Shown: positions 1 through 64,000 of the stretch, piece after piece
How positions within the stretch are numbered: the first letter of the stretch is position 1
Layout of the letters: every line of letters starts with the position of its first letter
DNA from: an uncultured Roseicyclus sp.
GTDB lineage: Bacteria > Pseudomonadota > Alphaproteobacteria > Rhodobacterales > Rhodobacteraceae
Assembly: GCA_947494975.1 (NCBI GenBank)
Contig: CANLXA010000003.1
Coordinates: 558,001-622,000 of the forward strand
Direction: 5' to 3'
Length of the DNA stretch: 64,000 nt
Notes under the pieces: model-generated
Told to the model about the DNA's origin: nothing
Databases searched by the model: none
The model's input: only the letters and a program-made list of their open reading frames with translations
Position numbers and translations under genes: made by a program

Positions 1-867
1 CGCGACTACCTGTTGGCGCGGGGGATGTGGCCCGCCTTCGTTTCGCGGCCATTCGGCGGCCCGCCGCACCCCGATGCCAAGACCGCAGCCATTGTGGTAT
101 CCGCCGTCCCGAGCAGCCGTGTCGCACCGGATCCCGGTGACGTTTTGCGTGGGCAGAGCGACGCGTTCACCCGCGGCATGGAGGCCATCGCCGAGCTTAC
201 CGATGGCTCGGTTCACCTGTGTCTGGCCAACACATCACGAATTGATGCACCCGCATTGCCACGCTTGCAGGTCCACCGGCGGTCCGAGCGCCGTTGGTCG
301 AGCCCTGCCGCGCAAGTCGCCCGGGTCGCCCCCGCCAGCCCGGGGCGTGCGACCTGGACCATCGGCTATCAGGATGTCGTTGCCATCGGGCATCTGCTGG
401 AGACGGGGCGATACGATCCTGTTCGCCGGGTCGCATTATGGTCGGACACAACCCGCCCCGCACCGACATTGAATGTGCCACTGGGTGCGGATCTCAGCCA
501 ATTGCTGGGGCAACCGGGCCCGGAACATCAGATATGGTCAGGCGCCGCGCCATCTGGCCGCGTCAGTGCCTTCCTAGGCCGCCACCATCTTGACGCGAGC
601 GTCGTGGCGCACGCCCGTCCGGCCCCGAAGAAACCACACCCGATCATCCCGCTTGCAGGCCTCGGGCGGGCTTTGCCGATCCGCTTACCCGCAATCCCGC
701 TCATGCGATCGCTGGCCGTGGGCGATGCGGAGACAAGCGCAAGGTTGGGATGCCTTCAATTGCTGGAAGACGATATCGCGCCGCTTACCGCGATCTGCAC
801 AAGCGGAACAGACTACGCGCGCCGACTGCGCGATGTGTTGGACAGACTGCGGAGCGATCTGTCGTGA
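1..867 (+). CDS. nqrA: Na+-translocating NADH:quinone reductase subunit A (5'-truncated)
   Basis: This is the cytoplasmic-face subunit A of the sodium-pumping NADH:ubiquinone oxidoreductase. The reading frame is open from base 1, so the N-terminal third lies outside the window; about 288 codons remain of a usual ~445. Family signatures visible are WPAFVSRPFGG near the start of the fragment and, at the C-terminus, LPAIPLMRSLAVGD followed by GCLQLLEDDIAPLTAICT, which corresponds to the conserved GCLELDEEDLALC block. The usual Cys in that block is replaced by Thr. The stop overlaps the nqrB start (GTGA), so the two are translationally coupled. Identification is firm because nqrB-F follow in canonical order. 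Confidence 0.93.
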   Translation, partial: RDYLLARGMWPAFVSRPFGGPPHPDAKTAAIVVSAVPSSRVAPDPGDVLRGQSDAFTRGMEAIAELTDGSVHLCLANTSRIDAPALPRLQVHRRSERRWSSPAAQVARVAPASPGRATWTIGYQDVVAIGHLLETGRYDPVRRVALWSDTTRPAPTLNVPLGADLSQLLGQPGPEHQIWSGAAPSGRVSAFLGRHHLDASVVAHARPAPKKPHPIIPLAGLGRALPIRLPAIPLMRSLAVGDAETSARLGCLQLLEDDIAPLTAICTSGTDYARRLRDVLDRLRSDLS

Positions 868-1661
868 AAGCGCTGACACACGTCATGCAGGGGCGCGGGG
901 CGATCAGCCTGATCGCTCTCCAGATCATCGCGGTGGCCCCCCCTCTGGCCATCGTCCTGGTGGAGCGCGGGCCGCCTGCCATTGTTCAGTTCGGGGCCGC
1001 GTTACTGATCGTTTTGGTGTGGGATTACGCCTTTGCAAAGGTGCGGCACCACAGATTTCTGCCGCAAGGGCTGACCACCGCCGCGATCTTCGTATTGCTG
1101 ACCCCACCCGATATCCCGATCTGGCATGTGGCCGTCACCCTGTCTTTGGCCACCGTCATCGGAGAGCTTGTTTTTGGCGGGCGCGGCTTCGGTTTCCTGT
1201 CACCCGCGACGGTTGCATTGGCCCTTGCCCTCCTGTCGCTTCCCAACCTCGAACTGCCAGAGCCGTCGACCCGCGCGGCGCTGGCCTGCCTGCCGGGGCT
1301 TGCCCTTCTGTTGCTGACTGGGCTGTGCAGCCTCTCCGTGCTTCTGGCCTTCGCCACGGCCATGGGCGGCATCCATTTTTTGGCGGCGCCCACTGACCTG
1401 GCCCAACTGGCCCTTGTGGCCGTCCCCGCCTTCGTCTTCTTGATCGCCGACCCGACCGCGTCCGCCGTCACACTCGGCGGACGGGTGCTGTATGGCGGGG
1501 CCGCCGGAGCGCTGGTCTGGGTTTTCGGCGGGATAGCCATGGAACCAGCTACGATCAATCCGATGATCTTCGCCGCCCTCACCGCCAGCCTCTTTGCCCC
1601 CCTCTTTGACCATGTGGCGATCGCTCTTCAGACGCGGGCCGGACGGTTGCGCCATGGATGA
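864..1661 (+). CDS. nqrB: Na+-translocating NADH:quinone reductase subunit B, short divergent form
   Basis: Membrane subunit B of Na+-NQR. The GTG start at 864 sits inside the nqrA stop (GTGA) and gives 265 aa, against about 410 in Vibrio NqrB. The missing part is mostly the N-terminal extension. Conserved blocks align well: KVRHHRFLPQGLTTA (cf. the VRKHEVNEGFFVT region), GELVFGGRGFGFLSPA (cf. EVFGGTGRNFLNPA), FLIADPTASAV (cf. MATDPVSASF) and LFAPLFDHV at the end. The segment that should carry the covalent FMN on Thr of a DGYSGAT motif reads ELPEPSTRAALA, with no SGAT. Multiple hydrophobic helices are evident. The stop overlaps the nqrC start. Assignment is sure from context; its flavination state is doubtful. 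Confidence 0.9.
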   Translation: MKALTHVMQGRGAISLIALQIIAVAPPLAIVLVERGPPAIVQFGAALLIVLVWDYAFAKVRHHRFLPQGLTTAAIFVLLTPPDIPIWHVAVTLSLATVIGELVFGGRGFGFLSPATVALALALLSLPNLELPEPSTRAALACLPGLALLLLTGLCSLSVLLAFATAMGGIHFLAAPTDLAQLALVAVPAFVFLIADPTASAVTLGGRVLYGGAAGALVWVFGGIAMEPATINPMIFAALTASLFAPLFDHVAIALQTRAGRLRHG

Positions 1662-2448
1662 GCACCAGACCGCTGCCCCTCGGCCACCCGGCGGTGAGAG
1701 TCCGGCGAAGATCATGACAGTGTCATTCCTCGTCGCGCTTGCCTGTTCCCTTGTTGTCTCCGCCGCCGCCATCTGGCTCGAACCGCGACAGCAGGCGCAT
1801 CTGGAGGCCGAACGCGCGGCCCGCATGGCCGCGATGCTGGACACCTTGCCGGGCATGGCAGACGTTTTGGCCGAGAGCGGTGCGGACAGTCTGAACACCT
1901 ATCTGGTGGACCTGTCGACCGGGCAGTTTATCGACGATGTCCCGCCCGACACCTACGACATGACCGCCGCCGCAAATGACCCCGAGACCGCCGTTGCCAT
2001 CCCGGCAAATCTCGACATCGCCGGCCTACGTCAGAGAGCACCGCTGGCGCCAGTCCACATCCTCGAAAGCGACGGTGATGTCGCGTTGGTGATCCTGCCG
2101 GTATCGGGCACGGGCTACCAGTCGCGGATCGAGGCACTTCTGGCGCTGGAAGCCGACTTGACCACCATCGCGGCCCTGACCATCACCGCGCAGGCCGAAA
2201 CGGCGGGGCTTGGCGCGCGGATCGAGGACGCCGATTGGCAGGCCCTTTGGCCGGGCCGACAGGTTGCCGACGCGTCCGGCCAGATCGTCATCGAAGTTGT
2301 ACGCGGGCAGGCGAGTGGACCTTACGAGGTCGACGGGATTTCGGGCGCCACGCGAACGGGAAACGGGATTACCAACATGCTGCATTACTGGCTGGGGGAA
2401 GATGGGTTCGGCCCCTTCCTTTCCCGTCTGCGCGACGAAGGGCTTTGA
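1654..2448 (+). CDS. nqrC: Na+-translocating NADH:quinone reductase subunit C
   Basis: NqrC carries a covalently bound FMN and takes part in electron transfer from NqrF toward NqrB/quinone. The ATG at 1654 overlaps the nqrB stop and gives 264 aa. One N-terminal transmembrane helix is visible (residues ~20-42, IMTVSFLVALACSLVVSAAA), followed by a periplasmic domain. Near the C-terminus VDGISGATRTGNGIT contains the SGAT flavinylation motif, the substrate of ApbE, which is encoded three genes downstream. Start choice is supported by the overlap; upstream in-frame codons would run far into nqrB. Confidence 0.95.
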   Translation: MDEHQTAAPRPPGGESPAKIMTVSFLVALACSLVVSAAAIWLEPRQQAHLEAERAARMAAMLDTLPGMADVLAESGADSLNTYLVDLSTGQFIDDVPPDTYDMTAAANDPETAVAIPANLDIAGLRQRAPLAPVHILESDGDVALVILPVSGTGYQSRIEALLALEADLTTIAALTITAQAETAGLGARIEDADWQALWPGRQVADASGQIVIEVVRGQASGPYEVDGISGATRTGNGITNMLHYWLGEDGFGPFLSRLRDEGL

Positions 2449-2449
2449 C

Positions 2450-3103
2450 ATGGCGAAAGCGCTGTCCCAATTCACCCGTCAACTCGTTGCGCAGAATCCG
2501 GTCACGCATCAGATCCTGGGCGTCTGCTCGGCCCTCGCGGTCACGACATCGCTCGATACGGCCCTGATGATGTCCGCCGCACTGACGGCGGTGATTTGCC
2601 TGTCGTCGGCCATCATCAGCTTTCTGCGCCACCACATCCCGCAAGCCATCCGCCTGATCGTGCAGATCACAATTATCGCATCGCTCGTGATCGTCATCGA
2701 CGAATTGATGCGGGCCTTCGCGTTCGAGCTGAGCCGTGCGCTGAGCGTTTATGTGGGCCTCATCGTCACGAACTGCCTCGTCCTTGGCCGGGCAGAAGCC
2801 TTCGCGATGCGCAACCCGGTGGCCCCGTCGCTCCTTGACGCGCTCGGAAACGGGATTGGCTACAGCCTGATCCTGATCATCGTCGGCTCCATACGGGAGC
2901 TTCTGGGCCACGGCACGCTTCTTGGTATCACGATCCTGCCCATTGTTGCCGATGGCGGATGGTTCCAGCCCCTGTCCTTCATGCAGCTGGCCCCGGCGGC
3001 GTTTTTCATCATCGGCCTGATGGTATGGAGCATCCGCAGCCTTGATCTGAGCGAGGCGGAGATCGCGGAATATGACCTGCAAGGCGAGAGGTCGCAGGGA
3101 TGA
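2450..3103 (+). CDS. nqrD: Na+-translocating NADH:quinone reductase subunit D
   Basis: Integral membrane subunit D, 217 aa, with about six hydrophobic helices. With NqrE it forms the pseudo-symmetric membrane core that holds an intramembrane iron or Fe-S centre. Recognisable blocks are [17 protein letters not shown] at the N-terminus, [19 protein letters not shown] in the middle, and [14 protein letters not shown]. The Cys in LIVTNCLV is one of the conserved iron ligands; the N-terminal Cys of ILGVCSALA is the other. The gene starts one base after the nqrC stop (TGACATGG), and its end overlaps nqrE by four bases. Confidence 0.95.
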
Positions 3104-3699
3104 CCGATCTACTCGTCGCCTCCATCTTCCAGGAAAATCTGGTGCTGGCCTACTTTCTGGGGATCTGCACGTTCCTCGCAGTGTCCGAGCGCGTCGACAC
3201 GGCGGTGGGGCTTGGGATCGCGATCATCGCGGTGCAATCCATCACCGTGCCGGTGAACGCGCTTATCCTGAACGGGGCGCTTGTCGACGGGGCCTGGCGG
3301 TGGGCCGGGTTGCCGGATGTGGATCTGAGCCATCTGCGGCTGATTGCGTTCATCGGCGTGATCGCGGCCATCGTTCAGATCCTGGAGATGACGCTTGAGC
3401 GGTTTTTCCCGCGCCTCGCCACGGCGCTCGGCAGCTTTCTTCCGCTTATCACCGTCAATTGCGCCATCCTTGGCGGCAGCCTGTTCATGGCCGAGCGGCA
3501 ATACTCCATACCAGAGGCCGCCGTTTACGGCTTCGGCAGCGGGCTGGGATGGGCCTTGGCCATCATCGCCTTCGCCGCCATCCGCGAACGCCTGCGCTAC
3601 AGCGACATGCCCCGGGCGATGCATGGGCTTGCCAGCGCTTTTCTGGTGACGGGTCTGATGTCCCTGGGCTTTGCAGCCTTCGCGCGGGTGCCGCTATGA
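3100..3699 (+). CDS. nqrE: Na+-translocating NADH:quinone reductase subunit E
   Basis: Integral membrane subunit E, 199 aa, paralogous to NqrD and inserted in the opposite topology. Conserved segments are [36 protein letters not shown] and [16 protein letters not shown], again with one Cys in each of two half-helices as expected for the shared iron centre. The length matches the family. The gene starts with an ATGA overlap on nqrD and ends with a short overlap on nqrF, so D, E and F are probably translated in concert. Confidence 0.95.
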
Positions 3700-4916
3700 T
3701 CGAACTGGGGCTGGGTATCGTCTTTCTTGTGGGCCTTGTGCTTCTGCTGTCGGTCGGTGTGCTTGCGGCGCGACGCGTCATGCTGCCCTCCCGGCCCTGC
3801 AACGTGGTTGTGAACCACACCAATGCGATCCGGTCCCAAACCGGGCAGAAGCTCCTGTCGGCCTTGAACGACAATGGCATCATGGTGCCTTCGGCCTGTG
3901 CCGGCGCGGGGACATGCGGCCTGTGCAAGGTACAGATTGAAGGCGACACCCTGCCCCCGCTGCCCGTCGAACGCGCACGGCTGTCCGGCGCCGATCTGCG
4001 CCGGGGGATGCATCTGGCCTGTCAGGTCACATTACGGGGGGACGTCGATGTCCACGTGCCCGACGATCTGCTGGCCGCCGAAGCCTTCGAAGCGCGGGTG
4101 GCTTCCGGCCGTGTCCTCACGCCCCTGATCCGGGAAATCGTGCTGGACCTGCCGGACGGCCAGGCCGACCGGCTTTTTGCAGGCGCCTTCATCCAGATCA
4201 CCGCACCGCCCTTCAACCTCAACTACACCGCGATCGCCGTCCCGGACCGGTTCGCCGACGCCTGGGCACCCCTGCGTCCTCTGTCGGTCCAATCCAGCGA
4301 ACCGGTCACTCGCGCCTATTCCATCGCGAACCGGCCCGAGGATATCGCGGCGGGACAGGTTGTGCTGAACATTCGCCTGGCCCTTCCGCCCCCCCGCCTG
4401 CCTGACGCGCCGCCCGGGATCGTGTCCTCGTGGCTGTTCTCCCTCACGCCCGGCGATACCGTCTCCGTGGCCGGACCTTTCGGCAGTTTCCGGGTGCAAG
4501 ATACCGAGCGCGAGATCGTGTTCCTGGGCGGTGGTGTCGGCATGGCCCCACTCCGCGCGATGATCTTCGAAACGCTGGAAGGCCGCAGAAGCAACCGCAA
4601 GATCAGCTTCTGGTACGGCGCCCGCAGCAGGGATGACCTCTTCTACGTCGATGAACTGGACGCTCTGGCCGCGCGCCACGACAATTTCGATTGGACCGTC
4701 GCCTTGTCCGATCCCGATCCCCAGGACGGTTGGACGGGCACGCGCGGCTTCATCCATCAGGTCGTCTGGGATCGCTACCTGCGCGACCATCCGAACCCCC
4801 AGAATTGCGAATTTTACCTCTGCGGGCCACCGATGATGATCGCGGCCGTTCTTCGGATGCTCGATGAGCTGGGTGTCGAGCCCGAACAGATCTTCAACGA
4901 CGATTTCGGAGTGTGA
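3696..4916 (+). CDS. nqrF: Na+-translocating NADH:quinone reductase subunit F (NADH-oxidising)
   Basis: NqrF is the entry point for electrons: it oxidises NADH through FAD and a [2Fe-2S] cluster. The 406-aa product has an N-terminal membrane anchor (residues 3-25), a plant-type ferredoxin domain (about 35-125) with Cys ligands in [14 protein letters not shown] and a further Cys in GMHLACQVT, and an FNR-like reductase part. RAYSIAN is the FAD-binding RxYS motif and [14 protein letters not shown] the NAD-binding glycine loop. The C-terminus NDDFGV is family-typical. Length is normal. The start overlaps the nqrE stop (CTATGATC). Confidence 0.96.
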
Positions 4917-4919
4917 CCG

Positions 4920-5867
4920 ATGATAAGCTCACGACGGGACGTAATCCTTGGAACCCTGGCCCTGGCCTGCGCGCCCCGTGTCGCCACGGCGGAGGTGACG
5001 GAATTCGGCGGGATGGCGTTTGGCAGCACCTGGCGGCTCGTCTCAGGCCCATCTGCATCGGCGCAAGTGCGGTCAACGATCACCACCCGTATAGCGCGGA
5101 TCGACGCCGTAATGTCACCTTACCGGCCAAACTCGGCCCTATCGCAATTCAACCGGTCTGAGGCAGGCCAATGGATCCAGATCCCGCCGGATCTTGCCGA
5201 AGTCGCGCAGACGGCCATGCTGATGGCCGATGACACGGGTTGGGCATTCGACCCGACCACCGGGCCGCTTGTCCACCGCTTCGGCTTCGGGCCGATCACT
5301 GGGCAGGCAACCGGGCCAGACACGATTTCCATACGCGGCGACACCATGGCCAAGACGGCACTGGGCGCAACCCTCGACCTTTGCGGCATCGCCAAGGGTT
5401 TTGCACTGGACCAACTGACCGAGGATCTGATCGCCCAAGGTGCCACGGATTTTCTGCTGGAACTCGGCGGTGAAGTGCGTGCCATCGGATCCCACCCATC
5501 CGGCAGGCCGTGGCATGTGGCGATAGAAGACCCGCTGTCGCCCGTTGTCGCGGCTCGCCACGTTGTCGCGCCCGGCCACTTCGCGCTTGCCACATCCGGA
5601 CACGCGGCCAATGGGCTGCTGCGAGGCCCCATTATCAGCCACGTCATAGATCCGCGCACGGCCCGGCCTGCGGAGAGGTTCGCGGCGTCGGTCTCGGTTC
5701 TGGCGGAAACGGGGATCGAAGCCGATGCCATTGCCACGGCCCTGCTTGCCATGGGCCCGGACGGCCCTCGCTTTGCGGAAGCAAACAATCTTTCAGCGTT
5801 GTTCATTCCGGCCTCCGGCGGGGCCAGCATCCTGACCGGCGGGTTCCAAGACGTCACGCTGGTCTGA
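4920..5867 (+). CDS. apbE: FAD:protein FMN transferase (ApbE)
   Basis: ApbE attaches FMN covalently to a Thr in SGAT-type motifs, using FAD and Mg2+, outside the cytoplasmic membrane. The 315-aa protein begins with SSRRDVILGTLALACA, a twin-arginine-like or Sec signal, followed by FGSTWRL. Core signatures are ATLDLCGIAKGFALD (cf. LDLGGIAKGYAVD) and LLELGGEVRAIG, which form the FAD/Mg site. It starts 3 bp after the nqrF stop. Its clear substrate here is NqrC. NqrB lacks an obvious acceptor motif, so this enzyme may modify a single subunit. Confidence 0.95.
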   Translation: MISSRRDVILGTLALACAPRVATAEVTEFGGMAFGSTWRLVSGPSASAQVRSTITTRIARIDAVMSPYRPNSALSQFNRSEAGQWIQIPPDLAEVAQTAMLMADDTGWAFDPTTGPLVHRFGFGPITGQATGPDTISIRGDTMAKTALGATLDLCGIAKGFALDQLTEDLIAQGATDFLLELGGEVRAIGSHPSGRPWHVAIEDPLSPVVAARHVVAPGHFALATSGHAANGLLRGPIISHVIDPRTARPAERFAASVSVLAETGIEADAIATALLAMGPDGPRFAEANNLSALFIPASGGASILTGGFQDVTLV

Positions 5868-5879
5868 AAGGAGGCGCCC

Positions 5880-6050
5880 ATGGCCTTTGTTTTTCTAAGC
5901 TTCGGCACCTTTGCCCTTGCACTGTTAGGCCTCGCGATCGGCGTTTTATCGGGGCGGACGCCCATCAAAGGCTCCTGTGGCGGCCTGTCCTGCCGAACCA
6001 AAGGCGGTTGCGCCGTCTGTCCGAGCCGAAGATCGGAGGATGCACCGTGA
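5880..6050 (+). CDS. nqrM: NqrM, Na+-NQR maturation factor (56 aa)
   Basis: This short gene has a strong ribosome site (AAAGGAGG, 5 bp before ATG). The product has one N-terminal transmembrane helix (FLSFGTFALALLGLAIGVL) and then GRTPIKGSCGGLSCR followed by GGCAVC, which is the Cys-rich NqrM/DUF539 signature (GRKPIKGSCGG...C..C). NqrM is required in Vibrio for maturation of the NQR complex, probably by delivering iron to NqrD/NqrE. Its position directly after apbE fits. The stop overlaps the next gene's GTG start. It is below common ORF length cut-offs and easily missed. Confidence 0.92.
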   Translation: MAFVFLSFGTFALALLGLAIGVLSGRTPIKGSCGGLSCRTKGGCAVCPSRRSEDAP

Positions 6051-6445
6051 GCAAGATCAGCACCGTCGAAGCGCATATGCAGCGCGATCTTGTCACGCTT
6101 TCGCCCGAGCAAGAGGTCAACAACGCGGCCCGTGTTCTTTTGAATCACCGCATATCGGGCGCGCCCGTGGTCGATGCAAACGGCACACTTGTCGGCATCC
6201 TCACCGAAAAGGACTGTCTGCGAGCGGCACTTGAGGCCAGCTATTACCGCGATTGGGGCAAGGCGGTGTCGGCCTACATGGCGCGGGATGTTGCCACGAT
6301 GGAGGCAAGCCTCGATATCCTGTCGGCCTGCCAGGTGTTTCTGGACGGGCCATTTCGCCGGTTTCCGGTGGTGGAGGACGGTCGCCTTGTCGGGTTGGTC
6401 AGCCGGACCGATATCTTGCGGGCCTTGGCGGATATCTGGGGCTGA
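6047..6445 (+). CDS. Two-CBS-domain protein
   Basis: A 132-aa protein made of two CBS domains (about residues 1-60 and 70-132), seen as HRISGAPVVDANGTLVGILTEKDCL and RRFPVVEDGRLVGLVSRTDIL. CBS pairs bind adenosyl ligands such as AMP, ATP or NAD(H) and act as energy or redox sensors. No catalytic or membrane domain is attached. The GTG start overlaps the nqrM stop (GTGA), which places it as the last gene of the nqr operon and hints at NQR or redox-linked regulation; that role is inference. Confidence 0.88.
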   Translation: MSKISTVEAHMQRDLVTLSPEQEVNNAARVLLNHRISGAPVVDANGTLVGILTEKDCLRAALEASYYRDWGKAVSAYMARDVATMEASLDILSACQVFLDGPFRRFPVVEDGRLVGLVSRTDILRALADIWG

Positions 6446-6467
6446 TCCGGTGCATTGCCGCGCGTAA

Positions 6468-6481
6468 TTGATCGCTATCAA
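6468..6481. promoter_or_regulatory. FNR/FixK-type box, perfect consensus
   Basis: TTGATCGCTATCAA is an exact match to TTGAT-N4-ATCAA. It lies 59 bp before the ATG of the membrane protein at 6541 and just after the CBS gene stop, the usual place for activation by FnrL or FixK. Confidence 0.8.
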
Positions 6482-6540
6482 CCCGGGATCGGCCCGATCT
6501 GGTCAAATACGCGCACATGCCCCGAAAAGGACAATGTGCC

Positions 6541-7737
6541 ATGCGATTTTCCCGACAATTCCTGATCTCGCTCGCCTTTGCCTGCCTGCCGCTGAGCAGC
6601 GTCGCCGATCCGATGCCCGTTAATGTCGGCGGCGACAGCTATATCGCCGGCCCCAGCATTACCGAACGCGACCCGGCCGGGCGTGACCTTTTGGCCATGG
6701 GGCTCGACCTGGACCTCGGCGGTGACGTTGCCGACGACGTACATGCGATCGGCTTCGACGTTGCGGTCGATGGATCGGTTGGCGGTGATGTGGTGGCAGC
6801 CGGTGCCTCCGTGCAGGTCGATGCGTCCGTTGCGGGAGATGTCACGGCCAGTGGTTTCACGGTCCGGACAAGTCCCGATGCGCAGATCGATGGCAATGCC
6901 CGCCTGGCCGGTGCAACCGTCACGATAGAAGGCGTGGTGTCCGGGGCTGTCGTCGCGGCCGGAGCGGACGTGGAGTTGAACGCCATCGTGGTCGGAGACG
7001 TCGCCTTGACCGGAGCGCGCCTTCGCTTTGGCCCCGACGCCCGTATCGACGGCACGCTCACCTATACAACCGATGCTGCGATAGATGTCCCCGAACGGGT
7101 TATCAGTGCTGAGCGCGTGACCTTCAGGCCCGCCGAAGGCGACGACATATGGGACGAGATCCGCTCGGACTGGGGCGAGTGGGCCAGCCCAGTTGAACTG
7201 ACCCCTTGGCGTGTCGTGGGCGGGTTTCTCATAAATCTGGGCCTATTCATCGTGATCGGGGCGATCTTCCTGTCCCTGGCGCCTGGCACGGTGCGCCGAT
7301 TGCGGCGCAGCGCCGATGCCCGGCCCGGCATGGTAATCCTGACCGGCGCCATCGGATTGTCGATCCTGTTCGGCGCGGTTCCAATCGCGATGCTGAGCGT
7401 GGTTGGCCTTCCGGTCGTGCCCCTTCTGGTGCTGCTCATCTTGGTGACATGGCTTCTGGGCTACATTCTGGGGGCCTATATCATCGCCATGGCCGTCATG
7501 CGCGGCTTCGGCGGTGCGGAATCCCCCACGATCTTCATGCGCCTGTTGGCCTTGGCCATCGGCGTGACAGCCGTGGCGCTTCTCAACTTCATTCCAGTGA
7601 TCGGCTGGATGGCGAATTTCGCGCTGGTCCTGTTGGGTGTCGGGGCCATAACCACGGTCCTGTTTGACACCTTCCTGGGGCGACTGGAGCCAGAGCTGGA
7701 CCAGGGTCTGGCCCCGCTTGCCCCATCCGACACCTGA
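6541..7737 (+). CDS. Polymer-forming (bactofilin-like) multipass membrane protein
   Basis: A 398-aa protein with an N-terminal signal peptide (RFSRQFLISLAFACLPLSSV), then a ~150-residue right-handed beta-helix-like repeat rich in short units such as GGDV, GSVGGDVVAAGASV and ASVAGDVTASG, resembling bactofilin/polymer-forming cytoskeletal repeats. Four or so transmembrane helices follow in the second half (about residues 220-380). The ATG at 6541 is preferred over one 24 bp upstream because it places a normal signal peptide at the N-terminus and has AAAGGA upstream. A consensus FNR box precedes it. The biochemical role is unknown; an envelope function is likely. Confidence 0.8.
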   Translation: MRFSRQFLISLAFACLPLSSVADPMPVNVGGDSYIAGPSITERDPAGRDLLAMGLDLDLGGDVADDVHAIGFDVAVDGSVGGDVVAAGASVQVDASVAGDVTASGFTVRTSPDAQIDGNARLAGATVTIEGVVSGAVVAAGADVELNAIVVGDVALTGARLRFGPDARIDGTLTYTTDAAIDVPERVISAERVTFRPAEGDDIWDEIRSDWGEWASPVELTPWRVVGGFLINLGLFIVIGAIFLSLAPGTVRRLRRSADARPGMVILTGAIGLSILFGAVPIAMLSVVGLPVVPLLVLLILVTWLLGYILGAYIIAMAVMRGFGGAESPTIFMRLLALAIGVTAVALLNFIPVIGWMANFALVLLGVGAITTVLFDTFLGRLEPELDQGLAPLAPSDT

Positions 7738-7757
7738 TCCAGAGGGAGGAATGTCAC

Positions 7758-8186
7758 ATGAGTGCCCAAGGCCTTGAGGTCATCGACCATACGGTTCAAC
7801 TGACCCACGAATGGATCAACGAAGTGCGCGACCGCCTGGGATGGTCCAGCAGCCGCGATGCCCTTCGCCTGCTCCGGGTGACGCTGGCGCAGATCCGCGA
7901 CCATATCGGTCACGACCAGGTCGCGCAGCTTTCCGCACAGATGCCGCTTCTGATCCGCGGCATGTTCTTCGAAGGTTGGACGCCGGCACAGACACCGGTG
8001 GCCGATCGTAGCGCAGACAGCTTCGTGAAGGTGATCGCGGACAAGGTGAGCGACGTTCAGGACTGGCGCGGGTCCGATGACATCGCCGCAATCTTCAACA
8101 CATTGAATTCGCGCATCTCGGACGGAGAGATTGCTGACGTGAAAGCAAACCTTCCCAAGCATATCCGAGCCCTCTGGCCCGATTGA
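7758..8186 (+). CDS. DUF2267 domain protein
   Basis: A 142-aa soluble protein of the DUF2267 family, recognisable by the helical duplication around SSRDALRLLRVTLAQIRDHI, LSAQMPLLIRGMFFEGW and ADVKANLPKHIRALWP. These proteins are often found beside universal stress and Hsp20 genes under anaerobic or stress control. A good ribosome site (AGGGAGGA) precedes the ATG, and only 20 bp separate it from the upstream membrane-protein gene, so the two are likely co-transcribed from the FNR box at 6468. Molecular function is unknown. Confidence 0.82.
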   Translation: MSAQGLEVIDHTVQLTHEWINEVRDRLGWSSSRDALRLLRVTLAQIRDHIGHDQVAQLSAQMPLLIRGMFFEGWTPAQTPVADRSADSFVKVIADKVSDVQDWRGSDDIAAIFNTLNSRISDGEIADVKANLPKHIRALWPD

Positions 8187-8209
8187 TGCGAAAGCCGACC
8201 GCGCGCGGA

Positions 8210-8887
8210 TTACTCCGGCTCGGCGCGCGCCCGCAGGCCGGCCAGATCGGTGATAATCGCCAGATGCGCGGTTTCCAGGACAATCAATCCATCGACGCGA
8301 AACTGAGTGAAGGTCCGGCATACCGTCTCGGTGGTCAGCCCGAGAAAATCGGCGATGTCGACCCGGCGCATCCCGATATTGATCCGAAGCCCCCTCGCCG
8401 ACGGCTCTCCGATGCGCTCGGCCAGCGACAACAGGAATGCGGCGACCTTTTCCGCCGCCGATTTCGACGACAGCATCATGAAATGGTCCTGCATCGCGCA
8501 GATTTCCCGCAAAGCCGCCTTCGTCAGCCGCTGGTGCAGGGCAGGATCGACGCAGACCTCAAGGGCCGATTTCCGATGCACCGAAACCACCGCATCGCTG
8601 ATCGCGTCACAATCCGTATGGTGAAAATCGCCCTCCGGAAACCCGATCACATCCCCGGGCAACCCGAACGCGACCACCTGACGGCGACCATTCTCCAAAA
8701 CCCGCGACAGGCGCAGCATACCGCTTTGCACCTCATAGACATGGTGCGCCTCATCCCCTTCCATGAACAGATGGCGCCCTTCGCCGACGCGCTGCAGCAT
8801 CCGCCGCGGTCCGGTCTCATCGAAAGGATCGGCCGGGTCCGCGGCCCGCCCGGCTTCACTGATCTCGCTGCACGGTTTCAAATACAT
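8210..8887 (-). CDS. Crp/Fnr-family transcriptional regulator, FixK/FnrL-like
   Basis: A 225-aa regulator with a cyclic-nucleotide-binding-like fold (about residues 28-140) and a C-terminal winged helix-turn-helix whose recognition segment reads RVDIADFLGLTTETVCRTFTQF; the E..SR-type residues are those that contact TTGAT half-sites. Only one Cys is near the N-terminus (Cys6), so the four-Cys [4Fe-4S] arrangement of oxygen-sensing FNR is not evident; this favours a FixK/DNR-like protein. It is the natural candidate to bind the boxes at 6468, 12615, 13649, 15257, 18195 and 20184. It is divergent from the response regulator at 9060. Confidence 0.85.
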   Translation of the reverse strand: MYLKPCSEISEAGRAADPADPFDETGPRRMLQRVGEGRHLFMEGDEAHHVYEVQSGMLRLSRVLENGRRQVVAFGLPGDVIGFPEGDFHHTDCDAISDAVVSVHRKSALEVCVDPALHQRLTKAALREICAMQDHFMMLSSKSAAEKVAAFLLSLAERIGEPSARGLRINIGMRRVDIADFLGLTTETVCRTFTQFRVDGLIVLETAHLAIITDLAGLRARAEPE

Positions 8888-9059
8888 CGCACCCCTCCTT
8901 TTCGCAGGGGTGGACTATCGGCGCGCTTTGTCACCACCGTTCGCGGCTTGTGTATCAAATGGTAACAGGCTGGCGCCCAATCACCCGATCTCCTATTAGT
9001 CCACCTAGATTCTTGAACGTCATGCGGCAGATCTGCCTTGCGACAAAGGAAAGCATCAA

Positions 9060-9794
9060 GTGCGGGATACACGTATCCTTGTCGTCGATGATGACCCGAA
9101 AATCCGCAACCTCCTCCGGGCCTGTTTCGAGGATGAGGGCGCGCATGTCACCGAGGCGCTCAACGGTTCCGAGGTCCGAGATGTGTTCGATTCCGCTCCG
9201 CCCGATCTGGTGACACTGGACATCGGTCTGGGCAAGGATGACGGGTTCGATATTGCCCGCGATATCCGCCGCACCCACGACACGCCGATCATCATGCTGA
9301 CGGGAAAGGAAGACGTGATCGACCGCGTGGTCGGCCTTGAGCTTGGAGCCGATGATTACGTCACCAAGCCGTTTCATGTGCGCGAGATCGTGGCGCGGGT
9401 GAAATCCGTTCTGCGGCGATATCGCCACGAGGGGGCCGCCACCACTCAGGCGCGGGCCGGGGATGTCGCTTCTGAAGCGGCCCTTATCCTCGACGGCCTG
9501 AAGATCGACCTGAACCGAATGTCCGTGCAAAATCGGGACAATGCCGATTGCGAGGTGACAACCGCCGATTTCAAATTGCTACGCGCCTTCCTGGAAAATC
9601 CACTCCGCGCTCTGTCGCGCGACCGTCTCATGGACCTGATCGACGGCCCGGAATGGGTGCCGCTGGATCGCACGATCGACAATCAGGTGGCGCGCCTGCG
9701 CAAGAAGATCGAACGCGACCCGATGAAACCCGCGCTTATCAAGACCGTGCGCGGTGTGGGCTATATGTTGACCGAGACGCCGACGGCCCCTTGA
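9060..9794 (+). CDS. OmpR/PhoB-family response regulator
   Basis: A 244-aa two-domain regulator. The receiver (residues 4-120) shows the acidic pair VVDDDP, the phospho-acceptor Asp in LVTLDIGLG, the Thr switch in IIMLTGK and Lys in YVTKPF. The winged-helix DNA-binding domain (about 150-238) ends with RTIDNQVARLRKKIERD and IKTVRGVGYMLT. The start is GTG with AAAGGAAAG upstream. It faces the convergent hybrid kinase gene, whose stop is adjacent, so the two may form a two-component pair; the alternative is that the kinase uses its own receiver. Confidence 0.92.
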   Translation: MRDTRILVVDDDPKIRNLLRACFEDEGAHVTEALNGSEVRDVFDSAPPDLVTLDIGLGKDDGFDIARDIRRTHDTPIIMLTGKEDVIDRVVGLELGADDYVTKPFHVREIVARVKSVLRRYRHEGAATTQARAGDVASEAALILDGLKIDLNRMSVQNRDNADCEVTTADFKLLRAFLENPLRALSRDRLMDLIDGPEWVPLDRTIDNQVARLRKKIERDPMKPALIKTVRGVGYMLTETPTAP

Positions 9795-11390
9795 TCACCG
9801 CGCGGCCAGCAGCGCAAAGATTGCCGCTTCAAGCTCTTCCTGGCGATAGGGTTTGCGCAGCATCCTGAATTCATTGCCGATGTAGCGGTCCTGCAGCACG
9901 CTTTCGGAAAACCCCGAGGTCAGGAGGACCGCAACCTGGGGGCGCTCCGCGGCAATCCGCTTGGCCAGATCGTAGCCCGACATCGCGCCCGGCATCACCA
10001 TATCGGCGAACACGACCGACACATCCCCGTCCTGTTCCAGAAGCGCCCAGGCCGCATCCGCCGTTTCCGCGCTCACGCAGGTAAAGCCAAGCTCCGTCAG
10101 GCGCAGTTCGGTCAAGCGGCGCAGGCGCTCATCGTCTTCCACGATCAGGACCGTCCGGTTCGTGCCCACATTCGCGGTTGCATGCCGCTCGGTGCGCGGG
10201 ACGCGGCGTTCGACATCGCGCGCCTCGATCACGGGGAAATAGAGTGAAACTATGGTCCCCTCGCCGGGTTCGGAATAGATCGTCAGATGCCCCCCCGATT
10301 GCTTCACGAACCCATAGACGATGGAGAGCCCAAGCCCGGTGCCCTCCCCAGCCGGTTTGGTTGTGAAGAACGGCTCCAACGCGCGGTCCCGGTCTTGCTG
10401 CGGCATTCCATGGCCCGTATCGCTGACCGAGACCCGCACGTAGCGCCCGGGCTCGACCCCCAGTTCCTGCGCCACATAAGTGTCATCTATCTCGGCATTC
10501 TGGGCATCTATGGTCAGCGTCCCGCCGTCGGGCATGGCATCTTGCGAATTCATGGCGAGGTTAAGGATCGCGGTCTGGAATTTCGAGGGGTCAAGGTTCA
10601 CCGGCCAAAGGGCCGGATCAAGTTCGGCTTTGATCTCGCAATGGCTGCCGATGGTGTGGCGCAGCAGACCGAGGGATTGCTCCACCTCTTCCCCCAGATC
10701 GACAGGGCGCGGCTTGAGGTCGGAGTTCCGGGCAAACGCCGTCAGCCGCGATGTCACATCCGCCCCCAATTCGGCCGCGGACAGGGCATCGCGCAACATA
10801 GTGCGGTGCCGCTCGGACAGATCCGCATTGCCCAGAAGCTCCAGATTTCCGATGACGACCGTAAGCAGATTGTTGAAATCATGGGCGATACCGCCGGTCA
10901 TGCGGCCTATCGCATCCATCCTTTGCGACCGTTCCGCTGCTACTTCCATCGCGCGCCGCTGGGTCAGGTCATGCATGATCGAAACAAAGATCGGCCCGTC
11001 GTCGGCCTCCGCGCGGCCGACGCTGATCAGCAACGGAACCGTACTGCCGTCCGCGCGTTCGCCGTCGACCTCACGCGCCGTCCCGAGGATCGAGTGTTTG
11101 GCACCATCCATCTGCGTGCCCATAAACGCCCCGTGCATCCGGGCGATTGCACCGGGCATGAGGATGCCAACATCCTCGCCCACCATGTCATCCAGATGCC
11201 GACCGAACAGGTCCGATGCCGCGGCGTTGGCGCGCAGGATCGTGCCCGACGCGTCCGAGATCACAATGGCATCGACAGCCGCCTCCATCATCGCGCGCAG
11301 GAGCGCGCTGTCATCCATGTTCGGCATCGGGCCCGGGCCATTTGTTGGTTTTACGTCTCGCTGACAATCTGACAGCATCGCACGGCGCAT
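9795..11390 (-). CDS. PAS-domain hybrid histidine kinase with C-terminal receiver (FixL-like PAS)
   Basis: A 531-aa soluble sensor. Order of domains: PAS (about 28-145), HisKA with phospho-acceptor His in GGIAHDFNNLL, HATPase (about 255-385; N-box LNLAMNSQDAMPDGG, G-boxes DTGHGM and GEGTGLGLSIVYGF), then a receiver (about 410-528; FADMVMPGAMSGYDLA). In the PAS, LMPGAIARMHGAFM aligns with the FixL heme region so that His falls at the proximal-ligand position, which suggests but does not prove heme and O2 sensing. The start follows the M50 protease stop by 11 bp. A downstream ATG (11327) would drop 21 residues of low similarity. Confidence 0.9.
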   Translation of the reverse strand: MRRAMLSDCQRDVKPTNGPGPMPNMDDSALLRAMMEAAVDAIVISDASGTILRANAAASDLFGRHLDDMVGEDVGILMPGAIARMHGAFMGTQMDGAKHSILGTAREVDGERADGSTVPLLISVGRAEADDGPIFVSIMHDLTQRRAMEVAAERSQRMDAIGRMTGGIAHDFNNLLTVVIGNLELLGNADLSERHRTMLRDALSAAELGADVTSRLTAFARNSDLKPRPVDLGEEVEQSLGLLRHTIGSHCEIKAELDPALWPVNLDPSKFQTAILNLAMNSQDAMPDGGTLTIDAQNAEIDDTYVAQELGVEPGRYVRVSVSDTGHGMPQQDRDRALEPFFTTKPAGEGTGLGLSIVYGFVKQSGGHLTIYSEPGEGTIVSLYFPVIEARDVERRVPRTERHATANVGTNRTVLIVEDDERLRRLTELRLTELGFTCVSAETADAAWALLEQDGDVSVVFADMVMPGAMSGYDLAKRIAAERPQVAVLLTSGFSESVLQDRYIGNEFRMLRKPYRQEELEAAIFALLAAR

Positions 11391-11401
11391 TTCCAGTGAT
11401 G

Positions 11402-12535
11402 TCAGTCCGATTGAGCCAGCTGCCGCGAGATTTCCAGATAACCCATGACGTCGCTCAAGGTGATAACGCCTTGTAGATCGCGGCCATCTACCACCATGAG
11501 TTTGCGTTGTCCTGTGCGGCCGATTTGCTCCAAGAGCTGAGAAACGGGGGCGTCTGCGGAGATCGTGATCTCATCCGATACACCCTCGACCACATCGTCG
11601 ACGCGCGTTGTTGCCCAATTCTCCCGCTCGATCCGTCGGATCAGGGGCAGGTCGACATAACCCAGAAGAGCACCGTTTTCGACGACCGGCGCGAAGCTGA
11701 TGCCTTCGCTCAGGAAAACCCGTTCCACGACATCGGCCAGGGATTGATCGGGACGTATGACAACCGGCATCCGCGTCATCAGATCGCGCACCTGGCGCCC
11801 GCCCATGAGGTGCTTTATCTCGGCTTGCCGCAGCGTGGCCTTTCCCATCGCCAGCAAGAACAGGCCAACCAGGATCGGCCATAGCCCGGCCTGAAGACCG
11901 CCGCCTATCGTGGCCAGTCCGCCAAGCCCGATCATGCCCCATGCAACCGCGACCGACAGGCCCGCCGCACGCTGTGTGGCCTGCCACAAATCACCCGTCC
12001 GCTGCCAAAGCCAGGCGCGATAAACGCGGCCGCCGTCAAGCGGCAGCGCCGGCAGCAGGTTGAACAGCGCCAACACAAGATTGATCAGCGTCAGATACCC
12101 GAGAACCGCCAGCACCAGCGGGCCCATTCCCAGGAGTTGAGCCACAAGCATGCTGGATCCGAACATGGCCGCCAACCCGAAACTGGCAATGGGACCCACA
12201 ATGGCAACGCGGAACTCAACGCCGGGATAGGATGGCTCATGTTCCAGCTCGGCAACCCCACCAAAAAGAAACAGCGTGATCCCGGCAATCGACAGCCCAT
12301 ATCGCCGGGCAACGATCGAATGGGCCAATTCATGCAACACAAGAGAGGCGAACAACCCAAGCATCGAGAGGGTTGCGGCAACCACATGGCTGGTCAATGA
12401 CGCAGCGGGCGATACCTCCGGATAGTAACCCGTCGCCAGGCTCCAGATGATCAGAGCGGCGATCAGGAACCAGCTCGCGTCGATCTTGATGTCAAATCCC
12501 GCAAGGCGGGTCAGCGTGATCGTTTGTCCCCACAT
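11402..12535 (-). CDS. Site-2-type M50 metalloprotease with two CBS domains
   Basis: An intramembrane zinc protease of the CBS-containing S2P family, 377 aa. The zinc motif HELAH lies in LVLHELAHSIVARRYG and the third ligand in LLPALPLDGGRVYRA. About six transmembrane helices are followed by a C-terminal CBS pair (about 240-370: VRDLMTRMPVVIRPD and GQRKLMVVDGRDLQGVITLSD). I chose the ATG at 12535 because GGAGG sits 5 bp upstream and the product then starts at MWGQTITL, typical of the family; the frame stays open 59 codons further up. It is probably co-transcribed with the kinase. Substrate unknown. Confidence 0.9.
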   Translation of the reverse strand: MWGQTITLTRLAGFDIKIDASWFLIAALIIWSLATGYYPEVSPAASLTSHVVAATLSMLGLFASLVLHELAHSIVARRYGLSIAGITLFLFGGVAELEHEPSYPGVEFRVAIVGPIASFGLAAMFGSSMLVAQLLGMGPLVLAVLGYLTLINLVLALFNLLPALPLDGGRVYRAWLWQRTGDLWQATQRAAGLSVAVAWGMIGLGGLATIGGGLQAGLWPILVGLFLLAMGKATLRQAEIKHLMGGRQVRDLMTRMPVVIRPDQSLADVVERVFLSEGISFAPVVENGALLGYVDLPLIRRIERENWATTRVDDVVEGVSDEITISADAPVSQLLEQIGRTGQRKLMVVDGRDLQGVITLSDVMGYLEISRQLAQSD

Positions 12536-12614
12536 GGGACCTCCGCGTTCTGGGCAGCAATCGGACAACCCGATCTCTCTGACCTGCAGCTTGCCGCGTT
12601 CCCGGCCGCAGGGG

Positions 12615-12628
12615 TTGAGGCACGTCAA
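12615..12628. promoter_or_regulatory. FNR/FixK-type box (TTGA-N6-TCAA)
   Basis: TTGAGGCACGTCAA retains the full TTGA...TCAA core, with G in place of T and A next to the spacer. It lies 80 bp before the M50 protease start on the minus strand. A separate inverted repeat (GTCAAT-N5-ATTGAC, 12624-12640) overlaps it. Confidence 0.5.
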
Positions 12629-12725
12629 TTCTACATTGACGGGCGGTTGACAGGAGGCTCCGATCAGATGCCGCTCGGCCAGTTGCCAGCGCCATACGCG
12701 CTCCGATGGCATCTCGGATGCAGAC

Positions 12726-13574
12726 TCAGTGGGCCATGAGAACCGGTATTCCGGTTTGCTCGATCATCGTGCGGGTGGTGCCGCCGAACACCAATTCGCG
12801 CATCCGCGACCGCCCGTAGGCCCCCATCACGATCAGGTCGGCCCCAAGCTCGGCAGCGCGGTGTTGCATCGCGGCCCCGATCGCTTCGCCGCCGCTTGGA
12901 TATTGATTTACGGTGATGTTGCAGCCGTGATGGCTCAGCCATTTCGCAAGATCTGATCCCGGGTTTTCACCATCCGCGGTGTCAACGGCCTCCGGATCAA
13001 AGCTTGCAATCACCACTTCATCTGCCTCGATCAGCATGGGAAGGGCTGCATGAATGGCGCGGGCGGCCGGAAGGTCCGTATCCCATCCGACAAAAATCCG
13101 TTTCGGCGTGGACAAGGGCGTCGCATTCAGGATCAGGGGGATCGGCGTGTCGAACAGCACTCCATAGGCCGCCGCGCGGAACAACCCGTCAGGCGCATCC
13201 CGGAGATCCTTGGCCGCGATCGCGCCGTCGCAGACCAGCGCGCGGCGCGCCACCTGTGTACGAAGATCCGGCGCGTTGCACAGGGCGATCTGCACATCAC
13301 CCGACGCGTTTTCGGCCTGTAGCAACGCTTCCAGCGCACTGGCCCGCTTGGCAAGCCTCGCACGCGCATCGCTGACCTCCTGCACCCATTGATCGGAGAT
13401 TTCCCAGCCACCATAGGGAACCGCCCCGTAGGCTGTCACCGTCTGTATCGGCATCTGGGACACGACACAGCATACCAGCCGCCCCTCGTGTTCCGCCGCA
13501 TAGGCCGCCATCTGGCGTACCTCCGTATCGGGGGTTTCTTCCGTTATCAGCAACAAAAGGGACTGGCGGTTCAT
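12726..13574 (-). CDS. Universal stress protein, tandem UspA domains
   Basis: A 282-aa protein with two Usp folds (about 1-140 and 150-282). The second ends with GADLIVMGAYGRSRMRELVFGG and TRTMIEQTGIPVLMAH, the ATP-binding G-2X-G-9X-G(S/T)-like loop plus the family terminus. The first domain is degenerate. The ATG at 13574 has GGAGAG upstream; an earlier in-frame start adds 23 residues unlike the family. It lies in a stress cluster with Hsp20 and another Usp, with an FNR-like box 75 bp upstream. Probably supports survival under energy limitation; exact role unknown. Confidence 0.9.
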   Translation of the reverse strand: MNRQSLLLLITEETPDTEVRQMAAYAAEHEGRLVCCVVSQMPIQTVTAYGAVPYGGWEISDQWVQEVSDARARLAKRASALEALLQAENASGDVQIALCNAPDLRTQVARRALVCDGAIAAKDLRDAPDGLFRAAAYGVLFDTPIPLILNATPLSTPKRIFVGWDTDLPAARAIHAALPMLIEADEVVIASFDPEAVDTADGENPGSDLAKWLSHHGCNITVNQYPSGGEAIGAAMQHRAAELGADLIVMGAYGRSRMRELVFGGTTRTMIEQTGIPVLMAH

Positions 13575-13648
13575 GTTGAACTCTCCAATGGGTTTGGCGG
13601 CTGCGGCATGTGCCCTGCGGAAGGATGCCCGTTGTCCGCACATGCGGG

Positions 13649-13662
13649 CTGATCTTCGTCAA
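13649..13662. promoter_or_regulatory. FNR/FixK-type box (imperfect)
   Basis: Read on the minus strand this is TTGACGAAGATCAG, eight of ten consensus positions. It lies 75 bp before the start of the minus-strand Usp gene at 13574. Confidence 0.55.
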
Positions 13663-13820
13663 TCGCCGTGTATCTTGTGGTGACGACGATCGGCGCATAT
13701 CGCGGATACGGTGCCGAATTGGGCAGACGAGGGCGCAACAGCGGTTGCCGTATTGGCGACGCCCGATCAACGGCTGCTCGCCGAGACCGGCGAAGGGCGC
13801 GCCCAACATCAGCCCCATGA

Positions 13821-14654
13821 TCAATGGCTGAAGAGCACCGGCACCTTGGCATCACGCAAAAGCCCCTGGGTGACGGCGCCCAACACGAAATCATAGGCCC
13901 GCGAATGCCCAAAGGCGCCCGTCACGACCAGGTCGGCCCCATCCTCGAAAGCATAACGCAACAACACCTCCGCGATATCGTCACCATCGCGATCAAGGTG
14001 CGCCGTCTTCGCCTTGAGGCCATGCCGGTCATAGAGCGCTGCGAATTCATTCAATTCGAAATCCTTCAACACATCACCCTGCTGCTTGCCGATGCGAAGC
14101 ACGCTTAACTCGGCATCCGGAGCCGCCGCGATCAGGAGGTCATGGGCGGCGCGAGTTGCTTCGCGCGTGTCGCTCCATCCCAGAACCAGCCGCGTTCCCA
14201 CATTGTTTTGAGCATAATCCCCTGGGACAACGATCACCGGGCGGCCGGCCTCTCGAATGACGCGGGCCTGCACCCGTTTGTCCTGATCACGGGCCGTGGT
14301 GGCGTTCGGCATCATGACAAGATCCGCCATCCGGGCGCTGTCGACGATACGTTCCGCCGCCGACGTGGCCTGTGCCTGAAGCATCCGCCATTCTGAAACG
14401 AAGTCCTCGCGATCGGTGTGCCTGGCAAAGATCGCTTCGATCCCGCGGGCCCGTTCAAGCTGACGCTCGTGGAACGCCGCATACACATCCTGTGTCAGAT
14501 GCACGGCGATGCCGGGATAGACGACAAGCGCGTCGAGGACGTGCAGACCCACCAGATGGGCATTATGCATGCGCGCCAATTGAACCGCGCATGCCATGGT
14601 CGCATCCGCCGTTTCCATGTCGATCAGGCAAACCAGAAGCGTTCTCAAAGGCAT
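13821..14654 (-). CDS. Universal stress protein, tandem UspA domains
   Basis: A 277-aa double-Usp protein, distinct from the neighbouring copy but with the same layout. The C-terminal domain carries GADLVVTGAFGHSRAYDFVLGAVT and ends KVPVLFSH, matching the nucleotide-binding loop of Usp proteins. The N-terminal domain has LLVCLIDMETADATMACAVQLA and DLVMMPN. It follows a hairpin that separates it from hsp20, and no FNR box is seen in the 58-bp gap, so it may depend on read-through from hsp20. Function in stress or dormancy is inferred from family and context. Confidence 0.9.
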   Translation of the reverse strand: MPLRTLLVCLIDMETADATMACAVQLARMHNAHLVGLHVLDALVVYPGIAVHLTQDVYAAFHERQLERARGIEAIFARHTDREDFVSEWRMLQAQATSAAERIVDSARMADLVMMPNATTARDQDKRVQARVIREAGRPVIVVPGDYAQNNVGTRLVLGWSDTREATRAAHDLLIAAAPDAELSVLRIGKQQGDVLKDFELNEFAALYDRHGLKAKTAHLDRDGDDIAEVLLRYAFEDGADLVVTGAFGHSRAYDFVLGAVTQGLLRDAKVPVLFSH

Positions 14655-14674
14655 TTGTGTGTCCTTCCCAAAAT

Positions 14675-14708
14675 AGGCCCGACGCCGGGACAGGCCGACG
14701 TCGGGCCT
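14675..14708 (-). terminator. Hairpin terminator after hsp20
   Basis: Perfect 10-bp inverted repeat AGGCCCGACG / CGTCGGGCCT (14675-14684 and 14699-14708) with a 14-nt loop, followed on the minus strand by ATTTT. It lies 4 bp after the hsp20 stop. The short U-run means partial read-through into the Usp gene is possible. Confidence 0.7.
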
Positions 14709-14712
14709 TTCA

Positions 14713-15195
14713 TCAACCCTTGGAAATTTCGATCTTCTGAACGTTTTTTCGCGTTTCTTCCGGCTTGAGGACCCTGAGCTTCAGCACGCCATTCTGAAAC
14801 TGCGCCTGCACCCCACCATCAGCGGGCACAAACCCCAGCGGGATCTGACGCCGAAAGCTGCCATAGCGACGTTCGACGAAATGAATGTCTGCCTTCGTTT
14901 CCTCATGTTGATTGGATTTTTCGCCCTTCAAGATCAGCGTGTCATGCGAAACGGTGACGTCCAGATCCTCTTCCGTCACACCGGGGACTTCCGCGGTGAT
15001 TTCCATCGCCTCATCGGTTTCCACCACGTCGAGCGCGGGAAAGGCCGGGCCGGTGAAGGCATCGAAAAACTCGGCGGGTGTCGACATCTCGCGACTGCGG
15101 AACCGGTCGAAGAACTGGTTCATCTCGCGCTGCATGGATTGAAAGAAGGGGGAATTGTGGTCGCCGGACCGCGGCGTGGGGGTCTTGTCGGGCAT
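14713..15195 (-). CDS. Hsp20-family small heat-shock protein
   Basis: A 160-aa small heat-shock protein that holds unfolded proteins without ATP. The alpha-crystallin domain spans about residues 50-150: PALDVVETDEAMEITAEVPG opens it, and YGSFRRQIPLGF and GVQAQFQNGVLKLRVLKPE close it. The N-terminal arm contains MNQFFDRF. The C-terminal tail is short and has IEI, a weak I-x-I anchor. An FNR box lies 62 bp upstream, shared with the divergent gene at 15363, which suggests induction under low oxygen as well as or instead of heat. Confidence 0.93.
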   Translation of the reverse strand: MPDKTPTPRSGDHNSPFFQSMQREMNQFFDRFRSREMSTPAEFFDAFTGPAFPALDVVETDEAMEITAEVPGVTEEDLDVTVSHDTLILKGEKSNQHEETKADIHFVERRYGSFRRQIPLGFVPADGGVQAQFQNGVLKLRVLKPEETRKNVQKIEISKG

Positions 15196-15256
15196 GGGCT
15201 CGCTCCTGTCTCAGCGTTGAACAGGCGTAAGGATAACAAGACGCTGCTGCCGTCGA

Positions 15257-15270
15257 TTGAGGCAGATCAA
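15257..15270. promoter_or_regulatory. FNR/FixK-type box between divergent genes
   Basis: TTGAGGCAGATCAA matches nine of ten consensus positions. It lies 62 bp before hsp20 (minus) and 93 bp before the hypothetical gene at 15363 (plus), so it could serve either or both. Confidence 0.65.
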
Positions 15271-15362
15271 CAGCCAACCCATCCGCCACGATAGAAACGG
15301 GCATCCGAAACCGGCCAGATGACCGCCTTGCAATCTTCCTCCTTCGACACTGGAAAACGCCC

Positions 15363-15746
15363 ATGAAAGATCCCGAAATAGACCTCCTGATCGAACAACT
15401 CGAAACCCGTGGGGATCTGTCCATCGCCGAACTGGACGGCGTGATCGGCGCGCTCGATTTCCTGTTGGACGATAAGACGCCCCGAAACGTCGCCACGCCA
15501 TTGCGTGTCGGAACGACGGACGGCGCCATGCTGATCGCCGATGCGGCCTATCCCAACTGGTCCGTTCATATTCGCGGCCGCGCCAACGACAAGGATGGCC
15601 ATTGGCATTGCGTTTTGCGTGAGGACGATGCGCGCGACAGCGACGCGGCCATCGGGTCGGGGCGCTCTCCGGTTCTGGCACAGGCGATCCTTGCTGCGGT
15701 TCTGCGGCTGTCAATGACCTTGTCAAAGAAGGCACCAAGCGCCTGA
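15363..15746 (+). CDS. Uncharacterised 127-aa protein
   Basis: I do not recognise this family. The product is a soluble, acidic protein without a signal peptide or membrane segment. Residues 1-40 are predicted helical and charged (DPEIDLLIEQLETRG), the middle looks like alternating strands (TTDGAMLIADAAYPNWSVHI) and residues 100-120 form an amphipathic helix (PVLAQAILAAVLRLSMTL). It is probably real: codon use matches neighbours, and it sits divergent from hsp20 with a shared FNR-type box and convergent with ppsA. A role in the low-oxygen response is inference from position only. Confidence 0.6.
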   Translation: MKDPEIDLLIEQLETRGDLSIAELDGVIGALDFLLDDKTPRNVATPLRVGTTDGAMLIADAAYPNWSVHIRGRANDKDGHWHCVLREDDARDSDAAIGSGRSPVLAQAILAAVLRLSMTLSKKAPSA

Positions 15747-15759
15747 CGCCACGCGAAAC

Positions 15760-18135
15760 CTACGCGTCTTCAGCCTCCGCCACATTGCGCAGCACCTGCA
15801 CGAAACTGTCCGGCGTGACCGAGATCGAGTCGATGCCCAACGCCACCAGCCGCTTCGCATATCCGGGATCGTTGCTGGGGGCCTGGCCACAAAATCCGAC
15901 CTTCACACCCGCCATATGGGCCTCGTGCACGACGCGTTCGATCATCCAAAGAACCGCCGTGTCATCTTCCCGGAACAGCGGCGCAAGAGCATCCGAGTCG
16001 CGATCGATGCCCAGGGTGAGCTGCGTCAGATCGTTTGAACCAATCGAAAACCCGTCAAACCGTTCGGCGAATTCGGCGGCACGCACAACATTGGACGGAA
16101 TCTCACACATGACATAGACCTGAAGGCCGTCTTTGCCGCGCTCTAGGCCGTGCTCCGCCAAGACGGCCAGCACCTTGTCGGCCTCATCGGGCGTGCGGCA
16201 GAACGGGATCATCATCGTGACGTTGTCAAAGCCCATCTCGCCCCGTAGCCGCGCAATGGCCCGGCATTCCAACGCGAAACCGTCGCGATACATGTCGGAA
16301 TAATACCGCGACGCACCGCGAAACCCGATCATCGGGTTTTCCTCGACCGGCTCAAAATCCCGGCCGCCCAGTAGGTCGGCATATTCGTTGGTCTTGAAGT
16401 CGCTCATCCGCACGATGACGGGTTTGGGATAGCAAAACGCCGCGATCCGCGACAGGCCCCGGGCCAGATGATCCACAAAGTAATCGGGCTTGCTGTCGTA
16501 GCCCGCCGTCAGCGCCTCGATCCGCGCCCGCGCATCGGGGTCGCTCACCCGCTCGAAATGCGCCAGCGCCATCGGGTGGACCTTCACCGCGTTGTTCACC
16601 ACGAATTCCATACGCGCCAGGCCAACACCATCCACCGGCAACCGCCACCATCTGAGCGCCGCGCTTGGATTGGCGAGGTTCAGCATGACCTGGGTCTTTG
16701 GGGCCGGCAATTCGCCCAATGTCTCTTCCGCGATGACGATGTCCGACAGACCTTCCGTCACCACCCCCTCTTCCCCACCCGCGCAGGACACGGTCACGTC
16801 CTGATCGTCATGCAAAACGTGCGTGGCATCGCCACACCCGACGATGGCCGGCAGGCCGAGTTCCCGGCTGACGATGGCCGCGTGCGACGTGCGGCCGCCG
16901 TGGTCGGTCACGATCGCCGCAGCGCGTTTCATGATCGGAACCCAATCCGGATCGGTCGTACCGGTCACCAGAACCGATCCATCGACGAATTTACCAATAT
17001 CCGCGGCCCTTTCGATGATCGACACGCGACCCGAGATCGCCGCGCTTCCCACGCTCAAACCGCTACAAAGAACGCGCCCGGGATCGCGCACCTCGTAGGA
17101 TTTCAGCGTTCCCATATCAGCACGCGACTGCACCGTTTCGGGCCGGGCCTGTACGATGTAGATGGTGCCGGTCACCCCATCGCGGGCCCATTCCATATCC
17201 ATCGGCTGGCCATAATGCTCTTCGATGATCTTGGCCTGGCGAGCGAGCGTCAGGATCTCCACGTCGCTCAGCACAAAGGCCTGCCGTTCCGCCTTGGATG
17301 TCGGCACGTTGCGAGGTGTGCCGTCGCGGTCATGGATCATCTTGATCGCCTTGGCACCCAGGCGTTTTTCAAGGATCGGTGTCAATTTATCCCGTTTGAG
17401 GAACGGCGCATAAACCTGGTATTCATCGGGATCGACGGCGCCCTGAACGACGTTCTCGCCCAAGCCCCAGGCCGCATTGATCAAGACGGCATCGGGAAAG
17501 CCGGATTCCGTATCGATGGAAAACATTACCCCCGATCCGCCGGTATCGGCGCGGACCATCTGCTGGATGCCAATCGACAACGCCACCTGGTCGTGGGCGA
17601 AGCCCTGCATCTGCCGGTACGAAATCGCGCGATCCGTGTAGAGCGAGGCGTAACAGCGCTTGCACGCCTTCAACAACGCGTCCTCTCCGATCACGTTCAG
17701 GAAGGTTTCCTGCTGGCCCGCGAAACTGGCATCCGGCAGGTCCTCTGCCGTGGCGCTCGACCGGACGGCAACCGGCAGGTTCTCCTCGCCTGCCTCTTGC
17801 CCCATCCGGCGGTAGGCTGAGACGATGGCCGCTGCCGTTTCGTCCGGCCAGCGTGCTTGCAGGATCAGCGCCCGGATGGCGCGACCCGCCTCTTGCAAAC
17901 TGGCGTGACCCGCAGCCAACTCATCCAAACGGTTCGAGATCGCCAGCGTCAGCTCGTTTTGCGAGAGGTAGGCGCGAAAGGCGTCGGAAGTTGTGGCAAA
18001 TCCCGGCGGCACCAGAACCCCCTTCCCTGCGAGAGATCCGATCATCTCGCCCAATGACGCATTCTTGCCGCCGACCAAAGGCACGTCAGCCCGCGTCACC
18101 TTGGCAAAATCGATTACGTGGCAGGGCTCTGTCAT
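15760..18135 (-). CDS. ppsA: Phosphoenolpyruvate synthase
   Basis: PEP synthase converts pyruvate, ATP and water to PEP, AMP and phosphate. The 791-aa length is normal. Domains: N-terminal ATP-grasp-like PPDK domain (about 10-345; GGKNASLGEMIG, VRSSATAEDLPDASFAGQQ), the phosphohistidine swivel domain with GGRTSHAAIVSRELGLPA (His is the phospho-carrier), and the C-terminal PEP/pyruvate TIM barrel (SIGSNDLTQLTLGIDRDS, KVGFCGQAPS with the catalytic Cys). It has an FNR-type box 60 bp upstream. In this setting it could support gluconeogenesis or energy balance under low oxygen. Confidence 0.96.
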   Translation of the reverse strand: MTEPCHVIDFAKVTRADVPLVGGKNASLGEMIGSLAGKGVLVPPGFATTSDAFRAYLSQNELTLAISNRLDELAAGHASLQEAGRAIRALILQARWPDETAAAIVSAYRRMGQEAGEENLPVAVRSSATAEDLPDASFAGQQETFLNVIGEDALLKACKRCYASLYTDRAISYRQMQGFAHDQVALSIGIQQMVRADTGGSGVMFSIDTESGFPDAVLINAAWGLGENVVQGAVDPDEYQVYAPFLKRDKLTPILEKRLGAKAIKMIHDRDGTPRNVPTSKAERQAFVLSDVEILTLARQAKIIEEHYGQPMDMEWARDGVTGTIYIVQARPETVQSRADMGTLKSYEVRDPGRVLCSGLSVGSAAISGRVSIIERAADIGKFVDGSVLVTGTTDPDWVPIMKRAAAIVTDHGGRTSHAAIVSRELGLPAIVGCGDATHVLHDDQDVTVSCAGGEEGVVTEGLSDIVIAEETLGELPAPKTQVMLNLANPSAALRWWRLPVDGVGLARMEFVVNNAVKVHPMALAHFERVSDPDARARIEALTAGYDSKPDYFVDHLARGLSRIAAFCYPKPVIVRMSDFKTNEYADLLGGRDFEPVEENPMIGFRGASRYYSDMYRDGFALECRAIARLRGEMGFDNVTMMIPFCRTPDEADKVLAVLAEHGLERGKDGLQVYVMCEIPSNVVRAAEFAERFDGFSIGSNDLTQLTLGIDRDSDALAPLFREDDTAVLWMIERVVHEAHMAGVKVGFCGQAPSNDPGYAKRLVALGIDSISVTPDSFVQVLRNVAEAEDA

Positions 18136-18194
18136 GGGCGTTGTCCAGATTGGGGATCGGTCCGGCGATCATGCCGCGGTGATCGCGCCCGCAA

Positions 18195-18208
18195 TTGATG
18201 CGGATCAG
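18195..18208. promoter_or_regulatory. FNR/FixK-type box upstream of ppsA
   Basis: TTGATGCGGATCAG matches nine of ten consensus positions and lies 60 bp before the ppsA start, almost the same spacing as at hsp20. The rest of the 298-bp gap 18136-18433 shows no gene. Confidence 0.65.
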
Positions 18209-18433
18209 CGCGGATCGTGAGGCCCGGCAATACGCGTTGCGCGATTGACCCACGTCGCCCGGATCTGGCGGTATCGGACATGCGGCAGGGTTCGCACCAG
18301 ATACAATCTGAAGCCGTCACCCGCATCGAGACACACGAAAATGCCAGAGCCGGTTGGGGGACGGCATCACGTCACCAATAAACGTCTCACCAATCCGGGA
18401 AAGCATTTGGCCGCTTGCCCGGATTGCCCCAGC

Positions 18434-18790
18434 TCAGGACGACTGATGTCCACGAAAGCCCAACCGCTCGATCACGTAAACCAGCATCCCCATGCCAACC
18501 GCACCAAGCGCCGCGATGGCCAGCAACACGATCACATCAACCGGTCCGCCGATATCGGCCAGACGGGAATCCGTCATCACCATCACGAACCAGACCGCCG
18601 CAATAGCACCGATCGGCATGAACAATTGCGCAATCAGGAATTGCCGCATTCCGAAGGCGCGGTCCCGGACAAGCACGTAGAGCCATGCCACCGTAATCAG
18701 AAGCGCCAATACGACCATGCCCCAGAAGAGCCACGGCGCGAACATCTCTTCAAACACGGCGATCATGGTTCCGAATGTCAGATCCTTCAT
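18434..18790 (-). CDS. DUF5368-like small membrane protein
   Basis: A 118-aa protein with four hydrophobic helices (about 14-38, 50-70, 82-105 and adjoining), beginning MKDLTFGTMIAVFEEMFAPW. It resembles the DUF5368 family of alphaproteobacterial inner-membrane proteins; I rely on recall of the N-terminal pattern and its placement. It lies 12 bp downstream of the SQR-like gene and is probably in the same transcript, so it may anchor or accept electrons with that enzyme. No cofactor motif is visible. Confidence 0.7.
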   Translation of the reverse strand: MKDLTFGTMIAVFEEMFAPWLFWGMVVLALLITVAWLYVLVRDRAFGMRQFLIAQLFMPIGAIAAVWFVMVMTDSRLADIGGPVDVIVLLAIAALGAVGMGMLVYVIERLGFRGHQSS

Positions 18791-18802
18791 GTTCCATTCT
18801 CC

Positions 18803-20134
18803 TCAGGCGCGGCCGCGCAACATGGCGTTATAGGTCGCTTTCAGCGCAACTTCCTTCATCAGCCAACTGATCCACAATTCTTCCAAGGGGGCGATGAGAC
18901 CGGGAAAGGAGGGGGTCAGATTGTTGTCGTAATCGAACTCGATCAACATCGCGCGCCCGATCCGGGTGATCAGCGGGCAAGAGGTGTAGCCGTTGTAGCG
19001 CTCCGTGGCCTCCCTGCCCCCAATCGCCGAGACCATTTGGTCTTCCACAACCGGGACCTGCCATTTCACCGACGCTGCCGTCTTCCCCTTGGGTACACCG
19101 GCCACGTCACCCACCGCCCAGATCTCATCGTATCGATTGTGGCGCAAAGTGTATTGGTCAACATCCACCCATCCCTGATCGGTCCACCGATCCTCCCAAG
19201 ACAGGCCGGATTGCCGGATGAACTCCGGCGCGCGCTGGGGCGGAATAATGTGGATGTAATCGTATTGCTCGTCCTCGGGCCCATCGTCGGTTTCAAATGT
19301 GGCGATCTTGGCAGAGGCATCGATCGCCGTCAGGGTCCGGCCCATCTGCGTTCCGATCCCCCGGTCCCCGAACAACATCCGGACCCGTTCGGCCACGATG
19401 GGCACGCCGAACAAGGACGCCTGCGGAGCGGCGTAGACGATCTCTGCCGCAGCACGGTTTCCGGCCCGTTGCAGGCGATCTTCGATGAGAAAGGTATGCT
19501 TCAGGGGCGCCCCGGCGCATTTTATCTCGGTGGCCGGTCGGGTGAACAGGCCCCGCCCGCCCTCTTCGATGAACTGCGACGCGGCGGTCCAGGTGCGCGC
19601 GGCATGGTCCGGCCCGGCATACAGCGCGCCGATGCCATTCTGGCCGACCATGTCGAGTGAAAACCCGTCGATGGCATCGTGATCAAGCACCAGCCCGGGC
19701 GCCAGGACGAGGTAATCATAGGGTAGCGACTGGCCGTCTTCAGTCTCGACCACCCGTGTTTCGGGATCAAGCCCGGCCACCGCCTGAGGTATCAATGTCA
19801 CACCGTCGGGCAACCAATCGCTTGTTTGCGAAACTACATAATCCGCCGGTCGCAGACCGGCAGCCACCAGCGTGAGGCCCGGTTGATAGAGGTGCTGGCC
19901 CCGGGGATCGATCAACGTGATCTGGGCCCCGTCCAATCGACGGACCAGCCGGTTGGCCAAGGCCGTGCCCGCCGCCCCGGCGCCGATAATCACGATCCTT
20001 GCGGATGTCTGCACAGGCTGCGCGCGCACCGGTCCGGTGTGCAGTGCAACAGCTAGGCTTCCGGCCGCCGCTCTTGCCAGAAACGCCCGTCGCGTCGTTT
20101 CAAATCTGCTAGCCATCATCCAATGCCCCATCAT
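18803..20134 (-). CDS. Tat-exported FAD oxidoreductase, sulfide:quinone reductase-like
   Basis: A 443-aa flavoprotein with a twin-arginine signal (TTRRAFLARAAAGSLAVAL) and then a dinucleotide fold IVIIGAGAAGTALANRL. LPYDYLVLAPGL and WAVGDVAG are the usual Rossmann and FAD-pyrophosphate motifs of the SQR/flavocytochrome c flavoprotein group. Candidate redox Cys occur in EIKCAGAPLKH and YTSCPLITR. Several ATGs lie within 18 bp (20134, 20131, 20119, 20116); all keep the signal. An FNR box lies 50 bp upstream. Likely oxidises sulfide or a related donor at the membrane and feeds quinone or cytochrome; the substrate is unproven. Confidence 0.85.
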   Translation of the reverse strand: MMGHWMMASRFETTRRAFLARAAAGSLAVALHTGPVRAQPVQTSARIVIIGAGAAGTALANRLVRRLDGAQITLIDPRGQHLYQPGLTLVAAGLRPADYVVSQTSDWLPDGVTLIPQAVAGLDPETRVVETEDGQSLPYDYLVLAPGLVLDHDAIDGFSLDMVGQNGIGALYAGPDHAARTWTAASQFIEEGGRGLFTRPATEIKCAGAPLKHTFLIEDRLQRAGNRAAAEIVYAAPQASLFGVPIVAERVRMLFGDRGIGTQMGRTLTAIDASAKIATFETDDGPEDEQYDYIHIIPPQRAPEFIRQSGLSWEDRWTDQGWVDVDQYTLRHNRYDEIWAVGDVAGVPKGKTAASVKWQVPVVEDQMVSAIGGREATERYNGYTSCPLITRIGRAMLIEFDYDNNLTPSFPGLIAPLEELWISWLMKEVALKATYNAMLRGRA

Positions 20135-20183
20135 TCAAATGCTCACCCGGACGTTCAGGATATGGTATTGGCATTGCGCCGGA

Positions 20184-20197
20184 TTGATGCCCGTCAA
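20184..20197. promoter_or_regulatory. FNR/FixK-type box upstream of the SQR-like gene
   Basis: TTGATGCCCGTCAA has the full TTGA...TCAA core and nine of ten consensus positions; it is 50 bp before the first possible start of the minus-strand SQR-like gene. Confidence 0.65.
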
Positions 20198-21077
20198 TGA
20201 CGGTCCCCGTGGCCCACCTTGCCGAACGCATCGAAGCCGAGCGGGGCTTTCTCCATCACACGGAAGGTAGCGCCGAGATTAAGTCGGAAAATCCAAACCG
20301 CATTTCCAACCGGCCGGAGATCAGGATTAAGTGTTTGCGGAATATCAACAAATGACATGGATTGCGCTGCACCTTCTTGGCACATCCGCGTCCCTTCCCT
20401 CCTCATGTCACGACGGTTTCGATCCGCTCTTTTCAAATGCAGTGGACAGTCTCGCGGCCGCAGCGGTTGCCTCGTCAGTGTGTCTAGGCCAGCGATAATC
20501 GGCGATGCGGCTGCCGCATCCATCTTTCCCTCATACTGCACACGAAACACCGCGGCATAGCACGCCGAGAGCGAAGACAGGCGAACGGCGGCGATTGGGG
20601 GACGGGGTGTTCGTGAGCTAAATTCTTGTCGCCAAATCCAGACAGAAATTGACAAGAAATTGCATTCGAGAAACGCAGTACCTCATGATGAAACGTATGA
20701 GGATCCCAATCCCCTACGTGGCGACACAGATCCCGCTTCGCCGCACTGCTCCAGCGGCCTTTCCGGCGGGTTGCCGAAAGGCATATGCCCTCACAGGAAT
20801 GCTCTCGCGCCCATAGAGAATGGCCACCTCGAGCCCACGCCTACCGATAATATGCTGCTCTCAACTGAACGTTTGAGGGCCAATTTCCGTCATTGGTAAA
20901 ATGGTAGTCCTCCTACCTCGATGACTATCAGTTGACGGGCGCCACAATCCTCTGGCAGCTCGGCATACGATACATCGCTCTACGGCTTCCAATGTCCTTA
21001 AGTCTCGGCCTCCCTTGCATCGGCCTCCCTCGTCCAACGCCCGTGACCCCAGTGTGATTGCCGATCTTGTGTAGGTG
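20198..21077. other. Gene-poor stretch between two blocks
   Basis: About 0.9 kb with no gene I can support. Base composition is less GC-rich than both flanks, and open frames are short, mixed in codon use and without recognisable domains. No insertion-sequence ends, tRNA or direct repeats were found by eye. It marks the border between the low-oxygen block and the dipeptide-transport block, and may hold decayed sequence. Confidence 0.5.
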
Positions 21078-22574
21078 TCAGAGCGACGCGTTGACCATAT
21101 CGGCATCGAGGGGAAAGATAGGCCGCGGCACCTTGGCGTAGGGCAATCGTTCGTACGAGGTCGTGCACAACGCGCCGGTGTCGCAAACAATGATCCGCCC
21201 CGCTATCGGCGCGAATGCTGCGCGGAAGTGCTGCATGGATTTCAGCGCGACGACGGATTTCGCGGTTGGTTCGATGCCAAACGCGCGGAATTGCTGGAGG
21301 TCGAGCATCTGGTGCGCGATGGAGACGATCAGCACATCGATGCCCGCCACCCGCAGCACCGCGCTCGGCCCGAAACTGCGTTCCTGTCCGCCCAGGATCG
21401 GGCCGTCTCCCACAACCCTGCCCTCGCCCCGCCAGATCACCGTGCCGGTTACACCCAACGGCCCGCCGCCGAATTCCGGTGCGGTCTTGCCGCCGAGGGC
21501 AAGAGTCACGTTTTCGCCAAGGGTCGCGTCTTGCAGCATGGCCGCCGCCTCTGCGTCGATCAGTGGCCCGAAACAGGCCTCCTGAATGCCCGCCGCCAGC
21601 AATGCCTCAAGCAACGCAGGGGCGTCGCCGTAGGCGCCCGAGCCGGGGTTGTCAGCGTAATCAGCGATGACCAGTGGGCTGCCGCCGGGCTGCCACTCCC
21701 GCGCGATGTCTGCGGCTTCGGATGGGGTCAGGTAGTGATTGAGCGCCTCACGGCGCCGCGCCCAGATGTCGTCAGCCAATTCATCTGCCATGGCTGCCAA
21801 TGGCGCGTGTTCATCCTCACCGACAATCAGAACGGTCGGCCCGACCTCGGCGATATCAGCGCAGGGGAAGGCCCCGTTGATGCTGATCGCATAGACGCCT
21901 TTGCGGGCCTCGAAGGCGCGGGCCATGGCGTGACGGTCGATCATCGGGCCGATATCGGTGCGCCCGCCATTGGCTTCTTCCAGCATGGGCCTGTGGGCAC
22001 GATGGGTGCGGGGATGGATATCTCCGGTCATGGTGCGGTGCAGCAACTCGGCCGTGCGGCGCCCCGTGGCGCGGATATCGACATGGGGATAGGTGGTGAA
22101 GGAGACCAGGATTTGCGCGAGGTCGCACATCGCGGTGGTGACATTGGCATGGGGGTCGAGGGTTACGGCCACGGGCAGGTCAGGGCCGATGATCGCGCGC
22201 AGACAGCTGAGGATTTCCCCTTCCCCGTCGTCGTGGTCCTCGGTGACCATGGCGCCGTGCAGGATCAGGAAGATACCATCCCATCGCCCCTGCGCGGCAG
22301 CGTCCAGCAGCGGCGCCAGCAGCGTTTCGAATGCGGGCCGCGTCACCCGCCCGCCTGGTCCGGCGGCGGCACTGATCACATGGGTGACGTTCCAGTCATG
22401 ATCGCGGCCCACATCGAGCAGCCCGGCCAATTCGGTATTCTTGTCCCCCTTCGCGCCGATGGCGGCCGGACCGTCCAGCAGGTAGCGGTCGCGAAAGGCT
22501 TGAAGGTCAGTTGGGCGGATGTTGAACGTGTTGGTTTCGTGGGAGATTTCGGCGGAGAGTATCTTGAACCCCAA
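21078..22574 (-). CDS. M81-family (MlrC-like) metallopeptidase
   Basis: A 498-aa member of the M81 family (DUF1485 plus MlrC C-terminal domain), named for microcystinase C. Motifs include ILSAEISHETNTFN at the start, FLILHGAMVTEDHDDGEGE, VTLDPHANVT and YPHVDIRATGRRTAELL, which supply conserved His/Asp/Glu metal-ligand candidates. The start is taken as TTG at 22574, because the protein then begins at the conserved GFKILSAE and AAGGA lies 7 bp upstream; no ATG fits. It is the last gene of the RpiR-dpp operon, so it likely hydrolyses an imported peptide or amide. Confidence 0.88.
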   Translation of the reverse strand: MGFKILSAEISHETNTFNIRPTDLQAFRDRYLLDGPAAIGAKGDKNTELAGLLDVGRDHDWNVTHVISAAAGPGGRVTRPAFETLLAPLLDAAAQGRWDGIFLILHGAMVTEDHDDGEGEILSCLRAIIGPDLPVAVTLDPHANVTTAMCDLAQILVSFTTYPHVDIRATGRRTAELLHRTMTGDIHPRTHRAHRPMLEEANGGRTDIGPMIDRHAMARAFEARKGVYAISINGAFPCADIAEVGPTVLIVGEDEHAPLAAMADELADDIWARRREALNHYLTPSEAADIAREWQPGGSPLVIADYADNPGSGAYGDAPALLEALLAAGIQEACFGPLIDAEAAAMLQDATLGENVTLALGGKTAPEFGGGPLGVTGTVIWRGEGRVVGDGPILGGQERSFGPSAVLRVAGIDVLIVSIAHQMLDLQQFRAFGIEPTAKSVVALKSMQHFRAAFAPIAGRIIVCDTGALCTTSYERLPYAKVPRPIFPLDADMVNASL

Positions 22575-22591
22575 GTCTTTGTCCTTCTTGG

Positions 22592-23545
22592 TCAGATCGG
22601 GTGATGACAGGCGACGGCGTGGCCGGTCTCGGTCGATAGCACGGGCGTCTCCGTACGGCAGAGGGCGCTGGCATTTGGGCAGCGATCCGCGAAGGCGCAA
22701 CCGGGGGGCAGGTCGAACGGGCTTGGCACTTCGCCTTCCAGCGGCGCGATCAGACGGCGTTTCTTCGGGTCCGGCTCGAACGTGCTTTCCATCAGGGTTC
22801 TTGTATAAGGATGCCGGGCCGGGGCGGCTGTCTCCGGCAATGCCTCGACCACGCGGCCAAGATACATGACGAGGATCTCGTCGCAGAAATATTTCACCAG
22901 ACTGAGGTCATGGGAGATGAAGAGGTAAGTCAGGCCGAGATCGGTGCGCAGGTCTTCCAAAAGGCCAATGATCTGTGCCTGAACCGATACGTCGAGAGAG
23001 GCCGTGGGTTCATCCAAAACCAGCAACGAAGGCCGTAGGGCGAGAGCCCGCGCGATGCCCACGCGCTGTTTCTGGCCACCGGAGATCTGGTGTGGATAGC
23101 TGGCGGCGAGGCCGGGGTTGAGGCCAACCATCTCCAGCAGGTCCGCCACTTCTTCGGCCATGGGTTTTTTCGGCGTCACATTCTGCACCTCGAACGGCTC
23201 GGAGACGGCACGGGTCAACGTGTAGCGCGGATCAATGGCGGAATAGGGATCCTGGAACACCATCTGCATCCGAGCGCGTAGCTTGCGCATCTGCGAGGGA
23301 GATTTGGCCAAAAGGTTATCGCCGTCGAAGTTCACAGCGCCGCCCGAGGGTTCGATGAGGCGCAGGATCAGGCGAGCGAGCGTTGACTTGCCGCAGCCGC
23401 TTTCCCCGACGACGCCGATCACCCGGCCTTCTGGCAGATCGAACGAGACGCCGTTGACCGCGTGCATGGACCGCGCCTTGCGAAACGGGCCGCCCGCGCT
23501 GGTGAACCGTTTGGACAGGTCGCGGACCTCAAGCAGGTTGGGCAT
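22592..23545 (-). CDS. Dipeptide/oligopeptide ABC transporter ATPase (DppF/OppF type)
   Basis: A 317-aa ATPase of the peptide ABC group. Walker A is GESGCGKS, signature [17 protein letters not shown], Walker [15 protein letters not shown]-loop ISHDLS. The C-terminal oligopeptide extension holds the Cys-rich [19 protein letters not shown], the pattern associated with an Fe-S-like cluster in this group. It overlaps the DppD gene by 17 bp and is followed by M81. Works with the two permeases and DppD at the cytoplasmic side of the inner membrane. Confidence 0.93.
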
Positions 23546-24497
23546 CGGCGACCTCCGCGAAATGGCAGGCGGCGGCGCTGTCGCCCTCTACCGAGAAGCC
23601 CGGCGGATCGGTGGCGCAGATCGCCTCGGCCCGCGGACAGCGCGGATGGAAGGGGCAACCGCTGGGGTAGTTCACGACCGTGGGAACAGTCCCTTCGATG
23701 CCGGTCAGGCGCGTGGCCTCATCCAGGCCGCGGGGGATGCAGGCAATCAGCGCCTGGGTATAGGGATGGCGCGGGCGGTCGAATATCGTCTCGACCGGTC
23801 CGTGTTCCACGGCGCGTCCGGCATACATCACCACGACCTTGTCACAGGTCTGCGCCACGACGCTCATGTCATGGGTGATCAGGACGAGCGCCAGATCACG
23901 CTCCTTCACCAGATCATCGAGCAGGCGGATGATCTGGGCCTGCACGGTCACGTCGAGGGCTGTGGTTGGCTCATCCGCAATCAAAACGTCGGGGTCAGCG
24001 GCCAGCGCCATGGCGATGACGATCCGCTGCTTCATACCGCCCGACATCTGGTGCGGATACCGCTCGCAGATCAACGCGGGTTCGGGAATACGGAGCGTGC
24101 CGAGGATCTCCTCGGTCCGGGCCCGGGCGGCCTGCTCGGACAGGCCCATATGCAGCTTGGCGACATCATCGACCTGTGGGCCGATCTTTTTCAGCGGATC
24201 AAGCGAGGTCATCGGGTTTTGGGTTATCAGCCCGATCCGCCCGCCACGCAGCTTCCGATAGGCGCGCTCGGATAGCTTGGTCAGGTCTTGTCCGTCGAAT
24301 TCCACCTTGCCGCCGGTGATGCGCCCCCCGCTGAGCGGCAGAAGGCCCATGACACTCATCGCAGTCAGCGATTTGCCAGACCCGCTTTCCCCGACAATCC
24401 CAAGCGTCTCCCCCTTGCCCACGGCAAAGCTGACGCCTGAAAGAGGCTGAACCGCACCGAAAGCAACCCCCAGATCGCGGACGCTGAGCATACTCAC
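23529..24497 (-). CDS. Dipeptide/oligopeptide ABC transporter ATPase (DppD/OppD type)
   Basis: A 322-aa ATPase. Walker A GESGSGKS, signature HQMSGGMKQRIVIAMALA, Walker B VLIADEPTTALD, H-loop LITHDMS. The C-terminal peptide-transporter extension shows NYPSGCPFHPRCPRAEAIC. It overlaps the DppC stop by four bases (ATGA-type coupling). Partner of the DppF-type ATPase next to it in a heterodimeric motor. Substrate is not readable from the ATPase; the M81 and DauA-like neighbours hint at peptides or D-amino acids. Confidence 0.93.
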   Translation of the reverse strand: MSMLSVRDLGVAFGAVQPLSGVSFAVGKGETLGIVGESGSGKSLTAMSVMGLLPLSGGRITGGKVEFDGQDLTKLSERAYRKLRGGRIGLITQNPMTSLDPLKKIGPQVDDVAKLHMGLSEQAARARTEEILGTLRIPEPALICERYPHQMSGGMKQRIVIAMALAADPDVLIADEPTTALDVTVQAQIIRLLDDLVKERDLALVLITHDMSVVAQTCDKVVVMYAGRAVEHGPVETIFDRPRHPYTQALIACIPRGLDEATRLTGIEGTVPTVVNYPSGCPFHPRCPRAEAICATDPPGFSVEGDSAAACHFAEVADAQPA

Positions 24498-25375
24498 GCC
24501 CCCCTGAGCCGGTCGCGGATATCAAGCGCACGGATCAACTCGTCGCCGAAGAGGTTGACCGCGATGACCGTGACCGCAACGGCCACGCCGGGGAAGATGA
24601 TGACCCATGGGCTGAGGAAGAGTTGCGCCGTGCCTGACGACATCATCGCCCCCCAGCTAGGGGTCGGGGGCTGCGCGCCGAGGCCGAAGAAACCAAGCGT
24701 CGCTTCCAGCACGATGCCGTCGCCGATGGCCAGCATGCCGACGACAATCACCGGAGCGATGGCGTTGGGCATCAGGTGCTTCAGCAGGATATGGGAGGGC
24801 TTGGCGCCAAGGTTGATCGTCGCCTCGATGAAGGTTTCGCGCTTCAGGCGCACGATCTGGGCGCGGGTCAGCCGGGTGAATTGCGCCAGGTAGGCGATGG
24901 CGATGGCAAAAGTGGTGGAGGTCAGGCCGGGGCCGATGATGGCTACAAAAATTAGCGCGATCAGGATGTCGGGGAAGGACCAAGTGAGGTCCACCACGGT
25001 CATCACCGCGCGCTCGAAGAACCCGCCGAAATAGCCTGCCGCCGCGCCTAGGGTCATGCCCGCCGCCATGGAAATGGCGATGGCCGTGGCGCTGACCGAA
25101 AGCGAGGTGCGCGCGCCGTGTATCACGCGGGACAGTACGTCACGCCCAAACTCGTCCGTGCCAAGCAGATGCGGCCAGCCTGGGGCGGCATTGGCATTCA
25201 TCAGGTTCTGCGCGGCATAGTCGAATGGGGCGATCCATGGCGCGAAGATTGCGACCAACACCAGCAGGATCAGGAAGCCGCCGGCCACCATGCCAACACC
25301 CGACGCGAAGGCCCGCCCGATGCTCATCCGCGCAAAGGCGTCGAGTGAACGAATGGCCATTTGGGAAACGTTCAT
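24494..25375 (-). CDS. Dipeptide ABC transporter permease (DppC type)
   Basis: A 293-aa permease with an N-terminal cytoplasmic stretch and six predicted helices. The N-terminal OppC/DppC box is visible as PHLLGTDEFGRDVLSRVIHGAR, and the EAA coupling loop as FIEATINLGAKPSHILLKHLMPN, which contacts the ATPases. Four-base overlaps on both sides tie it to DppB and DppD. It forms the channel with the DppB permease. Confidence 0.93.
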   Translation of the reverse strand: MNVSQMAIRSLDAFARMSIGRAFASGVGMVAGGFLILLVLVAIFAPWIAPFDYAAQNLMNANAAPGWPHLLGTDEFGRDVLSRVIHGARTSLSVSATAIAISMAAGMTLGAAAGYFGGFFERAVMTVVDLTWSFPDILIALIFVAIIGPGLTSTTFAIAIAYLAQFTRLTRAQIVRLKRETFIEATINLGAKPSHILLKHLMPNAIAPVIVVGMLAIGDGIVLEATLGFFGLGAQPPTPSWGAMMSSGTAQLFLSPWVIIFPGVAVAVTVIAVNLFGDELIRALDIRDRLRGA

Positions 25376-26301
25376 GCTTTTCTCTCACGAATTCGGGGGT
25401 CCATGGACGCTTGGGCCACATCGCCGATCAGGGTGCCGAGCATGACGGCCAGCGCCAGCATCAGAAGGCAGGCCTGCACGACCGGGTAGTCGCGTTGGCC
25501 AAGCGCCCGGATCAATAGCGAGCCGAGGCCGGGACGGCCGAAGACGAATTCCACCGTGACCGCGCCGCCGAGGATCCAGCCGATCCGCAGTGCCAGGATC
25601 GTGACCACGGGCAAAAGCGCGTGGGGCATGAGGTGACGAAAGAGGATTGTGCGGGAGGAGAGCCCCTTGGCATGGAGCAGCGTCACGAAGTCTTCTCGTT
25701 GTGCATCCAGCAGGGCGACCCGCGTGACGCGTGCGACCAAAGCCACCCCGCCAAAGCCGATGGTCAGCACCGGAAGCACAAGGGATTTCCACCCGCCTGC
25801 GCCGGACACTGGGAACCAGCCCAGATTGACCGAGAAGAAAAGGATCAACAAAAGCGCCAGCCAGAAGCCCGGCACGGTGGAGCCAAGCAGGATGAAGCCG
25901 CGCATGAACCGATCAAGCACAGGATGGCGGACAATCGCGGAAATCGTGCCGAGCGTCATGCCGACGGTGGAGGAGAAGAGGAAGGCCAGCCCGCCAAGTG
26001 TCAGGCTGTAGGGCAGATTCTGCGCCACCAGATCGGCGACCGGGCGGCGCAACACAATGGCTTGGCCGAACTCACCCTGGAACATGTTCCCGATCCAGAC
26101 GAAGTACTGGACCACCAGGTTCCGGTCGAGCCCGTATTGCGCCACCAACTCGGCCCGGTCCTCGGGGGAGGACCCGACGCGAAGCAGGTTGTCGATGGGA
26201 TCCCCCGGCAGCAGGTAGACGATCATGAAGATCACCACCGAGATCGAAAACGACACCGGGATCAGCATCAGCAAACGTTGGAACGTGTATCTGAGGATCA
26301 T
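25372..26301 (-). CDS. Dipeptide ABC transporter permease (DppB type)
   Basis: A 309-aa permease, six predicted helices, beginning MILRYTFQRLLMLIPV, characteristic of the DppB family. The EAA loop reads DFVTLLHAKGLSSRTILFRHLMPHA and the C-terminal block GRPGLGSLLIRALGQRDYPVVQA is also typical. The gene starts 32 bp after the solute-binding protein stop, with CGAAGAAAGGAGG just upstream as a strong ribosome site. Confidence 0.93.
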   Translation of the reverse strand: MILRYTFQRLLMLIPVSFSISVVIFMIVYLLPGDPIDNLLRVGSSPEDRAELVAQYGLDRNLVVQYFVWIGNMFQGEFGQAIVLRRPVADLVAQNLPYSLTLGGLAFLFSSTVGMTLGTISAIVRHPVLDRFMRGFILLGSTVPGFWLALLLILFFSVNLGWFPVSGAGGWKSLVLPVLTIGFGGVALVARVTRVALLDAQREDFVTLLHAKGLSSRTILFRHLMPHALLPVVTILALRIGWILGGAVTVEFVFGRPGLGSLLIRALGQRDYPVVQACLLMLALAVMLGTLIGDVAQASMDPRIRERKA

Positions 26302-26333
26302 CCCGGTGCCTCCTTTCTTCGGAGTTCAGGGGC

Positions 26334-27914
26334 CTATTCGACGACCTGGATGTCCATGAACGACTGCCCGCGGAACCGTGAGCCACGCACCGGATCGGGC
26401 ACGCTGATCGATGTCGCATTGAACGCGATGTTCTGGGTCGGCTGGTAGATCGGCACGAACAGATGCTGGCTCAGGACGTATTCATGATAGGCGGTGAAAT
26501 TCGCGATCCGCTCGGCGGAGGTGCTGCTTTCGGTCATCGCCACATCGTTCAGGCGCTGGCCTTCCTCGTCCTCCCACATTGACACGTTGGGGTAGCCCAG
26601 GCGATTGCCGCTGAAGAACCAGTCCAGAATGTCCGAGTTGTTCCAGTCATAGCTTCGCACCGCAAGCTGGTGGGCGTTGTTGCGGTACTCGTCGCGGATC
26701 GTGGAGCTGTCGAAGACCGTGATGATCGCCTCCATCCCGATCTCGCCCAGTTGGGCCTGCACCACCTGCGTCAGTCGGGTCAGTTCCGTCGTGTTGGCAG
26801 TATAAAGGCTGACCGTCAGGCGCTCGTCGCCCATGACGCGCACACCGTCATCGCCCATCACCCATCCGGCCTCGTCCAGCAATTCACCGGCGCGGGCGGG
26901 ATTGTAGGTGACGTTGAGGTCCGGATCCACATCGGCCTCGGGCAGCGACGAGATCAGGAAGTTGTGGGCCGGCGCGCCGACGCCGTTATAGATCGCCGCG
27001 ACGATCCCCTCCTGGTCGATGGCCATGCCCGTCGCCTGCCGCACCAGGATGTTGTCGAAAGGCGGCGCGGTCACGTTGATCGGCATATAGCTGATGCCGA
27101 CGCCGGGCATCTGGATGATCTGGATATTGGCCTCGGCCTCCAGGATCTGGAGGAAGTCGGTGGGTACGCCCAGGAGCAGGTCGATCCCGCCGGTCCGCAA
27201 CTCCAGAAATGCGGTGGATTGGTCGGGGATCTCGCGGAAGGTAAAGGTTTCGATATGGCCCGGTCCGGTGTTTTCGGACAGGTCGGAACCCCAGATGTAG
27301 TCCTCGTTGCGCACAAGGACGGTCTCAAGCCCGATTTCAAAACTCTGGAGCTCGTAGGGCCCGGTGCCCACCGCGGCCGTCACGCCGAAATTGTCGCCCA
27401 GTTCCGCGAAGGCCGTGGGGCTGGGGATGCCCATGAAGGCGCTGGCGAGGTTGTAGAGCAGGTTCGGTTCCGGCCGGTCCATGTTGAAGCGCACCGTCAG
27501 ATCGTCGATCACGTCGACCGACCCGATGGCCTCCACCAGATACTCGTTCTCGGTGCCGGCATAGCTTGCGATCCAGGATTGGACGGCGGCGGCGTTGAAC
27601 GGCGTGTCGTCATGGAATGTCACCCCTTCCAGCAATGAGAAGGTCCAGGCCATGCCGTCCGCGGTTTCCTCCCACGAGGTCGCCAGATGCGGGTGATAGG
27701 ATTGGTCGGCGTCCTGCTCCACCAGCCGGTCATAGATAAGCGAGGTGGCGGTGTTGAGTGTGCTGGCCGCGACGGGATTGTAGGCCGTGGCCCCCAATTC
27801 GCTGGCCGAAAACGCGACTGAGACGTTCTGCGCCATCGCGGCGGCGGAAAACAGCAAACCGGCAGCAACGATAGCCGATCCTGATAGAAGTTGGGTCTTG
27901 GTCGAATATCGCAT
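26334..27914 (-). CDS. ABC transporter periplasmic substrate-binding protein, family 5 (DppA/OppA type)
   Basis: A 526-aa secreted binding protein of the SBP_bac_5 family in normal domain order. A signal peptide (about 1-28, ending AAAMA|QN) is followed by NPVAASTL and LATSWEETADGMAWTF with FHDDTPF near residue 90, and later by LVRQATGMAIDQEGIV and YNPARAGELLDEAGW, the classic C-terminal half. The ATG at 27914 was chosen because it starts the signal peptide and has AGGGAAA upstream; the open frame runs further up into the RpiR gene. It delivers the solute to the DppBCDF machinery downstream. Confidence 0.92.
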   Translation of the reverse strand: MRYSTKTQLLSGSAIVAAGLLFSAAAMAQNVSVAFSASELGATAYNPVAASTLNTATSLIYDRLVEQDADQSYHPHLATSWEETADGMAWTFSLLEGVTFHDDTPFNAAAVQSWIASYAGTENEYLVEAIGSVDVIDDLTVRFNMDRPEPNLLYNLASAFMGIPSPTAFAELGDNFGVTAAVGTGPYELQSFEIGLETVLVRNEDYIWGSDLSENTGPGHIETFTFREIPDQSTAFLELRTGGIDLLLGVPTDFLQILEAEANIQIIQMPGVGISYMPINVTAPPFDNILVRQATGMAIDQEGIVAAIYNGVGAPAHNFLISSLPEADVDPDLNVTYNPARAGELLDEAGWVMGDDGVRVMGDERLTVSLYTANTTELTRLTQVVQAQLGEIGMEAIITVFDSSTIRDEYRNNAHQLAVRSYDWNNSDILDWFFSGNRLGYPNVSMWEDEEGQRLNDVAMTESSTSAERIANFTAYHEYVLSQHLFVPIYQPTQNIAFNATSISVPDPVRGSRFRGQSFMDIQVVE

Positions 27915-27954
27915 GGCAGATTTCCCTGTTATATATATATGTTCTTTGGCAGAC

Positions 27955-28851
27955 TTACGTGGTGCGGCGGCCCTCCCCGCGCGTAGGGGTGGCGTCGCCG
28001 ACATGGCCGGTGAAACGTCCGTGGAGATGGGCGAACTTGTTCATCCGCTCCTCGACCCCGGGGCCAAGCTCCATGAACACGGCGTTGACCAGCAGATTGG
28101 CGAGGCTCGCCATCTGTGCGGTCGATTCCCAGAACAGGTTGACCGCCGTGGGTACGACGAACATCTCGTTCGAAACGGCATGGCCCCAATCGCAATAGGG
28201 GTCGGTGATCAAGGTGACGGGAATACCGGCAGCCTTGGCGTCTTCGGCCAGCATCCGGGCGTGGCGCGAGTAACGACGCGCCTCGAAGATCACAAGCGCG
28301 GCGTCGTTGCCCTCCATCGCGAGGATCTCGGCGAAGTTTCCGGCGGCGAGATCCAGAAGATACACACCTTCGCGCAGATATTGCAGTTGGTTGACGAAGA
28401 TCTGGGCCATGCCGCGTTCGGTCTGGAACCCGGCGGCAAAGACATGCTTCGCCGTGGCCAGCCGCTTGACGGTATCATGCCATTCGGGGCTGTGGGCGGC
28501 TTCGTAAACCGCCACGAGCGCTGCCATTTCAAGCTCCAGCCCGCGCGTCAGCTGGTCTTCACCGGCCTTGGTGCGTTGCTGCAAGTCCCGCAACCGGTCA
28601 CCGATCAACCACGGCTGATCGCCCATGTCATTTTTCAGGTTCTGTTTAAGGTCCTTGAACCCATCATAGCCGATCGACCGGCAGAAGCGGCCAACGGTCG
28701 GCTCGCTCACCGCGACCTTGGCGGCAAGGCTGGCCGCCGTTTCGAAAGGCAGGGTGCCCATATCCGACAACATGTAATTCGCCAACGCGCGATCCGCCTT
28801 CGAGGCGGTTTGCAACGCCTCGGTCAGGCGGTCGCGCAAGGGTTTTGTCAT
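27955..28851 (-). CDS. MurR/RpiR-family transcriptional regulator
   Basis: A 298-aa regulator with an N-terminal RpiR helix-turn-helix (about 1-77; SLAAKVAVSEPTVGRFCRSIGYDGFKDLK) and a SIS domain (about 125-260; GNDAALVIFEARRYSRHA), which normally binds phosphosugars. It is first in the operon with the dipeptide transporter and probably controls it. In such transporter-linked RpiR proteins the SIS ligand is often not a sugar; it could be the imported compound or its product. Start has no strong competitor. Confidence 0.9.
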   Translation of the reverse strand: MTKPLRDRLTEALQTASKADRALANYMLSDMGTLPFETAASLAAKVAVSEPTVGRFCRSIGYDGFKDLKQNLKNDMGDQPWLIGDRLRDLQQRTKAGEDQLTRGLELEMAALVAVYEAAHSPEWHDTVKRLATAKHVFAAGFQTERGMAQIFVNQLQYLREGVYLLDLAAGNFAEILAMEGNDAALVIFEARRYSRHARMLAEDAKAAGIPVTLITDPYCDWGHAVSNEMFVVPTAVNLFWESTAQMASLANLLVNAVFMELGPGVEERMNKFAHLHGRFTGHVGDATPTRGEGRRTT

Positions 28852-28881
28852 GGCAGGGTTCCGATCAATTGCCGCCAGTTA

Positions 28882-28924
28882 GAAAGAAAACTTACAAATA
28901 GTCAACAAAATTAGTTTTTCTTGC
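28882..28924. promoter_or_regulatory. Putative RpiR operator pair
   Basis: In an unusually AT-rich patch of the divergent promoter, GAAAGAAAACTTAC (28882-28895) and, on the opposite strand, GCAAGAAAAACTAA (28911-28924) form two similar boxes facing each other. This sits 31-73 bp before the RpiR start and 75 bp before the divergent oxidoreductase, where an autoregulatory operator is expected. The consensus is my own reading. Confidence 0.4.
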
Positions 28925-28999
28925 AATACGTGCTGGATGAGCGCCTTGTAACGCATCGGCCCATCTTGTGGTCGCGCGCCCAGAGAAGGCCCGACCAGC

Positions 29000-30112
29000 A
29001 TGATCTATGATTTCCTTGTGATCGGGGGCGGCATTTCAGGCGCGTCAGTCGCCTATGAGCTTGCCGATACAGGCCGCGTTCTTGTTCTGGAGGCCGAGAC
29101 GTCACTGGGCTACCACAGCACCGGGCGCTCGGCCGCACTCTTCACCCGGAACTATGGTGGCCCCGTCGTCCGACAGATCAACGCGGCCAGCGCGCCCTTC
29201 TTCGCCTCACCGCCCGATGGCTTTTGTGACGCTCCGCTTCTTACCCCGCGCGGCGCACTGACCGTGGCTGACGCGGATAGCCTTGATCGCCTGCCGCCCC
29301 TTCTGATGCTGTCGGAACCCGGCGAGGCCGTGATCGAGATCACGCCCAGGGAGGCTCTTGATCTGGCCCCGTATCTAAGGCCCGACCGCATCGCAGGCGC
29401 GGTTTTCGAGGCAAACGTCACCGACATCGACGTTGCGGGCCTGCATCAGGGATATCTCAAAGGCACCAGGCAGCGCGGCGGTACGATTGCCACCGGTGAG
29501 CCCGTGACGGCACTTCTACGCCAGGCCGATATCTGGGAGGTGACGACCCCAAATCGGACCTACCGGACAAAAATCATCGTGAACGCCGCGGGAGCGTGGG
29601 CAGACGAGATCGGAACACTGGCTGGCGCTCGACGGATCGGCCTGGTGCCCATGCGCCGGACGGGCATCATCGTCGATGCGCCCGACGGACTCGACCTTAC
29701 CGCAAGCCCTGCCGTCGATTTCGCCGCGTCGGGTGCGTATGTCAAACCCGATGCGGGCAAGCTCATGGCGTCACCCGGCGATGCGACGCCGACCAGTCCA
29801 CAAGACGTGCGCCCGGAAGAACTCGATATCGCCCATCTTGCCCATTGGATCGAAACCGAAACCCTGATCCCGGTGCGCCGGATCTCGCATTCATGGGCGG
29901 GGTTGCGAAGCTTCGTGCCGGATGAAGCACCGGTTGTCGGGTTCGATGGCAACATACCGGATTTCCTGTGGCTTGCGGGGCAAGGCGGCTATGGGATCAT
30001 GATGGCACCCGCACTCGCCAAACTGGCGGCGGGCCTTGTGCTGGGGCGGAAGGATACGGGCCAAGCCGGACTGAACGCTGCCGCGATCTCTCCGCGGCGG
30101 CTGAGTGTCTGA
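29000..30112 (+). CDS. FAD-dependent amino-acid oxidoreductase (DauA/DadA-like)
   Basis: A 370-aa flavoenzyme of the DAO family. The N-terminal FAD fold reads DFLVIGGGISGASVAYELA, followed by GYHSTGRSAALFTRNYG, a string typical of FAD-dependent D-arginine dehydrogenase (DauA). The C-terminus has AGLRSFVPDEAPVVGFD and WLAGQGGYGIMMAPALA. It probably oxidises a D- or N-alkyl amino acid to the keto acid and ammonia, passing electrons to the respiratory chain. It is divergent from the RpiR-dpp operon and probably shares its control, which would place it downstream of uptake and M81 hydrolysis. Confidence 0.85.
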   Translation: MIYDFLVIGGGISGASVAYELADTGRVLVLEAETSLGYHSTGRSAALFTRNYGGPVVRQINAASAPFFASPPDGFCDAPLLTPRGALTVADADSLDRLPPLLMLSEPGEAVIEITPREALDLAPYLRPDRIAGAVFEANVTDIDVAGLHQGYLKGTRQRGGTIATGEPVTALLRQADIWEVTTPNRTYRTKIIVNAAGAWADEIGTLAGARRIGLVPMRRTGIIVDAPDGLDLTASPAVDFAASGAYVKPDAGKLMASPGDATPTSPQDVRPEELDIAHLAHWIETETLIPVRRISHSWAGLRSFVPDEAPVVGFDGNIPDFLWLAGQGGYGIMMAPALAKLAAGLVLGRKDTGQAGLNAAAISPRRLSV

Positions 30113-30166
30113 GTGTCAAATGAGATGGCACGAGGCGCGACCCAAGGGCGCCGAACCACCGCTCGG

Positions 30167-31195
30167 TCAAACCGGAAAGGTGCGGGCCTCCGCAAACGTT
30201 ACGAGCTTGCCGCGGGTTTCATCCCAAAGGTGAAGCCGCGCACAGCGGAAGCTTTCCCAAAGTGTGATCCGCTTGGACTGCGCCAGCACATCGTGGTCCC
30301 GGATCACCTCATCAAGGCGATAGAACGGGATACGGCTGGCCAGGTGATGCACGTGATGCACGCCGATATTGCCGGTGATCCAGCGCAGGATACCGGGCAG
30401 CGCATAGTGCGAGCTGCCCTCAATCGCCGCATCCTGAACGCTCCAGTCTTCTTCGCGCTGCCAGCTGGTTTCCTCAAACTGATGTTGCACGTAAAAGAAC
30501 CACATGCCGGTGGTTGCCGCGAGGAGCATCGTTGGCAGGAAGACGAACAGCAAGACATCCCAGCCCCCCAGCCACACGATTGTTGCAAGGATCACTCCGA
30601 TCGCGGCATTTGTCGCTAGCGCACTGAGCCAATAGCGCCAGCCGGATCGCATCAATCCGACCGGTAGCCGGTTCTGGAGAAAAAACGTGTAAAACGGTAC
30701 AACACCAAACAGGAAAATCGGATTGCGCACGAGGCGATAGAGGCCCCGTCCCACCCAACCCTTTGCCTGATATTCCTTGACCGTCAGGGTCGGGAGATCA
30801 CCGACGCCCCGACGGTCCAGATTACCGGATGTTGCGTGGTGAACGGAGTGGTTTTGCCGCCAAACATCATAGGGCGTCAGCGTCAGGACGCCGATCCCCC
30901 GCCCCAGCCAGTCGCACAGGCGCCGGTTGCGGAACAGGGAGCCGTGGCCGCAATCGTGCTGGATCATGAACAAGCGGACCAGAAACGCCGCATTGCCCAA
31001 CGCCAGAACAAAGGCCAGCGGAATGCTGATCGACAGCATCCACCAGGCCACCGCCCAGGTCGCGACAAACGGTGCAAGCGTCACGACCAGCTCGAAGAGG
31101 CTTCGCGCCGGATCCGGCGTGCGATATCGGGCCAGGACGCGGCTCCATTGGGACGGGCTGAGTGGCGGCTGGGGCATGGGGAATGTCTCGGTCAT
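30167..31195 (-). CDS. Membrane fatty acid desaturase
   Basis: A 342-aa di-iron membrane desaturase. The three histidine boxes are present: HDCGHGS, HSVHH and HVHHL. Four helices are arranged in the usual two pairs. I chose the ATG at 31195 (MTETFPMPQPPL) since the longer frame overlaps the cold-shock gene with low-complexity Pro/Ser residues. It probably introduces double bonds into membrane lipids (family includes delta-9 and omega-type enzymes; specificity is not readable). It is 40 bp behind a CspA gene, so low-temperature induction is plausible. Confidence 0.9.
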   Translation of the reverse strand: MTETFPMPQPPLSPSQWSRVLARYRTPDPARSLFELVVTLAPFVATWAVAWWMLSISIPLAFVLALGNAAFLVRLFMIQHDCGHGSLFRNRRLCDWLGRGIGVLTLTPYDVWRQNHSVHHATSGNLDRRGVGDLPTLTVKEYQAKGWVGRGLYRLVRNPIFLFGVVPFYTFFLQNRLPVGLMRSGWRYWLSALATNAAIGVILATIVWLGGWDVLLFVFLPTMLLAATTGMWFFYVQHQFEETSWQREEDWSVQDAAIEGSSHYALPGILRWITGNIGVHHVHHLASRIPFYRLDEVIRDHDVLAQSKRITLWESFRCARLHLWDETRGKLVTFAEARTFPV

Positions 31196-31235
31196 CGCGA
31201 CGGGGCGCCCCGTGGGAGCGCCCGGTGCATTGAGG

Positions 31236-31442
31236 TCAGGCGAGGGCGATGTTGGTTGCGCTTTCGCGCCCATCGCGTCCGGCTTCGACGTCGAAGGTTA
31301 CCTTCTGGTCGTCAGCAAGGGTGGTCAGACCCGCCTGCTCTACCGCGGAGATGTGCAAAAACACATCCTTGCCGCCCGTTTCCGGCGCGATAAAGCCGAA
31401 GCCCTTGGAAGAATTGAACCATTTCACTGTGCCATTGGCCAT
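31236..31442 (-). CDS. CspA-family cold shock protein
   Basis: A 68-aa cold-shock-domain protein. The two RNA-binding motifs are seen in KWFNSSKGFGFIAPETG and KDVFLHISAVEQAGL. The ATG at 31442 has AAGGA 8 bp upstream and gives the exact family start ANGTVKWFN. It acts as an RNA chaperone. Upstream of a desaturase gene on the same strand, it may form a cold-response transcript. Confidence 0.95.
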   Translation of the reverse strand: MANGTVKWFNSSKGFGFIAPETGGKDVFLHISAVEQAGLTTLADDQKVTFDVEAGRDGRESATNIALA

Positions 31443-31699
31443 GTGAGTATTCCTTATTGATCGCTGCCCACGGAGCGCGGCAGCCCGGCTTGTCACAACT
31501 AGATCGAGCGCTGTGAGCCAGTGAAGGAAAACAGATGGTCGAAATCGAATTCTGTAGCCAGACTTACATGACCACCGAACGGCCCAGTTGCAAGGGGCAT
31601 CGGCCCTGAGTGTCCAAGCTTTCCTTTGCCATTGATGGGGTCGTCCTGTAGGGATCGCGCGTTGCCGGATACCCCGGCGGCCCGAAAAGGAATGCCAGA

Positions 31700-31834
31700 A
31701 TGTCGTTCAACGACTTGGCGAAGAAGGAAGCTGCCGCGAAGCAGGCCTCCCAATCAAAAGACCCAAAAGAACAAGCTGCCGCAAAGGAGCGCCTCTCATC
31801 CGACGCGACGGCCGAAGGCCCATCGACGGACTAA
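31700..31834 (+). CDS. Small charged protein (44 aa)
   Basis: A short gene with AAAAGGA 9 bp before its ATG. The product begins SFNDLAKKEAAAKQAS and is almost entirely hydrophilic, with alternating Lys/Glu/Ala (about residues 5-35) suggesting a single amphipathic or disordered helix. No Cys, aromatic core or signal. I do not recognise a named family. Codon choice and the clean ribosome site support it as real; its role is unknown. Confidence 0.55.
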   Translation: MSFNDLAKKEAAAKQASQSKDPKEQAAAKERLSSDATAEGPSTD

Positions 31835-32007
31835 ACCGAGCAGTCCCGGGCTCTTGGCCCGCTCGACTAATCCACCGTTTCTATTGGCGTATCGCCAACA
31901 AGAAAGGCCGGCTGCGCCCACACATCCTGCCATTGGATCAGACCAGCTCATCCGATTGCAAATAAGCAAAACCCGACCAATCGGCCGTTGGCCAGAAAGA
32001 CGCACCG

Positions 32008-32613
32008 ATGGCACCAATCAAGATCGTTGGCCGAATGTTATGTCTGTCACTTACATCCCAACGCACGCTTCTGGCCGGGCTGCTGATGGCCCTTGCGCTG
32101 CCGGTTCTTGCACAAGACGGCACCGGACCACTGCCCGAGAATGCCCAGACGCGCAGTTTTGGCGGCGGATGGGATTGTGATGTTGGATATCGAGTAGAGG
32201 GCGTTGAATGCCTCGCAATTGACGTTCCCGAAAACGCTTACGCCACAGAACGGTCCTATGGCACCGGCTGGGCCTGTCGGCGTGGATACCAAATGGCGGG
32301 AGGAACATCCTGTGAGCCGATCCCCGTTCCCGAAAACGCCTTCTTGAGTGAGTCCACCCATGGCTGGCATTGCGAACGCGGATACCGACGAGAGCGCGAT
32401 GCCTGTATCGCCGTGGTTTTGCCTGATCACGCCTATCTGGCAGCGGACACCACAGGGTCAGGATGGCGCTGCGAGCGTGGATACGAGGCTCAGGGCGATA
32501 CCTGCCTGGAGATCGATCTGCCGCAAAACGCGCATCTCGACCGGACAGGTAACGGATGGCGTTGTGACCGCAACTTTCAGCTCTCCGGTGGGTCTTGTGT
32601 CCTCGGACGGTAA
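32008..32613 (+). CDS. Secreted five-repeat cysteine protein
   Basis: A 201-aa exported protein with a signal peptide ending near ALALPVLAQ (an internal ATG at 32035 would also start it). After it come five tandem units of about 30-34 residues with the pattern P-x-N/H-A-[YFH]...G-W-x-C-x-x-[GN]-[YF]...C, for example PENAYATERSYGTGWACRRG and PQNAHLDRTGNGWRCDR. Each unit has two Cys, suggesting one disulfide per unit in the periplasm or outside. I do not recognise a characterised family. No neighbour points to a function. Confidence 0.7.
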   Translation: MAPIKIVGRMLCLSLTSQRTLLAGLLMALALPVLAQDGTGPLPENAQTRSFGGGWDCDVGYRVEGVECLAIDVPENAYATERSYGTGWACRRGYQMAGGTSCEPIPVPENAFLSESTHGWHCERGYRRERDACIAVVLPDHAYLAADTTGSGWRCERGYEAQGDTCLEIDLPQNAHLDRTGNGWRCDRNFQLSGGSCVLGR

Positions 32614-32827
32614 TCAGCGCAAGCAAGGCGTATTGGCGCATCAGACATGTGCATGAGCATCGCGTGCCGCAACCTTCGAGCCCCGCGCGCGGGTTGGTCG
32701 CAGATCGCCGTAGAGATGCCTCACCCTGAATTCGGCGTGCTCTCAAATCGTGGTAATCCGTAGGTCTCTACAACGCACAGGGTGTTCACAGGAACCGCGT
32801 GCCTCTATCGGCACAAGTGCCTAACGC

Positions 32828-33493
32828 CTAAAGAATCCCGTGTTTCTCGAAAACCTCGGCAAGGCTGCGCCCCGCCCGAAGCTCGTCGCGCACGGTATTC
32901 TCTGATCGGACCTTGTCGAGAGCACCCGCCACCACGTCGTCAATACGATCCCGGGGAATGAACACGATGCCATCAAGGTCTGCGATGACCAGATCGCCTG
33001 AATTGACCAGCACGCCGCCGATAACACCCGGCACGTCATACCACATCATCTTGCCCCGATACTTGGTATCCGCCGGATTGCGCCCGCCACAAAACACCGG
33101 ATAGCCCATATCGCAGATCATCCGGACGTCCCGGACGCAGCCATCTGTGATACATCCCGCACTTTGCAGCACCTGGGCGCGGGTCGACAACAACTCCCCC
33201 CAAGGGGCGATGCCGAGGTTGCCATTGCACGAGATCACGGGAACATCGCCCGGCGCCAAATCGTCCACCAAGGCGATTTCATGTTCGTAAACATCCACCT
33301 GCGCATCGTCGTGATAGATCGGCATGTAAAGACCGACCCGAGCATATCCGAAAATCGTCATATCATCGGCCAGTGGCGCAAGCCCTGGCGCCACGGCCTG
33401 ATTGCGCAAGCCCAGGCCGTCGAGCGTATCGCAGACCACCGCAGAATAAAGCTCGGCCTTGCAGGTTTCCAGAATATCGAGGCGGTTCGTCAT
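32828..33493 (-). CDS. RraA-like / 4-hydroxy-2-oxo-acid aldolase family protein
   Basis: A 221-aa protein of the RraA/HMG aldolase family. Motifs: AVVCDTLDGLGLRNQ near the N-terminus, GDVPVISCNGNLGIAPWGELLSTRA, and the core GCITDGCVRDVRMICDMGYPVF with the catalytic-type D-x-x-x-R (GCVRD) substrate/metal site, then NSGDLVIADLDGIVFIP. Start at 33493 has AAAGGAAA upstream; the frame runs longer but without similarity. In this catabolic setting an aldolase or decarboxylase for a hydroxy-oxo acid is more likely than RNase E regulation. Confidence 0.85.
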   Translation of the reverse strand: MTNRLDILETCKAELYSAVVCDTLDGLGLRNQAVAPGLAPLADDMTIFGYARVGLYMPIYHDDAQVDVYEHEIALVDDLAPGDVPVISCNGNLGIAPWGELLSTRAQVLQSAGCITDGCVRDVRMICDMGYPVFCGGRNPADTKYRGKMMWYDVPGVIGGVLVNSGDLVIADLDGIVFIPRDRIDDVVAGALDKVRSENTVRDELRAGRSLAEVFEKHGIL

Positions 33494-33978
33494 GGGCTTT
33501 CCTTTGAGACGTCTCGGTTTTGCGTGGATCTCTTTCAAAGCGGCTGATCCGGCCCCTGCGCTTGCATGGCATCTCTCGACCAAGGCAGGGTGCGCGTCGA
33601 AGGTTAGTCCATGATTGCTGCGGGTTCCATCGCGATGAGTGCGTCTTTCACGGGCGGCCGCTCCGTCTGGTTCACCGCACCCCGGTCCGCGTCGCGGCCT
33701 CGGCCAGTCCGCGCCATAGCCCGCCCGCATCTTTTCGCGACGGAGGATGTAATAGGTTTCAGACAGATCAACCGTCGTGGGGATCGGCGAAAGGGCATTG
33801 GTCTCCCGCATCAGCAACGCAACTGTGACGCGCGGCGTGAAGCGCCGTTTTCTCCGCAAGCCCCGTCATCTCTGCACTTTCCAAAGTCGTCGCCGCGAGA
33901 CAACCATGCGGCACGGTAAGACGCATGTCGCCTCCGACGCACCATCACGGGCGACTGGCCCGACACAAGAGAGCCACC
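33494..33978. other. Divergent intergenic region with possible gene remnant
   Basis: The 485 bp between the RraA-like and AstE-like genes has no complete gene. On the minus strand, about 33700-33830, a short frame reads like protein (ALSPIPTTVDLSETYYILRR) without start or known domain, so it may be a decayed gene. Otherwise this should contain two promoters. Confidence 0.35.
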
Positions 33979-34926
33979 ATGATCCCTCCGGGACTGATCG
34001 AGACCTCGTATCCCACCGCCCTGCCCGACCATCCCTTGCGCGTCTTCACGATGACGGGCGCGCGGCCGGGTCCGACCCTGGCCATGATCGGCGCGGTGCA
34101 TGGGGATGAGTTGGAGGGGCCACTGACCCTGTCGGCGCTCATGCGCGACCTCCATCCGGCGGATCTCAGGGGGCAATTGATCCTGTGCCCTGCAGCGAAC
34201 CCGGAAGCGCTTGCGGCCACTACACGCTGCTCGCCGTCGGATGGGCGCAATCTGGCGCGGTGCTTTCCGGGTGATCCGGCTGGGTCCCCCACGGAAATTC
34301 TGGCCGACCTTATCGCGCGGCACGTCATCCGGCCCGCCGACGCTCTCATTGATCTGCATAGCGGCGGCGGCCCGATCGAATGCCCTGTCTTCGCGGGCTA
34401 CGGCGACGCCCCGGAAACGCGAGGCGCAAACCTTGCCATGGCCCGCGCCTTCCGGGCGCCCGTCATCTGGCGACACCCCGCACCACTGGCCGCAGGTCGC
34501 ACCTTGTCCGAAGCGGAAGCCAACGCCATCCCCGCGATCTATGTCGAGGCAGGCGGCGGAATCTTCCCATCTGCGCGGGTCCTCGCGGCCTACGCATCCG
34601 GCATTCGAGGTGTCATGGCGGAGCTTAGGATGATTGACGCAGCGCCCGAGCGGGACGCAATCGCCCCACTCCGCGTGACCGGCGACGGCGATCTGGATGC
34701 GGCGGTCACAGCGCCCCTATCCGGCCTCTGCATCTGCCGCATTCGCCTTCTGGACCGGATCAGCAGCGGACAGGCCTGCTTCGACATCACCGATATCAAC
34801 GGACAATTCCTGCGCACCGTCACCGCGCGGATGGCCGGGACGGCCATGTTTCTTCGGCGCAGTAGATGGGTATCAAAAGGCGATCTGCTGATGGCACTTG
34901 CCACGCCGGACGATGAACGGCCATGA
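33979..34926 (+). CDS. Succinylglutamate desuccinylase/aspartoacylase-like (AstE/AspA, M14) hydrolase
   Basis: A 315-aa zinc hydrolase of the AstE/AspA group, which cleaves N-acyl groups from amino acids or related compounds. Zinc residues are visible in IGAVHGDELEGPL (His and Glu) and DALIDLHSGGG (His). CPAANPEALAATTR and DGRNLARCFPG are also family blocks; a lipoyl-like C-terminal domain follows (about 235-310; ISSGQACFDITDINGQF). The ATG at 33979 gives the family N-terminus. Specific substrate unknown; a neighbour set of small-molecule catabolic enzymes suggests an N-acyl amino acid or ectoine-like metabolite. Confidence 0.82.
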   Translation: MIPPGLIETSYPTALPDHPLRVFTMTGARPGPTLAMIGAVHGDELEGPLTLSALMRDLHPADLRGQLILCPAANPEALAATTRCSPSDGRNLARCFPGDPAGSPTEILADLIARHVIRPADALIDLHSGGGPIECPVFAGYGDAPETRGANLAMARAFRAPVIWRHPAPLAAGRTLSEAEANAIPAIYVEAGGGIFPSARVLAAYASGIRGVMAELRMIDAAPERDAIAPLRVTGDGDLDAAVTAPLSGLCICRIRLLDRISSGQACFDITDINGQFLRTVTARMAGTAMFLRRSRWVSKGDLLMALATPDDERP

Positions 34927-34939
34927 ACGCGCGTGGCTC

Positions 34940-35794
34940 TCACGACGGCAATCTGACCCGGTTGGGCGGCAGGCCTTTGGCACCGGTGTCGACGGCAAAC
35001 AACCGACCGGCATGTGGGTCGCTCTCATCGTCACAGGCGGTCGTGATGAACAGCGTTCCGAGATCCGCCCCGCCAAACGCGCAACTGGTGACCAGCGGCG
35101 TCGGAACCCGGATACGGCCAAGTTCTGCACCGTCAGGCGCGAAGCAAATCACGGTTGATTGCCCCCAAACCGCGAGCCAGACGCAGCCCTGTTCATCGAC
35201 ACAAAGCCCATCTGGCAAGTACGCCTCGGGCAGCGATACCCACGGCCTGCGACCGGCCAGTGAGCCCGTATCTTCATCATAGTGGAATATGTCGATGCGA
35301 TGGGTCATGGAATCCGCGTAGTAGAGCCGTGATCCGTCCGGGCTCCAACCCAGGCCGTTGGACATCGACACACCGGGTGCCATTTCCGCAAATTCCCAAC
35401 CTGCCTCGTACCGCCATAGGCCGGCATTCCAATGGCCCTCTGCCGTCGCCGTGCCGACCCAGAGCCGGCCCGCCGCATCGGGCTTGCCGTCGTTGAACCG
35501 CCCGACACTCTGTTCGGGAAGGGACGCAATAGCGCGGAGATCACCCTGCTTTGACATGGCCACCAGATCCTGGCCAATTGCCAGAAGCAATTCGTCGGCG
35601 TCCGTCAGGGCCACGCAACCCGGGGCACCGGGCAGATCGCGCTGCGTCGTCTCGCCGGATGCCACATCCGTGGTGTATAGGCGGTGCAACCGTATATCTA
35701 TCCAGATCAGCCTGTTCCGCAACGCGTCCCAGACCGGGCCCTCGCCCAACCCCGCGCGCACCTCTCCAACCTGTTCGACCGTTGCTCCATTCAT
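34940..35794 (-). CDS. SMP-30/gluconolactonase/LRE family protein
   Basis: A 284-aa six-bladed beta-propeller, likely a sugar-acid lactonase. Family residues: GLGEGPVWD (metal Glu), RFNDGKPDAAGRLWVGT (Asn and Asp), SMSNGLGWSPDGSRLYYADS (Asn) and YLPDGLCVDEQGCVWLA (Asp). These are the divalent metal ligands and substrate-lid positions. The ATG at 35794 matches family start (VGEVRAGLGEGPV). It hydrolyses a lactone to an aldonate. Oriented convergent with the AstE-like gene, divergent from the PLP enzyme. Confidence 0.9.
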   Translation of the reverse strand: MNGATVEQVGEVRAGLGEGPVWDALRNRLIWIDIRLHRLYTTDVASGETTQRDLPGAPGCVALTDADELLLAIGQDLVAMSKQGDLRAIASLPEQSVGRFNDGKPDAAGRLWVGTATAEGHWNAGLWRYEAGWEFAEMAPGVSMSNGLGWSPDGSRLYYADSMTHRIDIFHYDEDTGSLAGRRPWVSLPEAYLPDGLCVDEQGCVWLAVWGQSTVICFAPDGAELGRIRVPTPLVTSCAFGGADLGTLFITTACDDESDPHAGRLFAVDTGAKGLPPNRVRLPS

Positions 35795-35992
35795 AGGACC
35801 CAGCCCCTTCCCCTTGTCCGAGCGTAGGGTAGCACCCCTGCGTACCACAACGAATGTCTGTCAGTCGGTGTCCGTCATCTGGTTTCATCTGTCAGACCGG
35901 CAGGGTTCAAACACACCGCCACCGCCAATGCGAAACTTGCTTTTCGGCCGCCGCAGCCCTAGCCTTCAGGCCTACTCAGAACGGGATTTGGG

Positions 35993-37084
35993 ATGTCAGG
36001 TGACGGCCTTAGCCGGCGCTATGCAGGCTTTCTGCCGAAGATCGCCGGGGCCGGGCCGGTCGATCTCGGCCAGGGGTCCACGCCGCTTGTGCGCAGCCGG
36101 TCCATCGGCCCCAAGGCCGACATCCCGAACCTGATGTTCAAGATGGAACACCTGAACCCCACCGGGTCCTACAAGGATCGGTTTGCCAGTTTTGCGATCG
36201 GGCGCGCACGGGCATCAGGCGCAAACAGGTGCCTCGCCACATCCTCCGGCAATACCGGGGCGGCGCTTGCGGCCTACGCGGCGGCGGCGGGTCTGGATTG
36301 TGCGCTCTATGTCTCGGAAAACGCGCCCGAGGGGAAACTCGCCCAGATGCTTGCCTATGGCGCTCAGGTCTACCGCGTCGACCGCTTCACCATTGATCCC
36401 GAAGAAAGCTCCGCGATCTCGGATCTGCTGGAACAGGAAGCGGCACGCAGAGGCCTGGAATTGTTCATCACGGCCTATGCCGTGTGTCCCGAAGCGATGG
36501 AGGGCATCAAGACCATTGCCCATGAGCTTCATGAGGATACACCAGCCGCCACGGATATCTTTGTGCCCGTCGGCGGTGGCGGTTTGCATGTCGCAATTTC
36601 GCGCGGATATGAGGATGTTGCCGCTCTCGATGCCGACGCCGCGCCGCCCCGTATCCACGCAGTGCAGCCCTCCGGCAACGATACAGTCGCAACACCCCTG
36701 CGGCGCGGCGAGACGCAGGCCCGACCCGTCAGCACGTCGACCTCCATCAGCGGGCTTGGTGTCGGGTTCATCCTCGATGGTCATGATGTCATCCGACACG
36801 CCCGCGCGACCGGCGGTCAGGGCTTTGTCATCGATGAAGACGAGATACAGAGGGTTCAGCGCAGGCTGGCCCGCGAAGAGGGTATTTTGGTGGAACCAGC
36901 TGGGGCAGTCAGCGTCGCCGGGGCGCTTGCCGCCGCGCAAGAGGGAGAGATTTCGGGCGATGGCCCCGTGGTCTGTATCCTTACCGGACACGGCTTCAAA
37001 GACCCCGGCACGCTGCACAACATCGGTGGGGATGCCGTGCGGATCGGGCGCGCAGACATTATCGGAACGTTTGAACATGACTGA
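35993..37084 (+). CDS. PLP-dependent threonine synthase-like lyase
   Basis: A 363-aa fold-type II PLP enzyme. PLP lysine lies in EHLNPTGSYKDRFASFA; SSGNTGAALAAYAA is the phosphate-side Asn loop, and PVGGGGLHVAI the glycine-rich phosphate-binding loop. It resembles threonine synthase/threonine dehydratase/diaminopropionate lyase-type proteins and is shorter than true threonine synthases of bacteria (~430 or more). In a catabolic cluster it may act as a beta-eliminating lyase. Its last 8 bp overlap the SDR gene. Confidence 0.82.
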   Translation: MSGDGLSRRYAGFLPKIAGAGPVDLGQGSTPLVRSRSIGPKADIPNLMFKMEHLNPTGSYKDRFASFAIGRARASGANRCLATSSGNTGAALAAYAAAAGLDCALYVSENAPEGKLAQMLAYGAQVYRVDRFTIDPEESSAISDLLEQEAARRGLELFITAYAVCPEAMEGIKTIAHELHEDTPAATDIFVPVGGGGLHVAISRGYEDVAALDADAAPPRIHAVQPSGNDTVATPLRRGETQARPVSTSTSISGLGVGFILDGHDVIRHARATGGQGFVIDEDEIQRVQRRLAREEGILVEPAGAVSVAGALAAAQEGEISGDGPVVCILTGHGFKDPGTLHNIGGDAVRIGRADIIGTFEHD

Positions 37085-37883
37085 GACGACGCCATCCCTT
37101 GCTGAGGCCCTTGGGCCCGAAACCGACGCCCGGGTCGTTCTGGTCACCGGCGGCGGGACCGGCATCGGAGCTGCCGCATGTGCGCGGTTTGCCAAGGACG
37201 GTGCCATCATCGTGCTCTGCGGGATCGACGCGGGCCCGCTGGACCAGGTCGCCGACCGCATCAGGGACACTGGAGGTACGGCGTTGGCCGTCACCCTGGA
37301 CGTGACGGACGCGGCAGCGCGGGCCGCCTTGTTTGAGACCATCTCAAAGGAATTCGGCCGGTTGGATGTGCTGGTGAACAACGCCGCCATCATCGGACAG
37401 GCCGCGATGGCGCCCGCTGCGACTCAACCGCTCGACCACTTTGAGCGTATCCTTGCCGTCAACCTGACAGGGGGGTTCGCCATGGCGCAGCTGGCCTATC
37501 CCCTGTTGCGTAAGCCCGGTGGCGCGATCGTCAACGTGTCATCCGTCGGAGGCAGCGCGGCACAGTTCCAAGCCGCCGCCTATTGCGCGTCCAAAGCCGG
37601 GATCGATGCATTGACCCGAAGCCTGGCGCTTGAATGGGCGAAAGACGGGATCCGGGTCAACGCGATCGCCCCGGGCGACATCCGGACAGACACAACCGAT
37701 GCGCTGAAATCCGGCTGGGACAGCGGCGTGACCGAAAAACCGGCCTTTACCCGCCCCACCCCCCTCGGCCGGGCGGGTACTGCCGATGAAATGGCTGACA
37801 TCATTGCCTTTCTCGCGAGCCCTGCCGCCAGTTTCGTAACGGGTGAGGTCGTGCGGGCCGATGGCGGGTTCCTGATCTATTAG
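37077..37883 (+). CDS. Short-chain dehydrogenase/reductase (SDR)
   Basis: A 268-aa classical SDR. NAD(P) motif VLVTGGGTGIG, NNAAIIG, catalytic Ser in VNVSSVGG and YCASKAG (Tyr-x-x-x-Lys), with C-terminal FVTGEVVRADGGFLIY. The ATG at 37077 overlaps the PLP-gene end, so the two are coupled. It probably oxidises or reduces an alcohol/ketone in the same pathway; cofactor preference is not clear. The stop overlaps the convergent DapA-like gene by four bases. Confidence 0.9.
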   Translation: MTETTPSLAEALGPETDARVVLVTGGGTGIGAAACARFAKDGAIIVLCGIDAGPLDQVADRIRDTGGTALAVTLDVTDAAARAALFETISKEFGRLDVLVNNAAIIGQAAMAPAATQPLDHFERILAVNLTGGFAMAQLAYPLLRKPGGAIVNVSSVGGSAAQFQAAAYCASKAGIDALTRSLALEWAKDGIRVNAIAPGDIRTDTTDALKSGWDSGVTEKPAFTRPTPLGRAGTADEMADIIAFLASPAASFVTGEVVRADGGFLIY

Positions 37884-38803
37884 ACTCGAAGCAATTCCGG
37901 CACGAGATTATTCGCACTTGCCCTAATCGCCGCCACCATCGCGTCACTGGCCCCGGAATAGGGCCACAGAAGCGCAGGCCTGATCGGCAACCATCCCCCC
38001 GCCGTCGCCATGGCCTTGTCCAACGCCGCGTCTGATAGACCATGGTCGCGGGCTAACGGAATCATCGTCTCATGCAGAAAGCGGCGGAATCGATCCTCCA
38101 AATCCCGCGCAACCTCAGGATCCGTCTCGATCTGCTCCCATTGGCGAACGGCACCCGCGGGCGAGAGACACGCCACATTGGAGTAGGCGCCATCCGCCCC
38201 GAGCGGCCGCCCGAAGGCCACGGTGTGTCCGGCCACAAAGACCGACATATCGCCCAAGAGATCGCGGCGTTGCGTATACCAATCGGCATCTCCGCCAGCC
38301 ACCTTCACCCCCACGAGATCCGGCGCATCCGCACGCAACGCAGCTATCTGTGGAACGCTTAGACGGACCTTCGCCGTTGGAGGGTTGTAGAGGATCAGGG
38401 GCAGTCCCCGCCCCGCCGCCGCCATGCCTGCCAGAAATCGGGCCTGCTCTTCGATCGAAGGCGGCCACCAGTCGGGCAAGGTGACTTGTGCGGCCACAGC
38501 GCCGCTGCCGACAAGCCGTTCCAGCCGGTGCCGTGCCACACGCGGGTTGGAATTGCTGACGCCGATCTGGATCGGCACCCCGGCTTTTCCGGCCCGATCC
38601 AAAACGATCTCGGTGATCTTGTCGAACTCGGCCTCGGTCTGGTTGAAAAACTCGCCTGCCGTCCCGTTCGTATAGATGCCGGCCACGCCACTGCCGCAAA
38701 GCACATCGACCAATTCCGCCAGCGCCGCGAAATCGATGTTACCAGCGTCCGATAGCGGCAGCAGAACCGCACCCCAAATGCCCTTAGGTCGAAAATCCGA
38801 CAC
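37880..38803 (-). CDS. DapA/NanA-family aldolase (dihydrodipicolinate synthase-like)
   Basis: A 307-aa class-I aldolase-fold protein. GIYTNGTAGEFFNQTEAEF is the Gly-Thr substrate loop; PLILYNPPTA is the Tyr motif; VGVKVAGGD contains the Schiff-base Lys. True DapA is unlikely because it sits in a catabolic cluster. The start is GTG at 38803, one base after the dioxygenase stop (TAGCGTG), giving SDFRPKGIWGAVLLPL. Probably cleaves or condenses a pyruvate-containing keto acid. Confidence 0.86.
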   Translation of the reverse strand: MSDFRPKGIWGAVLLPLSDAGNIDFAALAELVDVLCGSGVAGIYTNGTAGEFFNQTEAEFDKITEIVLDRAGKAGVPIQIGVSNSNPRVARHRLERLVGSGAVAAQVTLPDWWPPSIEEQARFLAGMAAAGRGLPLILYNPPTAKVRLSVPQIAALRADAPDLVGVKVAGGDADWYTQRRDLLGDMSVFVAGHTVAFGRPLGADGAYSNVACLSPAGAVRQWEQIETDPEVARDLEDRFRRFLHETMIPLARDHGLSDAALDKAMATAGGWLPIRPALLWPYSGASDAMVAAIRASANNLVPELLRV

Positions 38804-38804
38804 G

Positions 38805-39578
38805 CTAGATCTTTTCCTGCGCGCGCAGATCGGCTTCGAGCCTGGCCTTGTAGGCCGCTTTTGACGCGTGATCGATCTTGGCGCTTTCGCCAAAATAAAC
38901 GAAACCAAGCGCCCGACGGGTCCGGGTGGGCGACCGGTTCGCGCCGGCCCAATGGATGGTGCGCGCGTCATGCATCAAGAATGTCCCCTCTTCGCCCGGA
39001 AACGAGACCGTTCGGGCCTTGTCCTCGGCAGAGCCAAAATCGGTCAGTCCCTGGGAAAACCCCAGCACGTTCGAGCGTCCGTGGGGCCGAAACCCATCCG
39101 CCTTGTGCGATCCCCGAACGTAATGAATGCACCCGTTTTCCGCGTCCACAGGCTCCAGCGCGAGCCAGCCCGTCACCGCCTTGCAGGGCGAAAGGTGGAA
39201 GTAATACCCGTCTTGATGCGGCGGCGTCGGCTGCCCGATTCCGGCGGGTTTGTTGAAATATTGCAGGTTCTGCGGCACGGCCGCCTCACCCATCACCGCG
39301 CTGGCGATGTCGCGGATCACGCTGTTCTCCATCAGCGTGCGAAAATACTCATCGTAGACCGAAAGCTTCTGCATCTGTTTCAGGGTCGAGCGGTCAGCAC
39401 GGTCCTCGAAGTAGACCTCCTCCGTGGGCATACCTGGCATGACATCGCGGATATAGCGGTCAAGCTCGGCATTGATCTCGACCATCTTGTCGCGATGAAA
39501 CAGCGGCATGATCGCGACATAGCCGTCGTCGCTGAAGCTGTGGGAAAGCTGCGCCAGATCAGAGGCGGAGAGTGTCAT
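38805..39578 (-). CDS. Phytanoyl-CoA dioxygenase (PhyH)-family Fe(II)/2-oxoglutarate oxygenase
   Basis: A 257-aa non-heme iron oxygenase of the PhyH/EctD-like family. Iron ligands are seen as His-x-Asp in PTPPHQDGYYFHLSP and a distal His in RTIHWAGANRSPTRTRRAL, with Arg in the latter for 2-oxoglutarate. MTGWLALEPVDAENGCIHY-type block (here VTGWLALEPVDAENG) is typical. AAAGGA lies upstream of the ATG. It hydroxylates an unknown substrate; it shares a transcript with the DapA-like gene. Confidence 0.86.
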   Translation of the reverse strand: MTLSASDLAQLSHSFSDDGYVAIMPLFHRDKMVEINAELDRYIRDVMPGMPTEEVYFEDRADRSTLKQMQKLSVYDEYFRTLMENSVIRDIASAVMGEAAVPQNLQYFNKPAGIGQPTPPHQDGYYFHLSPCKAVTGWLALEPVDAENGCIHYVRGSHKADGFRPHGRSNVLGFSQGLTDFGSAEDKARTVSFPGEEGTFLMHDARTIHWAGANRSPTRTRRALGFVYFGESAKIDHASKAAYKARLEADLRAQEKI

Positions 39579-39718
39579 GGCAGCGTCCTTTCGGGTTGAG
39601 CTTCAAGAATTAGAGCACAGCTCAGGACGCTTCTGCGCCAGAGAGGAACGACGGAAACCTAGGAATACCGACAGATTGTAGCTACTATTGACCATTGAGA
39701 TAGGAATAAGGGCATCCG

Positions 39719-40471
39719 ATGAAGTTGCTGCGCCACGCCTATGGTCGGTTTGACCGGCGCCTGCCCATCGGACCGGTCACTTGGCCCTTTTACGACCTGC
39801 TGTGGATTCACCAAGGGCAGGCGCAGATCGTATTCGCGGATACGGGCCACATCACGCTAACGGCGCCGGACGGTGTGCTGATCCACCCGGACACACCCTT
39901 TTCCGGCCAAGCCATCGGTGCGGCAGCAACGGCATCCGTCTGCCATTTCAGAACCGAAGAACCGGCCCCACCGGGATATCTCCGCGCCGCCCCGGGGGAC
40001 CGATTGGATCTTTCGGCGCTCATCCGAATGGCGCTGCGTCTGGCCGCGGATCAGCCGGCCGCAACCGACCGTCGCATCCGGCTGTTACAGGCTATCCTTG
40101 ATGGATTCGCGCCGGAGCACGCCCCGCCGCCCATGGATCGTGATGCGATCCGGCTTGCGCGGGCTTGGGAACTCGCAGCTCAAAACCTGGGGACCATCCG
40201 TGGCCTTGTGGACGTAGCAGCATTAATCGACCTGCGGGAAAGCGCGCTGCGGACGCTTCACCGCAATGTGCATGGCGCACCGGCGGGGGCACATTTGCGA
40301 GCCCTCAGACTGGCGCAGGCCGACACGCTATTGGCAACCACCGGCCTGACGCTGACCGAGATTGCGCAGCAGGTGGGCTACGGTCATCCTGAAACGTTGA
40401 ACGCCGCCTTCCGCGCCTCCCGCGGGATGACCCCCGGGGCGTTTCGCCGCCATGCGCAGCCCTTTGCCTGA
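39719..40471 (+). CDS. AraC-family transcriptional regulator
   Basis: A 250-aa regulator with an N-terminal cupin-like ligand domain (about 1-100; IVFADTGHITLTAPDGVLIHP) and a C-terminal AraC helix-turn-helix pair (about 150-248; LRALRLAQADTLLATTGLT, EIAQQVGYGHPETLNAAFRA, GMTPGAFRRH). AAGGG precedes the ATG. It is divergent from the PhyH-DapA operon and most likely controls it. Confidence 0.9.
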   Translation: MKLLRHAYGRFDRRLPIGPVTWPFYDLLWIHQGQAQIVFADTGHITLTAPDGVLIHPDTPFSGQAIGAAATASVCHFRTEEPAPPGYLRAAPGDRLDLSALIRMALRLAADQPAATDRRIRLLQAILDGFAPEHAPPPMDRDAIRLARAWELAAQNLGTIRGLVDVAALIDLRESALRTLHRNVHGAPAGAHLRALRLAQADTLLATTGLTLTEIAQQVGYGHPETLNAAFRASRGMTPGAFRRHAQPFA

Positions 40472-40475
40472 TCGT

Positions 40476-41780
40476 TCAGGTCAGCCGCGCGAACCCGGCG
40501 TGACAGACCGGCCCCTCCAAAAGGTCCGCAGGGTCGCGCCCATTCTTGCAATCAGCGATCAGCGCAAAGACCGGGTCCAGCGCTTCGAAATAGCCGTCGA
40601 TCACGCCTGGCGTATGGGCGGTGCAGACATAGACGCTGGTGCCGGCAAGGTAGCCCGCCTTCAGCATCTCCTGCGCGATCAGTGTCTTGTAGACTAGGGC
40701 ATCGGGCCCACCAAAGGAAAACCCCGTCAACGCGGGCAGGCCCGCCACATTGATGTCCAGCCCATGCGTGTCCGCCAGCCCTTTCCAACGCTCGCCAATC
40801 GCACGACCGGTCTGTGTGATGACATCCCACGACGCGCAGGCCTCCATCGCGTCGAGTGTAGCGAGGGCGGCGACAGAGCCGATCCGCTCGGTCCAGAAGG
40901 TGGAACTGATGAAGGTGCTTTGCGCCGCTTCCATCACCGCGCGCCGCCCGATCACAGCGGTGACCGCGTAGCCATTGCCCAACGCCTTACCGAACACCGC
41001 AAGGTCGGGGTCAACGCCATGGACCTTGTGCAAACCACCAAATGCCTGCCGGAACCCCGACGTGCATTCATCGAATATCAGAACGATCCCATGGGCATCC
41101 GCAAGGGCGCGGACGGCTTGCAGGAACCCGGGCGCCGGTGGCCCGCTGCGCTGCACCTCCATCTTGATAACGCCGATGGACTGCTCGGCGATCAATCGCT
41201 CGAGGCCCTCCAGATCGTTGTAAGAGAAAGGAAACACCGTTCCCGCAAGATCTCGGGGCACCCCGGCGGGCGCCAGCCCCGGCAGCAGGTGCCCGTCCAG
41301 CCGATCCGCATCGCCCAGATTTGCAGCCAAATACCAGTCATGCCACCCGTGATAGCCGCACAACGCCACGCCGTCGCGACCGGAAGCCGCGCGCCCGATC
41401 CGCACCGCGATGGCATTCGCCTCCCCCCCGCTCCGGGCGAACCGCGCCATGTCGGCCCAGGGATGCAGGTCGATCAGGCGTTCGGCGAGCAGAACTTCGT
41501 CGGGCGCGTTCAGTGTGGACATGTTGCCCGCATCGATCACGCCGCGTACCGCCGCATCAACCTGCTTGTGGCCATAACCGAGCGTATTTGTCCCAACGCT
41601 CATGAGCGACATATCGGTCAACGCGCGCCCGTCCATGTCCCAGACCGTGACTCCGGAGGCGCGCGAAAAATAGGCAGGCCAGGCGCCGGGCAGGTGCATC
41701 TCGGGCCGTTTCGACAGCAACATGTTCCCGCCCGGGATCACTGCCTTGGCGCGCTCCCAAAGATCCTGCCCCTTGCGCAT
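40476..41780 (-). CDS. Class-III aminotransferase (GSA aminomutase-like)
   Basis: A 434-aa fold-type I PLP enzyme related to glutamate-1-semialdehyde aminomutase and other class-III transaminases. Features: YFSRASGVTVWDMDG, RSGGEANAIAVRIGRAAS, GYHGWHDWYLA (aromatic PLP stacking), IFDECTSGFR (Asp for pyridine N) and VFGKALGNGYAVTAVIG with the PLP Lys. In a catabolic cluster it is more likely an amino-sugar or amino-acid transaminase than a heme-pathway enzyme. It shares a divergent promoter, with a GntR-like site, with the amidohydrolase at 41846. Confidence 0.88.
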   Translation of the reverse strand: MRKGQDLWERAKAVIPGGNMLLSKRPEMHLPGAWPAYFSRASGVTVWDMDGRALTDMSLMSVGTNTLGYGHKQVDAAVRGVIDAGNMSTLNAPDEVLLAERLIDLHPWADMARFARSGGEANAIAVRIGRAASGRDGVALCGYHGWHDWYLAANLGDADRLDGHLLPGLAPAGVPRDLAGTVFPFSYNDLEGLERLIAEQSIGVIKMEVQRSGPPAPGFLQAVRALADAHGIVLIFDECTSGFRQAFGGLHKVHGVDPDLAVFGKALGNGYAVTAVIGRRAVMEAAQSTFISSTFWTERIGSVAALATLDAMEACASWDVITQTGRAIGERWKGLADTHGLDINVAGLPALTGFSFGGPDALVYKTLIAQEMLKAGYLAGTSVYVCTAHTPGVIDGYFEALDPVFALIADCKNGRDPADLLEGPVCHAGFARLT

Positions 41781-41816
41781 GACACTCTCCCTTTCGCCAA
41801 GTTATACTGATATACG

Positions 41817-41835
41817 ATTAACATGATCCATCAAG
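41817..41835. promoter_or_regulatory. Shared GntR-type site (promoter A)
   Basis: TTAACATGATCCAT (41818-41831) lies between divergent genes starting at 41780 and 41846. Read on the minus strand, a -35-like TTGATG is followed at once by GATCATGTTAA, the same arrangement as at 63800-63828. Confidence 0.55.
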
Positions 41836-41845
41836 AGCCCAGGCC

Positions 41846-42877
41846 ATGACGAACCTGCCTTGGACACCAACGCCGCTCGATGCGCGGATCTGGGAAGAAG
41901 AGCTTGACGCCTTCGTGCCAAACCGCATCTTCGACGTGCACACCCATCTGCACGACTGGTCCCATTATGCCGACCCCGCCAAGGAGGCGGGTCCCTATGC
42001 CGCGACCATCGGCACCCATTTCCCGCGCTCAGACCGCGCGGTTGCCGATGCCGTTGACGCAAGCCTGATGCCCGGCCGCATCGTTGACCGGCTCTCCTTC
42101 CCCTATCCCTACCCGAAACCGATGGGTGTGGACGCCGCCAACGCGCTGGTCGCGGCCGAGGTTACGCAAGGGTCCGCCGGTCTGATGCTGGTGCACCCTG
42201 AGATGACACCCGATGCGATCCGCGCGACGTTGCGCCAAACGGGCCTTATCGGTCTGAAGCCATACCTGGTTTACGCTCAGGGATCCGCACCCGCCGATGC
42301 CGGGATCACCGATTTTCTGCCCGAGGCGCAGATCGCCCTGGCTGACGAATTGGGCCTGATCATCATGATGCACCTCTCCAAACGCGACGCTGTGGCCGAT
42401 CCCGACAACATCGACGATCTGCTGCGCCTGACGGCCCGCTACCCCAACGCCAAATGGATCCTGGCCCATTGTGCGCGCAGCTATTCCGTCTGGGCCATCG
42501 AGGCGGCAGCCTCTGCCCTGCGCGACATTCCCAACATCTGGTACGACACCTCCACGGTCTGCGAGGCCGACGCGCTTGATGCGCTTTATACCGGTGTCGG
42601 CGTGGAGCGGGTCATGTATGGCAGCGATGATCTGATCGGCCCGATGCGGGGAAAATATGTAGCGTTCGGACGGGCGTGGAGCCTGCTGCATCCGGGCAAT
42701 CACAGCCTGTCGCTTGGCCATTGCAACCCGGACATGACCTTTATCCGCTATGAGCAGCTGCGCGCGATGAAGCGCGGCGCGCGGCAGATCGGCCTAACGA
42801 GGGCGCAGCGACGGGCCCTGTTTCACGATACCGCACGCGCCCTTGTTGATAGCGTGCCCAAACCCGGCACGGCTTAG
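41846..42877 (+). CDS. Amidohydrolase-family (metal-dependent TIM-barrel) protein
   Basis: A 343-aa member of the amidohydrolase-2 group. Metal ligands appear as His-x-His in IFDVHTHLHDWSHY, His in IMMHLSKRD, His in WILAHCARSYS and Asp in VMYGSDDLIGPM. These enzymes decarboxylate, hydrolyse lactones or deaminate rings; the family does not fix a substrate. It is divergent from the aminotransferase and convergent with the NanA/DapA-like gene (stops overlap by four bases). Confidence 0.86.
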   Translation: MTNLPWTPTPLDARIWEEELDAFVPNRIFDVHTHLHDWSHYADPAKEAGPYAATIGTHFPRSDRAVADAVDASLMPGRIVDRLSFPYPYPKPMGVDAANALVAAEVTQGSAGLMLVHPEMTPDAIRATLRQTGLIGLKPYLVYAQGSAPADAGITDFLPEAQIALADELGLIIMMHLSKRDAVADPDNIDDLLRLTARYPNAKWILAHCARSYSVWAIEAAASALRDIPNIWYDTSTVCEADALDALYTGVGVERVMYGSDDLIGPMRGKYVAFGRAWSLLHPGNHSLSLGHCNPDMTFIRYEQLRAMKRGARQIGLTRAQRRALFHDTARALVDSVPKPGTA

Positions 42878-43803
42878 AGATCGTCGAGGAACCCGATCCC
42901 CGTGAGGCCCTGTGCATCCCGAAACGCGCGATAGCTGTCCTTCAGCGCCTCTTCCTGCTCTGGCGTCTCGTAATTGTCGAACGGTTTGCGACAATACCCG
43001 GCGTCGGCGCCTTGCCACGCCATGATCCGTTTGACCGCCGACATCGGATACTGTTTCAGCGTGAAAAAGATGATGTCATTGGCCTTGTCTTGCAGGGCCT
43101 TGGCATCGTCCAAACGCCCGTCAGCCATCGCCTTGATCAAGTCGGCATAGAGCTCTGGGATGATGTTGTAGAACGACCCTATCAATCCATCCGCACCGAA
43201 TGCGAGGCCAGACATGGCCATCTCATCGGCGCCGGAGAACACGCGGAACTCTGGCCCGATCTCGCGTTTCATCCGACCGATCTCAAAATGCGTGGGCGCG
43301 GTGTATTTGACGCCTTCAATCCCGTCGATCGCCGCCAGCCGCGCGAGCATGTCGAAGCCAAGGGCACCGGCCAGCGTGATATTGTAGGCCACCATTGGCA
43401 ATCCGGTCGACGCCGTGACATCCCGGTAATAATTCGTCACCTGATCGGGGGAAAAGGGCCAATAGATCGGCGGCACCGAGGAGATCGCGTCGGCCCCCGC
43501 TGCCTCTGCCTGCTGCGCCAGCGCCACGGTCTGATAGGTGCTGATCGCGCCCACATGGACCATCACGGGCACGCGCCCCGCCACCTCGTCGCAGGCAATC
43601 TGGACGACGCGCATCCGTTCTTCCGGGCTCATCATGAACCCCTCCCCTGTGGAGCCGGTGAGGTAGAGGCCGTCCACGCCGCGCGCTAGAAGTGACGCGG
43701 TCAAGCCACGCGTTAAGCCTTCGTTCAGCGTGCCGTCCAGATCGAACGCTGTGACGAGCGCAGGGATGACCCCTTTGAAATCGGTCATGGAATAATTGGC
43801 CAT
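42874..43803 (-). CDS. N-acetylneuraminate lyase/DapA-family aldolase
   Basis: A 309-aa class-I aldolase closer in pattern to NanA than to DapA. GLYLTGSTGEGFMMS is the substrate loop, PMVAYNITLAG the Tyr motif and IEGVKYTAPTHFEIGRM has the Schiff-base Lys followed by YTA as in sialic-acid lyases; the YxxY/F-like pattern there favours NanA. SGADEM is also typical. The start is ATG 43803; an inner ATG at 43788 is possible. It is the last gene after the ABC operon, so its product probably cleaves the imported sugar acid to pyruvate and an amino sugar. Confidence 0.86.
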   Translation of the reverse strand: MANYSMTDFKGVIPALVTAFDLDGTLNEGLTRGLTASLLARGVDGLYLTGSTGEGFMMSPEERMRVVQIACDEVAGRVPVMVHVGAISTYQTVALAQQAEAAGADAISSVPPIYWPFSPDQVTNYYRDVTASTGLPMVAYNITLAGALGFDMLARLAAIDGIEGVKYTAPTHFEIGRMKREIGPEFRVFSGADEMAMSGLAFGADGLIGSFYNIIPELYADLIKAMADGRLDDAKALQDKANDIIFFTLKQYPMSAVKRIMAWQGADAGYCRKPFDNYETPEQEEALKDSYRAFRDAQGLTGIGFLDDL

Positions 43804-43838
43804 CGGTTGCGGTCCTTCACTTGAGGCAGCGGGACAGG

Positions 43839-44855
43839 TCAGTCCGCGAGGGGTTGATCGATCAGGTGACAGGCCGCCATGTGTACGCCCGACCCGGCCC
43901 TGTACGCCCGGAGGCGGGGCACATCGCTTCGGCAGACGTCTTGCGCAAACCGGCAGCGTGGATGGAAGGGGCAGCCCGAGGGCGGATTGATCGGGCTCGG
44001 CACATCGCCTTGCAGGACGATGCGCTGGGACTTGCGGTCCAGATCCGCGACGGGGATCGCCGACAGCAGGGCCTGCGTGTAGGGATGCAGCGTGTTGGAA
44101 TAGAGCTCCTCGGCATCGCAAAGCTCCACCACCTTGCCCAGATACATCACGGCGATCCGGTCGCAGAGATATTCCGTGACGCTCAGATCATGGGTGATGA
44201 AGACATAGGTGAGGTTTTTCTCACGCTTGAGATCCATCAGCAATTGCAGGACCTGCGCCTGGATCGAGACGTCCAGCGCGCTGACCGCCTCATCGCAAAC
44301 GATCAGTTCAGGATCGATGCTCAGCGCGCGGGCGATGCCGATGCGCTGACGTTGCCCGCCCGAAAACTCGTGCGGATAGCGGTCCATCGCCTCGCGGCGC
44401 ATGTTTACGGCCTCCAGCAGATCGCCCACGATCTTGCGTCGCTTCGCTCGGGTTTTCACACCGTAATGGCGCAGCGGATCCTCCAACGAACCAAAGATGG
44501 TGAAGGCCGGGTTCAGCGAGGAATGGGGATCCTGAAAGACGATCTGCAACCGTTTGCGGAAGGCGAACAGCCCTGCCTCATCCTGTGTCGTCAGCTCCGT
44601 CTCGCCGTCCTCTCCGGAATAAGTCACGGTCCCTTGCGTCGCGCGCACCAGCTGCAGGATCGCCTTGCCAAGCGTGGTCTTGCCACAGCCGCTTTCGCCC
44701 ACAAGACCCAGAACCTCGCCGCGATAGACGTCCAGATCTACACCATCGACGGCACGAACATGGGCCGTCACGCGCTTGAGCACACCGGTCCGAACCGGGA
44801 AATGCACCTCGACATTGCGAAGACTCAGGATCGGATCACCGGCCATTGGATGCAA
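43839..44855 (-). CDS. ABC transporter ATPase, DppF/OppF type
   Basis: A 338-aa ATPase. Walker A GESGCGKTT, signature HEFSGGQRQRIGIARAL, Walker B LIVCDEAVSALD, H-loop ITHDLS. C-terminal peptide-transporter extension with INPPSGCPFHPRCRFAQDVC. The Walker B Pro of DEPTSALD is replaced by Ala (DEAVSALD), a known variation in the group. Overlaps the DppD gene by about 20 bp; a second ATG (44846) would reduce that. Powers the transporter whose binding protein is permuted. Confidence 0.92.
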   Translation of the reverse strand: MHPMAGDPILSLRNVEVHFPVRTGVLKRVTAHVRAVDGVDLDVYRGEVLGLVGESGCGKTTLGKAILQLVRATQGTVTYSGEDGETELTTQDEAGLFAFRKRLQIVFQDPHSSLNPAFTIFGSLEDPLRHYGVKTRAKRRKIVGDLLEAVNMRREAMDRYPHEFSGGQRQRIGIARALSIDPELIVCDEAVSALDVSIQAQVLQLLMDLKREKNLTYVFITHDLSVTEYLCDRIAVMYLGKVVELCDAEELYSNTLHPYTQALLSAIPVADLDRKSQRIVLQGDVPSPINPPSGCPFHPRCRFAQDVCRSDVPRLRAYRAGSGVHMAACHLIDQPLAD

Positions 44856-45843
44856 ACTCCTGATAGCGCCAGCACATCACGCGGTGATCGTCGGACACCT
44901 GAGTTTCGGGGGGCATCTCATCACATTTGTCGATCCTGTGCATACAGCGATCCGCAAACTGGCAGCCTTTAGGCCGGTCGTAGGGATCGGGTGTCTGGCC
45001 GGGGATCGCCTTGATCTCCTGATCCTTACCGCGGCCCAGAACCGGGATCGAGTCCAGAAGCGCGCGGGTGTAGGGATGCACGGGATTGCGCATGACGGTG
45101 CCCACCGGGCCCGCTTCAACGATATTGCCCATATACATCACGGCCACATCATCGGCCAATTCAGCCACCACGCCCATATCGTGGGTGATCAACATGATCG
45201 CGGTGCCATTGTCGCGTTTGAGCGTCTCCATCAGCTCGAAAATCTGGGCCTGGATCGTGACGTCAAGCGCGGTCGTGGGCTCGTCCGCGATGAGGATGCG
45301 CGGGTTGCACGACATTGCGATGGCAATCATCGCGCGCTGCCGCATGCCACCGGAGTAAAGGTGGGGGTAGTCGTTCACACGCCGTTCCGGCAGCGGGATC
45401 CCCATCGACGCCAGCAGATCGATGGCCTTGTCGTGGCGCGCCCTGCGGCCCAGGCCCGTGTGATACATCAGCATTTCCTTGATCTGGAAGCCGATGGAGT
45501 AGACCGGGTTCAGGGCCGTCATCGGGTCCTGAAAGATCATCGCAATCTCTTTGCCACGGATGCTGCGCATCTGAGCGCCGCCACGATCCAGCGCATCGAT
45601 CCGTACCGGGCCGTCGGGGCCGTGATAGGTGATCTCGCCCTCCTCGATCCGGCTGAGCGTCGGCAAAAGCTGCATGATGGAGGCGGCGGTCACGCTCTTG
45701 CCGCAGCCACTTTCACCCACGATGCACAGCGTCTTGCCCTGCCGGATCTCGAACGACACGCCGTCAATGGCACGATTACAGCGGTTGTTGTTGTAGAAGT
45801 ATGTCTTGAGGCCCTTCACTGTCAGGGCGACGTCATGTTCCAT
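44836..45843 (-). CDS. ABC transporter ATPase, DppD/OppD type
   Basis: A 335-aa ATPase. Walker A GESGCGKS, signature YSGGMRQRAMIAIAM, Walker B ILIADEPTTALD, H-loop ITHDMG. C-terminal extension has PYDRPKGCQFADRC with further Cys (MHRIDKC). It is spaced 4 bp behind the DppC stop. Partner of the DppF-type ATPase. Its N-terminus KTYFYNNNRCNRAIDG is slightly unusual in being Asn-rich. Confidence 0.92.
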   Translation of the reverse strand: MEHDVALTVKGLKTYFYNNNRCNRAIDGVSFEIRQGKTLCIVGESGCGKSVTAASIMQLLPTLSRIEEGEITYHGPDGPVRIDALDRGGAQMRSIRGKEIAMIFQDPMTALNPVYSIGFQIKEMLMYHTGLGRRARHDKAIDLLASMGIPLPERRVNDYPHLYSGGMRQRAMIAIAMSCNPRILIADEPTTALDVTIQAQIFELMETLKRDNGTAIMLITHDMGVVAELADDVAVMYMGNIVEAGPVGTVMRNPVHPYTRALLDSIPVLGRGKDQEIKAIPGQTPDPYDRPKGCQFADRCMHRIDKCDEMPPETQVSDDHRVMCWRYQEFASNGR

Positions 45844-45847
45844 GCCC

Positions 45848-46783
45848 CTACCCCTGCTGCGACGGATCGGTTGCGTCCCGCAAGCCGTCGCCGATGAAAT
45901 TCACGCTCAGCACGAAGAGCGAAATCGTGGCGCCCACCGGCAGCCAGATCCACCAGTTCTGCTCAAGCACCCGCAAATCCTGCGCGGCGTTCAAAATGTT
46001 GCCCCATGTCGGGATCGAAAGCGGCACACCAAGGCCCAGAAAGCTCAGGCCCGCTTCTTGCAAGATGAACGCAGCCGTCGACAGGGTGATGTTGACCATG
46101 ATGGGCCCGAGCGCATTGGGCAGCATGTGTTTGTAGGCGATGCGCGCGGGGCCAAGGCCGAAGCTGCGCAGGGCCTGCACATACTCCTCCTCACGGATCG
46201 AGAGCATCCGCGCCCGCGCCATTCGGTAAATGCCGCCCCATCCCGTCAGAGTGAAAATGACGATAAGATTCAACAGCGACTGGCCGAGGATCGCCACCAG
46301 CAGCAGGACCAGAATAATCTGCGGAAACGACATGAAGATCTCGGACACACGCATCGCGATCCAATCGAGCCATCCGCCGACATATCCCGAATACACGCCG
46401 ATGATCACGCCGATCAAAGCCGACAGGAGGGCACTGCCCAGGCCCACGAGGATCGACACGCGGCCGCCATAGAGCACGCGGGCAAAGATATCGCGGCCGG
46501 TCTTGTCGGTTCCGAACCAGTGTTCGACCGACGGCGGCTGCGCGATTGCGCGCAGGTTTGGCGACATCGGATCATGTTGCGCAAGCAGCGGCGCAAACAG
46601 GCTCATCAGGCAGATGATCGCAAAGATGACGAAACCCACAAGCGCCAACCGATTGCTGAGGAACTTGCCGAGGAACCGGCCCCCGCGTTTGGCTTTGCCC
46701 TGCATCGATGTTTCGCGGTCACGCAGCCGGTCGAACTGGCCGTCCCGTCGGGTTCTTGGCCGGGTAATGGGCGCGTCGACCAT
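45848..46783 (-). CDS. ABC transporter permease, DppC type
   Basis: A 311-aa permease with a ~40-residue charged cytoplasmic lead and about six helices. EHWFGTDKTGRDIFARVLYGGR is the OppC N-terminal box; EEYVQALRSFGLGPARIAYK is the EAA loop. It begins 4 bp after the DppB gene. Forms the heterodimeric channel with DppB. Confidence 0.92.
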   Translation of the reverse strand: MVDAPITRPRTRRDGQFDRLRDRETSMQGKAKRGGRFLGKFLSNRLALVGFVIFAIICLMSLFAPLLAQHDPMSPNLRAIAQPPSVEHWFGTDKTGRDIFARVLYGGRVSILVGLGSALLSALIGVIIGVYSGYVGGWLDWIAMRVSEIFMSFPQIILVLLLVAILGQSLLNLIVIFTLTGWGGIYRMARARMLSIREEEYVQALRSFGLGPARIAYKHMLPNALGPIMVNITLSTAAFILQEAGLSFLGLGVPLSIPTWGNILNAAQDLRVLEQNWWIWLPVGATISLFVLSVNFIGDGLRDATDPSQQG

Positions 46784-46787
46784 ATCC

Positions 46788-47750
46788 CTACTCCCCCAAC
46801 CGGACGCGTGGATCGATAATCGCCGTCAGCAGATCGACGATCAGGCTGGCGATCAGCACCGCCAGCACCGAGAACAGGGCCACCATCATCACAAGTGGGT
46901 AGTCCTGGCTGCGCACGGCGGAGACGAACTCCTTGCCGATGCCCGGCCACTGAAACACCTGCTCGATGATGACGGAGCCACCGATCAGGACAGGCAGCCG
47001 AAAACCGATCAACACGATCACGGGCGTGAGGGCCACACGAAACCCATGCAGGATATTGACCCGCCACTCCGGCATCCCCTTGGACCGGGCGGTCCGGATG
47101 AAATCACGGCTGAGCGCATCGAGCATGGAGGACCGCGCATAGCGCATCACCCCCGCGGTCATCATGATCGACAGCACGAGGGCCGGCATCACAAGATTGG
47201 GCAACCGATCCCAGAAACTGTCATACCCCGGCAGGGTCCGTCCGCCCACCGGCAACCAATCAAGGTTGATGGCGAAGACGAGGATCGCCACGAGGCCAAA
47301 GAAGAACTCCGGGATGGACACGCCAAGCATGCCCACCACCGTTAGCCCCTGATCCGTCGCGCTGCCCCGCGTGAGCGCGCTGATAGTGCCGAGAATGGAG
47401 CCCAGGATGGTCGAGATCAAAAGGGCCGCGAATGACAGTTCAAGCGTGGCTGGCAATCGATCCAGAAAGATATCGGCAATCGGGACACCGCCCGCCAGGC
47501 TATAGCCGAAATCGCCCTGAACGACGCCAGAGATCCAGATCCAGTAGCGCACAAAAAACGGCTGACCAAGCCCAAGGCTTTCCCGCAATTCCTGAAGGCG
47601 ATCGGGATCCATCGAGCCGTAGGCATCGGGCGGGATCATGTGCGAAACGGCGTCCCCCGGGGTCAGCTCAAGTCCGAGGTAAATCAGAAAACTGATGACG
47701 ATCACCATCGGGATCAGGGTCAGCAATCTGTGGGCGATATAGGTGAGCAT
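46788..47750 (-). CDS. ABC transporter permease, DppB type
   Basis: A 320-aa permease starting LTYIAHRLLTLIPMVIVISF. Six helices, EAA loop DFIRTARSKGMPEWRVNILH, C-terminal block QWPGIGKEFVSAVRSQDYPLVM. The gene follows the binding-protein stop by about 100 bp that contains a perfect 12-bp hairpin, so it may be expressed at a lower level than the binding protein. Confidence 0.93.
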   Translation of the reverse strand: MLTYIAHRLLTLIPMVIVISFLIYLGLELTPGDAVSHMIPPDAYGSMDPDRLQELRESLGLGQPFFVRYWIWISGVVQGDFGYSLAGGVPIADIFLDRLPATLELSFAALLISTILGSILGTISALTRGSATDQGLTVVGMLGVSIPEFFFGLVAILVFAINLDWLPVGGRTLPGYDSFWDRLPNLVMPALVLSIMMTAGVMRYARSSMLDALSRDFIRTARSKGMPEWRVNILHGFRVALTPVIVLIGFRLPVLIGGSVIIEQVFQWPGIGKEFVSAVRSQDYPLVMMVALFSVLAVLIASLIVDLLTAIIDPRVRLGE

Positions 47751-47791
47751 ATGCCTCTGGAACTTGGCCGCGAGAGCGGTTGGATGGGCAT

Positions 47792-47821
47792 CGGAGGAGC
47801 GGCGGTGCTGCCGCTCCTCCG
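47792..47821 (-). other. Perfect intercistronic hairpin between SBP and permease genes
   Basis: CGGAGGAGCGGC (47792-47803) and GCCGCTCCTCCG (47810-47821) form a perfect 12-bp stem with a 6-nt loop. There is no U-run on the minus strand, so it is not a classical terminator. Its place after the binding-protein stop suggests a 3'-protecting RNA structure or partial attenuator that keeps SBP mRNA above permease mRNA. Confidence 0.7.
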
Positions 47822-47848
47822 GGCAGTGATGATGTCAGGTCCGGCGGC

Positions 47849-49468
47849 TTAGTTGCGCGGGAACTGGTTGATCCAGAACATCCGCGTGTAGGGGATGTTT
47901 GCCGGGATCACCGTCATATGCTCCATCTCTTCCAGCGACGGCACGTCCGTCGCATTTTTCGAATAGCCGAAATCGGCGCGGAAGGCGGCCGCGTTGCGGA
48001 TCAGGTTCGCATCCCCATCTGCCGACGGCAAGGCGATGATCTGCTCAATCAGAGCTTCACCACGATGGTAGTCCGGGAACGGCACCAGGGTTGTGAATTC
48101 GTTCATCCGGGCCTCTTCAATCATGAACGGGCCAGATCCGATGGGCATCTGCCAGAACTCGTGTTGTTGAAGCTGCAGGGGATCGGCCCCCTCGAAGTAG
48201 GAACTCGGCAACGGTGCGAATTGGGTGAATGACAAAAAGACATTCGGATCAAGCACCTCGAACGTGATCGTCACGGTGTTGCCGTCGATGGAGATGCCGC
48301 TCATGTTGTCGGCATCACCGGCCAGCAAGGCATCCGCCCCTTCGATGCTTGAAAGGGTCGACGCGAGGACCGGGTGCGTCAGCGGGAACTGCGCCGCCGC
48401 CTCGATGCTCCATTGCACGTCCTCGGCGGTAATCGGCGAGCCGTCATGCCATGTCAGCCCGTCCTGCAGCGTGAAGGTGAAGACCAGCCCGTCTTCCGAG
48501 ACCTCGTAGGTTTCGGCCAACTCACCGCCGATGGGCGTAAGGGCTCCATCCGCCTCAAGGATGGTGTCGAAGACGTATTTGCTGTGCACCCAGATGCCGA
48601 GGTTTTGCCACGGCACCTCGAAAAACTGCATCGGTGCCCCGTTGGTATAGGCGACCGCTTCGCCGTCCTCATTCGGCTCGACTGTCCAAGTCTCGATGGC
48701 CGAGTTGTAATTGTACTGCTCGTTGCCGTAGGGCGCGCCGTTTCGATTAATCCGGTCGCTCTCAAAAATGTAGAGCTGCTGGTAATAGAGCGGCAGGATA
48801 TAGGCACCCTCATTGATGATGCCCTCCATCTCCTGATACCCGGCACGCTGAACCTCGGGATCAGTGGTTGCATTCACGCTTTCAACCAGCGGCACCATGG
48901 CATCGATTGTTGGCACGGTCGGCATCTGGCCGGGCGCAAAGCGGTTAAAGTATTCCTGGTTGGCGATCGCGGCCCGCGCGCCGTAGAGAATATCCCATTC
49001 CACGACCGCTGGCCCATTGACCGGATCGTCTGGCACACCGCCGATTTGCGCGCCCACATCGCCTTCCAGCAGGCGATAGTTCATGTCGATGCCCACGTCG
49101 GCCAACTGAGCCTGCACAACCGCCATGAAGTTCGCCGTCAACTCATCCGGGTAGTAGTAGACCATATCAAGAGTACGGCTTCCGTCCCATCCCGCCTCTG
49201 CCAGCAATTCACGGGCGCGCTCGGGGTCATAGGAATAAGTGTTCATGCCATCGGGGTAATTGGCAGGGTCTGATGTCAGGCCGACGGCCGGGATCGCGGC
49301 CCCCTCGAACAGGGTTTCCGCAATCGTCTCCATATCGATGGCGTAGGCAATCGCCTGACGGACACGCGGATCCGACAGCTCGCTATCGTTGATCGCTTGG
49401 GCCGTCGCACCACCGGCAACCTGCGCTGAAACCAAAGCCATGATGGATGTTGTAAGTAGCTTATTCAT
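47849..49468 (-). CDS. Circularly permuted family-5 ABC substrate-binding protein
   Basis: A 539-aa exported protein assembled from SBP_bac_5 sequence in swapped order. After a signal peptide (about 1-24) come the family's C-terminal-half motifs: SDPRVRQAIAYAIDMETI (about 32-49), YSYDPERARELLAEAGW (about 77-95) and ILPLYYQQLYIFESDRI (about 225-240). A joint near 255-290 follows. Then come N-terminal-half motifs: GGELAETYEVSEDGLVFTF (about 315), DGLTWHDGSPITAEDVQW (about 335-352), GSGPFMIEEA (about 450) and MFWINQFPRN at the end. In the normal family the last phrase is directly followed by the DPRVRQAI phrase. Total length is normal, without a stop or frameshift. It probably still folds, with new termini in the hinge. 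First gene of the ABC-NanA operon. Confidence 0.85.
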   Translation of the reverse strand: MNKLLTTSIMALVSAQVAGGATAQAINDSELSDPRVRQAIAYAIDMETIAETLFEGAAIPAVGLTSDPANYPDGMNTYSYDPERARELLAEAGWDGSRTLDMVYYYPDELTANFMAVVQAQLADVGIDMNYRLLEGDVGAQIGGVPDDPVNGPAVVEWDILYGARAAIANQEYFNRFAPGQMPTVPTIDAMVPLVESVNATTDPEVQRAGYQEMEGIINEGAYILPLYYQQLYIFESDRINRNGAPYGNEQYNYNSAIETWTVEPNEDGEAVAYTNGAPMQFFEVPWQNLGIWVHSKYVFDTILEADGALTPIGGELAETYEVSEDGLVFTFTLQDGLTWHDGSPITAEDVQWSIEAAAQFPLTHPVLASTLSSIEGADALLAGDADNMSGISIDGNTVTITFEVLDPNVFLSFTQFAPLPSSYFEGADPLQLQQHEFWQMPIGSGPFMIEEARMNEFTTLVPFPDYHRGEALIEQIIALPSADGDANLIRNAAAFRADFGYSKNATDVPSLEEMEHMTVIPANIPYTRMFWINQFPRN

Positions 49469-49776
49469 TCAAACCCCCTATTTGCATTCGCTCTGCGCGG
49501 TGCGCCGGATGTCCTGGCACGACCGCCCATTGAAAGCCGTCTTTTCAGGCGCGCTTCACCAATTTCTGGCCGCGCTACCCCTTTTGGACCTGGCTCGCTC
49601 CCGACGCGTGCGCCCGAAACATCGTGGCTCCCTGACCAACCAACGTGGCGTTGACAGACAAAGATATCCTATTAACATAACAACATGGCATATTTCATTG
49701 AGTCAACAAAGATTTGGCCCGCCCGGTCCGATCCAGATTTGACGAATAGGTCAAACGGGCGACGGGAGGGGCGGCA
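49469..49776. promoter_or_regulatory. Divergent promoter region with GntR-type site (promoter B)
   Basis: 308 bp between the SBP and Gfo/Idh genes. A plausible plus-strand promoter is TTGACA (49651-49656), 16 bp, TAACAT (49673-49678). The putative operator ATTAACATAACAACATGG (49671-49688) covers the -10. CCTATTAACATAACA here resembles the minus-strand CCTATTAGCATGTTA at 57675-57661. No small gene seen. Confidence 0.55.
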
Positions 49777-50802
49777 ATGGATTCAGGGAAACGCAACGTT
49801 CTGATCGTCGGTGTCGGCGGCATCGGAAGGCGCCACATCAAGGGGTATCTGGAGACCGGGCGGGCGGATCTGACCCTGATCGAACCGGATGCGGCCAAAC
49901 GGGCCGCGGTGGTCGCGGAATTTGCCACTGTGGCGGCTTATGAGAACCTCGGACAGGCCGATTTGGCGGATTATGATCTTGCGGTGATCTGCACACCGGC
50001 CAATTTTCACGTCGAAATGATGGAAGCCTGTGCGGCGGCGAAACTGCCGTTTCTGGTGGAAAAACCGCTAGCAGTGACATTGGATGGGGTCGATGCGGCC
50101 ATCGCCGCCGTGGCCCGCGCCGGTATCCTGGCCCGTGTCGGCTACATCCGGCGGATCGCGCCCGAGGTGATCCATCTGCGCGCGCAGATCGATGCGGGCA
50201 AGATCGGAGCATTGAAGCTCGCCTATCTCAACAGTTCGCAGGATTTCGGCAAGTATCGTCCTGATTACCGGACAACCTATTACGCGCGCCCCGATATGGG
50301 CGGCGGCGCGATTCTGGATGCGGCCAGCCACAGCTTTGACATGCTGATCTCGATCATGGGGCGGCCGGTGACGGTGGGCGCGATGTATGATCGGCTCAAA
50401 CTCGACGGAAGCGAGACCGAGGATACCTGTCTGATCTCGGTCCGGTTCGCCAGTGGTGCCATGGCAAATCTCACCATCAACCAATTCCAAAAACGTAACG
50501 TCGCGTCGGCCGAATTCATCGGAACCAGCGGTAATCTCAAACTGGACCACGCAACGCTCAGTTTTGCGGACGACGACAGTGGGCATTGGTTGGAACAGCG
50601 CGACTTCATGGAGGGTATGGTGCCGATGCAGGCCCATCAGGCGCGGTTCACCATGCAGGCCGACACCATGCTCGATGCGTTGGATGGCAAGCCCGACCCT
50701 TTGGCCACCCTGTCTGATGCGCGCACCAACCTTTCGCTGGCGTTGGCGGCCAAACAATCCTGGGTCGAGCGCCGCTTCGTCGATCTGGACGCCGCGTCAT
50801 GA
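49777..50802 (+). CDS. Gfo/Idh/MocA-family oxidoreductase
   Basis: A 341-aa NAD(P)-dependent sugar-type dehydrogenase. Rossmann motif VLIVGVGGIGRRH; PFLVEKPLAVTL carries the conserved Glu-Lys-Pro; AILDAASHSFDMLISIMG the catalytic-site His. First gene of a six-gene plus-strand operon (49.8-55.4 kb), divergent from the ABC operon. Likely oxidises a sugar or sugar acid hydroxyl. Start ATG has GGAGGGG upstream. Confidence 0.9.
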   Translation: MDSGKRNVLIVGVGGIGRRHIKGYLETGRADLTLIEPDAAKRAAVVAEFATVAAYENLGQADLADYDLAVICTPANFHVEMMEACAAAKLPFLVEKPLAVTLDGVDAAIAAVARAGILARVGYIRRIAPEVIHLRAQIDAGKIGALKLAYLNSSQDFGKYRPDYRTTYYARPDMGGGAILDAASHSFDMLISIMGRPVTVGAMYDRLKLDGSETEDTCLISVRFASGAMANLTINQFQKRNVASAEFIGTSGNLKLDHATLSFADDDSGHWLEQRDFMEGMVPMQAHQARFTMQADTMLDALDGKPDPLATLSDARTNLSLALAAKQSWVERRFVDLDAAS

Positions 50803-51569
50803 ACCTCTTTTCGATGGTTGGAAAGACGGTGCTGATTGCGGGTGGCGCGGGCTATCTGGGCCTGCCGGTATGCGAAGCGTTGCGCGCGCATGGCGCGAGC
50901 CTGTGCATTGCGGACCAACATGCCGAACGCCTTGCCGAGGCAAAAGCGACTCTGGACGCGCAGCCCGGCGAAGGAACCGTCACCACTCACCGCATCGACA
51001 TGGGCGATGAGGCGACGATCCTGGCCTGCGTGGCTGAATGTGGCGACCTGCATGGCCTTGTCATGGCAACGGCCGGGTCCAGCAACACACATTTCGACCG
51101 GCTTGAGGCCGCTGACTTCGACCGCTCGAACCGCATAAACCTGACGGGCACGTTTCTTCTGGCGCGCGCGGCGGCCAAGGTGATGCCGCGGGGCGGTGCG
51201 ATGGTGTTTTATGGCTCTATGTACGGTGTCGTCGCCCCCGACCCCACGAACTACCCCGGCGACATGCCCCCCAACCCGGTCGACTATGGCGCGGGCAAGG
51301 CGGGGATCGGCCAGATGGCCCGCTACATGGCCAGCCATTACGGGCGGCGCGACATACGCGTGAACGCGATCGCGCCGGGGCCTTTTCCGCCGAAGGCCGT
51401 GCAGGATGCCAATCCGGAATTCATAACCAACCTCACCCGCGACACGATGATGGGCCGCATGGGGGAACGCCATGAAACCGCAGGCGCGGTGGTGTTCCTG
51501 CTGTCAGACGCGGCAAGCTATGTCACCGGCCAGGTTCTGGGCGTCGATGGAGGATGGACGGCATGGTAG
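50799..51569 (+). CDS. SDR-family dehydrogenase
   Basis: A 256-aa SDR with a slightly altered dinucleotide motif (VLIAGGAGYLGLPVC). Ser and Tyr-x-x-x-Lys are in VFYGSMYG and NPVDYGAGKAG, separated by a ~20-residue insert (VAPDPTNYPGDMPPN) seen again in the SDR at 52528. C-terminus YVTGQVLGVDGGWTAW. Starts with a four-base overlap on the Gfo/Idh gene. Likely handles a sugar-derived ketone; the insert may shape the substrate pocket. Confidence 0.88.
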   Translation: MNLFSMVGKTVLIAGGAGYLGLPVCEALRAHGASLCIADQHAERLAEAKATLDAQPGEGTVTTHRIDMGDEATILACVAECGDLHGLVMATAGSSNTHFDRLEAADFDRSNRINLTGTFLLARAAAKVMPRGGAMVFYGSMYGVVAPDPTNYPGDMPPNPVDYGAGKAGIGQMARYMASHYGRRDIRVNAIAPGPFPPKAVQDANPEFITNLTRDTMMGRMGERHETAGAVVFLLSDAASYVTGQVLGVDGGWTAW

Positions 51570-52528
51570 CGTTTCCCTTGGGTGACAGGCCCCTGCGGCT
51601 CGCGATGCTCGGCATGACGGAAGGCAACGGCCACCCCTATTCCTGGAGCATCATCATCAACGGCAGCTATGACGCCGCCGCGCTGGCCGATTGCCCCTAC
51701 GCCACGATCCGCGACTACATCGCCAAGCAGCCGCCCGACACACTAGGGATCGAGGGCGCTCAGGTCACGCATGTCTGGACAGACGATCCCGCCGATGCGG
51801 CGCAAGTCGCCGCTGTTGCCCATATCCCCAACGTCGTGGACCGCGCCGAGGATGTTATCGGCCATGTCGACGCTGTGGTGATCGCGACCGATATCGGACA
51901 CCAGCACGTCGCCCGCGCGCGGCCTTTCGTTGAGGCCGGCATCCCGGTGTTCATCGACAAACCGCTTTGCGACAACCGCGCCGATCTGCAGCAATTCTCA
52001 AAATGGGCGGCGGAGGGCCATCCGATCCTCAGCTCATCCGCCATGCGCTACGCCAAGGAGTTCGCCCCCTTCCACACCAGCACCCATGAATTCGGCGCCT
52101 TGCGGCACGTCACCATGACCATGGCCAAGAAGTGGGAAACCTACGGCATTCACGCATTGGAAACGATCCTGCCGATCACCGGGCCGGGTTTCGTCAGCGT
52201 CCGCAACACCGGTACGTTTGAGCGAAACATCGTCCACCTGAACCACCGCAACGGGATCGACGTAACGATTTCCGTCATCGCGGACCAGATCGGCGGCGCC
52301 GGTTTTCTGACACTGGCGGGGACGAAGGGCGGTGTGCAATTGCGGTCACAGGACACCTACCATGCTTTCAAGGCGCAACTTGTCGGCGTTGTCGACTGGC
52401 TGCGCAGCGGTATCCCACCGGTGCCGTGGTCCGAGACGCAGGAGCTGATGAAGCTTGTCATCGCGGGCATTGAGAGCCGCGAAAATGGTGGCATTGAAAT
52501 CCAGTTGACCGACATCGAGGCAGGCTGA
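51563..52528 (+). CDS. Gfo/Idh/MocA-family oxidoreductase
   Basis: A 321-aa divergent Gfo/Idh-type dehydrogenase. RLAMLGMTEGNGHPYSW replaces the usual GxGxxG; later VDAVVIATDIGHQH and PVFIDKPLCDN keep the family pattern, and KKWETYGIHALETILPI holds the active-site His. The ATG at 51563 was chosen because GGAGG (51549-51553) is 9 bp upstream, whereas the earlier ATG (51554) touches it. It overlaps the SDR stop and the next SDR start, so all are coupled. Confidence 0.87.
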   Translation: MVAFPLGDRPLRLAMLGMTEGNGHPYSWSIIINGSYDAAALADCPYATIRDYIAKQPPDTLGIEGAQVTHVWTDDPADAAQVAAVAHIPNVVDRAEDVIGHVDAVVIATDIGHQHVARARPFVEAGIPVFIDKPLCDNRADLQQFSKWAAEGHPILSSSAMRYAKEFAPFHTSTHEFGALRHVTMTMAKKWETYGIHALETILPITGPGFVSVRNTGTFERNIVHLNHRNGIDVTISVIADQIGGAGFLTLAGTKGGVQLRSQDTYHAFKAQLVGVVDWLRSGIPPVPWSETQELMKLVIAGIESRENGGIEIQLTDIEAG

Positions 52529-53316
52529 TGAAAGGTGTGATGGAGACCCTGAACCTGACCGGGAAAGTGGCGCTGGTGACTGGTGGTGCGGGGCTTTACG
52601 GTCGCCAGATTGTCGCTGCCTTGGCCGAGGCTGGGGCCACGACCTATATCGCATCGCGCGGGATCGAGGCCCTTGAAGCCGTGGCGCGGGAAGAGCGCGG
52701 GCGCGGGTTTGATGTGCGTGCCCTGCCCCTTGATCTGGGCGATCAGTCCTCCATCGACACGCTTGCCACTCAGATCGCTGAGGAGACCGACGGCTGCGAT
52801 ATCCTTGTCAACAATGCCGTCACACGGAACCCCGCCGCGCTCTGGGGCGGGCCGATGGATGCCTATGACGAAGCGTTGCGCGTCAACGCGTCCTCGCTTT
52901 TTTATCTCACCCACCTGATCTCCGAGGGAATGAAAAGCCGTGGCCGCGGCTCGATCATCAACATCGGCTCGATGATGGGCACTGTTGGGGTGGAGCCCGC
53001 AAATTATGTCGGCACCAACATGCACGACAATCCATCGCCGCTCTATTTCTACGAAAAGGGTGGGATGCAGAACTTCAGCCGTTGGGCCGCCAGCATTCTT
53101 GGACCCCACGGCATACGGGTGAATTGCGTGGCACCTGGTGGCTTTTTCACCGGCCAACCCGCCCCTTTCGTCGCCGCCTATTCTGAGCGGACACAGCTTG
53201 GGCGGATGGCAAACGAGACCGATCTCAAAGGTATCATCGTCTTTCTCGCCTCCGATGCGTCGGCATACATCACGGGTGCCAATATCCCCGTCGACGGCGG
53301 CTACACCGCGAAATAA
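52528..53316 (+). CDS. SDR-family dehydrogenase
   Basis: A 262-aa SDR: ALVTGGAGLYGRQIV, DILVNNAVTRNP, Ser in NIGSMMG, and YFYEKGG as Tyr-x-x-x-Lys after an insert similar to that of the SDR at 50799; C-terminus YITGANIPVDGGYTAK. Overlaps the previous stop by one base. Two SDR/Gfo-Idh pairs in series suggest that oxidation at one carbon and reduction at another (epimerisation) is part of the pathway; that is inference. Confidence 0.88.
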   Translation: MKGVMETLNLTGKVALVTGGAGLYGRQIVAALAEAGATTYIASRGIEALEAVAREERGRGFDVRALPLDLGDQSSIDTLATQIAEETDGCDILVNNAVTRNPAALWGGPMDAYDEALRVNASSLFYLTHLISEGMKSRGRGSIINIGSMMGTVGVEPANYVGTNMHDNPSPLYFYEKGGMQNFSRWAASILGPHGIRVNCVAPGGFFTGQPAPFVAAYSERTQLGRMANETDLKGIIVFLASDASAYITGANIPVDGGYTAK

Positions 53317-53331
53317 TCAAGGACTTTTGCC

Positions 53332-54138
53332 ATGGCCGACCCCTATTCAGCGCAAACTCCCGGTCCCTTCGCGCTGCGCCGCAGCCGCGTGTTGCGCAAG
53401 ATCCGCGACGGCAAAGTTGCCCGCGTGCTGAAGCTGAACACCACCGATCCGAAAGTCGCCGAGATCTTCGCCAGCGCCCAACCCGATGCGATCTGGCTGT
53501 GCATGGAGCATGTGGGGGCCACCTGGTCGGACATCGAACACCAGATCCGCGCCGCACGTATCCACGACGTGGACACCGTCTTGCGTGTCGCGCGCGGCAG
53601 TTACAGCGACTATGTCCGCGGCCTGGAGCTCGACGCGACGGGGCTTATCGTGCCTCATGTGATGAATGAAGAAGACGCCACAAATATAAGAAATTACACG
53701 AAATTTTATCCTTTAGGACGACGCGCCGTCGATGGCGGGAACGCCGATGCCCAGTTCACCCGCGTCGGCATTCTGGACTACATGAAGCAAGCGAATGCGG
53801 AGCGGTTCATTTGCCACCAGATCGAGGATCCGGAGGCTGTCGAAAACCTTGAGCCCATCGCCGAGATCGATGGAGTGGATTGCCTGTTCTTTGGCCCCGG
53901 TGACTACTCCGTCGCCCTCGGCATCCCCGGGCAACTGGACCACCCTGACATCGAAAACGTCCGCCGCCGTGTGGCCGAGGTGGCGCGCAAGAACGGCAAG
54001 ATCGCCGCAACGGTTTGCGCGCAGCCCAATATCGGCACCTACGCCGATATGGGCTATAATTTCCTGAGCGTGGGCGCGGATGTGATTGCCTTGGTCAATT
54101 ACGCCGACGCTGCAATGGCGGCTTTCGGAGACCTCTGA
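53332..54138 (+). CDS. HpcH/HpaI-family aldolase
   Basis: A 268-aa class-II pyruvate aldolase (2-keto-3-deoxy-sugar acid aldolase type). AIWLCMEHVGATWSDIEHQI, RFICHQIEDPEAVEN and VDCLFFGPGDYSVALG are the metal Glu, the second Glu and the Asp motif. Splits a 2-keto-3-deoxy acid into pyruvate and an aldehyde. In bases about 53678-53720 (residues ATNIRNYTKFYPLGRR) the codons turn abruptly AT-rich (AAT ATA AGA ... TTT TAT CCT TTA), unlike the rest of the gene, though the amino acids fit the family. Confidence 0.9.
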   Translation: MADPYSAQTPGPFALRRSRVLRKIRDGKVARVLKLNTTDPKVAEIFASAQPDAIWLCMEHVGATWSDIEHQIRAARIHDVDTVLRVARGSYSDYVRGLELDATGLIVPHVMNEEDATNIRNYTKFYPLGRRAVDGGNADAQFTRVGILDYMKQANAERFICHQIEDPEAVENLEPIAEIDGVDCLFFGPGDYSVALGIPGQLDHPDIENVRRRVAEVARKNGKIAATVCAQPNIGTYADMGYNFLSVGADVIALVNYADAAMAAFGDL

Positions 54139-55418
54139 TGGATCTGAAGCACCTCGACAACACCCTCCTTGACGGACGAACCAAGGGCATCCCCGGAACG
54201 GCCGCTCCGTTTCGCCTTGGCGATATCGGGGCCCAGGGCTGGAACGTCATGGAGGAGGACCTGCCCCTACCGCTGATGCTGCTCAGGCGCTCACATCTTG
54301 ACCACAACGCAGTAGTATTCGGGGATTACCTCACGGCGCACGACCTGTCGCTTGCCCCCCACGGCAAAACGACGATGACGCCACAGCTGTTCGATGAGCA
54401 ATTGGCACATGGCGCTTGGGGGATCACGGCGGCCACTGTGCAGCAGGCGCTTGTCATGCAGCACTATGGCGTGCAGCGCATCCTCCTTGGCAATCAGCTG
54501 ATCGGCAAGTCGGCGGTGGCCAGTGTCTCCGCGATGCTGCACCGCGACCCGGATCTGGCATTCTATTGCTTCGTCGACTCCCCCGCACAATTGGCGCTGA
54601 TTGAGCGGCATTTGAGCGCGGCACCGCCGCCCGGCCCCGTGCGCGTCCTGCTTGAAGTGGGTGTTGAGGGCGGGCGCACCGGCGTGCGAACGCGCGCGGA
54701 GGCGGACGCCTTGGCTCAGGCCATCGCCCGGGCCGATCCACAGCTTATCCGCTTTGCAGGCGTTGCCGCCTTCGAGGGCGTCGTTCCCGGCATTGCCGAC
54801 AGCGCGGATCCCGTCGCCGCCTATGCCGAGGCGGTCGTCGATATCGCGACCGCTCTGCCGCCAGCCCTCCTGAACGGGTTGGACGAGTTTATCCTGACCG
54901 GAGGCGGGTCGGCGCATTTCGACATGATGGCGCGGGCCTTTGCGACGCTGTCCCTGCCCGTCCAGATCCGCATTGTCCTGCGCAGCGGATGCTATATCAC
55001 CAACGATTCCGGAACTTACTTCGCGGCACAGGAAATCGCCCGCAAAGATCCGTCCCGAAGCTGGTCCTCCACGCTGAAACCCGCGCTGGAGATATGGGCC
55101 TATGTGCAATCCCGCCCGGAGCCGGAACTTGCACTGCTGACCATGGGCAAACGCGACGCCCCTTATGATGCGGGCCTGCCGGTGCCGTTTGCGCGCCATG
55201 TGCCCGGCAAGGGAACAGCGCCAATTGGACCGGCGGAGATTTTCGCGATGAATGATCAACACGCCTTCGTGCGCCTGCCCGCGACAAGCGATTGGCAGGT
55301 CGGCGACATGATCGGCAGCGGCATCTCGCATCCCTGCACGGCGTTCGACAAATGGCGGTTCCTGCCCATCGTCAATGATGCCTACGACGTCACGGACGGC
55401 GTGTTGACCGAGTTCTAG
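54138..55418 (+). CDS. DSD1-like PLP amino-acid deaminase (alanine racemase-fold)
   Basis: A 426-aa fold-type III PLP enzyme of the D-serine dehydratase/D-threonine aldolase group. PLP Lys lies in LSLAPHGKTTMTPQLF; FILTGGGSAHFDMM is the phosphate loop; C-terminal GSGISHPCTAFDKW and VNDAYDVTDGVLTEF carry the His-x-Cys Zn site and end of the DSD1-like domain. Likely deaminates a D- or hydroxy-amino acid to a keto acid. Last gene of the six-gene operon; the RidA across the convergent stop would clear the enamine it releases. Confidence 0.87.
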   Translation: MDLKHLDNTLLDGRTKGIPGTAAPFRLGDIGAQGWNVMEEDLPLPLMLLRRSHLDHNAVVFGDYLTAHDLSLAPHGKTTMTPQLFDEQLAHGAWGITAATVQQALVMQHYGVQRILLGNQLIGKSAVASVSAMLHRDPDLAFYCFVDSPAQLALIERHLSAAPPPGPVRVLLEVGVEGGRTGVRTRAEADALAQAIARADPQLIRFAGVAAFEGVVPGIADSADPVAAYAEAVVDIATALPPALLNGLDEFILTGGGSAHFDMMARAFATLSLPVQIRIVLRSGCYITNDSGTYFAAQEIARKDPSRSWSSTLKPALEIWAYVQSRPEPELALLTMGKRDAPYDAGLPVPFARHVPGKGTAPIGPAEIFAMNDQHAFVRLPATSDWQVGDMIGSGISHPCTAFDKWRFLPIVNDAYDVTDGVLTEF

Positions 55419-55813
55419 CTGCGCTGCGCCTCTTGGCGGCGGTTGGGGGCATAGGCCACGCAGTCGAGCTCATACTTCAGCATCGTGCCCAGAACGCCGG
55501 TGATGGTCGTGCGGGTTGGGCGCGGGTCACTGAAATACTCGGCGTAGATCCGGTTGTGCTCGGCCACATCTTCAGGCCGCGCAAGGTAACAGCTCACGTT
55601 GATCACGTGATCGAGGCTCAGCCCCTCAGCCTGCAAGATCGCCTCCAGGTTCTCGATCGAGCGGCGCATTTCCTCTTCGAACGAGCCGTTGATGATGTGC
55701 CCGTCCGTCCGATCAACGGAGGCCTGCCCGGAGACGAATACAAGATCGCCCGCGACGATGGCGGGGCTGAACGGAAGATCGGACCTTGCGCCTTGTTCTA
55801 CGATTTTCAGCAC
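55415..55813 (-). CDS. ridA: RidA-family reactive enamine/imine deaminase
   Basis: A 132-aa RidA/YjgF-type protein. GDLVFVSGQASVD, HVINVSCYLARPEDVAEHN, PRPTRTTITG (catalytic Arg) and LKYELDCVAY are family motifs. It hydrolyses 2-aminoacrylate-type enamines released by PLP enzymes. It is the last gene of the SDR-GntR-RidA operon, convergent with the DSD1-like deaminase with four-base stop overlap, which is a functional match. Confidence 0.92.
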   Translation of the reverse strand: MLKIVEQGARSDLPFSPAIVAGDLVFVSGQASVDRTDGHIINGSFEEEMRRSIENLEAILQAEGLSLDHVINVSCYLARPEDVAEHNRIYAEYFSDPRPTRTTITGVLGTMLKYELDCVAYAPNRRQEAQRS

Positions 55814-55831
55814 GGAGGAGGCCTCTCGATT

Positions 55832-56839
55832 TCAGGTGTCTGTCGGCGGAACGAACTGCACGTCGAAACTGTGCACAGCCCCGCGCGCCTTGCGGTCCGC
55901 AAGACTGTTGTAGATCTTGGGCAGGACGGCCTGCATCCAATCGGCGGCCCGCACCACAAATCCCGGCCCCTCGGCGTCCAACCCATAGGAATAGATCGGG
56001 GTCTCCGGCCGCGACGCGGCGCGGATTTGCGGCAGCCAGGCGGAGTTGGCATAGCCCACCACGACATCCGGGTCGAACCGCGCCACGGCTTCCAGAACCG
56101 GGTCCGCGCCGCCCGCCATGTCCTCCTGATACACCGTCGCGACGTCAAGTTCGCATGACGGGCCATACTGCGCCGCCGCTTGTATGATTGCATCGCGTCG
56201 CAGGCGCTGTTCGTTGGAGGCAATTTCACTGTCGAGATAGAGGACGCGACCGGGCGCGTCCCCGAACTGCAGGAACATATCCCGAAATGCCTGATGGTAA
56301 TCAAGCCGGTAGCTATGCACGCGCGGATGGATCAGCGTCTGATCGATCACGCTGATCTGGCTTGCGGTGGTGTCGAGGAAATCCAGCCGCGTCTCGCCGG
56401 TGATCGAGGTCAGCACGATCACATCCAGTGCGTCCCATACATCCATCGGCATCTTGGCGTTGGTGAAACTGCCAAGGATGAATTCATGGCCATCCGAGAC
56501 CACGGCCTGCTCAAGCCCCGAGACCAGCCTTGTGTAGAAATCATTGTTGAAGATGCCGCCGCCCACCACATCGCGGTTGTAGAAAAACCCAACCCGGTGA
56601 TGGGCTTCGGCCCATGGAGTGCGCTCAAGAAATGAGCCGCGCCCCACTTGCCTGACGATGATGCCCTCGGCCTCAAGATCCTTGAGCGTCTTGACCACGG
56701 TGATCAGCGAAAAGGCGCAAAACCGCGCGATCTCGTTTTGCGACTCGATCCTGTCGCCCGGCCGCAATCCAGCGGCCTTCCAGCGATGGAACAGCAATTC
56801 ACGCAGTTGCAGATGTCGCGGCGCAAGGTCGGTTTTCAT
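55832..56839 (-). CDS. GntR-family regulator with periplasmic-binding-protein-like sensor (AraR type)
   Basis: A 335-aa regulator. GntR helix-turn-helix occupies about residues 3-70 (GLRPGDRIESQNEIARFCAF, TVVKTLKDLEAEGIIVRQVG), and a LacI/Peripla_BP_3-like ligand domain follows (about 80-330; GGIFNNDFYTRLVSGLEQA, VIVLTSI, PDVVVGYANSAWL). This resembles AraR-like GntR proteins that sense sugars. I chose ATG 56839 since it forms an ATGA overlap with the upstream SDR stop. It is the only dedicated regulator inside 40.5-64 kb except AraC and is the best candidate for the TAACATGAT sites. Confidence 0.88.
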   Translation of the reverse strand: MKTDLAPRHLQLRELLFHRWKAAGLRPGDRIESQNEIARFCAFSLITVVKTLKDLEAEGIIVRQVGRGSFLERTPWAEAHHRVGFFYNRDVVGGGIFNNDFYTRLVSGLEQAVVSDGHEFILGSFTNAKMPMDVWDALDVIVLTSITGETRLDFLDTTASQISVIDQTLIHPRVHSYRLDYHQAFRDMFLQFGDAPGRVLYLDSEIASNEQRLRRDAIIQAAAQYGPSCELDVATVYQEDMAGGADPVLEAVARFDPDVVVGYANSAWLPQIRAASRPETPIYSYGLDAEGPGFVVRAADWMQAVLPKIYNSLADRKARGAVHSFDVQFVPPTDT

Positions 56840-57639
56840 GTCTCGGGGTCCCATAACATTTGCTGAGCGAGGATTCCGCCATCCACATACAACATTTGAC
56901 CCGTAATATAACTCGCTGCCTCCGACGCCAGAAAGAGAGCGGCCCCCGCAACATCGCCCGGCGCGCCGATACGGCCAAGCGGGATCTGCGCGGCGGCGTT
57001 TTTGCGTCTACCTGCCCGGCTGAGGCCGGGATGGGTCAGCGGCGTATCGACAAGACCCGGGCCAACCCCGTTCACCCGGATACCCTGTTGGGCCAACGTC
57101 ACGGCAAGCGAGCGGACCATCATCAGCACGGCACCCTTGGATGTGTCGTAGGCGACGCTGTTCTTCTCAGCGGCGTGGCCGTTCGTCGATCCGGTGCACA
57201 CAATCGACGGATTGGACTGCGCGGGAGTAACTTGGTTGGCAAAGGCCTGCGCGCACAGCAGATAGCCTTTGACGTTGAGGTTCAACGTCCGGTCAATCTG
57301 GTCTTCGGTCAGCTCGGAGAACGGGACGTCAAAGAAGCTCCCGGCGTTGCACACCAGCGTATCGAGCCCACCCAGTAAGGCGCATGCCTCGGTGATGACA
57401 TCCCGCGCGCCAGCGGACGTGCTCAGGTCGGCCTGAACATAGTGGCACTCCGACAGTTCCGCCAAGCGGTCGCACGCGCCGTTGTCAGTGGACGTATGGG
57501 CGTTGATCACCACACGTGCGCCTTCCTGCGCAAAGCCTGTGGCGATCGCCAGTCCGATGCCATGGGTGGCCCCGGTCACGCAGACGCGGCGCGGTTCCGA
57601 CGGCGATTGTTCCTGTCCCACGGCCTTCACTTGCTCCAC
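56836..57639 (-). CDS. SDR-family dehydrogenase
   Basis: A 267-aa classical SDR: VCVTGATHGIGLAIA, LVCNAGSFFD, VCTGSTNGHAAEKNSVAYDTSK-type active site (YDTSKGA) and YITGQMLYVDGGILAQ. GTG start at 57639. It is divergent from the NagA-like gene, with a GntR-type site in the 45 bp between, and leads the SDR-GntR-RidA operon. Confidence 0.88.
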   Translation of the reverse strand: MEQVKAVGQEQSPSEPRRVCVTGATHGIGLAIATGFAQEGARVVINAHTSTDNGACDRLAELSECHYVQADLSTSAGARDVITEACALLGGLDTLVCNAGSFFDVPFSELTEDQIDRTLNLNVKGYLLCAQAFANQVTPAQSNPSIVCTGSTNGHAAEKNSVAYDTSKGAVLMMVRSLAVTLAQQGIRVNGVGPGLVDTPLTHPGLSRAGRRKNAAAQIPLGRIGAPGDVAGAALFLASEAASYITGQMLYVDGGILAQQMLWDPET

Positions 57640-57650
57640 CAGCCTGACCT

Positions 57651-57675
57651 GTTAATATCATAACATGCTAATAGG
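57651..57675. promoter_or_regulatory. GntR-type site (promoter C)
   Basis: ATAACATGCTAATAGG (57660-57675), near-palindromic around CATG, in the 45-bp gap between the GTG of the SDR gene and the ATG of the NagA-like gene. It shares TAACATG with sites at 41818 and 63810. Confidence 0.55.
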
Positions 57676-57684
57676 GGATTTGGG

Positions 57685-58866
57685 ATGACTGTCAATCAAC
57701 GGTGGGTCAACGTCACCTCGATCACCCCCGATGGCCCTACGTCTCGCGATGTGTTGATCCGCGGCGACAGGTTTGCGGATTTCATAGATCCCGACACGGC
57801 AACCGGTGCCGATTGGCGGCGCATCGACGGAAATGGCGCGATCTTGTTTCCCGGTATCATCGACGTTTTGCAGCACGGCATGTTCCGGCATCTCTATGGC
57901 GACGCCCTGCCCGGTGCCGTGGCGGAGGCGTCGCAATTCCTGCCGTCCTGTGGGGCCACAGCGTTTTTGCCGTCATTCGGCTGTACCCCCGTCCCTCGGA
58001 TGTTCGAGGTCTTGAAGGAACTTGGGCGCCAATGCACGGAGGCCAGCGGAGCCCGCGCCCTTGGCGTGCACAGCGAAGGCCCTTGTTTTGCGGTCGCAGG
58101 CGCGCATAACCCAGAGAACCTCGCGCTGCCAAGTGTGGATCTCGCGCAAAGCATGCTGGACGCAGCCGACGGCACGCTGTTGGCCGTCACCATCGCCCCA
58201 GAATTGCCCGGAGCGGAGGCGTTCATAGCCCACATGAAAGCGGCGGGCGTGTCCGTCCACCTCGGCCATACCAATGCCGCGCCCCACGATGTGCCGCGAT
58301 ATGTGTCCTGGGGGATCGATGCGGTGACACATATTTTCAACGCGATGCCACCGGTGCCCTATGGCGGCATGGGCATCCATCCCTATTCCCTGCCCGACGC
58401 GCTGTTGGCCGAGCCAGACCTTGCGATTGGCCTGATCTGCGACGGCATCCACACGGATCCGGGGTTTGTCCGCCTGTTGGCGCAATTGCCCAAGCATCGG
58501 ATTTTTCTGGAAACCGACGCGATGAAATTCGCAGGCGCTGAGGATCAATCTTTCGAGTTTTATCCCGGCTACCGTGTCTACAGCGAGAAGGGGAATGCGG
58601 TGCATGACGAAAACGGCGGGCTTTGCGGCTCATCCCTGACGCCGGACGAGGCGATGGCGAACTATTTGAAGTTGGGCGGCGCCGATCTTGTTCGCGCAAG
58701 CCACGCCACAAGCCTAGTGCCCGCCCGCGTCTTGGGACGGGAGGCCGATATGGGTAGTATAAGTGCGGGCAAACTGGCTGATTTCGCCGTACTCGACCCC
58801 GTTTCACACGCGGTCAAGGCCACATATGTCGGGGGTGTCGAACGCTACCGTGCAACTGCCGACTGA
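57685..58866 (+). CDS. NagA-like N-acetylglucosamine-6-phosphate deacetylase family protein
   Basis: A 393-aa amidohydrolase of the NagA group. Metal and active-site patterns are LGVHSEGPCF (Glu of the HxEGP motif), VHLGHTNAA (His), AVTHIFNAM (His) and ICDGIHTD; ADFAVLD near the end is the beta-sandwich strand. The N-terminal site IIDVLQHG resembles the E. coli DVQLNG, without His-x-His. It would remove an acetyl group from an amino-sugar phosphate or analogue. Divergent from the SDR-GntR operon. Confidence 0.85.
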   Translation: MTVNQRWVNVTSITPDGPTSRDVLIRGDRFADFIDPDTATGADWRRIDGNGAILFPGIIDVLQHGMFRHLYGDALPGAVAEASQFLPSCGATAFLPSFGCTPVPRMFEVLKELGRQCTEASGARALGVHSEGPCFAVAGAHNPENLALPSVDLAQSMLDAADGTLLAVTIAPELPGAEAFIAHMKAAGVSVHLGHTNAAPHDVPRYVSWGIDAVTHIFNAMPPVPYGGMGIHPYSLPDALLAEPDLAIGLICDGIHTDPGFVRLLAQLPKHRIFLETDAMKFAGAEDQSFEFYPGYRVYSEKGNAVHDENGGLCGSSLTPDEAMANYLKLGGADLVRASHATSLVPARVLGREADMGSISAGKLADFAVLDPVSHAVKATYVGGVERYRATAD

Positions 58867-58873
58867 CGGTATC

Positions 58874-61114
58874 TCACGCTGCCAAAATCCTGTTGAGTAT
58901 CGCGGCCAGTGCCACAAGCAACGCCGGATGCGGATCGGGGGCGGTCTGCGTGGCCTCAAGCACGTCAACCGCCAAACTAGCATCCGGGTGGCGGGATCGG
59001 CGCGCCTCAGGCGTCAGGGCAGCCAGTGCCGCCAAGGTAGCCCCGGTGTCGTCCGTATCATAGGCCGCGGCAAGCGCCCGCAACCGGCTGGCCCGCTCGG
59101 GCGCCGTGTCACGGATCCGTCGCGCCAACCGAACCAGCATCTGAGGCATCACCAGCCCGGCCCGCGCCTCTTCCCGCCGCCATTGATGGGAGAACTCCTC
59201 CTCGCAGGACAGGATTTTGGTGATCGCGAGCAAGACAACCTTGCTGCGAGGCTCGGATATATTCGTTGACCGATCCACCGCCTGCTCAAGATAGAGGCCG
59301 ACCAAATCCAAGGTACTGTCGCGATCCTTCAGCTTGCCCAGGGCCGAGGCCGCCGCCAGCCTGCAATCCAGATCGGGATCATCAACCAGCATCGCGCGGA
59401 TCCGTGGCAAGGACGCGGCATGGCCGATCTCCCCCAGCGACCGCGCGGCGCGCGCGCGTAGCAAGGGGTTGCCATCGTCCAGCAAGACGGCGACGCGCGG
59501 CGCGCTGGAGCCCGCCCTCAAGCGCCCGAGTGATCCCAGGGCCGCGTATTGCAACTCCACCAACCCCTCATAATCAAGCACCGTCTCCAGCGCGCCGACC
59601 ACGGGTGGATGCGGCCCGATATGGCCAAGTGCCCGGATCGCGTCGTGGCGTACGTCGAAGCTGGGATCGCGCAGCGCGGCAATCAGCTCCTCTTTGGCCA
59701 GCGGGCTGCCCACCCCGCCAAACCGGAATGCGAGGTCGCGGCGGCGATCCTCCGATGTGCGGCTGGCATACCGATTGATCCCCCACAGCGCCTTCATCGG
59801 ATTGCCGGTGGTAAAATGGGTGAGGAAATCACGCACAGACAACGCGCCTTCTTCGCGTAACCGGCTGAACAACAGCGCCGAAATCGCCGTGAGGCCCGCC
59901 GCAAGCAAGAACAGCACTTCGTAATTGCCCAATTCCAGCCCGAACACCTCAATCTGGCGCGCCCCGAGCCATGCCAGCAGGAATCCCGCCGCAAACGTCA
60001 CCAGCCCCCCGGCCAGACCGTCAATGCTGTAATGCAGGGTCGTGTATCCCTCCTTGGAGGCCGGTGGGATCACGTTGAGCATATAGACATGGGCCACGGC
60101 GATCCCGGCCTGAAACACAAAGCCGAACAGAAAGAACGCCATCGGAACCAACCACTGGACGCCCCAGACCTCTGGCCTGAGCAAGGGCAGCGAGAGAAGC
60201 AGCGCGATCTGTCCCATCTGCAATGTCGTTCGGATGGCCCGTGTTCCATAGCGGTCCACAAACCATCCGGCCGTGACGTTGCCGGCCGCCGAACCGACGG
60301 GGATCAGAGCCACCAACAGCACCAGCGCCCCTGAGCTGATCCCCAGACGATCCCGGAAAAACAGGATCAGGAACAGGCTGATCGCCACAAAGACGATGCT
60401 TTGCAATGCGGAGGCAAACAGGTAGATCACGAAGTTGCGGTCGCGCAGCGGTTCGGCAATAGACGCGCGCCGGACGGCGTTGGCCCCGCTCGATTGTCCG
60501 CCCCGCAGCCCCAGCAACATAAGCGCACCGACAATGCCGACGACGATCCCGACCGCAAAGACCGGCATGAACCGGTCCAGCCCCGTCCGACTGTCGAGCC
60601 AGATCTGAATGACCCACGACACGCCAAGCGCCACCGGCACATAGGCCAGCGCCATGCGCCCGGCGATCCGGCCCCGCACTGCGCGCGGCATGAACTCCTG
60701 GCTCCACGGGACAATGGCGGCCTCGGCCAGACTGCGGCAGATGGCAAAGCCAAGCATTGCCGCCAGCAAGATCGCGAACACCGCGTCTGGCCGTGCGGCA
60801 AATGCCGGAACGATCAGGAACAAGCCCAGAAACACGTAGCGGGACGTCAACGCCGTGGTGGCGACGCGGCGGCTACCGAACCGCAAGACGATGGGCAATG
60901 CCAACACGCCAAGCGCCTGAAAAAACGGCATGATCCCGGCCAACAATCCGATCCGGCCTTCATCCATGCCAAGCTCTGCCGCAAAGAGCGTTAGCGGCGC
61001 GGTGACGGTGCACAGCGTGGCCGTGCCCGTCATCACGGTGAAGAGGTAGAGCCACGGCAGCCGCCGCATCTTGTCGTAATCACTCTGCCCCTGATTGGGC
61101 AGCGCGCCGGTCAC
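58874..61114 (-). CDS. MFS transporter fused to a C-terminal HEAT-repeat domain
   Basis: A 746-aa protein. Residues about 20-420 form an MFS fold with ~12 helices (WLYLFTVMTGTATLCTVTAP, TSRYVFLGLFLIVPAFAARP, WFVDRYGTRAI). Residues about 465-640 form PBS/HEAT-like helical repeats (FDVRHDAIRALGHIG, LQYAALGSLGRLRAG, LLRARAARSLGEIGHAASLP, CRLAAASALGKLKD). A helical tail follows. HEAT units on an MFS protein are unusual. GTG start overlaps the sialidase stop (GTGA). Probably an importer whose cytosolic repeats bind another protein; the substrate may be the sialidase product. Confidence 0.85.
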   Translation of the reverse strand: MTGALPNQGQSDYDKMRRLPWLYLFTVMTGTATLCTVTAPLTLFAAELGMDEGRIGLLAGIMPFFQALGVLALPIVLRFGSRRVATTALTSRYVFLGLFLIVPAFAARPDAVFAILLAAMLGFAICRSLAEAAIVPWSQEFMPRAVRGRIAGRMALAYVPVALGVSWVIQIWLDSRTGLDRFMPVFAVGIVVGIVGALMLLGLRGGQSSGANAVRRASIAEPLRDRNFVIYLFASALQSIVFVAISLFLILFFRDRLGISSGALVLLVALIPVGSAAGNVTAGWFVDRYGTRAIRTTLQMGQIALLLSLPLLRPEVWGVQWLVPMAFFLFGFVFQAGIAVAHVYMLNVIPPASKEGYTTLHYSIDGLAGGLVTFAAGFLLAWLGARQIEVFGLELGNYEVLFLLAAGLTAISALLFSRLREEGALSVRDFLTHFTTGNPMKALWGINRYASRTSEDRRRDLAFRFGGVGSPLAKEELIAALRDPSFDVRHDAIRALGHIGPHPPVVGALETVLDYEGLVELQYAALGSLGRLRAGSSAPRVAVLLDDGNPLLRARAARSLGEIGHAASLPRIRAMLVDDPDLDCRLAAASALGKLKDRDSTLDLVGLYLEQAVDRSTNISEPRSKVVLLAITKILSCEEEFSHQWRREEARAGLVMPQMLVRLARRIRDTAPERASRLRALAAAYDTDDTGATLAALAALTPEARRSRHPDASLAVDVLEATQTAPDPHPALLVALAAILNRILAA

Positions 61115-62202
61115 GCCACCGCCCCGAGCCGCAGATGGTAGCCCTTGATCACATGCTGTCCGTCTTCAACGGCCCAACACGTCGCCAACACGCCAGTCTT
61201 GGACAGGCGCAACAAGGCCGGTTGTCCGAAGCGCAGGCTCGCGAATTGATCAACGATGCTCTCGGTGGCGCTGGCCTGTGTTGTCGCCCCGAAAATCGGA
61301 ACCTCCGCCTCAACCTCCACGATATTCGCGTTCAGTCGCAATACCCGGACCGTCAGGCCAACTGGTGCCTCGCGGTGGCAATGAATGGTCAGGACCTGCT
61401 TGTCGCCAAGCGCCATGATGCCCGAAGCCTGCCCCATGATACCCGTCCGGATCGCGGGCCCAAAGCTTTCGCCGCAATCATGCGACACGGCGATATGGTT
61501 ATCGAGGTTCGCCTGCGCCGCCACGTCATAGGCCCAGAAAATAACCGCCACCCGATTTCCGCCCAGATGGCACAGACGGCATTCCCACGGTGCGATCCGC
61601 CCGCCGGGAGCTCGAAAGAACACCGAAAGCCGGGCCCATGTCGTGCCCCCATCGTCGCTGGCGATGATCCAGCCCTCATGACCATCATGTCCCAGATGAA
61701 ACGGCGCAGCAGCCGCCAGAATGCGCCCCGATGGCAGCACGATGGCCGGACCGGACAGCTCCAGCGGTGCGCCCTCGACCGAGAAGTCAGCCGGCGGTGT
61801 CCATGTGCGTCCCTGATCTTCCGATACCGACATCCGATTGCGGAGTGGCAGCAGGGCCATGGTGTCCGGATCGACAATCGGGGTCAGCATGTCGGGGCGT
61901 TCAAACACGTATCCCGTCGCCAGAATACGCCCGTCTGGCAAAACGACCGGTTTGAAGCTTTCGGAGGCAAGCTCGGTTCCGTTATGCAAGGGTACGGGCG
62001 CGTCCCACGTCAGGCCGCAATCTCGGCTGTGCGACACGACGGCGCGCATATCGGCGGCATCAAAGGCTTGTCCAATAGAAAACATCGCCAGAAGATCGCC
62101 GCCCTGCAATTTCACGACACCGGCAAACACCGCTTGGCGGCTGACCAGCAACGGCGCCGGATTGGCATAGATCGTGACCTCGCGTTCAACGTCTATGTGC
62201 AT
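61111..62202 (-). CDS. Sialidase/BNR-repeat family protein
   Basis: A 363-aa six-bladed propeller of the BNR/exo-alpha-sialidase superfamily. Asp-box-like repeats: SHSRDCGLTWDAP, SVSEDQGRTWTP, IASDDGGTTWARL, AVSHDCGESFGPA. SESFKPVVLPDGRILATGYV, with similar DGR phrases, is typical. There is no signal peptide, so it should be cytoplasmic, which is odd for a host-glycan sialidase and fits a glycoside hydrolase or lyase acting after uptake. The ATG at 62202 has GGGAAGG upstream. It is coupled to M81 (25 bp) and to the MFS-HEAT gene. Confidence 0.82.
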   Translation of the reverse strand: MHIDVEREVTIYANPAPLLVSRQAVFAGVVKLQGGDLLAMFSIGQAFDAADMRAVVSHSRDCGLTWDAPVPLHNGTELASESFKPVVLPDGRILATGYVFERPDMLTPIVDPDTMALLPLRNRMSVSEDQGRTWTPPADFSVEGAPLELSGPAIVLPSGRILAAAAPFHLGHDGHEGWIIASDDGGTTWARLSVFFRAPGGRIAPWECRLCHLGGNRVAVIFWAYDVAAQANLDNHIAVSHDCGESFGPAIRTGIMGQASGIMALGDKQVLTIHCHREAPVGLTVRVLRLNANIVEVEAEVPIFGATTQASATESIVDQFASLRFGQPALLRLSKTGVLATCWAVEDGQHVIKGYHLRLGAVA

Positions 62203-62227
62203 GGCCGAGCCTTCCCAAAGCGGCGGG

Positions 62228-63739
62228 TCACGACTTTGCACCCTCCCGCGAAATCCGCTTGCCCGACAGCTTTGTGTAGGGGAGCCGGGTGAGATTGCTG
62301 GTGCAGAGCCCGGCACTGTCGACGTTGAACGTCGCCCGGGCAATCGGATCGTAAGCCGCCTTGTGCGACACCGCAGCCTTCACGATGACGAATGTGGCGT
62401 CCTCGGGTCGTACCCCCTGCGAATGCAGATGGCCAAGATCCATCGGCGCGGTCTTATGGGTCGTCAGAAGGATGATCGCCTGATCGTTTTCAAGCACCGC
62501 GCAGGGCCCCATCTCGATCCGTGTGCCGCGCATGGAGGCCAGATGCGACTTCGGGTTTTCCAGATCGAACACCCCATCCGATAGGTGCCGAACCCTCCCC
62601 GATACGGCCACCGGCTCGCCATGAAATTCATCGGTCTTGGCCCCGATCTTCAGATGAATCTCCTCGCCCTGCCCTGCGTCCCGACAGGACAGGACCGCAT
62701 CGGGATCATTGATCACGGCCACGATGCCGCGCCGTCCCGATGCCAGCAGCGGCGCAAGGATATCGGTGGCGTCCCCGGGTGATCCGCCGCCGATGTTGTC
62801 GGCCGCCTCAACCAGCAGAACCGGTCCGTCTCCGGGCGGCAGGGCGTCGACCCGGCTCAGGACCACCTCCAGCGTCTCTTCTTCGGGATAGCCGTCGTCG
62901 AGATGCGCCTCCAGCACGTCGACCAGCTCGTCCAGATACGCCGCAGCCCGCGCGGGATCTCCGCGCGTCGCGGCATTCAGGCTAAAGCCGCAATCGGCGA
63001 TATCGGCATAGGCGTAACCGGCCATTACGTTGATCCCGATGATCTGCGGATCTCTCGCCTCGATCGCGCGCGCGTGTGCCAGAACCGCGCGCATGGGGTC
63101 AGCGGCGGAGCCAACGCCCGTTGGCGGTAGGACATAGGGTGTAGGCCGATGGACCTGGCGCAGAGTACACGGCGATTTCAGAAGACCGTCGAGTGTCCGT
63201 GCCGCGCGCACGGCCGTGTCACGCGCGTCGCCGTGCGGATTCTCCCGGTACGCATCGAGCACGGTGGAATGATCCACCATAGCCTGAGAGACATTGGCAT
63301 GCAGGTCCAGAACGGCCACGACGGGCACGTCGCGGCCCGCCTCGTTGAGCAAAGTCGACAGCCGCGCCAGAACAGCGCCTTCAACGTCGTCGCACCCCTC
63401 ACTCACCATTGCGCCGTGCAAGATCAGAAAGACAGCGTCGATTGCGTCTATATGCTCGACCACGTCGGCAAAGAACCGATCCTCGAAGCGCGCGACAGCG
63501 GCGGCCTCCACAAGGCCGCCCGGCATCGCCGCCATATGAATGGACGGGATCACGCGCCACCCCGCGCTTTCGGCCACACTGAGCGCACCATCCATGGGCG
63601 ATCCATTCCCGCGCATCGTGCGCACCATGTTTGTGCCATCGACGCAAATGCCAGCCTCAAAATCGGCGAGAGTCGTTTTCTGGGCCAGAAACGTATGGGT
63701 TTCATGAAACAGGCCCGCCATTAAAACGTTCGGCGTCAT
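62228..63739 (-). CDS. M81-family (MlrC-like) metallopeptidase, second copy
   Basis: A 503-aa paralogue of the 21078-22574 protein. VLMAGLFHETHTFLAQ opens it; LILHGAMVSEGCDDVEGAVL, VAVLDLHANVSQAMVD and the C-terminal SNLTRLPYTKLSGKRI are family blocks. The ATG at 63739 gives the family start and has GGGAGA upstream. First gene of the M81-sialidase-MFS operon, driven by a predicted promoter with a GntR-type site. Presumably hydrolyses an amide or peptide bond. Confidence 0.88.
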   Translation of the reverse strand: MTPNVLMAGLFHETHTFLAQKTTLADFEAGICVDGTNMVRTMRGNGSPMDGALSVAESAGWRVIPSIHMAAMPGGLVEAAAVARFEDRFFADVVEHIDAIDAVFLILHGAMVSEGCDDVEGAVLARLSTLLNEAGRDVPVVAVLDLHANVSQAMVDHSTVLDAYRENPHGDARDTAVRAARTLDGLLKSPCTLRQVHRPTPYVLPPTGVGSAADPMRAVLAHARAIEARDPQIIGINVMAGYAYADIADCGFSLNAATRGDPARAAAYLDELVDVLEAHLDDGYPEEETLEVVLSRVDALPPGDGPVLLVEAADNIGGGSPGDATDILAPLLASGRRGIVAVINDPDAVLSCRDAGQGEEIHLKIGAKTDEFHGEPVAVSGRVRHLSDGVFDLENPKSHLASMRGTRIEMGPCAVLENDQAIILLTTHKTAPMDLGHLHSQGVRPEDATFVIVKAAVSHKAAYDPIARATFNVDSAGLCTSNLTRLPYTKLSGKRISREGAKS

Positions 63740-63799
63740 GTGGCATCTCCCGCGAGAAGAAACAGTGCGCCGGGCCACAGCGCCGGGCCGATCTATTCG

Positions 63800-63828
63800 A
63801 TTATTATGGTAACATGATCTATCGTCAA
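63800..63828 (-). promoter_or_regulatory. Promoter with embedded GntR-type site (promoter D)
   Basis: On the minus strand: -35 TTGACG (63828-63823), 17-bp spacer, -10 AATAAT (63805-63800). The site GTAACATGATCTAT (63809-63822) fills the spacer, a position that would block RNA polymerase. 61 bp remain to the M81 start. Confidence 0.6.
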
Positions 63829-63873
63829 TCCGTCACGCGGGTAGCCTGGTTGCGTCCAGATCCGTCTCTGGCG

Positions 63874-64000
63874 CTATTGCGCCGACAGCAATGCCCCGAG
63901 GAGCGGTCCGTCGCCTCGAAGTTCAGCGGCCACGACGTCCGCCCGGAAGAACTCGGGCATCGTGTTCAACTCGCGTTTGACGCGACCAATGTAGCCGTCC
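63874..64000 (-). CDS. ROK-family kinase-like protein, C-terminal end only
   Basis: Open frame entering from the right edge of the window and ending at a TAG (63876-63874). The last 42 residues include TMPEFFRADVVAAELRGDGPLLGALLSAQ-type tail (motif GDGPLLGALL, cf. GDDAGLIGAA in ROK kinases). ROK members phosphorylate sugars or amino sugars such as N-acetylmannosamine. The rest of the gene is outside the window; a ROK-type repressor or related kinase remains possible. Confidence 0.5.
   Translation of the reverse strand, partial: DGYIGRVKRELNTMPEFFRADVVAAELRGDGPLLGALLSAQ

Follow-up and report, generated by a model that had tools for sequence, protein, structure and literature searches.

Circular permutants of proteins have been made in the laboratory, for example for biosensors. 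Among natural substrate-binding proteins (SBPs), circular permutation has been described for TpMglB-2 (Tp0684) of Treponema pallidum ('Cluster Bc'), which binds glucose and changes shape and in which the permutation of a cluster B fold adds a fourth crossing between the lobes (PMC4990184). Glycine-betaine- and molybdate-binding proteins are also SBPs related by permutation; these pairs share <24% identity, and their relationship was seen by structure (CPSARST, PMC2395249). SatA of the SatABCD system of Haemophilus ducreyi is an SBP that is related to oligopeptide-binding proteins and is sialic acid-specific (PMC10017367).

Here, we analyzed an SBP gene at 47849-49468 in the window (the whole stretch of DNA under study, 64,000 nucleotides) of an uncultured Roseicyclus sp. 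We conclude, with a probability of about 0.86, that this gene, referred to as type A, encodes a naturally circularly permuted cluster C SBP of an Opp/Dpp-type ABC importer; this figure covers the permutation and the role as an SBP but neither the ligand nor the proposed single lobe crossing. Like TpMglB-2, the type A SBP is linked to ABC import and shares its topology with homologues in other bacteria. It differs in that it belongs to cluster C and in that one of its two lobe crossings seems to be open-ended; judged by sequence, it does not have the cluster B fold, as only PF00496 matched at E values up to 0.1. In contrast to the glycine-betaine/molybdate pairs, its permutation is evident from the sequence, and a clade can be proposed as its likely ancestor. 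E. coli DppA shares its fold family and transporter type but has the normal order and a dipeptide ligand. SatA also has the normal order and matched only modestly (residues 31-94 of the type A query to 5z99). Natural permutants are known in cluster B; cluster C permutants, and the occurrence of two forms in one genome, would be new. Our search of the literature, which was limited to openly licensed (CC) PMC papers, found no report of a permuted cluster C SBP.

The two halves of the type A SBP are in exchanged order

The initial annotation had proposed that this exported protein carries the halves of an SBP_bac_5 protein in swapped order and had suggested a profile alignment as a check. The minus-strand open reading frame is real and starts with a plain signal peptide as judged by eye. 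In a Pfam search, PF00496 matched in two stretches (197.4 bits for the whole protein; cut-off 32.4), and a genome scan placed profile positions 209-326 upstream of positions 4-208 in a single open frame, each above the cut-off. Thus, the halves do not follow the canonical N-to-C order of the profile. Against PDB chains, residues 24-129 of the protein corresponded to residues 269-379 of E. coli DppA and residues 300-478 to residues 33-215; among the best 60 of 86, 60 of 102, and 60 of 95 matches in the PDB sequence search, the best stretch per chain never spanned the new junction.

We compared the protein locally with the SBPs of its own genome, E. coli DppA, and four plasmid SBPs. In native order, it gave the exchanged pairing with all 18 other distinct SBPs that it matched; one of these, L008, is itself permuted (see below). 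After re-ordering, its alignment was continuous for 16 of 19 proteins and still in two or three stretches for L015, L016, and L021. The paired native matches to L061 (72.0 and 64.5 bits), L060 (68.4 and 62.0 bits), and DppA (42.1 and 30.0 bits) became single alignments of 139.7, 141.2, and 77.1 bits, respectively. This change from two-piece to one-piece alignments is what a clean circular permutation predicts. Similarly, 346 plasmid records had one place covering at least 80% of the re-ordered query versus 1 for the native order. The profile order, the DppA matches, and the one-piece alignments bear out the proposed swap.

On a canonical HMM (18 canonical proteins, 523 positions), the type A SBP aligned to positions 287-519 and then to positions 57-284; positions 1-56, which comprise the leader and the first N-terminal segment, were mostly covered only by direct alignment with L060, L061, and L063. 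Together, the two parts cover the canonical chain in exchanged order, as is found in a natural permutant. The SBP_bac_5 protein encoded at 26334 had been named as an internal control, and it does have the normal order (Table 1). As a warning, profile searches that expect one ordered match split permutants of this kind: Pfam reported two stretches and NCBIfam models two or three.

Table 1. Coordinates of the type A SBP, its parts, and the genes discussed in the text
Feature	Position	Strand	Remarks
Type A SBP ORF	47849-49468	-	539 aa; SBP_bac_5/cluster C
Signal peptide, residues 1-24 (MNKLLTTSIMALVSAQVAGGATAQ)	49397..49468	-	From translation, by eye; most family members have a similar leader
Residues 25-264, canonical C-terminal part (domain III and last lobe 1 segment)	48677..49396	-	HMM 287-519
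New N-terminal edge, residues 26-33 (INDSELSD)	49370..49393	-	Resembles the Asn segment kept at the C-terminus
Linker of old C- and N-termini, residues 265-270 (PNEDGE)	48659..48676	-	P265 and G269 identical in all 23 aligned sequences
Residues 271-539, canonical N-terminal part (rest of lobe 1), now C-terminal	47849..48658	-	HMM 57-284; stop codon included
C-terminal segment, residues 526-539 (PYTRMFWINQFPRN); first inter-lobe crossing strand, now chain end	47852..47893	-	From YejA/DppA alignment
DppB-like permease, Opp/Dpp type	46788..47750	-	Follows the SBP in 26 of 27 loci; in the other, the contig ends there
DppC-like permease, Opp/Dpp type	45848..46783	-	
DppD-like ATPase	44836..45843	-	
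DppF-like ATPase	43839..44855	-	
N-acetylneuraminate-lyase-like (NanA-like) protein	42874..43776	-	Closes the operon; found in 23 of 27 loci
Divergent Gfo/Idh, SDR, Gfo/Idh, SDR genes	49777..53316	+	Conserved with the permuted SBP
HpaI-like aldolase of the divergent cluster	53332..54138	+	
Control SBP_bac_5, canonical order	26334..28004	-	One stretch, PF00496 2-352
L008, second permuted SBP_bac_5 (type B), 551 aa	L008:1186-2841; contig C4, ~770.5-772.2 kb	-	Own genome

New termini lie at one homologous point of the canonical chain

As the initial annotation had stated, the C-terminal family parts come directly after the signal peptide (Table 1). The N-terminus of the type A SBP starts just before the first domain III helix, LSDPRVRQAI, and the C-terminal PYTRMFWINQF corresponds in the alignment to the YejA and DppA strand leading into lobe 2, in agreement with the view that the last residues, MFWINQFPRN, normally run into DPRVRQAI. 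For the analysis of conservation, we used an alignment of 23 sequences, i.e., the protein itself and 22 of 23 open loci from other assemblies (see below), with the intact L043 left out. In this alignment, P526, Y527, T528, R529, W532, and N534 of the C-terminal segment are invariant. At the old ends, TWTVE is connected to AVAYTN through PNEDGE. A linker of about 40 residues had been placed at 255-290; in our alignments it shrinks to ~6 residues (265-270), and the remainder aligns with the old C- and N-terminal segments. The new junction is kept in all 23 sequences, with YGNEQY among the invariant residues.

In the nine family A sequences, the N-terminus starts at HMM positions 282-287 and the C-terminus ends at positions 277-287; for the 47849-49468 protein, these positions are 287 and 284, respectively. 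The new ends thus nearly coincide, and the claim that the halves join head to tail holds: the old termini are joined, and the new termini lie at one homologous point, as in a natural permutant.

In oligopeptide-binding proteins, the N- and C-termini are close together, and the YejA paper places the lobe boundary at 286/287 (PMC10924461). In the EppA paper, the hinge consists of two strands and the domains are delimited differently from those in the YejA paper (PMC7312458). The signal peptide would direct the type A SBP to the periplasm, where the proximity of its old termini would allow an ordinary Venus-flytrap fold. By sequence, the chain runs through lobe 2, then lobe 1, and then into the crossing strand as the chain end. 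The cut falls just after the first crossing strand. This would leave one closed crossing and, with the YejA boundary, a second in which the strand is the chain end. This strand may dock back into lobe 2 with no covalent continuation, so that the protein would have one closed lobe crossing instead of two, a suggestion that depends on a lobe boundary drawn differently in the two papers.

Structure prediction for the type A SBP gave a pLDDT of 58.3 with the 23-sequence alignment and 37.3 with the single sequence. In the former, low-confidence model, only the canonical N-lobe part matched known SBPs (cluster C chains) well; residues 280-445 matched residues 23-205 of 8upi (Z 14.2, rmsd 3.2, 143 residues), as expected for an exchanged order.

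The type A SBP is conserved in other assemblies

In one scan of GTDB genomes, we identified 27 loci in other assemblies that carry a type A SBP with 52-98% identity. Their hosts are Devosia, several Rhodobacteraceae, and Roseitalea as well as MAGs labelled Alphaproteobacteria, Caenibius, Acidobacteria, and Spirochaetes. Of these loci, 23 are open over the full match, 3 are fragments at contig ends (L045, L046, and L048), and 1 (L044) is frameshifted. An assembly error had been raised as a concern for this locus, and the existence of the broken copy L044 could be taken to fit a misassembly or two broken genes read as one. Because independent assemblies carry the type A SBP, usually in the same operon, with 23 loci open and the junction conserved in the 23 aligned sequences, both possibilities are effectively excluded.

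Two Devosia loci depart from the common pattern. In Devosia algicola (L044, 6001-7613), the permuted gene is in three pieces in different frames and the operon is otherwise present; this break is either a pseudogene or a sequencing error. In Devosia rhodophyticola (L037, about 5914-6060), no recognisable in-frame signal peptide precedes LSDIRVRHAIAYAIDM, possibly as a result of a small frameshift or a sequencing error. The Acidobacteria and Spirochaetes labels may be binning errors. L024, from the MAG labelled Acidobacteria, hardly differs from L022 and L023 in the alignment, suggesting that its contig was placed in the wrong bin. L041, from the MAG labelled Spirochaetes, has the permuted SBP, permeases, and ATPases and neither NanA nor the Gfo/Idh cluster in 13.5 kb; its genome has one junction-spanning match among four.

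With its own genome counted, the type A SBP is present in 3 of 13 genomes of the genus (E up to 1e-30) and, at E up to 1e-120, in 4 of 295 genomes of the family and 2 of 385 of the class. No close canonical sister was detected among the best three candidates per genome in the 385 class genomes: up to an E value of 1e-45, every match of the re-ordered query was to a permuted protein and came in two pieces. Its best plasmid relatives are ~30% identical. A viral pattern scan matched one contig, and profile scans confirmed no relative on viral contigs.

Whole-gene dN/dS of the type A SBP was 0.032 (L030), 0.066 (L038), 0.097 (L022), 0.126 (L025), and 0.059 (L050). In 4 of 4 comparisons, the SBP had a higher value than the DppB-like permease (0.032/0.026, 0.066/0.031, 0.097/0.059, and 0.126/0.076). 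Where measurable, constraint on the junction is similar (0 to 0.125; saturated against L022), and the last 20 codons reached 0.50 against L025, a value based on very few sites. Purifying selection together with conservation of the operon suggests that the type A SBP is functional.

Family A groups with canonical SBPs of similar operons

We built a tree of 46 sequences, comprising 28 re-ordered permuted proteins (9 of family A and 19 of type B) and 18 canonical proteins, several of which have long branches. Family A forms one clade (100/100) that groups with the canonical SBPs of Rhizobium ruizarguesonis (L060), Deinococcus psychrotolerans (L061), and Pelagibacterium sp. H642 (L063) (99/99). 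These three are 27-29% identical to the re-ordered type A SBP over 475-481 columns. Their operons resemble the type A operon in having Opp/Dpp-type permeases and DHDPS-family genes, but their SBPs have the normal order; a FadR/GntR regulator lies upstream, and an N-acetylneuraminate epimerase is annotated near L061. In L033, a FadR/GntR-like regulator upstream of the permuted gene is 24% identical to the L063 regulator.

A rival reading is a reversed fusion, in which the C-terminal half of one SBP gene was joined in exchanged order to the N-terminal half of another. When we analyzed the halves apart (34 of the 46 rows), a quick tree placed the N-part of family A away from L060/L061/L063 on a long stem (2.04), with the C-part grouping with them. 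However, the best tree of a careful search groups both halves there, strongly for the C-part (99/95.9) and weakly for the N-part (65/60). Moreover, the new ends almost coincide on the canonical chain; unrelated pieces fused together would show this only by coincidence, and we regard a reversed fusion as improbable.

Permutation by duplication is the standard model, and fission followed by refusion is a further known route (PMC3320104). In the latter, the gene would first have split in two, and the pieces would then have been rejoined the other way round. Among the 27 loci, however, there are no separate half genes, the fragments L045, L046, and L048 ending at contig ends, and an Asn segment is found at both new ends in most members, as predicted by duplication but not by fission. 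Fission and refusion is therefore an unlikely origin. The Asn segment is seen as I-N or V-N before LSD in 21 of 23 aligned N-termini (the exceptions being YNEKNPLSD in L041 and TRDPLSD in L037) and as I/F-N-x-x-P/A near the C-terminus in 21 of 23 sequences; the fuller I-N-x-x-P occurs at the N-terminus in only 10 of 23. This terminal redundancy around the crossing-strand Asn, which is too short for proof, fits permutation by duplication.

We consider tandem duplication followed by trimming the likeliest route. The initial annotation had proposed a tandem duplication with loss of both ends; the short Asn segment at both ends is in its favor, but no tandem intermediate was seen, and no remnant of a tandem copy was detected in the flanks of the 47849-49468 gene and of 9 of the 27 loci. 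A match in the upstream flank of L033 (E 0.005) was considered as such a remnant; it lies inside the FadR/GntR-like regulator and was taken as chance. Three further flank matches had E values of 0.2 or worse.

A second permuted SBP in the same genome has a different cut

The genome encodes 15 SBP_bac_5 proteins, of which 13 are canonical and 2 permuted. In the second permuted protein (L008; type B), profile positions 289-366 precede positions 2-285; the smaller piece alone is below the cut-off (27.3 bits, E 4.3e-6), and the exchanged pairing recurs with many SBPs of its own genome and with DppA. L008 is cut inside domain III, at about HMM position 358/372. At E up to 1e-80, type B is present in 9 of 290 genomes of the family, its own included, and the 8 others are 35-67% identical. 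In its own genome, the type B operon contains permeases, ATPases, and hydantoinase A and B, with an Asp/Glu/hydantoin racemase beside it; the neighbours of other type B loci vary.

To survey permutants more broadly, we used a composite profile, A2, made of the old C-terminal part followed by the old N-terminal part, and scored the best 8 or 11 candidates per genome. In 240 class genomes, A2 gave at least 11 junction-spanning matches in at least 10 genomes at E values of 5e-52 or better. The other matches listed, set off by a clear gap, had E values of 5e-35 or worse and mostly covered one part; those in G317 and G349 also span the junction. Among these 240 genomes, the type B cut point is found in at least 10 and the type A cut point in at least 2, the own genome counting in both. 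In 170 genomes of the phylum, likewise limited to the best 8 or 11 candidates in each genome, the two permutants of the own genome were alone in spanning the junction at E up to 1e-32, a threshold at which weaker permutants would escape notice. A few of the A2 matches listed start at profile positions 123-139, e.g., in G307 and G482.

All 19 type B sequences fall in a single clade (100/99). Forcing types A and B together made the tree 26.7 log units worse (p-AU 0.025, for a group named after seeing the tree), which favors two separate permutation events, although it does not prove them. The DppA/OppA family thus appears to have been permuted by nature twice, and selection has kept the result. 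Tentatively, cluster C SBPs may tolerate permutation repeatedly, with at least two independent events at different cuts in conserved families of Alphaproteobacteria, and the hinge dynamics or sugar-acid release of the type A SBP, with its single closed crossing and docked C-terminal strand, may differ. These proteins offer a natural test of the role of chain connectivity and the hinge in Venus-flytrap closure and in hand-over to the permease.

The type A operon encodes an Opp/Dpp-type importer and a NanA-like lyase

The type A SBP is encoded together with an Opp/Dpp-type permease pair and two ATPases (Table 1), and in the 27 loci this order of SBP, permease, permease, ATPase, and ATPase holds as far as the contigs extend. 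The initial description of a complete Dpp-type operon is right for these genes but left out the NanA-like lyase gene; 'Dpp-type' here denotes the transporter class of the operon, not a ligand. One could argue that the permuted protein has lost its transport role and now acts as a sensor or chaperone, as a chaperone-like activity has been reported for OppA (PMC7442780). Since, as far as contigs extend, the gene always heads a complete ABC operon, we consider this very improbable and favor a permuted SBP that serves the importer.

The NanA-like protein scored below both curated cut-offs (PRK04147, 241.4 bits, cut-off 281; TIGR00683, 214.4 bits, cut-off 382). Three of the four loci that lack NanA are cut by contig ends, the fourth being L041. 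The divergent Gfo/Idh gene is present in 23 of 27 loci; again, three others are cut by contig ends and L041 lacks it. With the operon ending in a NanA-like gene, our best guess from the neighbour genes is that the type A SBP more probably binds a sialic-acid-like or other sugar acid than a peptide. The SBP would hand the putative sugar acid to the adjacent permeases, and the NanA-like lyase would then cleave it.

Several further genes lie nearby. A NagA-like gene at 57685 scored 196.5 bits (cut-off 225.65). Near it, on the minus strand, are a weak BNR-repeat (sialidase-like) protein (61111-62343) and, adjoining it, an MFS-type protein with HEAT repeats (58874-61114, minus strand); these two may be part of the same catabolic region. 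Near the NanA-like gene, 37880-41780 contains a second DHDPS-family gene, a PhyH-type dioxygenase, an HTH_18 regulator, and a class III aminotransferase; the last of these comes directly after NanA in L037, L039, L040, L042, and L044.
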